Assembly (NCBI GenBank): GCA_964036045.1
Contig: OZ038385.1
Coordinates: 2,604,001-2,668,000 of the forward strand
Origin: Eutreptiella sp. 'Long Island Sound 2002'
Lineage: Eukaryota > Euglenozoa > Euglenophyceae > Eutreptiales > Eutreptiaceae
DNA: 64,000 nucleotides
Reading direction: 5' to 3'
This document shows positions 1-64,000 of the stretch, one piece after another. Numbering within the stretch: position 1 is the first letter of the stretch; each line of letters opens with the position of its first letter. The translations under genes were made by a program, and so were the position numbers. Below the pieces are notes generated by a model. The model did not search any database. It was not told the DNA's origin and saw only the letters and a list, made by a program, of their open reading frames with translations.

Positions 1-29
1 GGCGTGGCCACGCGGATACCGGGGAGGAG

Positions 30-1575
30 ATGGAAGTGGCAGCCGTGGGAGTCCGTGGGAGAGGCCGATGGGAACCTCGGTTGACCTCGCGGCCGGCGTT
101 CATGGTCTCTAAGGCCGCGGACGCCGCCGTGTGGGAAGACTTGAAGGACATCAAGCCCCCCATGTACGATGGCAACCCCCTCAACCTCGACCGCTTCTTG
201 GAGAAGCTGGACGATTGGGGGGTGACCGTCACTGAAGACATGGATCCCGCAGATGCGGAGAAATATGTCTTCAGACGGTTCAGGTACCGCCTGCCGGAAG
301 TGCTTCAAGAGCTATACTTCGTGGCAACCAAGGAGGGGAAGATCAAGACCCTCAAGGAAGCCAAGAAGTGGATCAACGAGAAGGAGCGGGTGGACGCTCC
401 GCAGGTGGCTGCCAAACGGTGGAAGTCCATCAAGCTTCAGCATGATGGACGGGAGATCCACCTACGGGACTGGCGAGACTTCCGAGGGCAATACACCATC
501 TTCCCCCGCAACGTGGAGGACTGGAACGAGGGTGAGGAGCAGGCTCGCCTGCTCTCCATGCTGCCAGAAGCATGGATCAAGAGGGTCACCAAGGAGGAAG
601 CCGAGGGCCAAGTCCAACCACACGGTCAAGATGATGCTCCCCAAAGAGTATCATACGAACGTGGTGGCTTCGACGAGGAAGAACGTGGCCCGGGATGTCA
701 AACGGCATTCCCTGCGGAACGCTCTCCTCATCACCGTCTCGGGCGATCCCGAGAAGACCGCGATGTGGCGCCTTGACGAGTGTGACGTGAGCGGCCAGAC
801 CATCCGTCTGCAGGCCATCCCGGCGCGGATGAGCTGCGACGAGATCCCGGAGTGGGTTGGAGAGGAAGTACTCAAGGAGTACCGGAACCTCCACCACACC
901 CGCGGGTTGAGGCCCGGCGACCGCCACGTCAACTACGTTGGCGAGGGGCCTGGCGGGGAAGCTGCCATGGACCCAGCGGGAGCCGATGGCGATGAAGCTC
1001 TCGTCGACGATGACGACGACGATGAGCCCGCCGAGATGGCCGTTTGTGCCTTGGTGGCACACAACGACGCTGGGAGCAACCGGGGAAGCTGGAAGCCCCT
1101 GCAGCCGGGTTGGAAGAAGAAGGAGAAGAGGGACCCTCGCCGCCTTGGTGACCCTCCGCTGTCCTTTGGGGAGTTCATACGAGCTCACTCTCAGGGCTGT
1201 TTCGTGTGTTATGGGAGGAAGAAGGGCTTCAACCATGACCACCGAACATGCCCCACCCACCAGGCCGACACGGAGGCATACAATAGGGCGCACGGGTCGA
1301 AGAAGCGTGCACCTGCGGGTATCCGGGAGGCCAAAGTGGAGGTAGACAAGAACGAGCTCTCCAAGCTGATGTCGCAGGGGACCGAGTTGGCCAAGGAGAT
1401 CCAGGAGATCAAGAGGAACTGGGTCCCCAGGTCGGACAACAAGAACAAGGAGAACAACCAGAACGACCAGAACAAGGACAAGGACAAGAAGCCTAGGAAT
1501 AGGGGAAAGAAGAAGGGTGTCAACGAGGTTGACGCGGAGGAGAATACCCCTACTTCCACACCCGACGCCCCCTAG
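30..1575 (+). pseudogene. gag: Gag of chromovirus copy 1, frameshifted
   Basis: This would be the structural capsid/nucleocapsid protein. The frame is open from 30 to about 605, then shifts by a 2-nt deletion relative to copy 2 (near 603-607) into the frame that runs to the TAG at 1573-1575. Residues around 'PPMYDGNPLNLDRFLEKLDDW' equivalents mark the retrotransposon capsid domain. Near 1,195-1,260 there is a zinc-knuckle-like C-x2-C-x8-H-x4-C, longer than the usual CX2CX4HX4C. The C-terminus is Lys/Asn/Asp-rich. The ATG at 30 is internal to the ancestral polyprotein. In copy 2 the frame is open further upstream, so this should not be taken as the native start. Confidence 0.85.
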
Positions 1576-1578
1576 CGG
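1573..1578 (+). promoter_or_regulatory. In-frame UAG between gag and pol (candidate readthrough stop)
   Basis: The gag frame ends CCC-TAG-CGG and stays open after the TAG, in the same frame, through the protease. The identical hexamer and phase occur in copy 2 at 46,549-46,554. A single in-frame stop between gag and pol matches the known strategy of gammaretroviruses. A CGG codon after the stop is a known leaky context for some plant-virus UGA stops. Readthrough here is inferred. Confidence 0.6.
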
Positions 1579-2657
1579 AGCCCCTGCAGCCAAGGGCCCC
1601 AGCTAGGGCGGTCGCAGGATGGTGTCGTGGGAAGCGCCACACCATCCCAGTCGGGGGTCGGTAAGCACAAAGGGATTGCCGCGGGCGGAAGGCCCGGTCA
1701 CGCACCCAGTCGCGGTCGCGGGGTGAGGGCAAGTGAAGGCACGAACCCTTGCACCCGTCCATCCTTCGCGACCAAGAATGTGTTTGATGTACTTCAAGAT
1801 CTATCCGAGAGTATCGGAGGATCACCCAGACCGCAGCTGGATGCTGCAGATGGGCAGCCTGAGCCCGTTGTCCACGACCTGCACCAGTCGCTTGTTGAGC
1901 TTCTGGAACGGCTGGAGATCCTGAGCTTGCACGCCGTGCGCCGAGTTGGGCGTGAGCGGCAGTTGCACCTTAAGGTCCGTGCCTTATGCGGGGAAGTGGA
2001 GAAGGTCTTCGACGTGTTGGTCGACACGGGCGCTCAGGTCAGCTTGGTCAAGGCTGGCCTACTCCCGCCAGAGTGTTTGACTGACAGTCGGAAACCTGTC
2101 AGGCTGAAGGTGGCAAACGGCCAGTACATGGTGGGAGGCACAAAGGAAGCGGCCATCGGGCTGCAGTTCGTGAAGCATCGTGAGCTGAGCCGCCTAGACC
2201 TCGGCAAGGAAATCCTCCTGCTAGGTCGCTTCTACGAGGCCGAGATGGACTGGGACATGATCGTTGGGTACGACTTCATGATTGAGACGGACTCCGGCGT
2301 CCTTCCAGCCCGGGCCTCAATGACCCTGTACCAGGACGACCAGCTCTCGTCGCTTTCGTCACCTGAGCACCATGTGGAATGCCAATGGATCCACCCCGAA
2401 CGCCATCAGCTCGAAGTAGCCGCGCTGGGCACTGAGCCAGCTGGGCCAGCAAACCAGGAGTACGGCGTAATGCCGGAAGTGGCGAACCGAGTGGTTGCGG
2501 ACCTGGGAGCGTCGGATCTGGGACTGGATGCGTTCTCTTCCGTGTGTGAGAAGTACTGGAGCGCCCAGGACTCCGCGTGGAAGAAGCACTGGGGTCCGCA
2601 TCAGGGCTTGATGTGGATCCATTGCCCCCTGAGGGGACATTCCAAGGGCGATAGCGA
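1576..2657 (+). pseudogene. pol: Pol N-terminal part with aspartic protease, chromovirus copy 1
   Basis: The frame continues from gag past the UAG with no new ATG until well inside. The retropepsin active site V-D-T-G-A-Q-V-S lies near 2,020-2,045. The Pol linker follows and is cut at 2,657 by the LINE. It resumes at 15,988. Against copy 2 there is one extra G near 2,631, so the frame was already shifted just before the LINE joined. The reading frame present here alone would end at about 2,667 inside the LINE tail. Confidence 0.82.
2648..2657. repeat. Target-site duplication, left copy (GCGATAGCGA)
   Basis: Ten bases are repeated exactly at 15,978-15,987. Joining the chromovirus across them restores the alignment to copy 2 (47,636 onward), so they mark the LINE ends. 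Confidence 0.9.
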
Positions 2658-4985
2658 AGGTAGGTAGGTAGGTGCACTCGGTCCTTGAGAGGCGCCCCAT
2701 GGTTCCCCCTGGCGTCGCCCCTGTGACGAACAGGAAGAGGCTCCGCGCGTGAAGAGGGGAGGCGGCTTACTTCCCGCTAGACCTGACTGTTGGCCCCCAA
2801 CAAAGCGGCCCCGGGCAACGCCGGGAGGGCTGATCGCCGCCAGCGTGACGTGCTTGTCTTGCCGAGAGGGTGTGCCCCCGTGCTTGCGCACGTCCCCTCC
2901 TTTGGGCGGAACCCTAGAGGTTCACCGGACTTCTTGGCATATCCCGTTCCCAAGGCATGCATGCACGTTCTTGGTACTAGGGTTCCGAGGCGCTTGGGTG
3001 TCGCATGCTCCGCCTCGAGTCCCAAAGCAGCGCAGGCCTTAGGATGCAGCCTTACCCCCGGTCTCCGGATCTCGTTTGGCCGGGTCACCTGCATGGCACG
3101 GGCTGCCTCAGTGCCCGGGCTGTGGGCACTGGGTTTCCTACTGTTGTGCGGCGTTTGTGTTTGGGTCCGGTTGGCGGTTGGGTGTGGGTTTTGTTCACCC
3201 CTGCCAGTCCTGGCTGGGGTCCTGGGTGGTTGTGTTTGGGCACGGTTTGTGGTGTTGTCCGTCTAGTGTCGGCTGTTTGTGGTGTTCGTGGTTGGGCTTC
3301 GGTTTCGGCCTGCTTTTGGGACGTGTGTGGTTTCGTGGGCGCCCCGCTTGCCCCCTGCCGTTTCCGGTTCCGGCGTGCGGTGTGGGCGTGTGTGCTGGGC
3401 CCGGGTCTCGGCTGTGCCCAGCCCTTTCTTTGCTGGGTTGTCGGGGTGTGTTTTTTGCGCTTTTTTTTTCCGTCCCGGGCTTTGTGGTCCCTGTCCCTCC
3501 ATCCCCTTTCTTTCGGGCTCGGCTGGTGGCTCTCTTTTTTTTTTCTCGTTTCGGTGTCGCTTTTCCCCGTGGGCCGCTGTTACTGGCTTGGTGGTGCCGG
3601 TTTTGGGTGGGTGGTCCCCCTGTGCCTCTGTGGGGATCCTGTCTTCGGTGCCTTCTGGGGGGGGGTTTGGCCGCCTCTGGTGGTGTTGGCGGGCGGTTTG
3701 GCGGCTGTGGGCTGTTTTCGTGCTTTTTCCCCCTCCCCCCTCCTTTTCTTTGGGGGGGGGGGGCTTGCCTGTTCCTCCCTCTGCCTTCCCTGGGCTGGCG
3801 TACGCACTGGCCTGCATTCAGTGTTGTCTTCCGGGCTGCTGTTTTCAGTTGCGTTCTGTGTGGCCGCGTTCCGGCCCCATGGGTCGGGTGGGCTATGTAC
3901 ACGGTGGGCTCGGCGCCCCTTCTTGCCGGGTTAGGTCCTGGCTCTGCCGGCTGGGCGGCTGCGCCAGGCGGCCGCTTGTGGTTTTGGGTTAGGGGGCTGG
4001 GGTTGTTCGTGTCCTTTCCCCTCCGCGGTGCCGGCTGTAATCTTCTGGGTGGTCCGCCACTGTTGTCGCCAGGCACGCTGTGGCCCCGTGTGTGGCCTGC
4101 GGTGCTGGTGTGTGGCGTGCTGGCGCGGCGCCTTCCAGGGTGTACGGTGGCTGGCTTTGGTTAGTCCTTCAGGTTAGGGCCAGTTGTGTCGTGTTGTGCC
4201 GCTCTGTGCCGCGTCGCGTTGCGTCGTGCTGTGGCGCGTTGCACTGTGGCGCGCTGTGGTGCGGTGTGCCGTGGTCTCGCGTGGTGCCGCGGTGGGTCAG
4301 TGGAGGTCAGCCTGGCCTGTGTCCTGGTGCGGAGTGCGGGCCGGAGTGTGGCTGGCTGGTGGCTGGGGGGTGCGGTTAGGTGTGGGTGTCTCGCTGGGTC
4401 CGTGCTGTGGGGGCTTGGGCGTGCCGCTCGAGCTGGTGGGTCGGGTAGGTCGTTCGCGTGACAGTCCGTGGGGTTGCCCTCCCTGGGGGCCTGTGCCTTG
4501 GTCCCGTGTCCTCTGGGGGTTTCGGTCCCTAGTCCTGGGTGCCTCGGCCGTGCCTTCGTCCTCTTCCGGTGCCTGTGAGGTGGCCCTTGTGTTGGCCGGG
4601 GTCGTCGCCTGGCGGTGAGGGCGTGGTGGTGCGCCGTGCGGCGGCGTTCCCTGTGGCTTCCTCTGTGGGTGTGGCCCGTTCTCCCCGTGTAGGTGTGCCC
4701 TCCATTCTCCGTGTGGTTTCCGGTGGCCGGTGGGCGTGCGCTGGTGTGATCCGCATGGCGTCCGATGTTTGCTTCGGTGGTGTGTGTTGGGGTGTTTGGT
4801 GGGGGTGGGGCGGCGCAGGTCCCCCTGTCGTGGTGTGCCCTTCCTGGGTGTGGGTCGTGGTGCCTGCCGTGGTGCCCTTTTCCTCCGTGTCTTGGTCCCC
4901 GCCACCGCCCCTTCCTGGTTCTTGGGTGGTTTCCTGCCCCCATGTGGTGTCGCTTCCGGTGTCCTGTCCCTGCGAGTGCCTGCCC
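2658..4985 (-). other. LINE 3' untranslated region with (ACCT)4 terminus
   Basis: No credible protein is found here. Long frames on both strands are low-complexity by-products of strong strand bias: G/T-rich on +, so C/A-rich in the LINE RNA. The extreme 3' end is four AGGT units on + (2,658-2,674), immediately next to the TSD. Such short tandem tails are typical of some LINE clades. A G-run (3,756-3,765) and T-runs are frequent. Confidence 0.7.
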
Positions 4986-7900
4986 TCACTTGGGGCCCCT
5001 CCGTGCCCTCTTGCCTGAGTGCTCCTTAGTGCCCCTTGCCCTTCCCTTGCCCTTGTCCTGCCCCTTCCTGGTGTGGTGGTGGCGGGAGGGGCGGGGTGGG
5101 GAGGGGGCGCTGGCGGCCAAGCCCTGGGGTTGGGTGGCCTGGAGCCACTGGCAGAGGGCCTGGGGGGTGTAGGGGGGGCGGAGGCCCTGGACCGCATCGC
5201 GGAGGAGAACCTCCCATGCCGCTTGCGGCATGATGGCCTTTGGGGCGGCCTCGTTGGGGTTTGCGGGGGTGCGGGTGCGCACCTCCTCGAAGGTATGCAC
5301 CATGTGCACCCCTTGGTGCCTTCCCGCTCCTCCGGCCCACTTCACCCAGCGGCGGCGCTCCTGCAGAGCGGGGGGGGACCACCAGGCGAGGTGGGCGGGG
5401 GCCCGGGGGGGGGAGGGGTCCGTGCCCGTGGTCCTGGAGCGTCGGGGGGAGGACGTGGACCCGCGGTGGTGGCGGGGGTGGCGGTGCCTGGAGGAGCGGG
5501 AGCGGCGGTGGCGGGGGCTTGGGGTGGAGGACGGGTACGGGCGGAGGGGGGAGCGGGAGGGGGAGGTGGACATGGGGCGGTGGTGGCGCGCTCGGTGGCG
5601 TCCGGGGGAGCGGGAGTGGTGGTGGCGGGGGCTGGGGGTGGTGGATGGGTACGGGCAGCGGGGGGAACGGGGAGCCCGGCGAGGCGTGTGGGGGGAGGGG
5701 GAGGCGGACGTGGGGCGGCAGTGGCGTGCCTGGCTGCGTCGGGGCGAGCGGGAGTGGTGGTGGCGGGAGCTGGGGCTGGGGGTCTTGTTTGGGCGGTGGG
5801 GGGAGGGGGAGGCGGACATGGGGCGGCAGTGGCGCTCGTGGTGGTGCCCGGGGGAGCGGGAGCGACGGGAGCGGGGTCCCGGGGGGTCGTGGTGGCACCT
5901 GGGGGAGCGGGAGCGGCGCGAGTGGGTGGTTGAGGCGCGGTGGGAGTCTGGGCGCCGTGGGCGAGTGTGCTGTGCGGGGGGGGAACGGGAGCGCCGCCGT
6001 TTGCGGGACCGGGCCTCATCGCTCGAGTCGGGCCAGTCTGGAGGCGTCGGCGGCCCCTGGGGGGCCTCGCGCGGTGTCGCCTGGTACTGGGGGGGGGGGG
6101 GGGGAGGTCCCCCGTCGTCCATGGATCCGCCACGTAGGGGTGTGGTGGCGGCAGCAGCTGTGGTTGTCCTTGGCGGGGTTGGGCCCGGGGGGCCCCTTCG
6201 GCGTGGACGTGGTGGCCGGGGGGGTACGGATACGGTTCCTGGTACGGGGGGGGTGGCTGGTATGGGGGGGGTGGCCCCTGGCGGTAGGTGGGGTATGCGG
6301 GTGGAGCGCTCGGTGGCTGCCATCCCATCCGCTGGTGCTGTTCGTGCACGGGGGGTTGTGGCCCGGTGGGGTAGGGCGGTGGGCAGTGGTAGTGGTGGGG
6401 GTGGTGTTGGTAGTGGTGGTGGTGGGGCCGCTGGTGGTGGTGGTGTGGGTAGTGGTGGGGTTGGTGTTGCGGGTATGGCCCATGGACCCCTTGTGGGTTT
6501 TCCGGTCCCCCTTGTGGGGGTGGGGGGTTTGGCATCGTGGGCAGTCCCCGGGGCTGCACCATGTGGTGGGCAGGGGGGGCGGGCTGGGGGCCGGGCTTGA
6601 CGGTGACGGTGGTCGAGGGGTCCCACGTCCCTGGGTCGGTTTGGCCGGCGGTGGTGGTGGTTTGTGGGGGATGGATGACGGGGCGCTTGGTGACGGGGAT
6701 GAGGACGAGGGCTTGGACGGGGTCGTGCTGGCTGGCCGCCTCTGCGGTGGTGGTGGGTGCCGGCGGGAGGGGGGCGCGGGTTGCGGTGGGTGGGGGGTCC
6801 TGGCCTTGGCGAGGGTCCGGGCGGGGGCGGAATCGGGTGGGTGTGTGTCGTTGCGTTTGTGGTGTTGTGTGTGCTCGCGTGGGCGCCGGCTTGGGTTTGG
6901 GGTCGGGTTTGGGGTTGGGGTCCGGTTCCAGGTTGAGGAGTACCTCCGTCCGGAGCTGTGAGGGCGCCGATGTCGGGTCGGGGGTCGTCCCGGTGCGTTG
7001 CCGGGGTGCCTGAGTCGCCTGTGTGGGGGTTGGAAGGTCGGTGTGTGCGGCCCCGACCTTGGCTTTTGCCGTGGCCTTGAGGGTGAGGGCGGCGGGGAGG
7101 GGGGGGTCGGAGGATGAGGTGGGGGAGGTGGACGAGGCTGAGGATGAGGAGGAGGTGGTGGACGCGGGTTGGGCTGTGATGCGGGCGGGCTTGTGGGCGG
7201 CGGCTTCTGCTGCGGCCACGGCGGGGAGGATGGAGGGCATGTCCTCGGGCTGTAGGTTGGGGGCGGGCTTGGGGGGGCCCGGTCGTGACCTGGCGGCCCG
7301 GCGGGCCGATCTTGTCGGCAGCGGCGGGGGAGGGAGGCGCGGGGCTGTGGCCCTCTCCTTCTGGGCTCGGCTGGGCCCGGGTCGTGCAATGTGCGAGGTC
7401 GTGTGGGTTGGCGTCCTCGGGGGGGAACAGTTCGCGTGGGCTGCATTCAGGGGCCCGGGGGGGTGGGCCTGGGTCCTCTGGGGTGTGTGTGGGGGGCGTG
7501 GGCGGGCCACTGGGTGGGGTGGGCGTGCCGCAGGGTGCAGGGCTCCCCTCGGCGGGTGTGTGTGGGTTGTCGATTGTGGGAGGCGGTGAAGGGTGTCCGG
7601 CGGGTGGGTGTGTGGCGGGCGTGTGCTGGTGTTCGGGCGGGTGGGGGAGGCCCGTGTCGCGGGGCCCGGGGGTGCGCGCAATGGTGGGCGTGTGTGGGTC
7701 TGCGGTTGAGCAGCGAGAGGGGGGGGGCATGGGCGGGGATTGTGCGGCGGGGTGTGCTGTGTCGGTGTATGTGTCCGCTTGCCGCGGCGCGCTTGCGTGG
7801 GCAGTTGTAGGCTGGGCGGTTTGGAGGAGAAGCTTGCTGTCTTCTGCTGCCGCGGCAAGGATTTCGCAGACGAGCTTGCGTATCTGGTGGACCTCTTGGT

Positions 7901-9089
7901 CAGTGGTGGGAAGAGGGTATGCTAGCTTTGGGCTAAGACCCGCGCGGTTGAGGACCCTGTGGATGGCGTGGTACCCGCAGGTGAGGGACTGCTGCGGTCT
8001 GGGGGGGGGGTTTGGTCGTGTGTCCGGGCCTGCCTCGACTTGTGTGTGGGCGGTGGGGATGGCCCAAACCCAGGGCACGGTCCCCGTGGGTGGCCAGCGG
8101 CGCTGGATCCAGTGGGCTAGGCAGAGCATGGCCAATCCCAGGTGGTAGCCTGCCTTCCCTGAGGTGATTTGGGCCAGGGCGCGGGCCGGGGGCTTGTCCC
8201 CTGGCTGGAGGACACCCCTGAGGACTCTGTGCTGGGTGGTGGGGTTCCCCACTGCCCCTGGTGGGGCGGTCTCCGGGGCGAACATGGTGTCTGTCCCCTG
8301 GATGAGCCATTGCGGGCCGGGGGACGTTGCCGTAGCGGCTATCACGTAGTAGTGGCCGCGCTCGAGGACTGTAACCCAGACCTCCGACGGGGGGTGGTCA
8401 CTGTCTGTAGGTGGGGGGGGGAGGTCGTCGTCTGGGGTGCGGAGGCCGGCGGCGCGGAGGGCTGTGTCGCGGTTGGGCGCGGTGGCCTGTTCCCACTGCT
8501 CCGGGCGGTTCGGGTCCGCTTGGTGGTCCGTCTCCGCTGGGGCCCGTCGTAGGCGTATGGTCCCTTGACGCGTGACGTTGATGCCGGTGTCGTGGGTCAG
8601 GGCCTGGCCCCACTCGATGGGGGGGATCCAGATGTGCTGGCCGCGGGTGTGTTTGCGGGCTCGCCAGAGCACGAGGTCTACGATGGTCTCGTGGAGGCCG
8701 CTGCCTTGGGTGGTCAGGTCCCGGAGGGCTTTGACGGTGAGCTTGGTCCAGTCCTCTTGTAGGCGGTACCAGCCCAGGGGGTTGGTCGGGGCCCTGTCTT
8801 GGAGGGTTGCTCGGAGGAGGTCGGAGTCGCGGATGGTGTACGGTGTGCGGGGGGGGTGCCCCGGGTCCGGGGGGGGTGGGCTGGATCGGCTGCCGGGGTC
8901 TTGCGTGTCTACGTCGATGGATGGTTGGCCCTGGTTGGGCTCGGCCGGACTGGGCGGTGCCGGGTGGCTTCTTTGGTGTGAGACGGGTCTCGGGGCGCTG
9001 TGGTGGTGCCTTGGAGAGCTGTAGATGGAGACGGGGGGCGCGTGCGGGGCGCGAAGCGGGTTAGTGGACGTCTGGGTCATGCACGGCAT
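4986..9089 (-). CDS. LINE ORF3: Ulp1-like cysteine-protease domain plus RS-rich C-terminal region (1,367 aa)
   Basis: The ATG at 9,087-9,089 lies before the ORF2 stop (9,061-9,063), overlapping ORF2 by 29 nt in another frame. A second ATG follows three codons later. Residues ~120-420 resemble the C48/Ulp1 fold: a 'GLHETIVDLVLWRA' start-helix pattern (~131), a strand ending in G-H-Y-Y (His ~247), a 'TD' after a second strand (~266), then Q-Q-S-L-T-C-G-Y-H-A with the candidate nucleophile Cys near 371 and Gln a few residues before it. After this come ~600 residues rich in Pro/Thr/His, then an RS/SR-type segment (roughly 1,020-1,200) with RRSRSP-like repeats, a small Trp-rich patch (~1,210-1,300) and a basic tail. 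The frame is intact. The protease call is by motif pattern only. It could process or de-conjugate SUMO/ubiquitin-like partners, but that is inference. Confidence 0.62.
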   Translation of the reverse strand: MPCMTQTSTNPLRAPHAPPVSIYSSPRHHHSAPRPVSHQRSHPAPPSPAEPNQGQPSIDVDTQDPGSRSSPPPPDPGHPPRTPYTIRDSDLLRATLQDRAPTNPLGWYRLQEDWTKLTVKALRDLTTQGSGLHETIVDLVLWRARKHTRGQHIWIPPIEWGQALTHDTGINVTRQGTIRLRRAPAETDHQADPNRPEQWEQATAPNRDTALRAAGLRTPDDDLPPPPTDSDHPPSEVWVTVLERGHYYVIAATATSPGPQWLIQGTDTMFAPETAPPGAVGNPTTQHRVLRGVLQPGDKPPARALAQITSGKAGYHLGLAMLCLAHWIQRRWPPTGTVPWVWAIPTAHTQVEAGPDTRPNPPPRPQQSLTCGYHAIHRVLNRAGLSPKLAYPLPTTDQEVHQIRKLVCEILAAAAEDSKLLLQTAQPTTAHASAPRQADTYTDTAHPAAQSPPMPPPSRCSTADPHTPTIARTPGPRDTGLPHPPEHQHTPATHPPAGHPSPPPTIDNPHTPAEGSPAPCGTPTPPSGPPTPPTHTPEDPGPPPRAPECSPRELFPPEDANPHDLAHCTTRAQPSPEGEGHSPAPPSPAAADKIGPPGRQVTTGPPQARPQPTARGHALHPPRRGRSRSRRPQARPHHSPTRVHHLLLILSLVHLPHLILRPPPPRRPHPQGHGKSQGRGRTHRPSNPHTGDSGTPATHRDDPRPDIGALTAPDGGTPQPGTGPQPQTRPQTQAGAHASTHNTTNATTHTHPIPPPPGPSPRPGPPTHRNPRPPPAGTHHHRRGGQPARPRPSPRPHPRHQAPRHPSPTNHHHRRPNRPRDVGPLDHRHRQARPPARPPCPPHGAAPGTAHDAKPPTPTRGTGKPTRGPWAIPATPTPPLPTPPPPAAPPPPLPTPPPPLPLPTALPHRATTPRARTAPADGMAATERSTRIPHLPPGATPPIPATPPVPGTVSVPPRPPRPRRRGPPGPTPPRTTTAAAATTPLRGGSMDDGGPPPPPPQYQATPREAPQGPPTPPDWPDSSDEARSRKRRRSRSPPAQHTRPRRPDSHRASTTHSRRSRSPRCHHDPPGPRSRRSRSPGHHHERHCRPMSASPSPHRPNKTPSPSSRHHHSRSPRRSQARHCRPTSASPSPHTPRRAPRSPRCPYPSTTPSPRHHHSRSPGRHRARHHRPMSTSPSRSPLRPYPSSTPSPRHRRSRSSRHRHPRHHRGSTSSPRRSRTTGTDPSPPRAPAHLAWWSPPALQERRRWVKWAGGAGRHQGVHMVHTFEEVRTRTPANPNEAAPKAIMPQAAWEVLLRDAVQGLRPPYTPQALCQWLQATQPQGLAASAPSPPRPSRHHHTRKGQDKGKGRARGTKEHSGKRARRGPK

Positions 9090-12000
9090 GGTAATGGATG
9101 AGACGCTGCATGTGTTCCCTGGCGGTGGGGTCGGTGAGTTGCTCCGCGTGTGTTAGCAGGAGGTGTTTGCGGTGTACCATTTGGGCCGCTGCTCTGCGGA
9201 CTGCTTCTAGCTGGAGGTGTGCTGCTGCCTCCATGGGGCTTTCCGTGTGTTTGGTGAGGTGTCGGTGCAGGGCCTGTGTCACTGCCCCTCTCATGGTGGC
9301 TTCTTTGATCAGGGGGTCCCGGAAGAGCTGTTCAGTGGCCTGGTGTGCGTGGCTGTGGGTTGGCCATCCTTCGTGTTGTCGCAGGGTTTCCGCCGGGGAC
9401 CAGCCCACTAGCGTGTCCCTGTCTGTATGGAGGGGGCATTTCTTGAAGTGTTCCCAGTCCTCCGGGGTGGTGTGGTCGCACGGGCAACAGGTGTGTTCGT
9501 CGGGGACGTGGATGTGCTTGCGGGCGAGCCATCGGGCGACCCTGGTGAGGAATGGCAGTTGCTCCCTGAGGAGCTGGATGCGTCGTTTTTGGAGGTGGGC
9601 TGGGACGTTTGCTGGGCGCAGCGCTGAGTGGTAGAGGGGGACTTGCAGTCTGTCCTGGAGCTCCTGGATGTGCGCCCGGCTGTCTGCGTCGCCGAGCACG
9701 CGGGCGAGATGTTGGATGGGGTTGGGGTCGTGGTATGCTCTGTCGTGGGAGGAATAGGGGGCGTCCTCTGGTACCCAGTCCAGGGTCTGATGGGGCTCGG
9801 GTACAGGGGGCACATGTTGGAGGTGTGTGTGGTTGCGGCCGAGGTCAGGGATCTGGAAGGCTGGTAGGTGTGTTGTGCGCTGGTGTACTGCCTGGTTGTC
9901 GACCTTACCATTTCCGTATTGGTGTCTGTGGGACTCTTGTCTCACGATGTGGAGTTGGACGTAGGGGGGCAGGCTGCGAAGGGCTTTCCAGAGCAGCACT
10001 GCCTGGGTGCCGAGGCTCGTCGCGGTGGCTATGTGAAGTGGTTGCCTTGCTATGCGGAGGAGCAGGTGTGTGTCGACAGTGGCGTCTACCACGAACCAGA
10101 CCCGGACGATGTGCGGGGAGTGGGCGGGTAGGTGGGCTGCGATCTCGGTGATGGCGTCGGCCATGGCCCCTAGCTCCCCGTGGGAAGAGGCCCCATAGGT
10201 GGTGTGACCCGTGTGGTGGTCCATGTGGTAGTGTCCCCCGGTGTGGGTTAGCTGCAGGGTGGCCCCCCCGGTGATGGGCGTGAGGGCGGATTCGCCTGAG
10301 GCGTCGGTGAAGAAGAGCCGGTCCGCCGGTGATGGTTGCGGGAGGCGGCATGGGTTCATGGGCAGGTAGGCGTATATGGCAAGGCCCGTGGCGAGGTGGG
10401 CTACTGGGGTTGTGGGCTGCAGGATGGGGGTGGCGTACACCCCTATTCCTTTGGAGATGATGTGTTTCGCCTGGGGGGACAGGGCTATGAGTCCCTGTAC
10501 CGGCTGTCCTTGTGTGAGGTAGGAGTAGATGTAGTGGAGGATGTAGGCTGTGTCGGGGTTTAGGTCGTGGCATGTGAGGGTTTGTGTTCGGTGCTCAGGT
10601 GTATGGCAGGAGTGGTGGAGCGGATAGTAGGGGTGCTCGTGCTTGCCCGTTCTGCCTGGCTCGTACATGCTGTAACGGATGGTGACCCCTGCCGGGTCGG
10701 GGCGGGGGCATGTGGGTGTAGTGGTGAAGAGCCATTTGGGCGCCTGGTCGGGGTTCCATGCTACCGTGGGGTTAGTGTCGGTGCGGTGGAACCATGGGGC
10801 TATCCATGCGTAGGCCTGTGGTGGTAGGTGGGTTATGGGGTGGGTGTGGTGGCGTGCTATGAGGTGTAGTACGGGCCATGGTGTGGTTGGTGCCTCGGGG
10901 TCACAGGCCCAACATGTGCGTGGCATGCTCTGGGAATCTTGGGGGACCTTTGGTAGGTCTCGGGCGGTCATGTGGTGTTTCGGTATGCGCCATTGTGCCC
11001 CGTGGTGGATGACGGTGGTCTGCGTAGGTTTGGCTTCATTCGGGGCCAGTAGTAGGGTTAGTGGTGGGACTGGGCCCGTCACCGGGGGGACGGGTTCGTG
11101 TTTCGATCCGCCGGGTGCGTAGGGCGGTGTCGCTGGGATGGGTCGGGGGTGTTGCTTTGTGAATTCTCGGTAGGCTGTGCGCATGTCTTTGCTGCCCGGT
11201 AGAGTGTGTCCCGCTGCTCGTGCCGTCTGCGTGAGGTACTGGTGGAAGAGGCGGTATTGTGGCCATTCGGGAAGCTGTAGAAAGGGGCTGTGGTGTGCCC
11301 CGCTGTGGTGCAGGACCCGCCTTTGGGGGAGGGTGACGTATACTACGGTGATGGAGGCCCCGACAAGGTCTATGGTGTGGATGGTGCCCTTGGGGTGATG
11401 CTGGAGGTCCCCGCAGAGGACCACTAGTGGCCCTTCTTCTGGGCACGTGTGGTTGGTGAGTATGGCGTGGTGTGGGGATGGGAGGAGAAGCTGCAGGTGG
11501 TTCCACAGGCGCGTGTTCATGTTTGTGGGCATGCCCGTCTGGTGGAGTACCCAGCGCGGGCATGTGTTGCGGGCCCGTTGTGCGGCTTGGAGGCGGATTG
11601 CGGTGACCTCGCGGACCTCCGGTGAGTGGTTGTGGGTCATGCGGTGAAGGAGGAGGGCGGTGTGTCTGGTGTAGGCCGCTTTCACCTCGTCCCCTATGGC
11701 GTCCCCATAGTGGGGCCATGCCGCTCGGATGGCGCGGGTGGGTATGGAGGTGGGCCAGCCCCCGTGTGCTGCCCATGCCTTGGTCACGGCGCGTGTGGCC
11801 GGCTGGAGGGAGGTGGTGGGGTGTGTCAGGTGGAGTGCTTGGAAGCCTATGGAGGCGTTCAAGACCCCGGTGAGGTAGTACGCCAGGCTCTGGTGGGACA
11901 GGGGGAGGGCCTTGGTGGTCGGGGACGCATATCTGGGGAGATGGGCGAGGTGTGATTGCAACTTGGGAGGGAGGGTGGCGTCCTTAGGGTTGGCGGCCTG

Positions 12001-14655
12001 GACTACCCCCAGGTGGGTGGTGGTTGTCACGACTTGCATGGGGGGCCCTTGTGGCCCTAGGGTGGGAGGTGTGGCAGACCCCTTGATCATGGCCACTGAC
12101 TTTGTGGGGTGGACGATGAGGTTGTTGTGGGAGAGGTAGGAGACGGTCACGTCCAGTAAGTCGTTGGCGTGTTGGGTGACCGTTGGCCCGGGGTCCGGGG
12201 CATGTGGTTCGTGTGGGGTGTGCGCGACGGTGAGGTTGGTGTCGTCCGCGAAGCCCACCAGGGGGGAGAGGAGGGGGTAGGGTGCGTAGGCCGGATAATC
12301 CTGCTTGATTGCGAGGGCCAGGGGGAGTGTCACTAGAAGGTACAGGAAGGGGCCCTCTGCTCCCCCTTAGGGGACCCCGCTGCCTGGCTTCAGGAAGGGG
12401 GTGAGGCCTGCTCCAGTGCGGACCGTGTATTTGCGGGTGCGGATGTAGCCGGAGGTGAAGTTGTAGAAGGGGAGGCCTAGGCGTTTCCACACCGCTTCTA
12501 GAAGGAGCCAGGGGGTGTTCGGGAAGGCTCCTTTGACGTCGAGGGAGGCGATGATGAGGTCCACCGGGTCCATGTCCGCGATGGTGTCCTGGAGGAAGAT
12601 GGCCTCGTGTGGGGACCGGCCTGGGATGGCCCCCCAGAGGCTTGCTGGTATGTGGGGGTCCAGGTGGGGGCGGATGCGGCGCAGGAGGATGGTCCAGACG
12701 ATTTTGACCTCCGTGACCGCACAGAATATGGGGCGCCAGTTGTCCGGGTTTGCCCAGTCCCCTTTTTTGTAGAGGGGGCGGATAACGTTTGCCCAGTCTG
12801 GTGGCAGGGGGGTCCGCCCCGTGACGATGTCCCAGAGGCGGTGGGCGAGGATGCAGAGGAGGTGGGCGGGGAGGTGGTAGTATGCCTCTGCAGGGAGGCC
12901 GTCGTAGCCTGGGGTTTTGTGTTGCCGGAGACTGTGGATGGCCTTCCGGACTTCGTGGATGGTGAAGGGGCGTTTTTCCGGTTGCCTCCTCTGGGCGTGG
13001 TTGAAGACCCGAGGGAGGCGGTCGATTTTGGCCTGGGTGTCTGGGTCCAGTGTGTCTTGGGTGGGGGTGTGTTGCCGGAGGAAGCTGTACTGGGTGGCTC
13101 CGAGCACTGTGGCTGGGTCTTTGGTGAGGGAGCCGTCCTCCTGCCGGACCGTGGTGATAGTGCGGTGGCCGGTGTCGGTCATGGCGTCGTTGAGGTGGCG
13201 GAAGGCCTTGTAGGGGAGTTCATGTTGCGCATACCGTTCGTGTTCCTGGGCGATGCGCTGTTGCCTGTGGATGTGCCACCGCTGCAGGTCTGCCATGATG
13301 TCGGCTATCCGTGTCCTGCAGTGGTGTATCTGGCGGCGGGTTTGGAGGGTGTCGGTGTGGAGGTGGGTCGCCAGTTGTTGCTTCGCATGCCAGAGGTCAT
13401 GGAGCATGTCCCACAGGGCCTTGGGTGGTTGGTCGTCGTCTGTGTGGGGGTGTTGTTGGAAGCCGCAGGCGACGACGGCCGTGCGCATGGCTGTGAGTAG
13501 GTCGGTGGGGTCTGGTTGGATGCGCCGGGCGCGGTCTATGGCCCTGTGATATTGGGACCAGGCATGCTTGTCATGCAGCGGGGGCATCTTCAGGGGGGGT
13601 GGTAGGCCTTTGTCCGCATCCTCTGGGGGGCTGGGGGGAAGGTTGGGGATGGTGAGGCGGATGTGCAGGGGGCTATGGCCTGTGGGTCCCAGCGGGAGGG
13701 GTCCATATCGGGCCTTTGCTCGGATGATGGTGGTGGGGTCGCCATAGCATACATCGATGCGGGATGGGGCGGCATGCGTTTGGTGGGGGAAGTGGGATGG
13801 TTGGCCTTCGAGGTTGGCTGTCAGGTCCACGAGCCCCAGCATTTCGATGGTGTCGCGGACTGCTTGGTCCTGGGGTGTGGCCTGTCCCCCTCGGTCTGCT
13901 GGGGTGGGGGCGGCTTTCATGTCGCCGATGATGACTGTGGGGGCGAGCATGGCCATCTGGCGGTATGCCTCGGCCGAGGCGTGGAGGAAGGGTTCCGTGG
14001 CTTCGCCGAAGGGGACGTGGTTGTTAATGACGTTGAGTTGCCATCCGTCCCCGACGACCTCATAGACACCTAGCCTCCCTGGGATGCTGAGGTGGTGGAC
14101 GAGGTGGACGTGGATGCCGGTTTGGGCGTATAGGGGGGTCCCCTTGTGCCAGTAGCATTTGCACGCTTTCTGGTCCGGGGTATATATGGGGGTGGTTTCT
14201 GGGGGGTCGTCGCGCTGTAGGCCTTGTTCCTGGAAGGTGAGGAGGTGGGGAACCCACCCCGGCCCCTGTGCCATCGGGAGCTCTTGGAGGGCGGTTGTGG
14301 CGTCCTTGGAGTATGTGACGGCCGGGTGGTTGAGGTCGAGGAGGTTGACGGTGGCCTCGGTGGGGGCGGGCCGGGGCTGTGGAGGCTTGTGCCCTCGGCC
14401 CTTGCCCCGTCAGGGAGGGGGACTGGGGCTCGGGGACTTTTTGCCGGTTTGTGGGCGTTTGGGTAGGCGCGGCGGGGGGAGGCCTTGGCTCCACTCCGGG
14501 GGGAGCTCCCCAGTGTATTTGGTGCCTGTGTGGGCCTTGTTCTCTTCGGTGCGGAGCCGGATGGGGTGGGCGCTGGTGAGCTCCAGGGTGTAGCTGACTT
14601 CTTTGTCCGGGGCGCTGCTGCCTTGGTCTAGCTCCTTTTGGCGGTGCCAGATCAC
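9061..14655 (-). pseudogene. LINE ORF2: AP endonuclease, reverse transcriptase, RNase H, zinc motif; two in-frame stops
   Basis: One frame runs through the whole interval but is broken by TGA at 14,410-14,412 and TAA at 12,367-12,369. The endonuclease starts just after the first stop ('TVNLLDLN', ~14,340) and shows GDMK (~13,925), SRID (~13,755) and GHSPL (~13,670). RT shows PLYKKGDW..NWRPI, LDVKGAF (motif A, ~12,535), GSGVP-stop-G where motif B should read PQG, and F-A-D-D at 12,241-12,252. RNase H has TDAS (~10,300), GELGA, VDATVD and GNGKVDNQA, so all four acidic residues are present. Near the C-terminus, C-P-C...H-x3-C (~9,430-9,490) resembles the RT zinc-binding domain. The second stop is a CAA-to-TAA type change at an invariant Gln. 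Confidence 0.9.
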
Positions 14656-14713
14656 CCGGATCTGTGGCCCCCCGTTGTCCCCCGGTTCCTTGAGGCGGTA
14701 CGGGATCGTGCCC

Positions 14714-15977
14714 TCACACCAGATCCAGTCGCCTGTGTGGTCGTTGCGGAAGGGCTGTTGGACCTTCGCGCCTTTTTCGAATCCTGGGTACGCTTTGGGC
14801 GGGGGCTGTGCTGGTGGCGGGAGGGAGGATGATGAGGATGCCTGGTCCGGGTGGGGCGGTGGTAGTGATGGGAGGGAGGATGACGAGGATGCTTGTTCCG
14901 GTTGGGGCGGTGGTAATGGTGGGAGGGAGGATGACGAGGATGCTTGGTCTGGGTTCGCCGGGTGGGTCCGGTGGGATGCGGGGCATCGGGAGGTCGCTGC
15001 TTTTCTGGCTTGGCTGGGGGCGGGTGCGCCCCTTTGTCGTCTCGTTTAGCTTGGGTGGGACTGGAGGTAGCGGGGCTGGGGGGGCATGGGGTTTGAAGAA
15101 GGGGTGCGTTGCTTGCTGGTCCGGATCCCTCAGTGGGGGTTCTGCCGGTGTTTGCATTTTCGCTTTCGCGTGGCTGCGTATGATGTCGGCGAGCTTGCGC
15201 ACGGTCTCCGGGGGATCTGTTGGCCATGGCAGTGCGGCCGGGCTGTCCTCAAAGGGGTGGTGTAGGTGGTAGTTCCTCATGGCCTTGGCCTGCATGACCC
15301 AGGCCTCTGTGGGTTCCGGTGTGTCCAGGCCGTTTGGGGAGCCTTGAGCCCAGTAGAGTGCTGTGTGGAGGGCTTCCCAGGGTGCGCCTTCGCGGCCTGT
15401 GAGGGTGGTGGCTTGGAGGAGTCGCTGCTGGCCCCGTGGGGGGTCTTCCGGGTCTATTTCCGGGGTATAGGCCTGGGCCGCCATGAGGACTCCGTGTGCC
15501 CAGTGGAGGACCCACCATTGGGCGTCCGCTTTGAGGATGTGGATGGCGGGTTGTTGGGGGGGCGTGTCCAGGGTGTCCCACGATGCGATGGCTAGTGGTA
15601 TCCTGGAGGGGTGGAGGTGCGGGGGGGCCTTGCGGCTTAGGAGTTGATCGATGTGGAAGGGGGTGACGGGATCTTTGGGGCCTTGGGGTGGTGGGGGCAT
15701 TGCTGGGATGGTTGTGGGGTCCCAGTGGCGTTCGTGGGCGGCGAGGGTGTACAGGGCTGCGGTGATGATGTGGTCGGCTTGTCCCTCCAGGACGATGTGG
15801 CGCTCCGTGCCGAAGTCCTTTGGTAGGTGGGCTGCGGGGTGGACGGTGATGTGGGCCAGGGCGCGTTGGTGGGCCTTCTTTCCCCCGTCTGGCGCTTGTG
15901 TCCGTTTGTCCCCCGGGATGTGCTGGTGTTGGTGTTTTGGTGGGGGTGGTCCCAGGGCGAGGGATTCTACACCGTGC
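14714..15977 (-). pseudogene. LINE ORF1, 5'-truncated
   Basis: About 420 codons are open from the LINE border at 15,977 to a stop at 14,714. No start codon inside the LINE is convincing, because the N-terminus was lost on insertion. An upstream ATG at 16,094-16,096 belongs to antisense chromovirus DNA. The protein has an aromatic-rich middle (AQWWVLHWAHG near 15,500) and a Pro-rich tail with three tandem copies of a 17-residue SILVILPP-type unit encoded by 51-bp repeats. No known domain is recognised. Its position 5' of ORF2 fits a nucleic-acid-binding ORF1/Gag-like role, which is inference. Confidence 0.6.
14821..14973 (-). repeat. 51-bp tandem repeat x3 inside LINE ORF1
   Basis: GAGGGAGGAT(G)A blocks start at 14,821, 14,872 and 14,923. 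The period is exactly 17 codons, so the reading frame is kept. Confidence 0.8.
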
Positions 15978-15987
15978 GCGATAGCGA
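15978..15987. repeat. Target-site duplication, right copy (GCGATAGCGA)
   Basis: Matches 2,648-2,657 exactly. Chromovirus pol resumes immediately after it. Confidence 0.9.
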
Positions 15988-16790
15988 TGATACGCAAGGA
16001 CCGCTCCAAGGCAGTGCTGGTTGTTCCTATGGGATGCACCGAGGAGGAAAGTACCCGACATTGGGTAGTCTCATTGACCAACATGACCTTAAACAACGTC
16101 GTCCTACCGGCTGGAGAGAGTGTCTATCAGGACGCTGAGGGACAGCCCATGCCACCCGAGAGATGGCCAACGGAATTCCACTATGTGGATGGGGGCCTTG
16201 ATCAGGCCGACACCACGGATTTCGTGTGTGTCAACCGCATCGTAGCGGAGCCGTGGCGGCAATGCTTCGCGGTTTCCCCTGTTGACATCGGAGAATCGGA
16301 AGACCCCCTCACTGAAGAGGAGTTGGATCTGGTTCAGGGGTACATGGATCAGCCCTTTCACGACTGGGGAAGCCAGCGTGAGGGCAAGGGCCAGGACAAA
16401 GCCTGGTGGAAAGTGGACTCGATTGTCTCTGGTTCCTATGATGGGGATACCTTCGTAAGGAGGGTGCTGGACTACATGTCCAGCCAGGACGAGCCAATTG
16501 GCGGGAAATCACCCACCTACGGCGACTTGTTCCGAGGCAAGACCAGAGATGGCCCTTTGGGCCACCTGGGAAGACCACCTGAGCCGAAACCGAGTGGGGT
16601 CGCTACCCCTCAAGTAAGCTCCGTGGTCCAGGTGCCCGGAAAAGCCAAGGCGGAGTCTGATGATTGCCCCAAGATTCAGGCATTGAGGGCCAGGCTGAAG
16701 CAGAAGTATGGGGATACCTTCTTCAGCAGAAAGCCTGTGTTTCCCCCACCGGTGCTTGACCGTATGGTGAGGCCAAGATACGACTGAAAC
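15988..16790 (+). pseudogene. pol: Pol linker segment (protease to RT), chromovirus copy 1
   Basis: Aligns with 47,660-48,450 of copy 2. The frame is open up to a 1-nt deletion near 16,756 (copy 2 has GGTGTGTGGACC where copy 1 has one base fewer). This shifts it out of the RT frame, and it ends at about 16,787. No catalytic motif is seen. The segment is acidic and Trp-containing and probably links protease to RT. Copy 1 keeps the four bases near 16,520 that copy 2 has lost. Confidence 0.8.
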
Positions 16791-19700
16791 AGGACCACCG
16801 TGTGTATCGGCACCGGGAGTTCGCCCTGAGGGGCGAGAGGAAGGAGGCCATGGAGAAGATCCTCCGTGACTTCATCGAGAGAGGCTGGCTCGAGCCGTGC
16901 CACTCTGAATGGGCCTCTCCGTGCTTCGTTGTCCCCAAGAAGGTGGCCGGTGAGTGGCGTCTCGTGGTCGACTACCGCGGCCTAAACGCCCAAACGCAGC
17001 ACGACAGCTATACGCTGCCCCTCATTGAGGACATGCTGCAAAAACAACACCGGCGGAGGATCTTCACGGTGATTGACCTGAAACATGGTTATCATCAGAT
17101 GCCTCTCGCCGAGGAGTCTCGTGCCTGCACAGCGATGAGCACCCCACTTGGACCTCTCCAGTGGAAGGTGATGCCCATGGGCGTTACCAACGGCAATGCG
17201 GCTTTTCAGCGGATGCTGGAGAACCTGCTTGAGCCGGTGCGTGACTGTGCGGACCCCTTCGTGGACGACGTGATCATCGCGTCCGGGGACCCCAGTATGA
17301 GCTACGAGGAGCTCCTGGAGGCACATGAGAGGGACGTCACTCGAGTGCTGGACCTTCTGGTTCGGCACAAACTCACGGGCAGCAGTGACAAGGCCACCAT
17401 TGCGGTAAGCGAGGTGGTCTACGCTGGCCACGTGGTCGGGAACGGGCAGCGAAAGCCCATACCTGGCAAGGGGGCTGCGATTGAGCACTGGGAAAAGCCC
17501 AAAACAGTCTCTGAGCTACGGGCGTATCTGGGGTTCTGCAACTACTACTCGGGGTATATCAAGATGTATGCCGAGTATGCAGCCCCCATGACGACCATGC
17601 TCAAGGGCAACCGAGAGGACACCAAGAAGAGGTCCAAGAAGGCTCTGGTCTGGACTGCTGAGTCCGACCGTGCCGTTGAGGGGATGAAGCAGGCGCTGCT
17701 ATCCGCAGTGGGTCTGCACCTCGTGGATCCTGACCGAGGGTTCGTCCTGCGCACCGACGCTTCCGACTACGCCGTTGGCGCTGTGTTGGAGCAAGTGCTG
17801 GACGATGGGAGGCACGTGCCCGTGGCCTTCTGGAGCCGAGTCCTGGCGGAAGGCCAGAGACGGACGTGGACGCCCCGAGAAAAGGAGGCGTATGCCATCG
17901 TCATGGCTCTCAGGAAATGGGCTGGGTACATAGCCCTCCATCCCGTCACCGTCTGCACCGACCATCAGAGTCTGCAGTCGTGGCACAAGGAGCACGTGGA
18001 CAACCCCTCAGGTCCTGCCTCCCGACGGGCAAGATGGCATGAGACCTTGGCCGAGTTCGACCTCACGGTTGTGTATGTTCCTGGAAAGGAAAACACCGTG
18101 GCGGACTGTCTCAGCAGGTGGGCCTATCCCGCCAGCAAGGGCATGACGGATGTCTCTGCCCATGGCGATGAGGCTGGAACCGCTGAAGCCAGGAGGATCA
18201 TTGAAATGGAGCGCCTGATGGAGGAGGAGGGTGTTAAATACTTCGTCGTCATGGCTGCGGTTCCCCCCCCCGGAACGAGGATGGGCAGAGCGGTCAGAGT
18301 GGTCGCCCCTGATGGAGCTGAGTCCGACAAGCACCTCTTCCCTGAATCCTGCCTCCAGGACGACTGGACCGACGACTACGCCAGGTCTGAGGCCTTTGCG
18401 GCCGAGTATAGGGCTGTGACCGACCCTGATGACGGGCAGAAGTGGCCAAAGGGGCTGACTGAGGAAGATGGCAAGCTCTACCGGAATAATAAGCTGCTAG
18501 TACCGGAGTCCCGGGTGCTCGAGCTGTGCGAGGCTTGGCACCACCACATGATGCACCCAGGGGTCAAGAAGCAAGCCCTGGACATGCAGCGCCGGTTTGA
18601 GATCGACCAGATCCATCTCTACACCGCCATCAAGAAGGTCAGGAAGGGTTGCTCGGTCTGTCAGGCCTGCAATCCCGATAACCGGAACGTCAAGGGGGAA
18701 GCCCAATGGACCCCGGTTCCTGACCAGCCCATGGAGAGCGTGGCCATGGACGTCTTCTCCATGCCGGAAGTGCACATTGGCAAGGAGAACTTTGACTGTG
18801 TGGTTCTTTGTGTGGATCGCCACAGTGGCTACGTAGTAGCCGTTCCGGCACGCAAAAAGGGGTTGATTGCCAAGGAAGTGGCAGTCATGATGATTCGTCA
18901 TTGGCTGACCGTCTTTGACATCCCCAGCACCATTTGCAGTGACCGAGGGCCCCAGTTTACTGGTGGCTGGTTCAAGGCCATGTGTTCCCTCATGGGAATA
19001 CGCCACGCCAAGAGCGTCGCCTATCTCAGCCGGTTCAACGGCTGCGCTGAAGTGGCTGGACGGCAACTGTTCGAGAAGCTGCGCAAGATTTACATCACCA
19101 ATCCACGTCGGAACTGGTTTGAGGAGATGTGGCCCGCTCTGAAGGCCCATCATGACACCCCCACTCCGGGTGGTTTGTCCCGTCACCAGATTCTGTTCGG
19201 CAGGGACCCCCTGGGTCGGGGACTTCCCTTGTCTGGTGATGGTATGGCTATGGACGCCAAGGAATTCTTTGCGCGGCAAGAGCAAATGGCGCGGGACATC
19301 CGCCAGCAGCTCGAGAAGGAGCATGCTGAGCGTCAGAAGTCCGCCCCGAGCTCGACAGCGCACAAGTTCAGGGTGGGAGACCCGGTGTGGGTGATCAGAC
19401 CCCGCCCTATGGGCACCCACCGCACCAGAACCTGGTTCACACCCGGAGAGGTGGTCCGCAGGATTGGTGAGGACACCTACCGCATCAAGGTGGGTCACGG
19501 ACAGTTCCGGGAGCGCCACAAGAGTCAACTCCGTGTGCGTGAACCCGATCTCCGTGGCCAACATGTGTCCCTGAGCTATGCCGCACATGAGGCAGATTTG
19601 GACGACGACTATGCTGAGCAGGACGACTATACCGTCGAGAAGATCCTGGCTCAGCGTCCGAAAGCCTCGGCACCCGGAGGCCTCGAGTTCAAGGTTGGTT

Positions 19701-19861
19701 GGCGAGGCTATGGGCCGTCCCACGACACCTGGGAACCCGTCTCCTCGTTCGTGCCGCGGATTAATACTCCCTTAATGGAGTACATTCGCAAGCACAAGAC
19801 CAAGATCCATGTCTCGGACTTGGCAGCACTCACCCGGGCGATTGCAGCCAGGGGCGCCTGA
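16760..19861 (+). CDS. pol: RT, RNase H, integrase and chromodomain of chromovirus copy 1
   Basis: About 1,033 aa are open after a TGA at 16,757-16,759, so the native protein is expressed from upstream. Numbering from the GTG at 16,802: RT with FVDD, catalytic Asp155-Asp156 (codons 17,264-17,269). RNase H with TDAS (Asp319), EKEAYAI, TDHQSL and VADCLSR. Integrase zinc domain HHHMMHPG...CSVCQAC near 580-625. Catalytic core Asp650, Asp714 and Glu750, with the classic 35-residue D-E spacing. A GPY/F-type module follows (RVGDPVW...GEVVRRIGEDTYRI). The chromodomain near 943-1,000 keeps YTVEKIL, FKVGWRGYG and TWEP aromatic-cage positions. All catalytic residues are intact, unlike copy 2. The chromodomain is expected to steer integration to modified histone H3; that is family knowledge. 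Confidence 0.93.
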   Translation, partial: PYGEAKIRLKQDHRVYRHREFALRGERKEAMEKILRDFIERGWLEPCHSEWASPCFVVPKKVAGEWRLVVDYRGLNAQTQHDSYTLPLIEDMLQKQHRRRIFTVIDLKHGYHQMPLAEESRACTAMSTPLGPLQWKVMPMGVTNGNAAFQRMLENLLEPVRDCADPFVDDVIIASGDPSMSYEELLEAHERDVTRVLDLLVRHKLTGSSDKATIAVSEVVYAGHVVGNGQRKPIPGKGAAIEHWEKPKTVSELRAYLGFCNYYSGYIKMYAEYAAPMTTMLKGNREDTKKRSKKALVWTAESDRAVEGMKQALLSAVGLHLVDPDRGFVLRTDASDYAVGAVLEQVLDDGRHVPVAFWSRVLAEGQRRTWTPREKEAYAIVMALRKWAGYIALHPVTVCTDHQSLQSWHKEHVDNPSGPASRRARWHETLAEFDLTVVYVPGKENTVADCLSRWAYPASKGMTDVSAHGDEAGTAEARRIIEMERLMEEEGVKYFVVMAAVPPPGTRMGRAVRVVAPDGAESDKHLFPESCLQDDWTDDYARSEAFAAEYRAVTDPDDGQKWPKGLTEEDGKLYRNNKLLVPESRVLELCEAWHHHMMHPGVKKQALDMQRRFEIDQIHLYTAIKKVRKGCSVCQACNPDNRNVKGEAQWTPVPDQPMESVAMDVFSMPEVHIGKENFDCVVLCVDRHSGYVVAVPARKKGLIAKEVAVMMIRHWLTVFDIPSTICSDRGPQFTGGWFKAMCSLMGIRHAKSVAYLSRFNGCAEVAGRQLFEKLRKIYITNPRRNWFEEMWPALKAHHDTPTPGGLSRHQILFGRDPLGRGLPLSGDGMAMDAKEFFARQEQMARDIRQQLEKEHAERQKSAPSSTAHKFRVGDPVWVIRPRPMGTHRTRTWFTPGEVVRRIGEDTYRIKVGHGQFRERHKSQLRVREPDLRGQHVSLSYAAHEADLDDDYAEQDDYTVEKILAQRPKASAPGGLEFKVGWRGYGPSHDTWEPVSSFVPRINTPLMEYIRKHKTKIHVSDLAALTRAIAARGA

Positions 19862-21336
19862 GCCGCCCTGAGCTTTCCCCTGATGCAGTTTGAGCGCTTG
19901 TGTGGTCGACGGATCGTCCCTCACTTGCTTGCTCTCTTACATCTTCCGGTGACCTGCCATCAGAGTGGCCGTGTAACCCCCTCCTGCTGAATCCAGAGGA
20001 GGATGGCCCCTCTCTTTCCCTTCTATTAGTCACTCCCCCGCCTGCTGAATCCTTTGGAAACCAGGCAGGGCGACTGACCTTCATATTCTCTGAGCTCTTA
20101 GGGCCTTGAAGCCCATACGACGTTGCGCAACGGATGCCGCTGTCATCGGCATTGCGATTTTTTGATGTGTGGTCTGGTTCCATGGCACTTGCGGAATCCA
20201 GACCAGTCGACGTGTGTCTGCAGACTATATATGGCCTGGATTCAGGCGTTTTCCTGTCCACCCTCCTGCATATGCCTTATCCCAACCGGGGCGTGGTTTG
20301 GCACTCTGCCCAGAGTGTGTTTACACGCCTATTACCCCGCTTATTGCTTACTTTTTCTGTTCCCCAGGATATGTGCATCTGTATGTTAAGTGTTGTCAGC
20401 CCATCGCCGAGATGTGGACTTTTTTTTCCCCCCGGGAGGTTGCGAATCGGAATACGCAGGCGCCTTGAGTCGCCGTGTACATGCACTTACATGAGGTCCA
20501 GCCTGGACTAGTACCTAAGTACAAACTGTTCTGTTTGAGTGCCCGTGATACCTTGTGCCCTAGTGGCTGTGATGTGAAGATCCTGATGGCGCCAGGCGGG
20601 AAGCCCAGTTGCCTGACTACACTCCCAGCGGTCCGCCACTGTCAGTCCCAGTGTGAGCCTACCGACTCGCAGACGCACTTGCAGTTGGGTGGCGACCTCC
20701 GGTGTTCCTGACCTCGGTCAGTCTGCCTGGGAAACTGGTGGTTTGAGGAGTCGACGCCTCCGCCAACACTGCATGATGACTCCCTCATGTATGGCCTTCG
20801 TGGTAATAGGGCGAGGGAAAAGACGGCCTTGATGCCCGATCCCTTAAGGAGGAGCTCGTTTGGCTGTACCACTCTGGACTCGCGTCGTGGATATGGACAT
20901 GGTGCGCCCGAGGAAGGACCCGTGGAGACTCTCCCCCAGCCGGCGGGCCTTCGGAAGCCTGGGGCAGCCTGATGGATCTTTGTAGTCGCTTTTCACCTGT
21001 GGGACCACCTGGGTCGTCGTGTGACGCCTATGTTGGCCCTGTATGCCACTACCACTGTGGTAGTGACCGTAGCAGCCGGCACCCGGTGCGCCTGGTATGG
21101 GTTAACGGGTCCTTTGGATGCCGAACAATCGCCGCCAAGACCCGGGACTTGATACTTGATACTATACTTGCAGTTACTAACAGCTACAGCACCGTACCTG
21201 TCTTACTGTAGGATTTGGGCAGCCTAACCTGCGAATCAGCCTGAAGTGAGGATGTGACATCCCCCCCCCTCAGGGGATGGTCCTGGGTACCCGCTGCCAT
21301 GCGTGGTGTTATCGAGACCCCCCCAGGGTTTGCTCC
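19862..21336 (+). other. Conserved non-coding 3' internal region of chromovirus copy 1
   Basis: About 1.48 kb between pol stop and PPT, matched along its length by 51,538-52,999. No frame is convincingly conserved: the small ORFs have lesions in one copy or the other. Such long untranslated 3' regions occur in giant plant-type gypsy elements. It includes the TATATATGG at 20,226. Confidence 0.75.
20226..20234 (+). promoter_or_regulatory. Possible TATA element (TATATATGG) in 3' internal region
   Basis: A canonical-looking TATA box in otherwise GC-rich sequence, conserved at 51,901-51,909 in copy 2. It could drive an internal transcript, but no start site can be seen. Confidence 0.25.
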
Positions 21337-21347
21337 AAGGAGGGGGG
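21337..21347 (+). other. Polypurine tract of chromovirus copy 1
   Basis: AAGGAGGGGGG sits directly before the TGAAGCGG that opens the 3' LTR. The same tract is at 53,000-53,010. It primes plus-strand synthesis in LTR elements. Confidence 0.88.
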
Positions 21348-23744
21348 TGAAGCGGTACCCAGAACCCCATGACCATGGTGGGGTATACAACCGGTCTCTG
21401 TGTGCCCACTAACCCCATGTACAGAGGGGAAGACGCCCGGTGAAGCCTGGTGAGAGCCCGGCAGGAGCGTGTCCCTTGCTGTAAAGCCCCCGTGACGGCA
21501 TTCCGGCCCCTTGGGGCATGTTACCATGTACCGGCAAACTGCCATTTGCCGGTATCTTACTATTTCACGCCAATCTGCCCTGCACCGCCTTCGGCCGTCG
21601 ATTCGGCAACCTAACCCTAACAACAGATGTAGGTAAGACGTGTTTGTGTGAGAGATCTGGGCATTTCAGCTATTAGCGGCCGCATCGGCAACCGATGCAT
21701 CGCCCGCTGAGATTTACACATCAGAATATCAGGAATCAACAGGGTTTTATTTTCATATTGTTTCCGTAAATTTTCACGCTTCCGTTCTGATAATCAATGT
21801 TTTGACTGCTGGGTGTTGGCTCGCGACTTTAGCGTAACCGCCGGTTTAACTGTTATCTACAGACATTTTAGCGCAATCCGTGACGGAGACTCTAAAGTCT
21901 TCAGGAATTGCATTGATGCATCTGCAATTTTCACATTGTACACTCGCAACCTTAATCCGAATTTTTCAGGATGTTGAAATCGGATTTTCGACTTCGACAT
22001 CCCCGCACTTGATTTGACCTCTTTTGAGTGGACCTACGTGCTTCCCTATGCAAGAATCAACTTTCCTTTTGTCTTGCCCTCCATTTGTCTTAGAGATATG
22101 GGCAAAACAAAGTTGATTCGTGAGGCCACTTGTGAGGGTCATATCTCGTGCTGCTTGCGAGGAATGACAAAAAGAAAGCATGGGATGTTTTCACAATACT
22201 CCCGACATAGTTTAAAAAGCTTTATACGCCTTGCGTCTCCACACGTGCGCGCTAGCGTAATGGATCATGGTCAAGAGGGTAGAGTTTGCGTTATAACTCT
22301 TTGGCCATGATATTGCGTGCGTTAAGATAACTTTCGAGTGTAGCGCGCGAGTGTTGGTGTTGCATAGGAACTTTCCTTGAGTTCCTATGAGCAATTGACA
22401 CAAAGTTATGCCCTTGGAGGGGCATGACATATCGTGGGGGGAGCTACCTTTTTGGGCAGTATGTGGTATGTGCCATGTGTTGTATTGCGTGCCCATTTGG
22501 CGGGTTTGGCTAAGAGCGATACACCCACCAATGGACCTCATATTGCACCAGGCCCTTCCTTATACTCCCCAAGATCCATTGCAAGCCTAACCTTCGTGGC
22601 AGGAAGGTTGTGTGGCGATCCCAAAGCGATACGTTGGGAGCAAGGTGTGTGTTTTGCAATTTTCCATATTTTCATGTGCCCACTTGGGAAGTAGCGCTCG
22701 TGACCTTTCAAAGCCCCCCAAGTGGAGCACATATGTGGAATCGAAGGTCATTGATGTCAAATCATTGTGTTTTGAAGGATTGGTCGATTACTCAATCCAA
22801 GCCGAAGATATTATAATATATTTGTGCGCCTTTCAAGGCACTTTTGGGTGTTTTTTCGCCAATATTGCTGTTTCTTGCCCGTCATGATGTCAAGTGGCGA
22901 CTGTGTATCTCAACGTTGCGCCCAATTGACATCATGAACCAAGTTTGTTATGAGGGCACATACTTGAATGCCCAACATATCTTGAACCCGGCGAATAACT
23001 CCTCTTGGGCTTGGCATACCGTGGCCGCCATGTTGGCGATTTGGGACTATTCCAAATCATGGGCTCACTTGGCGACCCTGCCATTCCCAAAACCGGAGGA
23101 GTTGGGCGACGCCCAAAAGATATGTTGGACGCATATGACTTGATACCAATCCTTTGGCACACTCCGGTCCAAGTCGGGCATGTGCCTCATTTGCCCCAAC
23201 CATGAGTGTGCGCATTTTCGGCCATTTTGAGCAATTTTCCACATTTTCTGCCCGCCGTGCACCATGTTCAGCACCCTCGTGCACGCCGGACTTATGGACC
23301 AATGGACCAGATATAACGTGGGTGTTATGGACATTGGTCCCCATGGTTCACACATCACGTGGGCGAAGCGGAGCAACCTTCGTTAGGGTGCTAGCCCAAG
23401 GTGAGTCTGGACAATTTGGCCATTTTGGCATTTGTGGACCCAATTGGGATTGTCACCACGCCGAGTGGCATGGAGATCTTTGAGGGCCAAGTGCATGGGA
23501 GTCTTCGTTGGACTCCCGGTGTATTGCTTATGGAATGGCGAATCAGATCTCCAAGCCGGCGTGGAGATATACTATTGGGGGCACCCCCAAATTTTGGCTC
23601 ATTTCGAGCAGCCAAAAAGACCCCCTTTAGGGACCCCAATCTCACCCCCCCGTGCGGTCAATTGGCGGCCCCATATCTCTATGCCCACAGGGAGCCCGGA
23701 CCTAATTCCAAGTCCTGCCTCCTATCCTGTGAGCCATTGGCCTT
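21348..23744 (+). repeat. 3' LTR of chromovirus copy 1, truncated and divergent
   Basis: Begins TGAAGCGGTACCC as in copy 2. The middle differs strongly from the copy 2 LTR, but 23,400-23,740 is again alignable with 40,815-41,160 and 54,975-55,320. The last ~700 bp expected from the copy 2 LTR, including the terminal CA, are missing. At about 23,745 the sequence switches to the 1.26 kb array. Includes a short CCCTAA-CCCTAA tract at 21,610-21,621 and a hairpin at 21,530-21,553. Confidence 0.8.
21530..21553. repeat. Hairpin in LTR of copy 1
   Basis: ACCGGCAAA, a 6-nt spacer, then TTTGCCGGT: a perfect 9-bp stem. Confidence 0.7.
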
Positions 23745-26700
23745 GCTGGACTCGTTGCGAGATCGCCACTAAGGAACGGTGGCGCTGTATATCCAATCAA
23801 GGATCAGTGCAGCTGGTCTGCAGCTGCCGTTGGCAGCTGCGTGCGACGCCAGCAAAGAGGTTTGAGCCTGCAGAAGCACTGTGTTTTCAGTAAGGTTTGG
23901 ACCTCATTGGCTTTCTTGTGTTTTGTGTGACTGTGCGTGTTTTTGTGTGACTTTGTGCGACGGATCAGATTGGCAGCCTCACGGATATAGCAACGTTGGT
24001 GCGAAGATGCATATCAAGCAATGAAACAAAGGGTCAAAAGAGATTTTGTATTTCAAATTCGACAGCCAGCTTTGGAGATGTTCATTATAAAATTTTACAT
24101 CACAAGTGGGGCTCAAGGCATCAGCAGCAGGGGTAAGTAACAAGCAGGATGCAAAACAAGTCAAGCAAAAGCCAAGGAAACAAAAGAGCTTAAGTACTGG
24201 CAGCAGCATGGTCAGGCAAAAACCAAGAAACAAAGGATTCATAAATTGGACTTCTACGAACCTGCTTCAAAATAAATCTGGCAGGTCTGTCGCAGGCAGA
24301 GCCACTTGTACGCCCTGACGGCACGATTTCGTCGAAAGAAAGATCCGGGTGCTACAGTCTCGCAAGGAAGGACTACGAAAAGCGAAGCTGCAGCTGTGAA
24401 GAAAGAATCAAACCGGTCGCTCCCCATCTACGCAGTTTGGAGCGAGGCCTGCACCTGGGTATGCCCTGGCTGTTCTCTTGAGGGGTGTGTGTAGCAGGTG
24501 GGCTGGACTACGCCCTCCGCTCTAAGAATCTTTTTCAGAGAAGAGCGCGTGCTGCTGAAGTGGAGCGCGAGCACACCGCAGTGCCGCAAAGTCGCGTGAT
24601 TTAAGGAGCCAGCTCAGCAATTAATGCGAGCTGCAGAAGAGCTTTAATTGTTCTGTTTCCGCCTTTTTTTATCGCTTTGATCCGTATTTACTATTATTAT
24701 ATTTTAGTTTGCGCTTTGAATGTCGCTGATTGGCGCAGATGCGCCGGTATTTTCTGTGTTGCCTTTGTTTTGCATTCGGGACATGTGAGTATATCAGTCG
24801 GGACCCATACAAGGCCCGCAGATTCTTTTGTGCATCAGCGCCAGCGACGGCGCCTCAAAAATCATTGTCAAGTTCAAGAGGCGGCGCAGCGCCGCCAGCA
24901 GCGTGCTCCCTTGCTGTGGGATGCATCCACAGCATCGTGGAGGAGCCTGCTCCTTCGTGGTGTGCCACTCGAGAGTGCCGTGCATCGTGGAGACCAAGGA
25001 CTCCTTGCGAGATCGCCACTAAGGAACAGTGGCGCTATATATCCAATCGAGGATCAGTGCAGCTGGTCTGCAGCTGCCGTTGACAGCTGCGTGCGACGCC
25101 AGCAAAGAGGTTTGAGCCTGCAGGAACACTGTGTTTTCAGTAAGGTTTGGACCTCATCGCCTTTCCTGTGTTTTGTGCGACTGTGCGTGATTTCGTGCGA
25201 CTTTGTGCGACGGATCAGATTGGCAGCCTCACAGATGTAGCAAGGTTGGTGCCAAGATGGATATCAGGGAAAGAAACAAAGGGTCAAAAGAGATTTTGTT
25301 TTTTAAAATTTGACATCCGGCTTAGGAGATGCTTATTACAAAATTTCACGTCACAAGTGGGGCTCAAGGCATCAGCAGCAGGGGTAAGTAGCAAGCAGGA
25401 TGCAAAACAAGTCAAGCAAAAGCCAAGGAAAACAAAAGAGTTTAGGTATTGGCAGCAGCATGGTCAAGCAAAAACCAAGAAACAAAGGATTCGTAAATTG
25501 GACTTCTACGAACCTGCTTTAAAACAAATCTGGCAGCTCTGTCGCAGACAGGGCCACTGACGGCACGAGTTCGTCGAAAGAAAGATCCGGGTGCTACAGT
25601 CTCGCAGGGAAGGACTACGAAAAGCGAAGCTGCAGCTTTGAGGGAAGAATCAAACCGGTCGCTCCCCACCGACGCAGTTTGGAGCGAGGCCTGCACTTGA
25701 AGATGTTCAGTTTGTGTCAGCATCAGCAGTCCTGGCTGTTCTTTTGAGGGGGCTGTGTAGCGGGTGGGCTGGACCACGCACTCTGCACTAAGAATGTTTT
25801 TCAGAGAACAGCGCGTGCTGCTGAAGCGGAGCGCGAGAACACCGCGGTGCTGCAAAGTCAGGTGGTTTAAAGAGACAGCTCAGCAATTAATGCGAGCTGC
25901 ACGAGAGTTGTAATTGCTCTGTTTACGCCTTCTTAATCTAGCTGTGATCCGTATTTATTCTTATTATATTATAGTTGGGGCTGTGAATGTCTCTGATTGG
26001 CGCAGATGCTTCGATGTTTTCTGCGTTGCCTTTGTTTTGCATTCGGAACATGTGAGTGTATCAGTCGGGACCCATACAAGGCCTGCAGATTTATTTCTGC
26101 ATCAGCGCCAGCAACGGCTCCTCAAAAATCATCGTCAAGTTCAAGAGGCGGCACAGCGCGCCAGCAGCGTGCTCCCTTGCTGTGGGCTGCATCCACAGCA
26201 TCCTCGAGGAGCCTGCTCCCTCGTGGGGTGCCAGTGGAGAGGGCCCTGCATCGTGGAGACCAAGGACTCGTTGCGAGATTGCCACTAAGGAACAGTGGCG
26301 CTGTATATGCAATCAAGGATCAGTGCACCTGTCTGCAGCTGCCGTTGACAGCTGCGTGCAACGCCAGCAAGAAGGTTTGAGCCTGCGGAAGCACTGTGTT
26401 TTCAGCAAGGTTTGGACCTCATCCGTTTTGTTGTGTTTTGTGCGACTGTGCGTGTTTTCATGCGACTTTTTGCGACGGATCAGATTGGGAGTCTCAGGGA
26501 TATAGCAAAGTTGGTGCCAAGATGGATATCAAGGAAAGAAACAAAGGTTCAAAGGAGATTTTTTATTTGAAATTCGACAGCCAGCTTTGAAGATGTTTAT
26601 TATAAACTTTTACATAACAAGTGGGGCTCAAAGCATTAGCAGCAGGGGTAAGTAACAAGCAGGATGCAAAACAAGTCAAGCAAAAGCCAAGAAAAGAAAA

Positions 26701-28216
26701 TGGTTTAAGTATTGGCAGCAGCATTGTCAAGCAAAAACCAAGAAACAAAGGATTCGTAAAATGCACTTCTACGAACCTGCTTCAAAAGGAATCTGGCAGC
26801 TCTGTCGCAGGCAGAGCCACTTGTACGCCCTAACGGCACAACTTCCTCGAAAGAAAGATCCGGCTGCTACAGTCTCGCAAGGAACGAATACGAAAAGCAA
26901 AGCTGCAGCTTTGAGGGAAGAATCAAACCGGTCGCTCCCCACCGACGCAGTTTGGAGCGAGGCCTGCACCAGGAGACGTTCAGTTTATGTCAGCATCTGC
27001 AGCCCTGGCTGTTCTCTTGAGGGGGGGGTGTACCAGGTGGGCTGGACCACGCCCTCTGCTCTAAGAATGTTTTTCAGAGAACAGCGCGTGCTGCTGAAGC
27101 GGAGCGCGAGCACACTGCAGTGCCCCAAAGTCACGTGATTTAAAGAGACAGCTCAGCAATTAATGCGAGCTGCAGAAGAGCTTCAATTGTTCTGTTTCCG
27201 CCTTTTTTTATCGCTTTGATCCGTATTTACTATTATTATTATTATATTATAGTTGGCGCTTTGAATGTCGCTGATTGGCGTAGATGCGCCGGTGTCTTCT
27301 GCGTTGCCTTTGTTTTGCATTCCAGACATGTGAGTGTATCAGTCGGGACCCATACAAGGCCCGCAGATTTATTTGTGCATCAGCGCCAGCGACGGCATTT
27401 CAAAGATCATCGTCAAGTTCAAGAGACGGCACAGCGCCGCCAGCAGCGTGCTCCCCCGCTGTGGGATGCATCCACAGCATCCTGGAGGAGCCTGCTCCCT
27501 TGTGGGGTGCCAGTGGAGAGTGCCCTGCATTGTGGAGACCAAGGACTGGTTGCGAGATCGCCACTAAGGAACAGTGGCGCTGTATATCCAATCAAGGATC
27601 AATGCAGCTGGTCTGCAGCTGCCGTTGACAGCTGCGTGCGACGTCAGCAAAGAGGTTTGAGCCTGCGGAAGCACTGTGTTTTCAGCAAGAATTGGACCTC
27701 ATCGGCTTTCTTGTGTCTTGTGCGACTGTGCGTGATTTTGTGCGACTTTGTGCGACGGATCAGATTGGCAGCCTCACAGATATAGCGAAGTTGGTGCCAA
27801 GATGGATATCAAGGACAGAAACAAAGGGTCAAAAGAGATTTTGTTTTTGAAATTTGATAGCCAGATTTGGAGATGCTTATTATAAAATTTTACATCACAA
27901 GTGGGGCTCAAGGCATCAGCAGGAGGGCTACTTAACAAGCAGCATGCAAAACAAGTCAAGCAAAAGCCAAGGAAACAAAAGAGTCTAAGTATTGACAGCA
28001 GCATGGTCAAGCAAAAACCAAGAAACAAAGGATTCGTAAATTGGACTTCTACGAACCTGCTTCAAGAAAAATATGGCAGCTCTGTCGGAGGCAGAGCAAC
28101 TTGTACGCCCTGACGGCAAGAGTTCGTCGAAAGAAAGATCCGGGTGCTGCAGTCTCGCAAGGAAGGACTACGAAAAGCGAAGCTGCAGCTTTGAGGGTCC
28201 CCACCGACGCAGTCTG

Positions 28217-28220
28217 GAGC
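28217..28220. repeat. TSD of element A, left copy (GAGC)
   Basis: GAGC precedes the TG start of the LTR and recurs at 33,072-33,075. Removing the element restores the unit sequence GGAGCGAGGCC. Confidence 0.8.
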
Positions 28221-29187
28221 TGAAGCAGATTCAGTAGGTGTGGCGTCATCCTTCTGATTTCGTCTTTCCACTTTGGACCTTTTCGCTTACCCCGATTGCT
28301 CCCACTTGAAAAGTCCCTTGAAGCTTTTTCAAAATCCTCAGTAGATCTACTTGAATCATCCAACATGGCCTTTAGCTCTCCGGATCTTTTGCATTGCACT
28401 GCATCACGGTTGCTCTTTTGCACCACTGCCGTTTTGATAATAAAACTGTTGTCATAAAATCTGGCTTGCTTGCTGCACGGATCCTGCTTGTTGGTTGCAC
28501 GGAAGCACAAAGCCTTGCTGCACGTAAACACAGACTCCTGCCGCAGAACACGGACTCTTGTCCCACGTAACCACACAGCTCAGAGCACAGCAGCAACAGA
28601 AAATCAACAGAGGTTCAAACTTTTCGCAGGTTTCTTCAGTACTTTCATAAGCTGAGACCTTCAGGCACTCTTGGTGCTCAGCTCCACGATGCTGTGCGCC
28701 GCCGGCGTACAATACACCTTTGGCCCTCAACGAGGGCGCTGCTCTCCACGATGCTGTTGGCAGATTCCAGCAGCGAGGGGACTCTCCATCTGCGGCCTGC
28801 TACACGCCGCTGTCCACGGCCTTGGCGCCCACGATGTTACTGGAAAGTCCAGCCACGAGGGGCACTGATAACAGCGCTTGGCTTGCACAAATAAATCTAG
28901 GAGCCTTGCGTGACTCCGGCTACATGCCTGAGATGCGCACATGCAAACATGCAAACAGCGCTACAAGAAAAATGCGCTGCACTGTCATCGCCAAATTTAA
29001 TATTATAAAATATATCCTCAAAAGACATTGAAATCCTTAAAAAAAGCCTCCAGCACGCATTTAAAGCGTGCTGGTCTTCTCTGTCCTCTGGCGTCAGCGA
29101 CCCTTTGCGCGGAGCGCTTAGCGCGCGCCGATGCGCGCTGTTCTCTGAACAAAGACAGCGTTGGGCACAGGGGCCCCAACTGCATCA
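28221..29187 (-). repeat. LTR of element A (3' LTR in element orientation)
   Basis: 967 bp. Aligns with 29,426-29,900 plus 32,580-33,071. The plus-strand edges are TGAAGC and GCATCA. A CTGT here corresponds to the site where B inserted in the other LTR. Confidence 0.8.
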
Positions 29188-29425
29188 CGCCCCTCCCAAG
29201 AGAATAGCGCGGGTAGGCGTGCATCATCGTGTCGCTGGTTGAACAGCGGGTAGCGCACATACTGCCCTCAAGGACGCTGTCCTTCTTTTTCACCTTGTAC
29301 ACGCTGCACTCCCCATCTTGTGACACCTTCGTCCTCGCGTCTGTCCCATGGCACGTCGAACTCTGTCAGCCGATGTTAGGCAAGTGGTCCTGCTGCAAAG
29401 AGTGGCAGGACTGCATAGATTTATT
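29188..29425 (-). other. Core of element A, non-coding
   Basis: 238 bp between the LTRs. No frame of note. The purine tract of the - strand is at 29,188-29,199. Confidence 0.7.
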
Positions 29426-29900
29426 TCGAGGCGGATTCGGTACGTGTGGCGTCATCCTTCTGATTCTTTCTTTCATCTTTGGACCTTTTCGCTTACCCCG
29501 AGTGCTTTCTTTTGAGAAGTCCCTTGACGCTTTTTGAAAGTCCTCAGTAGGTCTACTTGAATCATCCAACATGGCCTTTGGCTCTCTGAATCTTTTGCCT
29601 TGCACTGCATCACGGTTGCTCCTTTGCACCACTGCCGTTTTGATAATAAAACATTTATCATAAAATTCTGCTTGCTTGTTGCACGGATCCTGCTTATTGG
29701 TTGCACGGAAGCACAAAGCCTTGCTGCACGTGAACACAGACTCTTGTCGCAGAACACGGACTCTTGGCGCACGGAAGCACACAGCTCAGAGCACAGCAGC
29801 AGCACAAATCAACAGGGGTCCAACCCTTTCGAAGGTTTCTTCAGTACTTTCATAGGCTGAGACCTTCAGGCACTCTTGGTGCTCAGCTCCACGATGCTGG

Positions 29901-30815
29901 TGAAGAGGTTGGGGGGAGGGCGACCTCCAAGCTTCCCTTGGCATGCACGACCCCAATCCCATGAAATCCAAGACTTCCTCTCGAATTCTTACTGATCTTC
30001 CATCAGTCTGGGTTTCTCCAAAGAATTCTGTGATCCTTGCCTCTACCATGACACAATCTGGCGTCCTAGGCAAGAGATGAAGGTATATGTAGACAATATA
30101 AACATGTAGACAAGTAATATGTACATGTAACACTTCTATACTCTAAAATAGCTTAGAAGAGAGGACGCAATGAAGGCGGCGGCGTCGCCGCCATCACAAA
30201 ATCTGACAGCTACGAGTCGTCGCCATCAGGATCTCCACTGAGATCCTGCCCAAACTGGGCCAAACAGTGGTTTTTGGGGGAAAACAGTGAAATATAGTGA
30301 TTTTTGAGCCAAAAACACTCATTTCGCGTGTCTCCCCCCAACGCGTCGCGTAGCCGACACGACGCGTTTCTGTCCAAATTCAAACTATATATGAAGAGGG
30401 CCACTGTTGGGCCACACCATGGGCGCCTGGGTGATTCCTGGGATCGCTCCAGGATTTTTTAAAAAAATCGTGAACGTGACTGTTTTCGCAAAAATTGACC
30501 TTCGCGGAACGCTGCGAAAAAGGTCACGTTATATTCCTATATTTCTAAAAACGATAATTCAATAAGAAAATTGATTAAAATCTTCAGAAATCGTGAAATA
30601 AAACTTCGATTTGGGGCTGCATCGCGCAGGCGCCGAACGTCGTCGCCAGCCTAAAATGACGAAAAATGACGATTTCTGGGGTATTTTACAGAAATCCCAC
30701 AGAAATCGGGATGCCATAAGGCTGGGAATCAGCTCAGGAAAATTCCTGAGCCAGCCTGGCGAAGAGCGCCACAGGCTGGGCAGCGGGTATGGGTGGAGCA
30801 CCCCATACCGCTTCA
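29901..30815 (-). repeat. 3' LTR of element B
   Basis: Direct repeat of 31,671-32,575. Contains a terminal hairpin at 30,782-30,812 (AGCGGGTATGGG pairing with CCCCATACCGCT) and a palindromic block at 30,473-30,530. Confidence 0.85.
30473..30530. repeat. Imperfect palindrome in element B LTR
   Basis: AACGTGAC..TTTTCGCA at the left pairs with TGCGAAAA..GTCACGTT at the right. It is repeated in the other LTR at about 32,232-32,290. Confidence 0.75.
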
Positions 30816-31670
30816 CCCCCCTCCTCAGAAGCCTTGCCTCTATCCAAAGGAAGGCAAGGCCAAGGAGGCGCTCTGACCCCTGCACTGCCCTGGTTTCAAA
30901 ACTGATTCAGCAGGACAGTGGGGGGGGGGGGGGTTCAAAAGTAATGTACATGCCACTCACATGTAGGTCTTTTTTTTTTTTTGATGTATTCATAGGGCAA
31001 TTGCCCCCTAGGCGACCACACTGGTCCCTGGCACTCCTTTTAGCCTCTGGTGACCAAACCAGGGGCGCTGCAGGTCCTTCCGACCTGACTGATGGCGCTG
31101 AGGCGCACATATTGGCCTTTTTTCTCCATGGGCATGGAAACACAATAATTCAATAAATTCAAATGCGGAAAAAAAAAATTATTCAGGGTCAAACCCAAGG
31201 CAACGAATTCCTCGCGCCTGAACTTAGGGCCATTTCCTGCCCAAGGCGATGAATTCATCGTGCCTGTTTAGGGTCGATTCCCAACCCAAGGCGACGAATT
31301 AACGCGCCTGACTTGGGGGATTTAGGGTCATTTCCTACCCAAGGGGACCCGCGCCTGTTTAGGGTTGGTTGCCAACCCAAGGCGACGAGTTAACGCGCCT
31401 GCTTGTGCGGTTAGCGGATGGCGTCGTCGTCGCTGTGGTCGTCGCCCAGCCACCTGATGGACTTCGGGGCTCCATAGGGTCTTCTACCCATCGTAGGAGT
31501 CAAGGAGTTCCTCGCGGATGCACCATTGATCACGTTGATGCCCTGGACCTTAGCTCCCGCAGATGTCGACGGAACGGATCGTCGTCGACAATTCTCCTGC
31601 AGTCTGTGCGTCGTCGCCGTCCGCAGGCCGTCACACCGCCTTGGTGGCCTTGGCGTCGGCAGAATTCTTT
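30816..31670 (-). other. Core of element B, non-coding
   Basis: Holds a G13 run (30,921-30,933), a T14 run near 30,969 and a minisatellite at 31,186-31,406. No gene. Directly after the 5' LTR on the - strand the sequence reads AAAG, as it does after the chromovirus 5' LTR at 41,876, perhaps part of a shared primer site. Confidence 0.7.
31186..31406 (+). repeat. Minisatellite, five ~44-bp degenerate units
   Basis: Units share GGGT..TTCC.ACCCAAGGCGACGA and GCGCCTG, starting near 31,186, 31,227, 31,271, 31,325 and 31,362. Confidence 0.75.
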
Positions 31671-32575
31671 TGAAGAGGTTGGGGGGAGGGCAACCTCCAA
31701 GCTTCCGTTGGCATGCACGACCCCAATCCCATGAAATCCAAGACTTCCTCTCCAATTCTTACTGATCTTCCATCAGTCTGGGTTTCTCCAAAGAATTCTG
31801 TGATCCTTGCCTCGGCCATGACACAATCTGGCGTCCTAGGCAAGAGATGAAGGTATATGTAGACAATATAAACATGTAGACAAGTAATATGTATATGTAA
31901 CACTTATATACTATAAAATAGCTTAGAAGAGAGGACGCAATGAAGGCGGCGGCGTCGCCGCCATCAGAAAATCTGACGGCTACGAGTCGTCGCCATCAGG
32001 ATCTCCACTGAGATCCTGCCCAAACTGGGCCAAACAGTGGTTTTTGGGAGAAAAACAGTGAAATATAGTTATTTTTGAGCCAAAAACACTCATTTCGCGT
32101 GTCTCCCCCCAACGCGTCGCGTAGCCGACACGACGCGTTTCTGTCCCAATTGAAACTATATATGAGGAGGGCCACTGTTGGGCCACACCACGGGCGCCTG
32201 GGATCGCCTCACGATTTTTTAAAAAAATCGCGAACGTGACTGTTTTCGCAAAAATTGACCTTCGCGGAACGCTGCGAAAAAGGTCACGTTATATTCCTAT
32301 ATTTCTAAGAACAATAATTGAATAATAAAATTGATTGAAATCTTCAGAAATCGTGAAATAAAACTTCGATCTGGGGCTGCGTCGCGCAGGCGACGAACGT
32401 CGTCGCCAGCCCAAAATGACGAAAAATGACGATTTCTGGGGTATTTTACAGAAATCCAACAGAAATCGGGATGCCATAATGCTGCGAATCAGCAAATGAA
32501 AATTCCTGAGCCAGCCTGGCGAAGAGCGCCACAGGCTGGGCAGCGGGTATGGGTGAGGCACCCCATACCGCTTCA
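31671..32575 (-). repeat. 5' LTR of element B
   Basis: Direct repeat of 29,901-30,815. Its outer edge touches CTGG (32,576-32,579), the TSD. Confidence 0.85.
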
Positions 32576-34515
32576 CTGGGTGCCGCCGGCGTACAATACA
32601 CCTTTGGCCCTCAACGAGGGCGCTGCTCTCCACGATGCTGTTGGCAGATTCTAACAGCGAGGACACTCTCTATCTGCGGCCTGCTACACGCCGCACTCCA
32701 CGGCCTTGGCGCCCACGATGTGACTGGAACGTCCAGCCACGAGGGGCGCTGATGACAGCGCTTGGGTCGCACAAATAAATCTAGGAGCCTTGCATGACTC
32801 CGACTACATGCCTGAGATGCGCACATGCAAACATGCAAAGAGTGCTACAAGAAAAATGCGCTGCACTGTCATCGCCAAATTTAATATTATAAAATATATC
32901 CTCAAAAAACATTGAAATCCTTAAAAAAAGCCTCCAGCACGCATTTAAAGCATGCTGGTCTTCTCTGTCCTCTGGCGTCAGCGAGGCTTTGTGCTGAGCA
33001 CTTAGCGCGTGCCGCTCCGCGCTGTTCTCTGAACAAAGACAGCGTTGGGCACAGGGGCCCCAGCTGCACCAGAGCGAGGCCTGCACCTGGGGATGGTCAG
33101 GTTGTGTCAGCATCAGCAGCTCTGGCTGTTCTCCTGAGGGGTGTGTGTAGCAGGTGGGCTGGACTACGCCCTCTGCTCTAAGAATGTTTTTCAGAGAACA
33201 GCGCGTGCTGCTGAAGTGGAGCGCGAGCACACTGCAGTGCCCCAAAGTCACCTGATTCAAAGAGACAGCCCAGCAGTTAATCCGAGCTGCAGGAGAGCTT
33301 TAATTGTTCCGTTTCCGCCTTTTTTTAATAGCTGTGATCCGTATTTATTATTATTATATTATAGTTGGCGCTTTGAATGTTGCTGATTGGCGCATTTTGC
33401 ATTCCAGACATATGAGTGTATCTGTCGGGGCCCATACAAGGCCCGCAGATTTATTTGTGCATCAGTGCCAGAAACGGTGCTTCAAAAATCATCGCCAAGT
33501 TCAAGAGGCGGCGCAGCGCTGCCAGCAGCGTGCTCCCTCGCTTTCGGATGCATCCACAGCATCCTGGAGGAGCCTGCTCCCTCATGGGGTGCCAGTGGAG
33601 AGTGCCCTGCATCGTGGAGACCAAGGACCCGTTGTGAGATCGCCACTAAGGAACAGTGGCGCTGTATATCCAATCAAGGATCAATGCAGCTGGTCTGCAG
33701 CTGCCGTTGACAGCTGCGTGCGACGTCCGCAAAGAGGTTTGAGCCTGCGGAAGCACTGTGTTTTCAGGAAAGTTTGGACCTCATCGGCTTTCTTGTGTTT
33801 TGTGCGACTGTGCGTGTTTTTGTGCGACTTTGTGCGACGGATCAGATTGGCAGCCTCACGGATTTAGCAAAGTTGGTGCCAAGATGGATATCAAGGAAAG
33901 AAACAAAGGGTCAAAAGAGATTTTGTATTTGAAATTTGATAGCCAGATTTGGAGATGTTTATTATAAAATTTTACATCACAAGTGAGGCTCAAGGCATCA
34001 GCAGCAGGGGTAAGTAACAAGCAGGATGCAAAACAAGTCAAGCAAAAGCAGAGGAAACCAAAGAGTTAAAGTATTTGCAGCAGCATGGTCAAGCGAAAAC
34101 CAAGAAACAAAGGATTCGTAAATTGGACTTCTACGAACCTGCTTCAAAATAAATCTGGCAGCTCTGTCGCAGGCAGAGCCACTTCTACGCCCTGATGGCA
34201 CGATTTCGTCGAAAGAAAGATCTGGGTGCTACAGTCTCGGAAGGAAGGACTACGAAAAGCGAGGCTGCAGCTTTGAGGGAAGAATCAAACCAGTTGCTCC
34301 CCACCGACGCAGTTTGGAGCGAAGCCTCCACCTGGGGATGTTCAGTTTGTGTCAGCATCAGCAGCCCTGCCTGTTCTCTTGAGGGGTGTGGGTGTAGCAG
34401 GTGGGCTGGACTACGCCCTCTGCTCTAAGAATCTTTTTCAGAGAACAGCGCTTGCTGCTGAAGAGGAGCGCGAGCACACCGCAGTGCCGCAAAGTCACGT
34501 GATTGAAAGAGACAG

Positions 34516-35102
34516 TAAGAAAACGTATATTTCCCTGCCAAAAGGTTAGCTTTAGTTGTTATAAAGAGGCCTAGAGGCAACACTCATCCTCATCTTATTA
34601 TTGGCCTATCCAAAAAGGGGTGACAAGGCATTTTGACCTATAAAACCAAACATTGAGCTTTGGACGTTGTGTGGACCCCTGACCCCCCAACTGATTGATC
34701 TAGTACACCATTTCCTGGACTGACTGAGGCGATGACATTGATCCAGAGCCTATATATTTTCTATGTTTCCTCATGAATGCTTAGCTATCCTAGTGGTATG
34801 CACCCTAGGGGGCTGTGGCACCTGTTTTTGAGAGGTTCTGGGTTCAGGCCCCAGTCAGCCTAGCTAAGTAGGATTATCCCATGTGACATGGTAGTGACCT
34901 CATCGCCACAAGCCATGCCACCTCAGCACCTATGGGACCCAAAACAAAGAGTGCACATCTCAGGATGGCACTATATGGAGTGTGAGCCCTTGGGGCAGTT
35001 TCTGGTAGCAAGAGGCAGACAGCCTCTGAGTGCCGGCAGCAACCCCGTGCCGTACACCCAGCGCGCCGAGAACTGTCCTGAGCAAGAAGGGCGAAGAGAA
35101 AT
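34516..35102 (+). other. Leader or LTR-like region of the old host retroelement, non-coding
   Basis: AT-richer than what follows. No gene. Carries the tRNA-like segment at 34,780-34,862. It may be the leader or LTR of the retroelement whose gag starts near 35,103, but no partner LTR is in the window. Confidence 0.35.
34780..34862 (+). repeat. tRNA-like segment (possible SINE head)
   Basis: An A-box-like TAGC...TAGTGGTATGCACC near 34,783-34,804 is followed at tRNA spacing by a T-arm at 34,838-34,854: CTGGG stem, TTCAGGC loop, CCCAG stem, also a B-box. The acceptor stem is not convincing, so a tRNA pseudogene or SINE is more likely than a working tRNA. Confidence 0.45.
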
Positions 35103-35575
35103 ATGGACACCAAGGACACTGCCGAGACGACAGCGCCCTCAGTGGCACCAGCCAAGCCAGCGGCAGCGCCCAAACCTGCTGGTGCCTGTACCTTCAGTGC
35201 CCTTACGTGGGCTGAGGGATGATTCTCTGGATGGCTTGGGAGTTGCTTTCAGTGGTCTATCTGTGGGAGGACCTGAAGGCAAAGAGAAGGAGAAGGAGAA
35301 GCAAGCAGTGGACAGCTAGGGGAGTCAAAGAGGCATACCCTGGAGATGGATACGGACCACCTGACGAAGCGCCCTTCGAGGACACACCTGAGGAGAGCGC
35401 CCCGAGCGCCTCTGATCTCCCTGCAGTACCCTCTCCAACAACCACTACACTCCCAGTCGCACATCCAGCTACATCCTCACCCACAACCACTCCACCTATG
35501 GCTGAGATTCCAGGCTTTACTGGAATGCCTTACCCCACCTATGGTCTGACTCTAGACGCCACTCTGCCAACTATG
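35103..35575 (+). pseudogene. Old retroelement gag-like gene, piece 1
   Basis: An ATG at 35,103 opens an Ala/Pro/Lys-rich stretch of 39 codons. Apparent frameshifts near 35,215 and 35,320 move the protein-like sequence through the other two frames. The last ~85 codons (Pro/Thr/Ser-rich, ending LDATLPTM) run to the LINE insertion. Piece 2 continues in phase after the 11-bp TSD. The family is inferred from piece 3. Confidence 0.6.
35565..35575. repeat. TSD of truncated LINE, left copy (TGCCAACTATG)
   Basis: Repeated exactly at 38,193-38,203. Joining the flanks restores one open frame of the host gag. Confidence 0.88.
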
Positions 35576-38192
35576 AGGTTTGAGGTTTGATTTTGCGGGT
35601 ACTAGACGCCTTTCGGCCCCGGGGGGCCACCTCGTCGGGCCAGGTGATATCCTCCCCACCGGGTCCTAGTGGGGGGCCCTCCAAGACGCACCTGCTGCCT
35701 GGTGGCGGAGTTCCCCGGGTTCACAGACCTCGGAGCCCCGTCCTTCCCCGGCTTCCCCGTTTCGCCACTCCCCGGTCAGTGCATCAATTGGCAGCCGTGG
35801 CTGCAGGCGCTTACCCACTGCGTCGCCCCCCTAATGCGTGGTCGCCCGGGGCGCCGGCGCCGCCGGGCCCGCGCTACTGGCTTGTCGCCAGTGGGACCCC
35901 CTTGGGCTGGCGCGGAGGCTGCCTAGCCCAGGGGTTGGGGCGTGGCGCTTTGCGCCACTACTGCCTTGGCGGGTGCAGTGCCCCGTCTGTGTGTGCGCGG
36001 CGCTCGCGGCCGGTTCGGGGGGCTCGGGCCGGTACCTGGTGTTGTGTCTCTCTCGTTTCCCCCTCCCCGCCCCACGTGTTCCGCGCTGCGTGTGGCGGGC
36101 CGTCCCGTCCGGGTGTCCCTTACCCTCGCTCGCTGGTACGCCATTCCACGCGGTCTGTGCGTTCCGCGCGCTCGGTCCGGTTGCCCTTCTGGTAGTCCCC
36201 GCCTGTCCCTTTCGTGTGTGTGCGCTCGCGCTCTCGCGGCGTCCGCTCCCCCCCCACCTGGGTGGTGTGGCGTGCGCACCTCGCGTGGTCCCGGCACTGG
36301 GCGCTGGTCGGGCCGTTCCACGTGGTCCGTGCCCCCCCGCGTGTCCTGCCCCGGTCCCTTGCTCCGTCTGGCGTGCTTGGGGGGGGGGCGGTCCGGTCCC
36401 GGTTCCCCCCTACTTGGCTTGGGGTTGTGGGGGTGGCGGCAGGGCGTCCCCGGGGGGGGTGCCTTCTACCGTTGCGAGGGGCGTCTGGGGTCATGCGCTC
36501 CCCCTCCCCCGACTGCCCGCCCACTGGGCGGGCTGTCGGCGTCCGCAATCCACGTGTTGTGGGCGCGGGCGTGCGGGTGTGGGGGCCCTGCTCTGTCCCC
36601 TCGGCCGGCACGCCCTGTGGGGGCTGCGCGCCGCGGGGCGGGTCCGTGGCGTTCTTGTGCTGGGGGGCAGGCTGGGGGGGGGGGGTGCGCCGTATCCCCC
36701 GGTTGTGCGGCCGGGGGGGGGGCCTGTAGGGCGGGGGGTCGCTCTGCCTCATTCCGTCCCTCTGCCTTCCCTGGGCAGGCAACAAAGAGGGTGTCACTGG
36801 CGTTGTGCTGTCCATGGGGGGCGTGGCACCCCATACCACTCCGGTTCGTGCTCATCAGGCTTCTCTGGGTACAATCTGTGCGGCCTCCTGGCGCGTAGGC
36901 GCGGGCTCGCTCGTTCTTCGCGGCCCCCATGGGAGCCGGCGGCTGGGGCAGGGGGGGCGGGTTGCGCTCCGGCTCCTCTCTCGGGCGGGGGGGGGACCAT
37001 CCCCCCTGCCTAGGGGGGTGGGGGCCGGGGCCCCCGCGGCTTGCGGGCCGGTGCGGGGGCGGAGGGGGGGGTGTCGCGCCGCGGCCTCCCTGCTCCCATT
37101 CTGGGCGGCGGCCTGCGGTACTCAATCCTGGCCCCCTTCGTGTCGCCGGCGCGCTCCCTTCCAGCGTGCGCGTGCGGTCGCGGCCGAAGTGCCATCCCGG
37201 GGTGGGGGGGGGTGAGGGGCGGCCTGTGGGCCGCTCCCCGGGGGCCCTTGCAGACCTGCCCCCCCCTCTGCCCTTCCTGAGTGGGCTGTGGTCACGGGAG
37301 GGTCATGTGGGGCGCGGCCTCCATACTGTTCCGTTGTGCGCGTTGCTCCGGCACGCCAGTGTGGGCTCGCGGGAGCAGGTCCAGCCGCCGCTCCCCCCAC
37401 CGCGTCGCCGTCCCTTCTGGGGGGGGGGGCGCCCCCCCGGCTCCGGGGGGGCGGAGGGCCGCGCCTGTGGCTCCCCAGCCTGGGGGGGGTGCGGGGGGGG
37501 GGGGCTGGGGGGGCCGCCCCCCCGCCCGCTCTCGGGCCTGAGTGGGAGGGGGGGGGGGGAGTGGGGGGGGCCCTCTGGTCCCCTGGCGACGCCTCCTGAC
37601 GGCCGGGGGGGGGGGGGCGGCATGGCAGTCCCGGCCCCGGGGGCCAGCCATCGGCTGGGGGGTCGCGCCCTTCCCCCGCCCCCCTCTACCTAGAGCCGGA
37701 CCCCCGTGCAGGCCAGCGCTGGGGCCCCTCATCTCCCCAGCCGTTGTCGCGCGGCGCTGGCCGGCCGGGGGCGGCCGTGAGGGTTAGCGGTCAGTGGTTA
37801 GCGGGCTGCGGGGCAGCAGGTTCCCCCCCGCGCTCGTTGTCTCCACCCTCCCTCCCGCGGGAGGTGGCACGCTCTCATGCGTCGTGCCGTACCGTGGGGG
37901 GGGCGTGGGTCGGGGGGCCCAGCTCCCCCCCCCACTCTCTCGCATCCGCCGTCCGGGCCATCACCTGCGCCGCCGCTTGTGTGGGGGCTGGGGCTGTGGC
38001 GGCGGCGGGTTGTGCCGGCGGCAGCGCCAGTGGGCGAGGGCGCTGCGCAAAGCCCGGGGGAGCCAGTTGTTGGCGTCCGCATCCGTGATGCGGAGCACCG
38101 CTCCCCCTTCCAGGAAGGCTGGCCACGTCGGCTCCCCGTCGGGCCACGCCGCCCGGATCACTGATCTGAGGACTCTCTCATGGTCCTCTCGG
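35576..38192 (-). mobile_element. 5'-truncated LINE fragment in host gag
   Basis: Bounded by an 11-bp TSD. The left (3') end begins AGGTTTGAGGTTTG on +, so the element RNA ends in (CAAACCT)2, reminiscent of the (ACCT)4 tail of the big LINE. Most of the 2.6 kb is extremely C-rich in element orientation, with many long G runs on the + strand (for example 37,420-37,620). Only the last ~77 codons of an ORF remain at the right end. All the long frames on + here are compositional artefacts. Confidence 0.82.
37961..38192 (-). pseudogene. C-terminal remnant of a LINE ORF
   Basis: About 77 codons from the truncation point to a stop at 37,961, with a possible small fold (GEPTWPAF..NNWLPRALRSALAHW) followed by a Pro-rich, Arg-rich tail. 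The layout is like the end of ORF3 in the large LINE, but I see no clear sequence match. The apparent start at 38,293 lies in host DNA and is not real. Confidence 0.4.
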
Positions 38193-38725
38193 TGCCAACT
38201 ATGGCAACTGCAGTCAGCGAACCAGTGGCATCCAGCTTCACCTACACCGGTGCGCCTGAGCCTGTGCCGCGCCGCTATGAGGATGTCTATCACAGACCCG
38301 CGGCGGGCGTGTACATGACTTGGATACCTGGCTATGCGGCACCCGAACCTGGCTACACTATGCCAGTACCTGGTTTCACTTCCCTGAGTGGCCTACGTGG
38401 CCCTTAGTCTCTTGGTGGAGGGAGTAGAGGATCTGGAAGATCCTCCAACAGCTCCCTGACTCGGTCGGAGATTAAAGAGGCTCTCCGAGGAGCCACCTCT
38501 GAACCTGTTGATGATCTCACTCAAGAGATTCGGGCTAAACTGGAGCCCCTGATTCCTGCCCAAGCGTCACCTACCATCGTGGGAGTTTTACCTCACCGAG
38601 TACAAGCCAATCACCTGGTGGCGGGGTTGACAAACACCCTCGGAACCCTGAGGAGCCGACCGATGCCAACCCCTGCTGTGATACCGAGAAGCCCTTTCAT
38701 ACCAAGAACGGCCCAGCCCCCCTAC
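38193..38725 (+). pseudogene. Old retroelement gag-like gene, piece 2
   Basis: Continues piece 1 in phase after the LINE. Begins at the second TSD copy. Tyr/Pro-rich, then an in-frame TAG at 38,405-38,407, after which the same frame stays open (SLTRSEIKEALRGATSEPVDD...) to the chromovirus border. It joins piece 3 in phase across the CTAC duplication. Confidence 0.62.
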
Positions 38726-41700
38726 TGAAGCGGTACCCAGAACCTATGGCCCATGGCCCGGAGGCCTGTGAGCCGTCACACCCGTGCGGAAGCTGTTGAC
38801 ACTGGCTGTCAGCGGGATATCCCTGTTCTCTAACCCGCGAAATCTGGAAACCAATTTCTACCCAAGAAATCGATTTAGAATTACCATAATTTCATTGTCT
38901 TAGGCGATTTTCAGTCAGAAATCGGTGAAATACCCGATTTCTACCGCGATTTCTAATTGTCGTGTAATCGCCGCCTGATGTCCCCTGTTCGCGCGCTTTC
39001 CTCGCTTCTCCGTGGCGAGTTTTGTGAGGGATTTTTCTCGAGTACCTTTGAGGTTCTAAGAGAACTTAAGGGCTGAATCTAGAGGGTTTTGAATGTACTT
39101 TCATCTGGTGTGTTCACCAGAATTTTTCGCTGTTGCGTCTTCGAGAAAATCAGCGCGCAAGCTTTTCCGTCGATCGCTCGAACTCATGGTTCTCAAGGAC
39201 CATGAGTTCGGACAGAACCCTACATTCCCCCCCTATGCCTTTCCTCCATGCCCCTTTCGGGTGGGCATATCACTTTGTATAGGGAAGCGGGCAATGGCGG
39301 TGTTTTAGGCAGCCTATGGGTTTCGCAAACCCAAGTCGTTTGCGTGCGCAAACGCTAACTTTGTGGCCTTGTGAGCATGAACATTAACAACCGAAAACAA
39401 TGCTCACAAGACCAAGAGCCCTAGGCCCTTTTCGTTCTTCGAGCCAATTCAACGATGGCTCCACGCAATTCAATGCGTACCAAAAGTCTATTTTTGAAAG
39501 AGGGCAAGTATTGGTCGAAAATTACGCCAAAATGGCCAACCCCCCGAGGCTCGTACTCGAAGCCTATGGGGAGTTGAGCCTCGAATCAAGGCAATATGTA
39601 AAGTAGAGACCACGGAGGACATCGTGGATGGCTTGGTTGATTTTTACAAACTTGTCATCTATTTTATATAATTTCGCCTTGTGAGCACGCGTGCCATACT
39701 GCCTCTTTGCACACGTGCTCATATCCAAGCACTAATGACACGAGTGGGCGGATACAATCTAACCATAGTGGGCATATTTGGAGGCACCTAGTATGGGCCT
39801 ACTCCAAGAACGTTTACTCATATTTTTGCTCCTCAAGGTCCCAAAGATATGTTCATGCCAATACCGCCGATATATGCACTTTTTCCCATAAATAGTGTGC
39901 TTCAAGGATTGAGGTGTTAAAAATGCTTCCATTATGCTTTGAACCTCAACCCTTGTTGCAAAAGGGAAGCAAAGCTTCGGTTTGCATCCATGCAAAGGCT
40001 CAAGGCTCCTTTCTCTTGTGATACGGAGATACGATTTTTGGAGGGACCACTTTTGGGTGAGTTTTGGCCGTTTTGCCCAGAATGGCCACAAACCCCTTCT
40101 CCCCCTGATTTTGCCCCCGAGGTTGCGTGCGCCACTTGACCAAGGGTAAGGGCAATTCGAAGAGGGCACATAAACCCGCATTGAATGGGGTGTTTCCCCA
40201 TGTGGCCTCTTCTCTTGAAGGGAGAGTTGTGAGTCACCCAATTTGGGGTATGTTGCCATTCACCCTCATTTGTGTGTCACCTTCTCCCCAACAGAGAAAA
40301 TAGCTAGAGGCGACCATGAGGGTTGGCAAGCGGCATATATTGGGACCTAAGTCCCATATGTCTATAGCAGCTTTGGTGGAAAGGATCCTCGCCGTAGCCA
40401 TGGAGATATGGAATCATGAGTGTGGGCCCTTTTGGCCAAATTTCGCTGTTTTTGCCATTGTATGCCATATTGGAATTACCATATCTCCATGGGGCACGGG
40501 ATCTAGCCAGAAAGAAGGAGGAATATTGTAGCATATGACCGAGGGTTGAACGCCATTGAGCTTCGTATTTGCTCCTCCTGCTCATCCGGAGTTATTCAAC
40601 TTTTGGTGCAATCCATGATCTCCCCCTTTGCACCGCATGCTGCTTTCTGCCCCATCCGCGTGTTCATCCCCTCGATGAACAGCAAGCAGCCAGTGTGACA
40701 GCAAGCCATAACCCAGAGCATGGGACCAAAGGGGATATCAAGGGTTGTGAATCAAGGCTTGGCGCGTCAATATCGCCAAGGTTTCCTACCCTGGACGGTC
40801 GACCGAGACGACCGATTTTGCCATTTTGGCAGTTGTTGACCCAATTTGGATTGTCACCACGCCGAATGGCATGGAGATCTTTGGAAGCCAGAGACATGAG
40901 AGTCTTCGTTGGACTCCCAGTGGATAGCATATGGAATGGCGGATCCGATCTCCAAGCCGGCGTGGAGATATACCACCAGGGATACCCCCGATTTTGACTC
41001 ATTTTGAGCAGCCAAAATGACCCCCTTTTGGGACCCCAATTTCGCCCCCCCCGTGAAGTCAATTGGAGGCCCCATATCTCTATGCCCATGAAAGGTCCGG
41101 ACTCGATTTCAAGTTGTGCACTCAGATATGGGTCCTAGGTCCTGCTTCCTATCCTGTGAGCCATTGGCCGTGCCCTGGCCGGGCGAATCACCCGTGGGGA
41201 TGACGCCAATTTTGGTGATTTTGGCATCATGACCCCACTTGATGAACCCGTGGTGCCCTGATGCCGAGAGCTCAGAGGGAACCAGGTTGGGTGAGGACTT
41301 CAGAGTGTTTGTACGCGAAGCGCATAGGGTCAGTTGCCTCGTCACTGCCTCTGGCGGGTCCGGACAAGGGGTCAATTTGGGAGTTTTTGGAGCTAATATC
41401 AGTTTGGGCTGAAACAGCCCGTTTTCAGCTACCAACTCCTAGGGGATAATGGCGGGGCCTTATCTCGGGCTCAGAGGAGAGATGGGACCTGCCGTTGAGG
41501 GAGCATAGTGAGCCACTGTCGGTCGGCCTTGGAGCCACTTGGTCTGGACTGAATAGGGCATGGGTTGTGTTTGAGCCTCCGCCCCTGCCAGCCACTGAGA
41601 GGGTCGGACCTGGGATTGGGACATGAGTTGGGACTGACTGTCTTTTGTCCTGTGATGCCCTTACCCGAGTCCAGTCTTAACCCCATGTGTACATATCCTG

Positions 41701-41875
41701 ATGTGTTGCTGTACATACGTCTGTTCCCTTGTTTCAGAGTGGCAAGGATCCTGAAACGCTTTGTCACATGACACGAGCGTAATGATGCCCCTGTGAGCGC
41801 AGTGCTTTGCCTGCCTCCTTGCTTGTGCGTGTCACCGCAGCGTCCCGTGGCCAGGCCCCCCACGGGAACGCGTCA
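38726..41875 (+). repeat. 5' LTR of chromovirus copy 2 (~3.15 kb)
   Basis: Aligns with 53,011-55,604 and 60,362-60,849. Contains ~130 bp near 40,425-40,555 absent from the 3' LTR. Lacks ~65 bp present in the 3' LTR near 60,455-60,520. Several hairpins and repeated CGATTTCTA motifs lie in 38,860-38,970. The unoccupied transposon site GGGGATAATGG is at about 41,450. Confidence 0.93.
39179..39210. repeat. Conserved LTR hairpin
   Basis: CGAACTCATGGT, an 8-nt loop, then ACCATGAGTTCG: a perfect 12-bp stem, kept unchanged at 53,463-53,494 in the 3' LTR. Confidence 0.8.
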
Positions 41876-42198
41876 AAAGCGTTTCACCGCCGGGGGGTTA
41901 CCCAGCCCCCGCGTGCCACTCGGGGCCTACGAGGGGTACGAGCAGCACCCCGACCCAGAGGATTCCAAGACCATCACAGAGCCTGCAGCGCCGCCCAGAG
42001 CATCGCCTTGAGCGACCAAGGAAGCGCCGCGACCGTGAAGGAGGTGGACAGACCAGGACTCCCACACCAGCGAGTCCCATCGGCCGACCAGTACCGGCCG
42101 CACTCCCAGTCGCGTCACCCACCTCCACAACCACACCGGAGCAACCGCTTCAACAACCACCACCAACGACCTCAAGACCGAGTACGCCCCCCGCTGCC
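41876..42198 (+). other. Leader between 5' LTR and first ORF of copy 2
   Basis: Starts AAAGCGTTTC right after the LTR. I do not recognise a primer-binding site matching a common tRNA 3' end. The frame of the next ORF is open through the whole leader but contains no ATG. Confidence 0.6.
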
Positions 42199-44187
42199 AT
42201 GGTAAACTGGCAAGAAGCGGGCAAAACGTGGCCGCGGCCCCACCCCCATGCGGTGCACCTACTGCGTGGGTTGATGTGGGACCAGCACTATCGCCACAGC
42301 CATCCCCAGTGCGAAGGCGGCATGCCCGGGAGCTTTGAGCTCCGCGAGGACATGGGCCCCGACCGCCTGCAGGCAGTCGAAGACTGGCTGCGGGTGGAAA
42401 GGTTTGCCTTCTGCTTCCGCCAGAAGCGCTGGAGGGTCTGGACCCGGCCAGACAGGCCCGGCGAAGGGCTGCGCCCCGACGGGATTGAGGAGGACGAGAA
42501 CTCCAACGAGTACCCGTCGGGCGCCACGATCAACGTGTCCATGTGGGACATGATCGAAAGGAAGTTCCCGGAGCCGGGGACCGAGCGCACGCTGCAGGGC
42601 AGCAGCAGCGGCAGCGCGTCTCCTGGGAAAGAGAAGCCGTCCGCCGGGGACAGGAAGCGGGACAGGAAGTGGCGGGAGTACCAGGAGTCTCTGGCCGCCG
42701 AAGCCGCCCAAGGCGCCAAGGGCGGAACCCCAGCCCGCAGCCCCAAACGGGCCAGTGGTTGTCACCACCCCGGCCACACCACCCTTGGCGACTTCCTCGA
42801 AGTCGCCAAGCAGGCCAAGGCCAAGCCCCGTCAGCTGCACCTGGGGAAGTCAGGCCTCAGCAGCGACGTGGAGTCGGCCCACCGCGGGAGGATGCCGGCC
42901 GACCAGGCCAGCTCCAGCAGCACCGTCGCTCCCAACCAAAGGGACGTGGTGCGCGCCTGCGAGCGCACCTGTGGGGTGCCCTGCAACCTTCAGGTTGCCC
43001 GGCAACGGGCCACGCAGCGGAACGCTGCCGTGGAGGGCGCCGTCGGCATCGCCCAGGAGGAGGCTGCAGAGTGGGGCAGAGGCATGGCCTTCCACGCCTC
43101 GGCCGTGGCGGCCATCGCGGCCGGTCTCACGGCTGCAGCCGCCCATGAGGCAGCGACTGCCCAGGTCAAGGGTGAGGTGGCGGCAGCCGCCGAGGAAGCC
43201 CGCCTGACGCAAAAGGCCATTGCCTGCAAGGAGGCCGAGGTGAAGGCGCTGGAAGAGGCGCTTGCCCAAGAGAGGGCAGAGAAGGAGGCGGAGGAAAGGG
43301 CCCACGCCGAAGCGACGGCCAAGGCCAAGGTGGACGCTGCCAGGAAGGACGCCATCGAGGCCGCGCGACGGAAGGTCGCTGAGGAGAGGGCGGAGACGGA
43401 GGCGGAGCTGGCGGCGTTGGAAGCGGAGAAGGCTCGGCTGCAGCAGGCCCGGGAAGCCGAGGCTGCTCGGGCCCGGGAGGAGGCCGAAGGGCGAGCTGCC
43501 GCAGCCACGGCCGCCGCAATGGCGGAGGCGGAGGCCAAGCTCCGCCGCGAGACTCCCCCGGGTGGATCCCGAGTGGAGACCCTTCGGAAGCTTTTCGAAG
43601 GGGACGCCTCCTCCAAGATGGCGCTGGATCCAGAGGAGGTCGACACGGGCAGCAGTGGGAGCAGTGGCCCCACCGCCCAGCGACGGAGGAAGGGCAAGGG
43701 GAAGACCCCCGAGAGGTCACGGAGACCAGGGGGCGGACACCCCCATGACTCCGACCCCTTTTTCACCGCCAGCGACGGGGATGAACGAGGCCGCCGACAT
43801 CGCCGAGGAGTGGCTGGCGTAGGAGGCAGAGACGTCCCCATGCAGCCGGTGGGTGAGGATGAGGTTCTCCTTCCTCCCTACCGGAGCTCGGAGTCTTCCG
43901 CGTGCGAGACCGAGACGCCCAGGTGGGGCGACATGGACGAGGATGATGACATGGACTTCGACTACACCAAGAAGCCCCCATCCTCGGACCCACTGAGGCG
44001 ACCCGGCGGAGACCCACCGGGACCCCCTGGCGGAGGACCATCAGGACCCCCTGGAGGACACCCACCAGCCGGACCCCCTGGAGGCGGACCTCCGGGCGGG
44101 GGAGGACCCCCTGGAACGGGCGGACCCGGCGGACGCCCTCCTGGAGGACCCCCTGGGGACCCGGACGACCAGCCAGGGGAACGGTGA
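42199..44187 (+). CDS. Coiled-coil and Pro/Gly-rich ORF upstream of gag (662 aa)
   Basis: The first ATG of the frame is at 42,199. The N-terminal ~130 residues look folded (several Trp, e.g. WRVWTRPDRPGEGLRPDG). Residues ~260-460 are a long Ala/Glu/Lys/Arg coiled coil. The C-terminal ~60 residues are collagen-like (PGGPP repeats). It ends TGA at 44,185-44,187. Gag-type proteins often have coiled coils, so this may be an extra N-terminal Gag domain or a separate product. The frame after it continues, shifted, into the next coiled-coil segment, suggesting a longer ancestral Gag. The copy 1 equivalent is outside the window. Confidence 0.7.
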   Translation: MVNWQEAGKTWPRPHPHAVHLLRGLMWDQHYRHSHPQCEGGMPGSFELREDMGPDRLQAVEDWLRVERFAFCFRQKRWRVWTRPDRPGEGLRPDGIEEDENSNEYPSGATINVSMWDMIERKFPEPGTERTLQGSSSGSASPGKEKPSAGDRKRDRKWREYQESLAAEAAQGAKGGTPARSPKRASGCHHPGHTTLGDFLEVAKQAKAKPRQLHLGKSGLSSDVESAHRGRMPADQASSSSTVAPNQRDVVRACERTCGVPCNLQVARQRATQRNAAVEGAVGIAQEEAAEWGRGMAFHASAVAAIAAGLTAAAAHEAATAQVKGEVAAAAEEARLTQKAIACKEAEVKALEEALAQERAEKEAEERAHAEATAKAKVDAARKDAIEAARRKVAEERAETEAELAALEAEKARLQQAREAEAARAREEAEGRAAAATAAAMAEAEAKLRRETPPGGSRVETLRKLFEGDASSKMALDPEEVDTGSSGSSGPTAQRRRKGKGKTPERSRRPGGGHPHDSDPFFTASDGDERGRRHRRGVAGVGGRDVPMQPVGEDEVLLPPYRSSESSACETETPRWGDMDEDDDMDFDYTKKPPSSDPLRRPGGDPPGPPGGGPSGPPGGHPPAGPPGGGPPGGGGPPGTGGPGGRPPGGPPGDPDDQPGER

Positions 44188-44934
44188 CCCGGATGCCACC
44201 TGGCGGCCCGCGCTGTGGTGAGAGGGGGCGCTGAGAGAGGGGGCACTGGCGCTGGGGCGACTCCTCGGGGCTCCGCCGGGGGCGTGGGGTCTGCCTGGAC
44301 CTGGTCCAGGTCCCCAGCTGTCGTCCGACGAGCCAGACTCCAGGGAGTGGGTGGTCGCTGCCGACGCTCCCACGGCCTTCCGGTGGATTGTCCACCTCCG
44401 CAGGAGGGTCCAGTCCCTCGAGCGCGAGGTAGACACGGGCAAGGGCGAGATGACCCGCATCGCCAGGGTCGCCGCGGGCGCGCAGAAGGAGCTGGACATC
44501 GCCAAGACAGAGATGCTCAAGATCGCCAAAGTCGCGACCGCCGCCCAGAGGGAGCTGGACATCGCCAGGGGCGAGACCAGGCTGCTGAACAAGGTCATCA
44601 ACGGCCTGCAGCAGAGGTCTGCCGTAACGAACGCGTGCCGCCCGGCAGTGGCAGTGAGGAGTGGCGTGATGAGTGGCTCAGTGCGGAGTACCACAACCGC
44701 CGTGCTCCACCGCGGACAACGGTACGCCCCCGACGCCCTGCACCAGCCCCGGTGCCAATCCCAACGGCTGGTGGACGTTATGGTGGACTCAGGGATGAGA
44801 TCCCCGGAAGAGACGTGGAGTGGGATATCGGCGGGGCTGAGGAAGACCTGGAGGAGTTCGGCATTACCCCGCCGCGTGGTGTACGACGGGAGGCCGCTGA
44901 ACGCAGCCGCCGGGGCTGTGATTAGGAGGCGTAC
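44188..44934 (+). pseudogene. Decayed second coiled-coil part of extended Gag
   Basis: Protein-like sequence changes frame twice. Around 44,300-44,630 (frame of 44,351) there is a coiled coil with three ~21-residue repeats (KELDIAKTEMLKIAKVA / RELDIARGETRLLNKV). From about 44,635 the other frame carries an acidic segment (GSEEWRDEWLSAEYHN ... AEEDLEEFGITPP) to a TAG at 44,923-44,925, after which that frame runs straight into gag. I infer two frameshifts and one stop in an originally continuous Gag. Confidence 0.55.
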
Positions 44935-46551
44935 ATGGAAGGAGTACGGCGTGAACATCTAGGTTCAGCGTACATGGAAGAACCACGGCGTAGCCACACG
45001 GATACCGTGGAGGAGATGGAAGTGGCGGCCGTGGGAGTCCGTGGGGGACGCCGATGGGAACCTCGGTCGACCTCGCGGCCGGCGTTCATGGTCTCTAAGG
45101 CCGCGGATGCCGCCGTGTGGGAAGAACTGAAGGACATCAAGCCCCCTATGTACATTGGCAACCCCCTCAACCTCGACCGCTTCTTGGAGAAGCTGGACGA
45201 TTGGGGGGTGACCGTCACTGAAGACATGGATCCTGCAAATGCGGAGAGACATGTCTTCAAACGGTTCAGGTACCGCCTGCCGGAAGTGCTCCAAGAGCTA
45301 TACTTCGTGGCGACCAAGGAGGGGAAAATCAAGACCCTCAAGGAAGCCAAGAAGTGGCTCAACGAGCAGGAGCGGGTGGACGCTCCGCAGGTGGCTGCCA
45401 AGCGGTGGAAGGCTATCAAGCTTGAGCATGATGGCAGGGAGATCCGCCTACGGAAATGGCGGGACTTCCGGGGGCTATATACCCTCTTCCGCCGCAACGT
45501 GGAGGACTGGAACGAAGGTGACGAGCAGGCCCGTCTGCTCTCCATGATGCCGGAAGCATGGATCAAGAGAGTCACCAAGGAGGAATCTAAGAGGGCCAAG
45601 TCCAACCACACGGTCAAGATGATGCTCCCCAAGGAGTATCATACGAACGTGGTGGCCTGGACGAGGAAGAACGTGGCCCGGGATATCAAACGGCACTCCC
45701 TGCAGAGCACTCTCCTCATCACCGTCTCGGTCGATCGGGAGAAGACCGCGATGTGGCGCCTTGATGAGTGTGACGTGAGCGGCCAGACCATCCGTCTGCA
45801 GGCCATCCCGGCGCGGATGAGTTGCGACGAGATCCTGGAGTGGATTGAAGAGGAGGTGCTTAAGGAGTACCGGAACCACCACCACAACCGCAGGTTGAGG
45901 CCCGGCGACCGTGACGTCAACTACGTTGGCGAGGGGCCTGGCGGGGAGGCTGCCATGGACCCAGCGGGAGCCGATGGCGATGAAGCTCTCGTCGACAATG
46001 ACGACGACGATGAGCCCGCCGAGATGGCCGTTTGTGCCTTCGTTGCCAACAACCTGAACGCGGGGAGCAACCGGGGAAGCTGGAAGCCCCTGCAGCAGGG
46101 TTTGAAGAAGAAGGAGAAGAAGGACCCCCGCCGCATTGGCAACCCTCCGCTGTCCTTTGGGGAGCTCATACGAGCTCACCCTCAGGGCTGTTTCGTGTGT
46201 TATGGGAGGAAGCAAGGCTTCAACCATGACCACCGGACATGCCCCATCCACCAGGCCGACACGGAGGCCCACAAGAAGGCGCACGGGTCGAAGAAGCGTG
46301 CACCCGCGGGTATCCGGGAGGCCAAATTCAGGGTGGACAAGGACGAGCTCTCCAAGCTGATGTCGGTGGGGACCAAGTTGGCCAAGGAGATCCAGGAGAT
46401 CAAGAGGAACTGGGTCCCCAGGTCGGACGACAAGAACAAGGAGAACAACAAGGACAAGGACAAGAAGGGTAGGAAAAGGGGAAAGAAGAAGGGTGTCAAC
46501 GAGTTTGATGCGGAGGAGAGTACCCCTACTACCACAACCGACGCCCCCTAG
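44935..46551 (+). CDS. gag: Gag capsid and nucleocapsid of chromovirus copy 2 (538 aa)
   Basis: Intact frame to TAG at 46,549. Residues ~70-260 form the retrotransposon capsid-type domain (NPLNLDRFLEKLDDW, KRFRYRLPEVLQEL). An Asp-rich patch lies near 355. An atypical zinc knuckle C-x2-C-x8-H-x4-C sits near 46,190-46,245. The tail is Lys-rich and disordered. Compared with copy 1 there is no frameshift. The ATG used is the first after the TAG at 44,923. Given the open frame upstream, the native N-terminus was probably further 5'. Confidence 0.88.
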   Translation: MEGVRREHLGSAYMEEPRRSHTDTVEEMEVAAVGVRGGRRWEPRSTSRPAFMVSKAADAAVWEELKDIKPPMYIGNPLNLDRFLEKLDDWGVTVTEDMDPANAERHVFKRFRYRLPEVLQELYFVATKEGKIKTLKEAKKWLNEQERVDAPQVAAKRWKAIKLEHDGREIRLRKWRDFRGLYTLFRRNVEDWNEGDEQARLLSMMPEAWIKRVTKEESKRAKSNHTVKMMLPKEYHTNVVAWTRKNVARDIKRHSLQSTLLITVSVDREKTAMWRLDECDVSGQTIRLQAIPARMSCDEILEWIEEEVLKEYRNHHHNRRLRPGDRDVNYVGEGPGGEAAMDPAGADGDEALVDNDDDDEPAEMAVCAFVANNLNAGSNRGSWKPLQQGLKKKEKKDPRRIGNPPLSFGELIRAHPQGCFVCYGRKQGFNHDHRTCPIHQADTEAHKKAHGSKKRAPAGIREAKFRVDKDELSKLMSVGTKLAKEIQEIKRNWVPRSDDKNKENNKDKDKKGRKRGKKKGVNEFDAEESTPTTTTDAP

Positions 46552-46554
46552 CGG
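46549..46554 (+). promoter_or_regulatory. In-frame UAG between gag and pol, copy 2
   Basis: TAG-CGG, same phase and context as 1,573-1,578 in copy 1. The pol frame continues without a further stop for 580 codons. Confidence 0.6.
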
Positions 46555-48291
46555 AGCTCCTGCAGCCAAGGGCCCCAGCTAGGGCGGTCGCAGGATGGTG
46601 TCGTGGGAAGCGCCACACCATCCCAGCTGGGAGACGATAAGCACAAAGGGACTGCCGCGGGCGGAAGGCCCGGTCCGGCACCCAAAGCGAAAGACAGTCG
46701 CTGTGGCGGGGTGAGGGCAAGTGAAGGCACGAACCCTTGCACCCGTCCATCTTTCGCGACCAAGAATGTATTTCATGTGCTTCAAGATCTATACGAGAGT
46801 ATCGGAGGATCACCCGGACCGCAGCTGGATGCTGCAGATGGGCAGCCTGAGTCCATTGTCCACGACCTGCACCAGTCGCTTGTTGAGCTTCTGGAACGGC
46901 GGGAGATCCTGAGCTTGCACGCCGTGCGCCGAGTGGGGCGTGAGTGGCAGTTGCACCTTAAGGTCCGTGCCTTATGCGGGGAAGTGGAGAAGGTCTTCGA
47001 CGTGTTGGTCGACACAGGAGCTCAGGTCAGCTTGGTCAAGGCTGGCCTACTTCCGCCAGAGTGTTTGACCGACAGTCGGAAACCTGTCAGACTGAAGGTG
47101 GCGAACGGCCAGTACATGGTGGGGAGCACGAAGGAAGCGGCTATTGGGCTGCAGTTCGTGAACCACCGTGAGCTGAGCCGCCCGGACCTCGGCAAGGAAA
47201 TCCTCCTGCAAGGTCGCTTCTACGAGGCCGAGATGGACTGGGACATGATCGTTGGGTACTACTTCATGATGGAGACGGACTCCGGCGTCCTCCAAGCCCA
47301 GGCCTCAATGACCCTGTACCAGGACGACCAGCTCTTGTGGCTTTCGTCACCTGAACACCATGTGGAATGCCAATGGATCCACCCGGAACGCAACCAGCTC
47401 AAAGTGGCCGCGCTGGGCACTGAGCCAACTGGGCCAGCAAACCAGGAGTACGGCGTAATGCCGGAAGTGGCAAACCGAGTGGTTGCGGACCTGGGAGCTT
47501 CGGGACTGGCCCTGGACGCGTTCTCTTCAGGAGCCTCCGCCCATTTTCGGGTTTGTGAGAAGTACTGGAGCGCCCAGAACTCAGCGTGGAAGAAGCACTG
47601 GGGTCCGCATCAGGGTTTGATGTGGATCCATTGCCCCCGTTGGGACATTCGGAGGGCGGCAGCGAAGATTCGCAAGGACCGCTCCAAGGCAGTGCTGGGT
47701 GTTCCTATGGGATGCACCAAGGAGGAAAGCACCCGACAATGGGTGGTCTCATTGACCAACATGACCTTAAACAAGGTCGTCCTACCGGCTGGAGAGAGTG
47801 TCTATCAGGACGCTAAGAGACAGCCCATGCCACCCCAGAGATGGCCAACGGAACTCCACTATGTGGATGGGGGCCTTGAACAGGCCGACGCCACGGACTT
47901 CGTGTGTGTCAACCGCATTGTAGCGGAGCCCTGGCGGCAATGCTTTGCCGTTTCCCCTGTTGACGTCGGAGAATCGCAGGACCCCCTAACGGAAGAGGAG
48001 TTGGATCTGGTTCAGGGGTATATGGATCAGCCCTTTCACGACTGGGGAAGCCAGCGTGAGGGCAAAGGCCAGGACAAAGCCTGGTGGGAAGTGGACTCGA
48101 TTGTCTCTGGTTCCTATGATGGGAATACTTTCGTACAGAGGGTGCTGGACCACATGTCCAGCCAGGACGAGCCAATCCGCGGAAACCCACCCACCTACAC
48201 CTGTTCCGAGGCAAGACCAGAGATGGCCCTTTGGGCCACCTGGGAAGACCACCTGCGCCGAAACCAAGTGGGGTCGCTACCCCTCAAGTAA
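46552..48291 (+). CDS. pol: Pol N-terminal part with aspartic protease, copy 2
   Basis: Open in the gag frame from the codon after UAG. Active site L-V-D-T-G-A-Q-V-S near 47,005-47,030. A ~350-residue linker follows, ending where a 4-nt deletion near 48,198 throws translation into a short wrong-frame tail (stop at 48,291). The first ATG, if one is used independently, is far inside, which again favours readthrough from gag. The uninterrupted linker here shows the target that the LINE hit in copy 1. Confidence 0.85.
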   Translation, partial: RSSCSQGPQLGRSQDGVVGSATPSQLGDDKHKGTAAGGRPGPAPKAKDSRCGGVRASEGTNPCTRPSFATKNVFHVLQDLYESIGGSPGPQLDAADGQPESIVHDLHQSLVELLERREILSLHAVRRVGREWQLHLKVRALCGEVEKVFDVLVDTGAQVSLVKAGLLPPECLTDSRKPVRLKVANGQYMVGSTKEAAIGLQFVNHRELSRPDLGKEILLQGRFYEAEMDWDMIVGYYFMMETDSGVLQAQASMTLYQDDQLLWLSSPEHHVECQWIHPERNQLKVAALGTEPTGPANQEYGVMPEVANRVVADLGASGLALDAFSSGASAHFRVCEKYWSAQNSAWKKHWGPHQGLMWIHCPRWDIRRAAAKIRKDRSKAVLGVPMGCTKEESTRQWVVSLTNMTLNKVVLPAGESVYQDAKRQPMPPQRWPTELHYVDGGLEQADATDFVCVNRIVAEPWRQCFAVSPVDVGESQDPLTEEELDLVQGYMDQPFHDWGSQREGKGQDKAWWEVDSIVSGSYDGNTFVQRVLDHMSSQDEPIRGNPPTYTCSEARPEMALWATWEDHLRRNQVGSLPLK

Positions 48292-51200
48292 GCTCAGTGG
48301 TCCAGGTGCCCGGAAAAGCCAAGGTGGAGTCCGATGATTGCCCCAAGATCCAGGCATTAAGGGCCAGGCTGAAGCAGAAGTATGGTCATTCGTTCTTCAG
48401 CGGAAAACCTGTGTTTCCCCCACCGGTGTGTGGACCGTATGGCGAGGCCAAGATACGACTGAAGCAGGACCCCCGTGTGTATTGACACCGGGAGTTCGCC
48501 CTTAGGGGCGAGAGGAAGGAGGCCATGGAGAAGATCCTCCGTGACTTCATCGAGAGAGGCTGGCTTGAGCCGTGCCACTCAGAGTGGGCCTCTCCGTGCT
48601 TCGTCGTCCCCAAGAAGGTGGCCGGTGAGTGGCGGCTGGTGGTCGACTACCGCGGCCTAAACGCCCAAATGCAGCATGACAGCTATACGCTGCCCCTCAT
48701 TGAGGACATGCTGCAAAAACAACACCGGCGGAGGATCTTCAGGGTGATTGACCTGAAACATGGCTATCATCAGATGCCTCTCGCCGACGAGTCCCGTGCC
48801 TGCACAGCCATGAGCACCCCACTTGGACCTCTCCAGTGGAAGGTGATGCCCATGGGCGTTACCAACGGCAATGCGGCTTTTCAGCGGATGCTGGAGAACC
48901 TGCTTGAGCCGGTGCGTGACTGTGCGGACCCCTTCGTGGACAACGTGATCATCGCGTCCGGGGACCCCAGTATGAGCTATGAGGAGCTCCGGGAGGCACA
49001 TGAGATGGACGTCACCCGAGTGCTTGACCTTCTGGTTCGGCACAAACTCACGGGCAGCAGTGACAAGGCCACCATTGCGGTAAGCGAGGTGGCCTTCGCT
49101 GGCCACGTCGTTGGGAGCGGGCAGGAGAAGCCCATACCTGGCAAGGAGGCTGCGATCGAGCACTGGGAAAAGCCCAAAACAGTCTCTGAAATACGGTCGT
49201 ACTTGGGGCTCTGCAACTACTACTCGGGGCATATCAAGATGTATGCCGAATATGCAGCCCCCATGACGACCATGCTCAAGGGCAACCGAGAGGAGACCAA
49301 GAAGGGGTCCAAGAAGGCTTTGGTCTGGAATGATGAGTCCGACCGTGCCTTTGAGGGGATGAAGCAGGCGCTGCTATCCGCAGTGGGTCTGCACCTCGTG
49401 GATCCTGACCGAGGGTTCGTCCTCCGCACTGACGCTTCCGACTACGGCGTTGGCGCTGTGTTGGAACAAGTGCTTGACGATGGGAGGCACGTGCCAGTGG
49501 CCTTCTGGAGCCGAGTCCTGGCGGAAGGCCAGAGACGGACGTGGACGCCCCGGGAAAAGGAGGCGTATGCCATCGTCATGGCTCTCAGGAAATGGGCTGG
49601 GTACATAGCCCTCCATCCCGTCACCGTCTGCACCGACCATCAGAGTCTGCAGTCATGGCACAAGGAGCACGTGAACACCCCCTCAGGTCCCGCCTCCCGA
49701 CGGGCAAGATGGCATGAGACCTTGGCCAAGTTCGACCTCACGGTTGTGTATGTTCCTGGCAAGGACAACGCCGTGGCGGACTGTCTCAGTAGGTGGGCCT
49801 ATCCCGCCAGCAAGGGCATGACAGACGTGTCTGCCCATGGCGATGAGGCGGAGACCGCTGAAGCCAAGAGAATCATAGAAATGGAGCGCCTGATGGAGGA
49901 GGAGGGTGTTAATTGCTTCGTCGTCATGGCTGCGGATGTCCCCCTTGGAACGAGCATGGGCAGAGCGATCAGACTACTCGCCCCTGACGGAGCGGAGTCC
50001 GACAAGCACCTCTTCCCTGAATTCTGCCTCCAGGACGACTGGACCGACGACTACGCCAAGTCCGAGGCCTTTGAGGCCGAATATAGGGCTGTGACCGACC
50101 CTGATGACGGGCAGAAGTTCCCAAAGGGGCTGACTGAGAAAGATGGCAAGCTCTACCGGAACGGTAAGCTGCTAGTCCCAGAGTCCCCAGTGCTCGGGCT
50201 CTGTGAAGCTTGGCACCACCACATGATGCACCCAGGGGTCAAGAAGCAAGCCCTGGACATGCAGCGCCGGTTTGAGATCGACCAGATCGGTCTCTACACC
50301 GCCATCAGAAAGGTCAGGAAGAATTGCTCGGTCTGTCAGGCCTGCAATCCCGATAGGCGGAACGTCAAGGGGGAAGCCCAATGGACTCCGGTGCCTGACC
50401 AGCCCATGGAGAGCGTGGCCATGGACGTCTTCTCCATGCCTGAAGTTCACATTGGCAAGGAGACCTTTGACTGTGTGTTCCTTTGTGTGGACCGCCACAG
50501 CGGCTACGTAGTAGCCGTTCCGGCACGCAAAAAGGGGTTGCTTGCCAAGGAAGTGGCAGTCCTGATGATTCGTCATTGGCTGACCGTCTTTGACATACCC
50601 CGCACCATTTGCAGTGACCGAGGGCCCCAGTTTACTGGAGGCTGGTTCAAGGCTATGTGTTTTCTCATGGGAATACGTCATGTCAAGAGCGTCGCCTATC
50701 TCAGCCGGTCCAATGGCCGGGCTGAAGTGGCTGGACGGCAGCTGTTCGAGAAGCTGCGCGAGATTCACATCACCAATGCACGTCGGAACTGGTTTGAGGA
50801 GATGTGGCCCGCTCTGAAGGCCCATCAAGACACCCCCACTCCGGCAGGTTTGTCCCCTCAACAGATTCTGTTCGGCAGGGACCCCCTTGGTCGGGGACCT
50901 CCCTTGTCTGGTGATGGTATGGCCATGGACGCCAAGGAATTCTTTGCGCGGCAAGATGCAACGGCGCGGGACATCCGCCAGCAGCTCGAGAAGGAGCATG
51001 CTGAGCGTCAGAAGTCCGCCCCGAGCTCGACAGCGCAAAAGTTCAGGGTGGGAGACCGGGTGTGGGTGATCAGACCCCGCCCTATGGGCACCCACCGCAC
51101 CAAGACCTGGTTCACACCCGGAGAGGTGGTCCGCAGGATTGGTGAGGACACCTACCGCATCAAGGAGGGTCACGGACAGTTCCGGGAGCGCCACGAGAGT

Positions 51201-51537
51201 CAACTCCGTGTGGGGGAACCCGACCTCCGTGGCCAACATGTGTCCCTGGACTATGCCGCACATGAGGCAGATTCGGACGACGACTATGCTGAGCAGGACG
51301 ACTATACCGTCGAGAAGATCCTGGCCCAGCGTCCGAACGCCTCGGCACCCGGAGGCTGGGAGTTCAAGGTTCGTTAACGAGGCTATGGGCCGTCCCACGA
51401 CACCTGGGAACCCGTCTCCTCATTCGTGCCGCGGATCAATACCCCCTTCATGGACTACATCCGCAGGCACAAGACCAAGATCCATGTCTCGGACTTGGCA
51501 GCACTCACCCGGGCGATTGCAGCCAGGGGCGCCTGAT
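48231..51537 (+). pseudogene. pol: RT, RNase H, integrase, chromodomain of copy 2, inactivated
   Basis: One frame covers the interval but has TGA at 48,483-48,485 (copy 1 has CGG) and TAA at 51,375-51,377 (copy 1 has TGG inside the chromodomain). The RT active site reads FVDN because GAC became AAC at 48,942-48,944, removing a catalytic Asp. RNase H (TDAS, EKEAYAI, TDHQSL, VADCLSR), integrase zinc and D-D-35-E motifs are otherwise intact. The lost chromodomain tail is still readable to 51,537. The copy could not make functional RT. Confidence 0.92.
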
Positions 51538-52999
51538 CGCCGCCGTGAGCTGTCCCCTGATGCAGTTTGAGCGCTTGTTTGGTCGACGGATTGTCCCTCA
51601 CTTGCTTGCTCTCCTCCATCTTCCGGTGACCTGCCATCAGAGTGGCCATATACCCCCCCCTGCTGAGTCAAGAAGAGGATGGCCCCTCTCTTCTACTTCT
51701 GTTCGTTACTCCCCGCCTGCTGAATCCTTGGGAAACCAGGCAGGGCGACTGACTTTAACTTTTCCTAAGCTCTTAGGCACTTGAAGCCCGTACGACGTTG
51801 CGCAACGGATGCCGCTGTCATCGGCATTGCGATTTTTGGGTTTGTGGTCTGGTCCCATGGCACTTGCGGGATCTAGACCAGTCTACGTGTGTCTGCAGAC
51901 TATATATGGCCTGATCTCAGGCGTCTTTCTATCCGTCCTCTTGCATATTCCTTATTCTGACCGGGGCGTGGTTTGGCGCTCTATCCAGAGTGTGTTTACA
52001 CGCCTATTTACCTGTTTATTGCTTACTTTTCTGCCCCCCAGGATATGTGCATCTGTATGTTGCGTCTTCATATCGACTGTTTCTCCCCCCCGAGGGGATG
52101 CGAATCGGAATACGATGGCGCCCTGAGTCGCCGTGTACATGCTCTTACATGGGGTCCAGCCTGGACCAGTACCTAAGTACGGATTCTTCTGTGTGAGTGC
52201 CCGTGATACCGTGTGCCCTAGTGGCTGTGATGTGCTGAGGTCCTGATGGCGCCAGGCGGGAAGCCCAGTTGCCTGACTACACTCCCAGCGGTCCGCCACT
52301 GTCAGTCCCAGTGTGAGCCTACCGACTCGCAGACGCACTTGCAGTCGGGTGGCGACCTCCGGTGTCCTGACCTTGGTCAGTCTGCCCCGGAAACTGGTGG
52401 TTTGAGGAGTCGACGCCTCTGCCCAGACTGCATGGGGACTCCCCCATGCATGGCCTTCGTGGTAATGGGGCGAGGGAAAAGACGGCCTTGATGCCCGATC
52501 CCTTATGGAGGAGCTCGTTCGACTTTACCACTCTGGACTCGCGTCGTGGATATGGACATGGTGCGCCCAAGGAAGGACCCGTGGGGACCCTCCCCCAGAC
52601 TGCGGCCTTGGGAAGCCTGGGGTACCCTGATGGATCTTTGTGGTCGCTTTCGACCTGTGGGACCACCTCGGTTGTCGTGTGACGCCTATGTTGGCCGTGT
52701 ATGCCCCTGCCACTGTGGTAGTGACCGTCGCAGCCGGCACCCGGTGCGCCTGGTGTGGGTTAACGGGTCCTTTGGATGCCGAACAATCGCCGCCAGGACC
52801 CAGGACTTGATACTTGATACTATACTGGCAGTTACTAACAGCTACAGCACCGTACCTGTCTTCCTGTGGGATTGTACTGGGCAGCCTAACCCGCAACTCG
52901 GCCTGAAGTGAGGATGTGACACCCCCCCCTTCAGGGGATGGTCCTGGGTACCCGCTGCCATGCTTGGGTGTTATCGGCCCCCCCCCAGGGTTTGCTCTA
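51538..52999 (+). other. Conserved non-coding 3' internal region of copy 2
   Basis: Counterpart of 19,862-21,336. No gene. TATATATGG at 51,901-51,909. Confidence 0.75.
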
Positions 53000-53010
53000 A
53001 GGAGGGGGGT
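53000..53010 (+). other. Polypurine tract of copy 2
   Basis: AAGGAGGGGGG immediately before TGAAGCGG of the 3' LTR; identical to copy 1. Confidence 0.9.
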
Positions 53011-55604
53011 GAAGCGGTACCCAGAACCTATGGCCCATGGCCCGGAGGCCTGTGAGCCGTCACACCCGTGCGGAAGCCGATGACACCGGCTGTCAGCGGG
53101 ATATCCCTGTTCTCTAACCGGCGAAATCTGGAATCCGATTTCTAACCAATAAATCGATTTAGAATTACCATAATTTTATTGTCCTAGGCGATTTTCAGTC
53201 GGAAATCGGTGAAATACCCGATTTCTACCGCGATTTCTAATTGTCGTGAAATCGCCGCCTGATGTCCCTTGTTCGCGCGCTTTCGTTGCTTCTCCGTGGC
53301 GAGTTTTGTGAGGGATTTTTCTCGAGTACTTTTGAGGTTCTGAGAGAACTTAAGGGCTGAATCTAGAGGGTTTTTAATGTACTTTCATCTGGTGTGTTCA
53401 CCAGAATGTTTCGCCGTTGCGTCTTTGAGAAAATCAGCGCGCAAGCTTTTCCGTCGATCGCTCGAACTCATGGTTCTCAAGGACCATGAGTTCGGACAGA
53501 ACCCTACATTCCCCCCCTATGCCTTTCCTCCATGCCCCTTTCACGTGGGCATATCACTTTGTATAGGGTAGCGGGCAATGGCAGTGTTTTAGGCAGCCTA
53601 TGGGTTTCGCAAACCTAAGTCGTTTGCGTGCGCAAACGCTAACTTTGTGGCCTTGTGAGCATGAACATAAATAACCGAACGCAATGCTCACAAGACCAAG
53701 AGCCCCAGGCCCTTTTCGTTTTTGGAGCCAATTCAACGATGGTTCCACGCAATTCAATGCGTACCAAAAGTCTTTTTTTCGAGAGAGGGCAAGTTTTCGT
53801 CGAAAATTACGCCAAAATGGCCAAACTACCGAGGCTCGTACTCGAAGTCTATGCGGAGTTGAGCCTCGAATCAAGGCAATATGTAAAGTAGAGACCACGA
53901 AGGACATCGTGGATTGCTTGGTAGATTTTTTCAACTTTGTCATCTATTTTATATAATTACGCCTTGTGAGCACGCGTGCCATACTGCCTCTTTGCACACG
54001 CGCTCATATCCAAGCACTAATGACACGAGTGGGCGGAGACAATCTAACCATAGTGGGCATATTTGAGGGCACCTACTATGGGCCTACTCCAAGAACGTTA
54101 ACTCATTGTTTGCTCCTCAAGGTCCCAAAGACATGTTCATGCCAATATCGCAGATATATGCACTTTTTCCCATAAATAGTGTGCTTCAAGGATTGAGGTG
54201 TTAAAAATGCTTCCATTATGCTTCTAACATCAACCCTTGTTGCAAAAGGGAAGCAAAGCTTCGGTTTGCATCCATGCAAAAGCTCAAGGCTCCTTTCTCT
54301 TGTGATACGCAGATACGACTTTTGGAGGGACCACTTTTGGGTGAATTTTGGCCGTTTTGCCCAGAATGGCCACAAACCCCTTCTCCCCCTGATTTCGCCC
54401 CCGAGGTTGCGTGCGCCACTTGACCAAGGGTAAGGGCAATTCGGAGAGGGCACATGAACCCGCATCGAATGGGGTATTTCCCCATGTGGCCTCTCCTCTT
54501 GAAGGGAGAGTTGTGAGTCACCCAATTTGGGGTATGTTGCCATTCTCCCCCATTTGTGTGTCACCTTCTCCCCAACGGGGAAAATAGCTAGAGGCGACCA
54601 TGAGGGTTGGTAAGCGGCATATATTGGTACCTAAGTCCCATATGTCTATAGCATCTTTGGTTGAAAGGATCCTCTCTGTGGCCATGGAAATATGGAATCA
54701 TGAGTGCGCGCCATTGAGTTTCGTATTTGCTCCTCTGGCTCATCCGGAGTTATTCAACTTTTGGTGCAATCCATGATCTCCCCCTTTGCACCGCATGCTG
54801 CTTTCTGCCCCATCCGCGTGTTCATCCCCTCGATGAACAGCAGGCAGCCAGTGTGACAGCAAGCCATAACCCAGGGCATGGGACCAGAGGGGATATCAAG
54901 GGTTGTGAATCAAGGCTTGGCGCGTCAATATCGCCAAGGTTTCCTACCCTGGACGGTCGATCGAGACGACCGATTTTGCCATTTTGGCAGTTGTGGACCT
55001 ATCTTGGATTGTCACCACGCCGAGTGGCATGGAGATCTTTGGGAGCCAAGATCATGAGAGTCTCCTTTCGACTCCTAGTGGATGGCATATGGAATGGCAG
55101 ATCCGATCTCCAAGCCGGCGTGGAGATATACCATTGGGGATACCCCCCATTTTGGCTCATTTGAGCAGCCAAAATGACCCCCTTTTGGGACCCCAATTTC
55201 ACCCCCCCCGTGTGGTCAATTGGCGGCCCCAAATCTCCCTGCCCATGGAAAGTCCGGACCCAATTTCAGGTTGTGCACTCAGATGAAAGTCTTAGGCACT
55301 GCCTCCTATCCTGTGAGCCATTGGCCTTGCCCTGGCCGGGCGAATCACCCGTGGGGATGACGCCAATTTTGGTGATTTTGGCATCATGACCCCACTTGAT
55401 GAACCCGTGGTGCCCTGATGCCGGGACCTCAGAGGGAACCAGGTTGGCTGAGGGCTGCAGGGAGTTCGTAGGCGAAGCGCACTGGGTCAATTGCCTCGTC
55501 CCCACCTCTGGCGGGTCCGGACAAGGGGTCAATTCTGGAGTTTTCGGAGCTAATATCAGTTTGGGCTGAAACAGCCCGTTTTCAGCTACCAACTCCTAGA
55601 GGAT

Positions 55605-55645
55605 CCCATGAGACCCACTGGGGGGGGTATTTTGTTCGAACGAAC
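55605..55645 (+). repeat. Left TIR
   Basis: Starts CCCATGAGACCCAC, then a G run, GTATTTT and GTTCGAACGAAC. Pairs with 60,319-60,359. Confidence 0.9.
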
Positions 55646-55692
55646 TTCAGTCTTCGACGAAGATTCGAATCTTCGAACGAAGATTCGAATTC
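55634..55692. repeat. TTCGAA palindrome cluster 1 (left end)
   Basis: Interleaved TTCGAACGAA / CTTCGAACGAAG / ATTCGAAT motifs, each self-complementary or complementary to its neighbour. Confidence 0.88.
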
Positions 55693-55811
55693 CAAGACTG
55701 TATTTGCTTTAATCGCAATTCAATTAAATCCAATTGAATCCAAGCTGCTGGGGAGAATTGCCGCAAAAGCGCAGCAACAGCAGCGCGCGCACCAGATTGA
55801 CAGGCGATTGC

Positions 55812-55874
55812 CGCAGACTTGTGCCAGAAAAACGCAGATTTGTGCCAGAGAGACGCAGATTTGTGCCAGAAAGA
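55812..55874 (+). repeat. 21-bp direct repeat x3 in the transposase 5' leader
   Basis: CGCAGA(C/T)TTGTGCCAGA... starts at 55,812, 55,833 and 55,854. Confidence 0.85.
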
Positions 55875-55935
55875 AGGGTTTTTTTTGTTTTTTCAACTGA
55901 TTTGTTGTATTTTTAAGGGTGTCACTGTTTGACCA

Positions 55936-57745
55936 ATGGTGCAACTTGGAATTACGCTCAAAAACGCGGTAGGCACGACGAATGCTTATAGCCAGGACGT
56001 TGAGGACGCGCTTGTGCAATTTTCCACCTCCTCCGGCCTGGGACGCCAGCTTTTACACTCAATCTACACACGAGTCAACCCAGGCGCTGACAAGCAGAGA
56101 TTGAATCAACTTCTACGGTGGCACAGCGATGCTCAATGCTCGCCTGAAGAAGCAGTCGCTTTGCTTCTCGATTTGGGAATCCCTAGACGCCGCCTTCGGG
56201 TTCTATCGCGCTTTATTTCCAAGCGTGCGGACGTATGGTACAAACAGACTGGCCTAAGGTTTGGGAAACCAATGCCAGGCCGCCGGAGAGTCAACTTGGC
56301 TTGGAAAAGGATGAAGGAGCCCCTGCACCTTGTTGGCCACATCGACAAGAAAACTGGCATCCGAAATGTCTCCTGGCCGTTTGATCACTGGATCAACTAC
56401 GTTTTCACACAGCCTTGCCTCTATGAAACTCTACAGCCCAGCAAAGATGGGTTGGTTTTCATTGTGAGTGGCGATGGTTATCCTGTAGGGGGTGTAAGCT
56501 GGACTCAGCTTACCATTCGCATCCGAAATCATGAGCATCTAGCCCGCAATGCAGCACACATTTGGGTTTTAGAGCTCGCATACTGTGGTGACTCCAATCT
56601 GAAGGATTTGCGCCGGGTCTGGAAAAAGAATCTGAGGGTGTGTTATTTCTTCGAATATTGCCTTCGTTCGAACCTTCGAACGTTCGAACGAAGCTTTTCC
56701 TTCGAACGAACATGTTTTTCGAACAAAATTTTGATTGCGCTTTGTACGCTACTAGGTCCTGCAGCGGATCGTAACTACGCGATCCGTCATGGTGAAGGGC
56801 GCACGCTGTGCGGCAAGTGTTATGCTGGGCGGGGATTTACTGTTTTTGAAGAAGTTTTTGGGACTTACTGAGCATTGGTATATACCGTCAGTTCACAACT
56901 TGGGCCTTTGGAACCCTCTCAAGAGGCGGTACCTGGGCTGTCACCGGCGCAGAACGCGCACGGGTGATGCGTCCCGACTTGGCAAGACCCCTATCTGCAA
57001 GGGAGCTCGTGGCTGCGCTTCAAAACCTTTGCTTCAAGTGCCACGACACCATGCCATTATTTGTGTTCTTCATATGCTTATGCGAATGGGTGCTTTGCTT
57101 GGGGAATACTTGGAAAGGCTATGCTTGTCCGCCAGCAGGGAAGCACGCAACGCTATCAATAACATGCTGAAGATTGCTCTGTGTGGTTGGCAGCTAGGTG
57201 GAACTTGTAGACCTGATGGACAAGAAACCAAGCGTTTGTTTTTTATATGGGATGGTATTGCTCATGTTTTGGGGTTGGCCGACGAGCACTTGGGTAACCA
57301 GGCTGTCATGCGATTGCGGGACGTGATGCAACGGCTCTATCGCACCTATCAGCGCATCGACATTGACCTCCCAGCGGACTGTCGGCAGGCGGCCTGGGAA
57401 TTTCGCGCACACTGTTTGCCTGATACCCGTTCTCATTATCTGATAATCTTGCAGTTCGATGTGCCCAGAATCCTAGAGGCGATAGCACCTTACGGGCTTG
57501 GGATGTACTGCCAGGACTTGGCTGAAACAACGAATGCCAAGCTAAAGGATTTCTACTTGCGGTTCACAAACAGAGGGGGCAGCACCACAGATGACTACCA
57601 GCTCTCTGCTCTACTACAAACCATGGAGCATGCCTTCTTGTACACGCACTCCCATATTGTGACTCACGGTACAACGCGCCTGGTCTCTTGCCCAAACGCT
57701 GCATTGTTCGAATCCTTAATAGACGATGCCGCTCAATGGTGCTGA
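55936..57745 (+). CDS. DDE-like transposase, two exons (563 aa)
   Basis: Exon 1 is 55,936-56,637 (234 codons) and exon 2 is 56,756-57,745. The 118-bp intron has GT (56,638) and AG (56,755) ends and joins in phase 0. The predicted protein has a helical N-terminus, then V-S-G-D-G-Y-P-V-G-G (Asp180), M-L-G-G-D-L-L-F-L-K-K-F-L-G-L (Asp261) and A-E-T-T-N-A-K-L-K-D-F (Glu491). This order and the 'GDLxFL..LGL' pattern resemble RNase H-fold DDE/D transposases, and its place inside TIRs supports that. The catalytic assignment is inference. The reading frame has no lesion. The stop overlaps the ATG of the next gene. Confidence 0.72.
56638..56755 (+). other. Intron 1 of transposase gene, containing TTCGAA cluster 2
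   Basis: GTGTGTTATT...CTACTAG. The cluster occupies 56,649-56,724, nearly the whole intron. Without splicing the frame would run on to 56,871 and lose the second catalytic half. Confidence 0.75.
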
Positions 57746-59986
57746 CAAAGGAAGACAAGGCCGATGTCGCAAGACTGGTGGCGGTATGTGTTATTCTCCA
57801 AGCCCTGCAGGCATGCGTTGTAGTCCTTCGAATTTAGTCTTCGTTCGAATCTTCGAATCCTCGAACGAACTCTCGTTCGAAGATTTTTCTTCGTTCGAAT
57901 ATTCGAATCTTCGTTCGAAGATATGTTTCGAATCTTTCGCGCTGTGCTCAGGAGTTGCTTCAGGCGCACCCAACTTCTGCCCCAGCGTCACGATCAGCGC
58001 CAGGAACACCTTCCCAGAGTAGTACACAACTGGCTCAGCACCCAGCGCCGCAGCGTTCAGCGGATTTGGAGCCGTCACCATCCCCTTCTCGCCGTTTGGA
58101 TGACCCGCTAGATTTTGGATCCCGGGATTCAGAAGAATATGATCCGGATTACGTGGTGGTGAACGAAGTGTTCGATGTCAGCGCCGAGTTCCACACTTGC
58201 CGCCAGGTAATCGTTGAATCCGGAGTCACCCGCCCCTACCTTGACCTCATTCTAGGGAAATCCGTACCCAATCCGCATACGCCCATTTTCGGGGACCCGA
58301 AGTACGCTTGGCTTACGCCACTGTCAACCTATGGGCGCTGTTTCGGAAAGTGTTTATCAGCCGATTGCAAAGATGTGGCTGTGGAGAGGGACTTGCCTTG
58401 TGCACTGGTCGCCCGCGCCTTCCCCTTCGCAGTCCCGAACAAAAAAGGCACCCCAACCCCGATAATACGTATGCTTGCGCTTGTTTGGCACGCCTACGGC
58501 GCAGTGGGGAGCTGGCGTGAAGACCGTACCGTGATGCTCAGATTCCCCTCCTCAGAGCCACCAAGGTTGGGCAAATGTACATCAACGGGCCGCTTGAAAG
58601 GCGTCAAGGTCACCGCTCAGGCGCGGGGTGGTGGTGAGGCAGCCCAGACGGACGAAGGAGCGCAGCAAGCCGGGGGAGTACAACAATTGCAAAGCACAAC
58701 ACCGGCGAAGTGGCAGACGGTGCTCCAGGCAGCAGTCGCAGCAGGAGTGCAGCATGGCTACATGGGAGGGAACATTCCTGAATGGGAGGTACCGCATTTA
58801 CCTTGTAGCTGAGCGCTTTTGACCATGCATGCGTCCTCTACGTCATTCTTCGAAAAACATTCTTCGTTCGAAGAAAAAAACGTTCGTTCGAACATTCGAA
58901 TCTTCGAACGAAGATTGTATTCGAAGTCTTTTACCGCTCCACTGCCCACAGGTTGCAGCAACGCAAACCAGCGCCGTTGGCGTCAGGTGGAAGCTTCAGC
59001 TACCAAGTCGTGGAATTGAGACGACCGTGACTGCGGGCAGCCTGCTCAACGACCTCCTAACGAAGCCTGCGAGAGCACTGACGGTCCTCGGAGCACTCCA
59101 AAACCATGAAGAAGGTCGCAGAAAGGTGAAGTCGATGCCAACGTGGGTCAACCTGAGCCAGGGTGGTTCCACGTTGCATTCCCCTGAGGCAACCGAAAAT
59201 AAAGCGTCGACGACCAGAGCTGGTGTGCGGGGCAAAGATCCACAACCCGTTGTGTCCGGACGACGGGCAAAGAACCTTGCCGAGATTCTCTCGTCTTACA
59301 AGAAGACAAAGAAGCCGAAGAAGAGACCACGAGCGAAGCCAGCGGCTAAGGAACCTCCGAAGAAAAAGGCAAGGCTGCTGCCGGGTGAGAATTCGGAGAG
59401 TGAGGAGTTCGAAGAGACTGAGGAAGATGAGGAGGAGGAGCCGCCTTCCGGAGATGAGGAGGAGGAGCCGCCTGCCCGAGATGATGACGATGAAGACGAA
59501 ACCCAGGAGACACAGATTCCAGACCGAGGGGCACTGCCGTGGGCATGGCTTCCCCTCCAACAAGAGGACCAGTGGGGAGCGTGGAGAGGAGTGCCGATTT
59601 CGAAGTGGCGCCCCTGGCGAACGGAGATACCCAGAGACATCCTGCAGCAGAAGACCAAACTGGGCCGTGCCGGTACAATCTTTTGGGTCCCTGCAGACTA
59701 CAACACTGCCATGTGGCATTCTGTGGGGGAGTATTGTGTTGCGGCCCGAAGCTACGCAACGGAGGAGGAGTGCAAAAACGCGGCGGCAGTGGCGTCGGCA
59801 ACTGGTGGCGTGCCAGCTCCAAGTGCCAAGAAGAAGAAAGTGAAGGCAAAGAGGCCAAAGAAGAAGAAGAAGACGCCAACGAAGAGTGGTGGAAAGCAAG
59901 AAGAAGAAGATGCCGGAGAGGGAGACAAAGAGGATACGGAAAAGAAAGACGAGGTTGCAGTACTAGTGTCAGGCAGTGAGTCATGA
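57736..59986 (+). CDS. Second transposon gene, three exons (639 aa), overlapping the transposase stop
   Basis: ATG at 57,736 lies inside the transposase end: ATGGTGCTGA contains both the start and the upstream TGA. Exons 57,736-57,783, 57,952-58,788 and 58,952-59,986 join in phase 0 at GT-AG borders. The protein has a short helical start, a Ser/Pro/Gln-rich linker, a folded-looking middle (ADCKDVAVERDLPCALVARA, RMLALVWHAYG) and a basic nuclear-localisation-like stretch (KKTKKPKKRPRAK). Then come Glu/Asp runs with tandem EEEPP units, a Trp-rich C-terminal module (WVPADYNTAMWHSVGEYC) and a Lys/Glu tail. Function unknown; perhaps a DNA-binding helper. A frameshifted single long gene is the alternative. 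Confidence 0.6.
57784..57951 (+). other. Intron in gene 2, containing TTCGAA cluster 3
   Basis: GTATGTGTTATT...GCTCAG. The cluster is at 57,826-57,934. The 5' end resembles that of intron 1. Confidence 0.72.
58789..58951 (+). other. Intron in gene 2, containing TTCGAA cluster 4
   Basis: GTACCGC...GCCCACAG. The cluster is at 58,846-58,926. Splicing removes an in-frame TGA at about 58,810. Confidence 0.72.
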
Positions 59987-60049
59987 GCCAGGACTCAGAG
60001 AGCTACATTGGACAGGGACATTGGTGGTTCTGCGGTTCTGTTGTTGCCT

Positions 60050-60159
60050 GTATGTGCATTTGTAGACGCCGCGTCTTTTTCTTCGAAAAATATCTTCGTT
60101 CGAACATTCGAAGGTTCGTTCGAAGAAAAGTCCACCACATTTCGAAAACACATTTTCAG
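60050..60159 (+). other. Possible 3' UTR intron with TTCGAA cluster 5
   Basis: GTATGTGC...CATTTTCAG (a second AG follows at 60,167-60,168). The cluster is at 60,081-60,147. It lies after the gene 2 stop (59,984-59,986). Called by analogy with the other introns. Confidence 0.4.
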
Positions 60160-60264
60160 GGCATTCAGGTGGTTGCAGGCTGAATCTAAAGAACCAAACC
60201 CTCAAAAATACCTGTGTTGAGCATTTTATCGCAATGTTTGCAGCAAAACGGCCACAACAAAGGC

Positions 60265-60330
60265 GTTCGAACAGTTCAAAACTTTTCTTCGTTCGAAGAA
60301 ATAATCTTCGTTCGAAGGTTTCGTTCGAAG
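60265..60330. repeat. TTCGAA palindrome cluster 6 (right end)
   Basis: CTTCGTTCGAAG units adjoining the right TIR. Confidence 0.85.
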
Positions 60331-60359
60331 AAAATACCCCCAGTTGTGGGTCTCATGGG
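60319..60359 (-). repeat. Right TIR
   Basis: Inverse of 55,605-55,645, ending GTGGGTCTCATGGG. Confidence 0.9.
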
Positions 60360-60849
60360 ATAATGGCGGGGCCTTCTCTCCTGCTCAGAGGAGAGTTGGG
60401 ACCTGCCATTAAGGGAGCATGGGGAGCTACCGTCAGTTGGCCTTGGAGCCCCTGGTCTCCCAGGAACTCGCCTGTGGCTGGGCGGTACACCCTCCCCCAT
60501 TGGCAGGGTTTCAGGGTCCGGACTGAGTAGGGCATGGGTTGTGTTTGAGCCCCCGCCCCTGCCAGCCACTGAGAGGGTCGGACCTGGGATTGGGGAATGA
60601 GTTGGGACTGAGTGTCTAATGTCCTGTGATGCCCTTAGCCCAGTCCAGTCTTAACCCCATGTGTATATATCCTGATGTGTTGCTGTACATACTTCTGTTC
60701 CCTTGTTTCAGAGTGGCAAGGATCCTGAAACGCTTTGTCACATGACACGAGCGTAATGATGCCCCTGTGAGCGCAGTGCTTTGCCTGCCTGCTTGCTTGT
60801 GCGTGTCACCGCAGCATCCCGTGGCCAGGCCCCCCACGGGAACGCGTCA

Positions 60850-61756
60850 CTACAGCCACATGGAGAATTCCACGAGAGCGCAGCTGGACCGGTTGGGGCT
60901 GACAGCCCTGAGGGCAATGGTTGACGTGGAGCCCTACGGCTCTAGTGACCTAGGCCGAGACCCCTCGGACGAGGAGCCGCCCTCCATGACTTCTGCTTCG
61001 CCCTCGGAAGACGACGACCCTGAGGACCCTGAGAACCCGAGCGGGCAGAAGAAGAAGAAGAAGAGGAAGACCAAGCGCCCTGAGGGACGCAGGTACCAGG
61101 AGGCTAAGGCAATCACCACCTCCAAAATTGTGGTGATTTTGCCTGAGTACACAGGCGGGGATCTCAGCGAGTTTGCTGAGAACTTTGGCCGGTTCCTCCG
61201 GATGACCGGCCAAACCCGTGCTAGTGGGCAAGTCAAGTGCGATCTGCTCCTGCAGTGCTGCAAGACAAAGTACCTAGAGAAGCAGATCAAGCAGATCGTG
61301 ACAAAGTCCGCCATCTTTGCTGACGTGTTGGTTGCCTTGGAGACGCAGTACCCTACCTACAAAACCGACCTGCCCAACAACCCCAAACCAGCCAGGATCT
61401 CCTAGCTACTGGCTGACCTGGACCACTGGGTAAGAGGACTGATGCCCGGTTCCTACGGCAGCAACGAGCTGCTCTTCTGGTTGGTGGCTAAGCTCCCTCG
61501 GCAATTGTGGCGCGAGTGCCGGTCAACGGCAGAACACAAGGCGAGAGCCCTCAACTACGCGGATTTGTCTGTGCTACTTTTGGAGCTGGCGCTGGAGAAA
61601 GAAAGCGACCAGCACCTGAACGCCTACCGTCCTGGACGAGTAGGCTCTGGGAGCCATGGCCGAGGGTATCAAGGACACCGACCCAGACAGGGGACTACCC
61701 CCAAAAATGCTCGTATCATGAGCAATGTGCAAGATCAGAAAGATGTCCTTGATTAG
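60850..61756 (+). pseudogene. Old retroelement gag-like gene, piece 3
   Basis: Begins with the second CTAC. The frame joins piece 2 in phase (TAC-AGC). Ser/Asp/Glu-rich and Lys-rich linkers precede a capsid-like domain (LPEYTGGDLSEFAENFGRFL ... VKCDLLLQCC ... DVLVALETQYP). A TAG at 61,403-61,405 interrupts it. The same frame continues (LWRECRSTAEHKARALNYADL) to TAG at 61,754-61,756. Helical content and the 'YxGxxLxxFxxxFxxxL' style resemble retrotransposon Gag. Near 61,710 another frame has a Cys/His cluster (CSYHEQCARSERC), possibly the lost nucleocapsid finger. No pol follows. Confidence 0.65.
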
Positions 61757-62683
61757 TGCCCTATAGATTTTGATGAAATCCTGCAGGCTTTTGATGGTGA
61801 CATCCCAAGACCAAAGGAGCAAGTAGAGCAAGAACAAGATGTGGATCGAATCACTGAATAGTTTGAAAACCAGTGAAACACAGAAGGGCTGCAGATAGAC
61901 AAAGCAGGTATAAACACAAAGATTCAATCACAAATGGATAATACAAAAGATTTTATATGAAAACTGGACTGACTCTAGCCTCCAAGATAGCATCAAGCAC
62001 TTCATGTGCACTCTTTTGGGTGTAATGGTGCTAGTTAGGAATGTAGGGCATAGGTGTCAGGCCAGACACAGAATATGACTTGGCCAAGCAACTGAATTCA
62101 GAAACAGTTAAAACGTGGAACCACAATAGGTGGTAGAGACAATTGAGTATAGGGGTCTTGGGGTGGGAGACAACTAGGCTTAACCTCCAAGGCCTAAAGC
62201 ATGAAGTGCCTATTTCATTTCGGTATATCCTCCATGAAGGAAGATACCTCCGCTCAGTTGAGTGGTAGGGGTGAACTTCATGGGGGGCTAGGGTTGTAAC
62301 CCTAGTTACTTTGAGAAAGTGTACTGAAAGCTTCAAAAGAGTGATAAAAACACTTAGGTTAGTCTTTGCATCAACAAAAGGGTTTTAAGGGGGGCTTGGC
62401 CCGGATCCAGCCCTCCAAGAAAGACATGGCAGTGACTTTTTCTTAATCCCCCCTGGAGTACTAGTTAGCTAAGCTAGTAGGACCAAGTAAAAAGGCTCAA
62501 ATATTCCCAAAATTACCTCACAAAATGCATTAAACTTACCAAGAACATCCTCATCAGTTCATTGAAGCCTATCACACTGTAGGTACCCTTGAAAAACAGT
62601 GTAATGTACCGTGAATGATGTCCCTTCGATGGGGCATTCCTCAAAAGTCGCCAGCGTGCGACGAAAACCTTTGGTAAAAATTT

Positions 62684-62785
62684 AGGGGTAGTGGGGTTTG
62701 AACCCAAGACTCCCTCCCTGGAGCACACATGCTTGCCCACCAGGGTACAGTCGAACGCTCTAATGCAAACGGCTATCGCTGCATA
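62684..62785 (-). repeat. tRNA-like segment (possible SINE or tRNA pseudogene)
   Basis: On the - strand: TTAGAGCGTTCGACTGTA, like the D-arm/anticodon region of Ser/Tyr tRNAs, then a CCCTGG...CCAGGG stem resembling a long variable arm, then a T-arm with TGGG stem and TTCAAAC loop at 62,692-62,706. No clean acceptor stem. Confidence 0.42.
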
Positions 62786-63229
62786 AACAGAAGTTTAGTA
62801 AACGTCGTGACCAAGGGCCAAGGCGGAGAAATACTCCCAATGGAGGACACAAATCTCCGGGAGCTGAAAAAAAATAGAAAATGTAACCAGCAGGGAGTGA
62901 ATCCTGTGGTTTAGCGAAAGGTGTAGCGATTTAAGAAGTCAAATAGCTAAAAATTGACGAAATCACGCGAGAAATCGTCATTTTTATACCAAATCTCAAA
63001 GTCGCAGACAAGTGTAACAGAAGCGCACTTCAAAGACAGGGTTGCGCAAGCGTAAACAGCTCTTGAAAGAAAAAGGTATGAGCCGTAGTTTTTAAAGTTC
63101 TAAAAGAAAATTTTTGCACAGTTGCATCGAAATTTTTGTAAACTTTAGGGAAAAGTATTGAAACCCAACCCACACCACAGAGCAGGTGGACAACCCACCT
63201 CTCAGGTATGCCAGTGTCATTCCACACGC

Positions 63230-63760
63230 ATGCAATGCGTTTGTGTTGGTTGCTTCGTTAGAACGTTGGGGTTGTCAACGCTGTGTTCGTTGGGGGCTCG
63301 GGTGCTCTTCTCTCTTGCTCTGCAGAGGTTAAAACAGGAATGAAAGGTATGCGATGCGAATGGAGCGCGCAGCACACACGTAGGGTTAGTATATGCGCTG
63401 TGCTCGCAATGCATGTGCCTAATCGAGGCATTCACACGATGTGGCGCTTTCCCTGTACTCCAATTCACCCTTGTTCTCTCTTCACAGGTGAGAAAGGAAA
63501 GTGCTTGCTCGTGTTTGCGTTGCCGTAGCGCTAAAGTAGAGTTGCTTAAAACGCTTAGGCTTGTTTTGCGCTGTGCAGTGCGCCACTTTCTCTCCTCTTT
63601 CTGCAGGAAACAAGACACAGGAAGCGTGCATGACACACAGTGCATTAATCGCTTAGGGTTGTTTATAATTCGCCGTAGGTTTGTTTACGCGCGTAGGGTT
63701 TCTTTGCGCTCGCGTTTTTCTCGGCATTCACATGATGCGTGGTGAGTAAGGTAGGTAAGC
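63230..63760 (+). repeat. Degenerate short repeats
   Basis: GCTGTG(T/C)TCG-type phrases near 63,280, 63,397 and 63,571, and TCTCTCT...GCAGG phrases near 63,310, 63,480 and 63,595, alternate at irregular 100-170 bp spacing. Confidence 0.35.
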
Positions 63761-64000
63761 CCAGGAGGAGCTCACCTCCTGGTTCAGTCACGCTTGTGAT
63801 TGGTTATGTTGAGTTAAATTAGGTAAGCACAACGGGAAATGGAGAGATTGTGCATACCCGTGCATGCATATGACGCATCAAAGGGTAGGCCACGCGAAGT
63901 GCGCAGGGTAAATCCTGTTTAGGCTACCCAGGGGCTCCACCTCACGTTCTATAAGAGAGCGGCCGGAGCTTCTTAAGCTTGCTTGCTTGATAGGGGCATT

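Follow-up and report, generated by a model that had tools for sequence, protein, structure and literature searches.

A mobile DNA element of Eutreptiella with conserved TTCGAA clusters in its predicted introns and beside both ends

Introduction

Why would a mobile DNA element carry the same short palindromes beside both of its ends and in every predicted intron? This question is raised by a locus of the euglenophyte Eutreptiella sp. 'Long Island Sound 2002'. The window, that is, the whole stretch of DNA that was analysed, comprises 64,000 nucleotides. It belongs to an assembly (2.28 Gb, 2205 contigs) that was also searched for further copies. An earlier note on the window had offered two explanations. 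Either palindromes bound by the transposase are kept internally by placement in introns, or the introns arose from an introner-like palindromic unit.

As far as the available portions of the published accounts go, sequence-specific resistance to silencing has been worked out mainly for the VANDAL elements of Arabidopsis and for maize Spm. According to these portions, VANC21 binds arrays of YAGTATTAY in the introns, intergenic DNA and terminal noncoding DNA of VANDAL21 (PMC5735166) and removes methylation along VANDAL21 (PMC5735166; PMC10398659), and TnpA of Spm activates methylated Spm (PMC10398659). The earlier note held that either of its explanations would be unusual for a transposon with terminal inverted repeats (TIRs), which overlooked the VANDAL21/VANC21 precedent.

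Results

The element and its copies

Positions 55605-60359 are a mobile DNA element of 4755 bases, with the TIRs, target site duplication (TSD) and empty site of a TIR DNA transposon. Its extent, ends and insertion site are as follows.

55605..60359, plus strand: whole mobile element, CCC...GGG (inverted ends, empty paralogous site, 39 further loci)
55605..55618, plus strand: left TIR, CCCATGAGACCCAC (sequence)
60346..60359, minus strand: right TIR, inverted copy of CCCATGAGACCCAC
55603..55604: left TSD, AT (empty-site alignment, flanks of other copies)
60360..60361: right TSD, AT (empty-site alignment, flanks of other copies)
41443..41447: empty site in a paralogous host repeat that matches 54709-55604 and 60357-60458 (self-alignment of the window)

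The element is flanked by a host repeat whose left side matches 40551-41447 (92.5%) and whose right side matches 41443-41545 (86.4%). When the two flanks were joined, they aligned to the paralogous repeat without the 4755 bases and with a single AT. Inward of both TIRs, a run of G is followed by TATTTT and then by TTCGAACGAA.

A search of the assembly with the first kilobase gave 623 candidates, and the best 40, which were scored, all had at least 99% identity. All 39 fetched loci came from this search, and the sample is therefore skewed to copies with exon 1. It holds 23 full-length loci, 13 internally deleted loci and 3 without the right end. The earlier note had suggested a search for other copies with the same TIR; CCCATGAGACCCAC was found at both ends of 36 of the 39 loci, and the clusters were retained in their anchored introns. 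The 2-bp flanks were identical in 27 of the 36 copies with both ends and mismatched in 9, several by one base only. Across copies the duplicated dinucleotides were aa, gt, ag, ct, ta, ca, ga, at, tt, tg, ac, gc and cc. The AT of the window is thus not a target rule, and the strict AT preference that the window alone had suggested was ruled out.

A second query, the second ORF2 exon of an old copy (P0021), matched 138 places (138 of 669 candidates scored) and exposed an older subfamily of the element. With intron 1 as query, the best 40 of 319 candidates were scored, and 38 of them were identical across all 118 bases. When short derivatives with both ends joined were sought, the best 40 of 1007 candidates contained right ends only. 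The copy number of the element in the genome is above 100.

Two predicted genes with introns

The coding features and predicted introns are listed below; the full-length set consists of 24 copies, the window's own included.

55936..56637, plus strand: ORF1 exon 1, with GDGYP, which may hold the first catalytic D (open frames, intron removal)
56638..56755, plus strand: predicted intron 1, GT-AG, 118 nt, phase 0 (GT-AG in 24 of 24 full copies)
56756..57745, plus strand: ORF1 exon 2, with GGDLLFLKK and ETTNAKLKDF, candidates for the second D and the E (open frames, intron removal)
57736..57783, plus strand: first exon of ORF2, whose ATG overlaps the stop of ORF1 (intron removal)
57784..57951, plus strand: predicted intron 2, GT-AG, 168 nt, phase 0 (GT-AG in 24 of 24 full copies)
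57952..58788, plus strand: ORF2 second exon (open frames, intron removal)
58789..58951, plus strand: predicted intron 3, GT-AG, 163 nt, phase 0 (GT-AG in 23 of 24 full copies)
58952..59986, plus strand: third exon of ORF2, which has stretches rich in Lys and in Asp/Glu (open frames, intron removal)
60050..60159, plus strand: possible 3' UTR intron, GTATGT...TTTTCAG, 110 nt (GTATGT in 23 of 24 full copies)

Three GT-AG introns that restore phase had been proposed, and removal of the predicted introns, all of phase 0, indeed joined open frames, giving an ORF1 of 563 aa and an ORF2 of 639 aa. Without splicing, the ORF1 frame stops at 56871, and the ORF2 frame meets a stop in intron 2 and again in intron 3. 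Two ORFs were found rather than one; the stop of ORF1 overlaps the start of ORF2 at 57736-57745. In the full-length set, ORF1 was open in 20 of 24 copies, ORF2 in 20 of 24 and both in 17 of 24. Of 30 coding changes between the young copies and an older group, 12 were synonymous, where a fraction of 0.239 would be expected. This excess may be taken as a modest sign of protein constraint.

ORF1 is predicted to be the transposase. It possibly has a D, D, E-like set, picked by eye, which would be split by intron 1 and joined only by splicing. No Pfam family matched ORF1 at E up to 10, no PDB entry matched ORF1 exon 2, and no relatives of this exon were found in viral and bacterial/archaeal contigs. 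ORF2 had only sub-threshold low-complexity matches in Pfam and no recognisable DNA-binding domain. A set of 5.77 billion proteins was searched three times, with 18, 16 and 32 hits, every one an unnamed ENA entry close to the query. No distant relatives were among them, but these may escape a search that requires shared 5-residue words. The predicted structures were unusable (mean pLDDT 33.9 for ORF1 exon 2 with a two-sequence alignment, and 32.7 for a piece of ORF2 with 16 sequences).

Six TTCGAA clusters span the element

Motif searches of the window placed the clusters as follows.

55635..55689: left subterminal cluster, 4 TTCGAA
56650..56723: intron 1 cluster, 6 TTCGAA
57827..57932: intron 2 cluster, 8 TTCGAA
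58849..58925: intron 3 cluster, 6 TTCGAA, inverted relative to the intron 1 cluster (also by self-alignment)
60082..60146: 3' UTR cluster, 5 TTCGAA
60266..60329: right subterminal cluster, 4 TTCGAA

The six clusters that the earlier note had described in a 4.76-kb element were recovered at 55635-60329, far above what shuffles give. TTCGAACGAA, searched on both strands, had 16 matches in the window, all 16 within these limits, whereas 100 shuffles of the window gave a mean of 0.05 and at most 1. TTCGAA occurred 40 times in the window, 36 times in the element, against a mean of 10 and a maximum of 17 in shuffles; 33 of the 36 fall into the six clusters. The further statement that the motifs occur nowhere else in the window holds for TTCGAACGAA and for ATTCGAAT (4 of 4 matches inside the element) but fails for TTCGAA, which stands singly at 14776, 29828, 40156 and 43594. 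Coding exons, said to be free of the motif, contain three isolated TTCGAA (57707, 59408 and 59599). Two clusters are subterminal as stated, and the one assigned to a probable 3' UTR intron does lie between GTATGT and TTTTCAG. The spacing, given as about 1.0-1.2 kb for most, was 1015, 1177, 1022, 1233 and 184 bases from start to start, the last being the exception.

Intron stretches in the fetched loci were located by exact anchors; a few loci are counted twice in the following numbers. Each stretch contained 3 to 6 TTCGAA for intron 1 (n=33), 6 to 8 for intron 2 (n=36), 3 to 6 for intron 3 (n=33) and 3 to 5 for the 3' UTR (n=35). Copies in which the clusters are absent or randomly placed had been named as a possible refutation; every anchored intron stretch retained 3 to 8 TTCGAA, and the cluster layout was nearly constant across the fetched copies. 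In one locus, L018, a 21-base duplication adjoins a cluster.

Motif cores are conserved in an older subfamily

The old-subfamily sample consisted of three copies, read in short windows around the six clusters. The expected cluster was present in 13 of 15 such windows. The other two, both from copy C3, missed their target: one was placed ahead of the element and the other in exon 1. The right-end cluster of copy C3 is one unit short, and the two old copies that cover the first TTCGAA of intron 1 both lack it. The clusters thus occupy the same places in the diverged old-subfamily copies.

Sites at which at least two old copies agree were compared with the young majority, and TTCGAA was taken from either consensus. 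TTCGAA cluster bases had changed at 0 of 199 sites, and most of the contrast with other sites would be gone if the five of 204 motif sites that were dropped, at which no two old copies agreed, were all counted as changes. Cluster spacers had changed at 12 of 306 sites, other noncoding DNA at 16 of 369 (all non-motif noncoding sites, 28 of 675) and exons at 14 of 512. The Fisher test gave 0.0009 for TTCGAA bases against all other noncoding sites and 0.004 against spacers alone. When the motif mask was shifted (48 masks), there were 0.043 changes per site and never fewer than 1 change. A second, partly overlapping older set had diagnostic changes at 43 of 2959 sites and at none of the 156 motif sites. 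Among young copies, CpG variation was 13 of 1728 (0.0075) at motif sites and 107 of 13152 (0.0081) elsewhere, and non-CpG variation was slightly lower at motif sites (4 of 3456) than at others (278 of 95731). Variation among young copies is mostly post-insertion and little informative.

These results bear on the possibility that the clusters have no function and are simple repeats, driven by slippage, which build up where coding constraint is absent. Noncoding stretches are generally the fastest-evolving, and the duplication beside a cluster in L018 would fit such growth. However, the cores were kept while the spacers changed, and diverged copies have the same cluster layout, so that we regard an absence of function as very improbable. 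Core conservation and the shared places in diverged copies support the proposal that binding palindromes may be kept internally in introns.

The clusters appear confined to the element

The four internal clusters have an ordered core in common, TTCGAA-N7-TTCGTTCGAA-NN-TTCGAA, which the two end clusters lack. It lies on the plus strand in introns 1 and 2 and the 3' UTR and on the minus strand in intron 3. All four internal clusters had it in 24 of 20000 permutations of motifs and spacers, for a pattern that was picked post hoc. In inverted orientation, the intron 1 cluster aligns with that of intron 3 at 81% identity over 81 bases.

Cluster-like patterns were sought in the whole genome. A pattern built to skip the four known internal clusters matched at 3 places, all 3 in copies of the element or derivatives. 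A second pattern, which fits the right end too, had 209 matches; among the 100 matches listed, 94 resemble the right end. Of the 6 that differ from it, 4 were fetched, and each of the 4 proved to be part of an element copy; for three, the identity to the element was 92 to 94%. In total, 7 of 7 off-pattern matches checked were inside element copies, a count that leaves out C3:16479103, C3:141841154 (the latter looks different) and 109 of the 209 second-pattern rows. In viral contigs, the TTCGAACGAAGATTCGAA pattern had two matches (L001 and L002), which look unrelated by their adjoining sequence. Nothing shows a spread into host genes, since all seven checked matches lay within element copies, and confinement of the clusters to the element appears well supported, though not proven.

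Introners, as the available portions of the sources describe them, are units whose copies occupy many host genes (PMC9860276, PMC7789003). Those of Aureococcus, Micromonas and Amoebophrya resemble the element in having palindromic sequence inside introns, but they sit in many host genes, whereas a cluster outside the element was not confirmed in the seven matches. Host-wide introners were dropped on this ground. A narrower proposal is that the introns of the element are an inserted or duplicated palindromic unit related to its ends, with any function being secondary. The ordered core, the inverted match of introns 1 and 3 and the shared phase 0 of the three introns lend some weak support to this part of the earlier proposal. 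However, no host-gene introner was seen among the seven matches, no intron-less copy was found among the anchored stretches of the fetched loci, and the old and young subfamilies share their intron places, so that any intron gain would predate both. An introner-like origin therefore appears improbable.

RNA folding may be explained by the motifs

Hairpins of the palindromes might act in the RNA, by drawing splice sites closer to each other or as regulators of splicing. Against dinucleotide shuffles, introns 1, 2 and 3 folded with z of -2.16, -5.96 and -5.26, far better than expected for introns 2 and 3; for intron 1, 7 of 200 shuffles folded as well. However, each TTCGAA self-pairs, and when the shuffles kept the motifs, the fractions at least as stable were 0.90, 0.09 and 0.10, against which the folds are unremarkable. 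By this modelling, introns 2 and 3 may lean to stable folds, short of the 5% level. The identical motif also adjoins the ends of the element, and because ends and introns carry one motif, a role at the DNA level is favoured over one in RNA. A hairpin was thus dropped as the main role, and we consider an RNA-level role quite improbable.

Deletion derivatives and transposition

Of the 13 internally deleted loci, 7 retain all clusters (L021, L022, L027, L037, L043, L046 and L049) and 6 are without one to three internal clusters (L011, L016, L017, L028, L041 and L047). The latter, 6 of the 39 fetched loci, have both ends. The existence of such derivatives indicates that internal clusters are dispensable for the persistence of a copy. 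One junction is common to L021 and L049, and another to L027 and L037, which have different flanks.

These derivatives are relevant to a rival explanation, in which the clusters serve transposition. A TNPA-like accessory protein would unite the ends, the internal clusters would be extra docking places for looping a 4.8-kb element, and there would be no anti-silencing. Clusters lie at both ends, and the first TTCGAACGAA is at the matching place behind each TIR. According to the portion of PMC2613891 available, the subterminal repeats to which TNPA binds act in cis as determinants of excision, and the conservation of the motif bases fits equally. The junction of L027 and L037, at two genome places, is the sole one found twice, and it retains all clusters; the cluster-losing junctions of L017 and of L057, a 1.1-kb derivative without intron clusters, occur at one genome place each. 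A requirement in cis for the internal clusters would agree with these counts, but three junction patterns are far too few to decide. Against this explanation, the Spm/En sites are subterminal in the accounts available, which would leave the clusters in every predicted intron unexplained, and the six loci above have both ends but lack internal clusters. We consider a role in transposition possible, though on balance rather unlikely.

Discussion

In this study, we found that a mobile DNA element of Eutreptiella carries six TTCGAA clusters whose cores are conserved. Given this conservation, the unremarkable hairpins and the seven off-pattern matches inside element copies, the clusters appear to be DNA sites that are under selection and specific to the element, and not host-wide introners. 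Our main reading, to which we give a probability of about 40%, is that they are binding sites for a predicted protein encoded by the element, and that this protein would cover the whole length of the element and probably prevent its silencing. This reading draws on clusters far above chance, their confinement to the element in the window and their conserved cores.

The candidate for the protein that binds the TTCGAA arrays would be ORF2, with its basic and acidic stretches. Coding exons would be unable to hold dense arrays, and introns and UTRs may therefore house them. Binding, as in VANDAL21/VANC21 or Spm/TnpA, could loosen repressive chromatin along the element, and methylation might switch the binding because each TTCGAA contains a CpG. 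Several observations count against the main reading. The motif CpGs of young copies are as variable as other CpGs, ORF2 has no recognisable DNA-binding domain, VANC motif numbers vary while the layout of the element is nearly constant, and 6 of 39 loci have lost internal clusters.

The best match among known systems appears to be VANDAL21/VANC21 of Arabidopsis, which is Mutator-like. In the available text on VANDAL21, as in the element, introns and terminal noncoding DNA hold a short motif at a density seen in that family only, and a second gene, predicted in the element, accompanies the transposase (PMC5735166). That the motif is dense in this element only is judged from the counts in the window and, genome-wide, from the seven checked matches of two patterns. 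However, YAGTATTAY has one orientation, whereas the motif of the element is palindromic and in mixed orientation. The number of VANC motifs differs from one related copy to the next through repeat formation, in apparent contrast to the nearly constant layout here, and binding and demethylation are described for VANC21 and would be predictions for the element. Spm/En, in the accounts available, resembles the element in having two products (TNPA and TNPD in Spm/En, predicted ones in the element) and repeats of a short motif beside both ends, but its sites are subterminal, whereas the clusters here are also in predicted introns.

Mutator-like and VANDAL elements have target duplications of about 9 bp, and ISL2EU elements have a 2-bp AT duplication. 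Because the duplication has 2 bp and ORF1 had no Mutator-type match in Pfam at E up to 10, Mutator-like or VANDAL membership was rejected; ISL2EU membership was rejected on duplications that are not AT-specific. CACTA/EnSpm elements, as the available portion of the literature describes them, have CACTA termini and a 3-bp duplication (in one example, 13-bp CACTA ends and a three-base duplication in one element; PMC2613891), in contrast to CCC...GGG ends and a 2-bp duplication. The CCC ends, the 2-bp duplication and the lack of a tnp2-type Pfam family for ORF1 led us to reject CACTA/EnSpm. On the features tested, the element is a member of neither the Mutator-like nor the CACTA family, and what we propose is that it may work like VANDAL21 or Spm. 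No description of the element or of TTCGAACGAA arrays was found in the literature searched, a scope outside which most subscription journals lie.

A bolder form of the main reading, which we regard as doubtful, is that an undescribed kind of transposon (CCC ends, an unspecific 2-bp duplication and a transposase without detectable relatives) independently evolved self-marking. Its own protein would read TTCGAA arrays about every kilobase, the introns would exist to house the arrays, and the whole length would be marked against silencing. If the main reading holds, an unrelated-looking element with many near-identical copies would be an independent case of the architecture known from VANDALs and Spm, here with arrays both inside introns and beside the ends. 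It would then be testable whether transposon introns persist as places for DNA sites that are barred from coding exons. With conserved motif cores, the binding protein would be directly searchable by a simple gel shift.

Short duplications were found in two noncoding parts of the element. The 5' untranslated stretch contained a tandem repeat of a 21-base unit in 2.9 copies (window 55812-55872). In one fetched copy, L018, 21 bases at the 3' end of predicted intron 1 were duplicated, which brought the intron to 139 nt.

Among the matches listed in the genome pattern search, those at G000:C3:141841154 and G000:C3:16479103, both in the assembly containing the window, were cluster-like but did not resemble the right end of the element. 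The former appears to be another repeat, one of TTTCGAACGAA. In region 500-860 of L002, a contig from the viral collection, a TTCGAACGAAGATTCGAAATTTCGAACGA stretch lay next to many GAGACTCATTCTCAATAAG-like repeats, and it is apparently unrelated to the element.

Other repeats were present in the window. A Ty3-like retroelement occurred in two copies (1-21366 and 44987-53028), which shared about 91-92.5% identity over kilobases and carried polyprotein ORFs that were chromodomain-like. Nested long direct repeats with mutual identity of 88-94% occupied 23748-34515.

The predicted ORF1 and ORF2 of the element overlapped by ten bases, the stop of ORF1 with the start of ORF2, at window 57736-57745 (ATGGTGCTGA). 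ORF2 may be translated by reinitiation, from a separate transcript or through other splicing. The copies at G000:C3:23536159 and G000:C23:32157236 showed 83-86% identity to P0021, the second exon of ORF2 from an old copy. Both belong to an older subfamily, and their own ORF2 second exon has stayed open across 324 codons.
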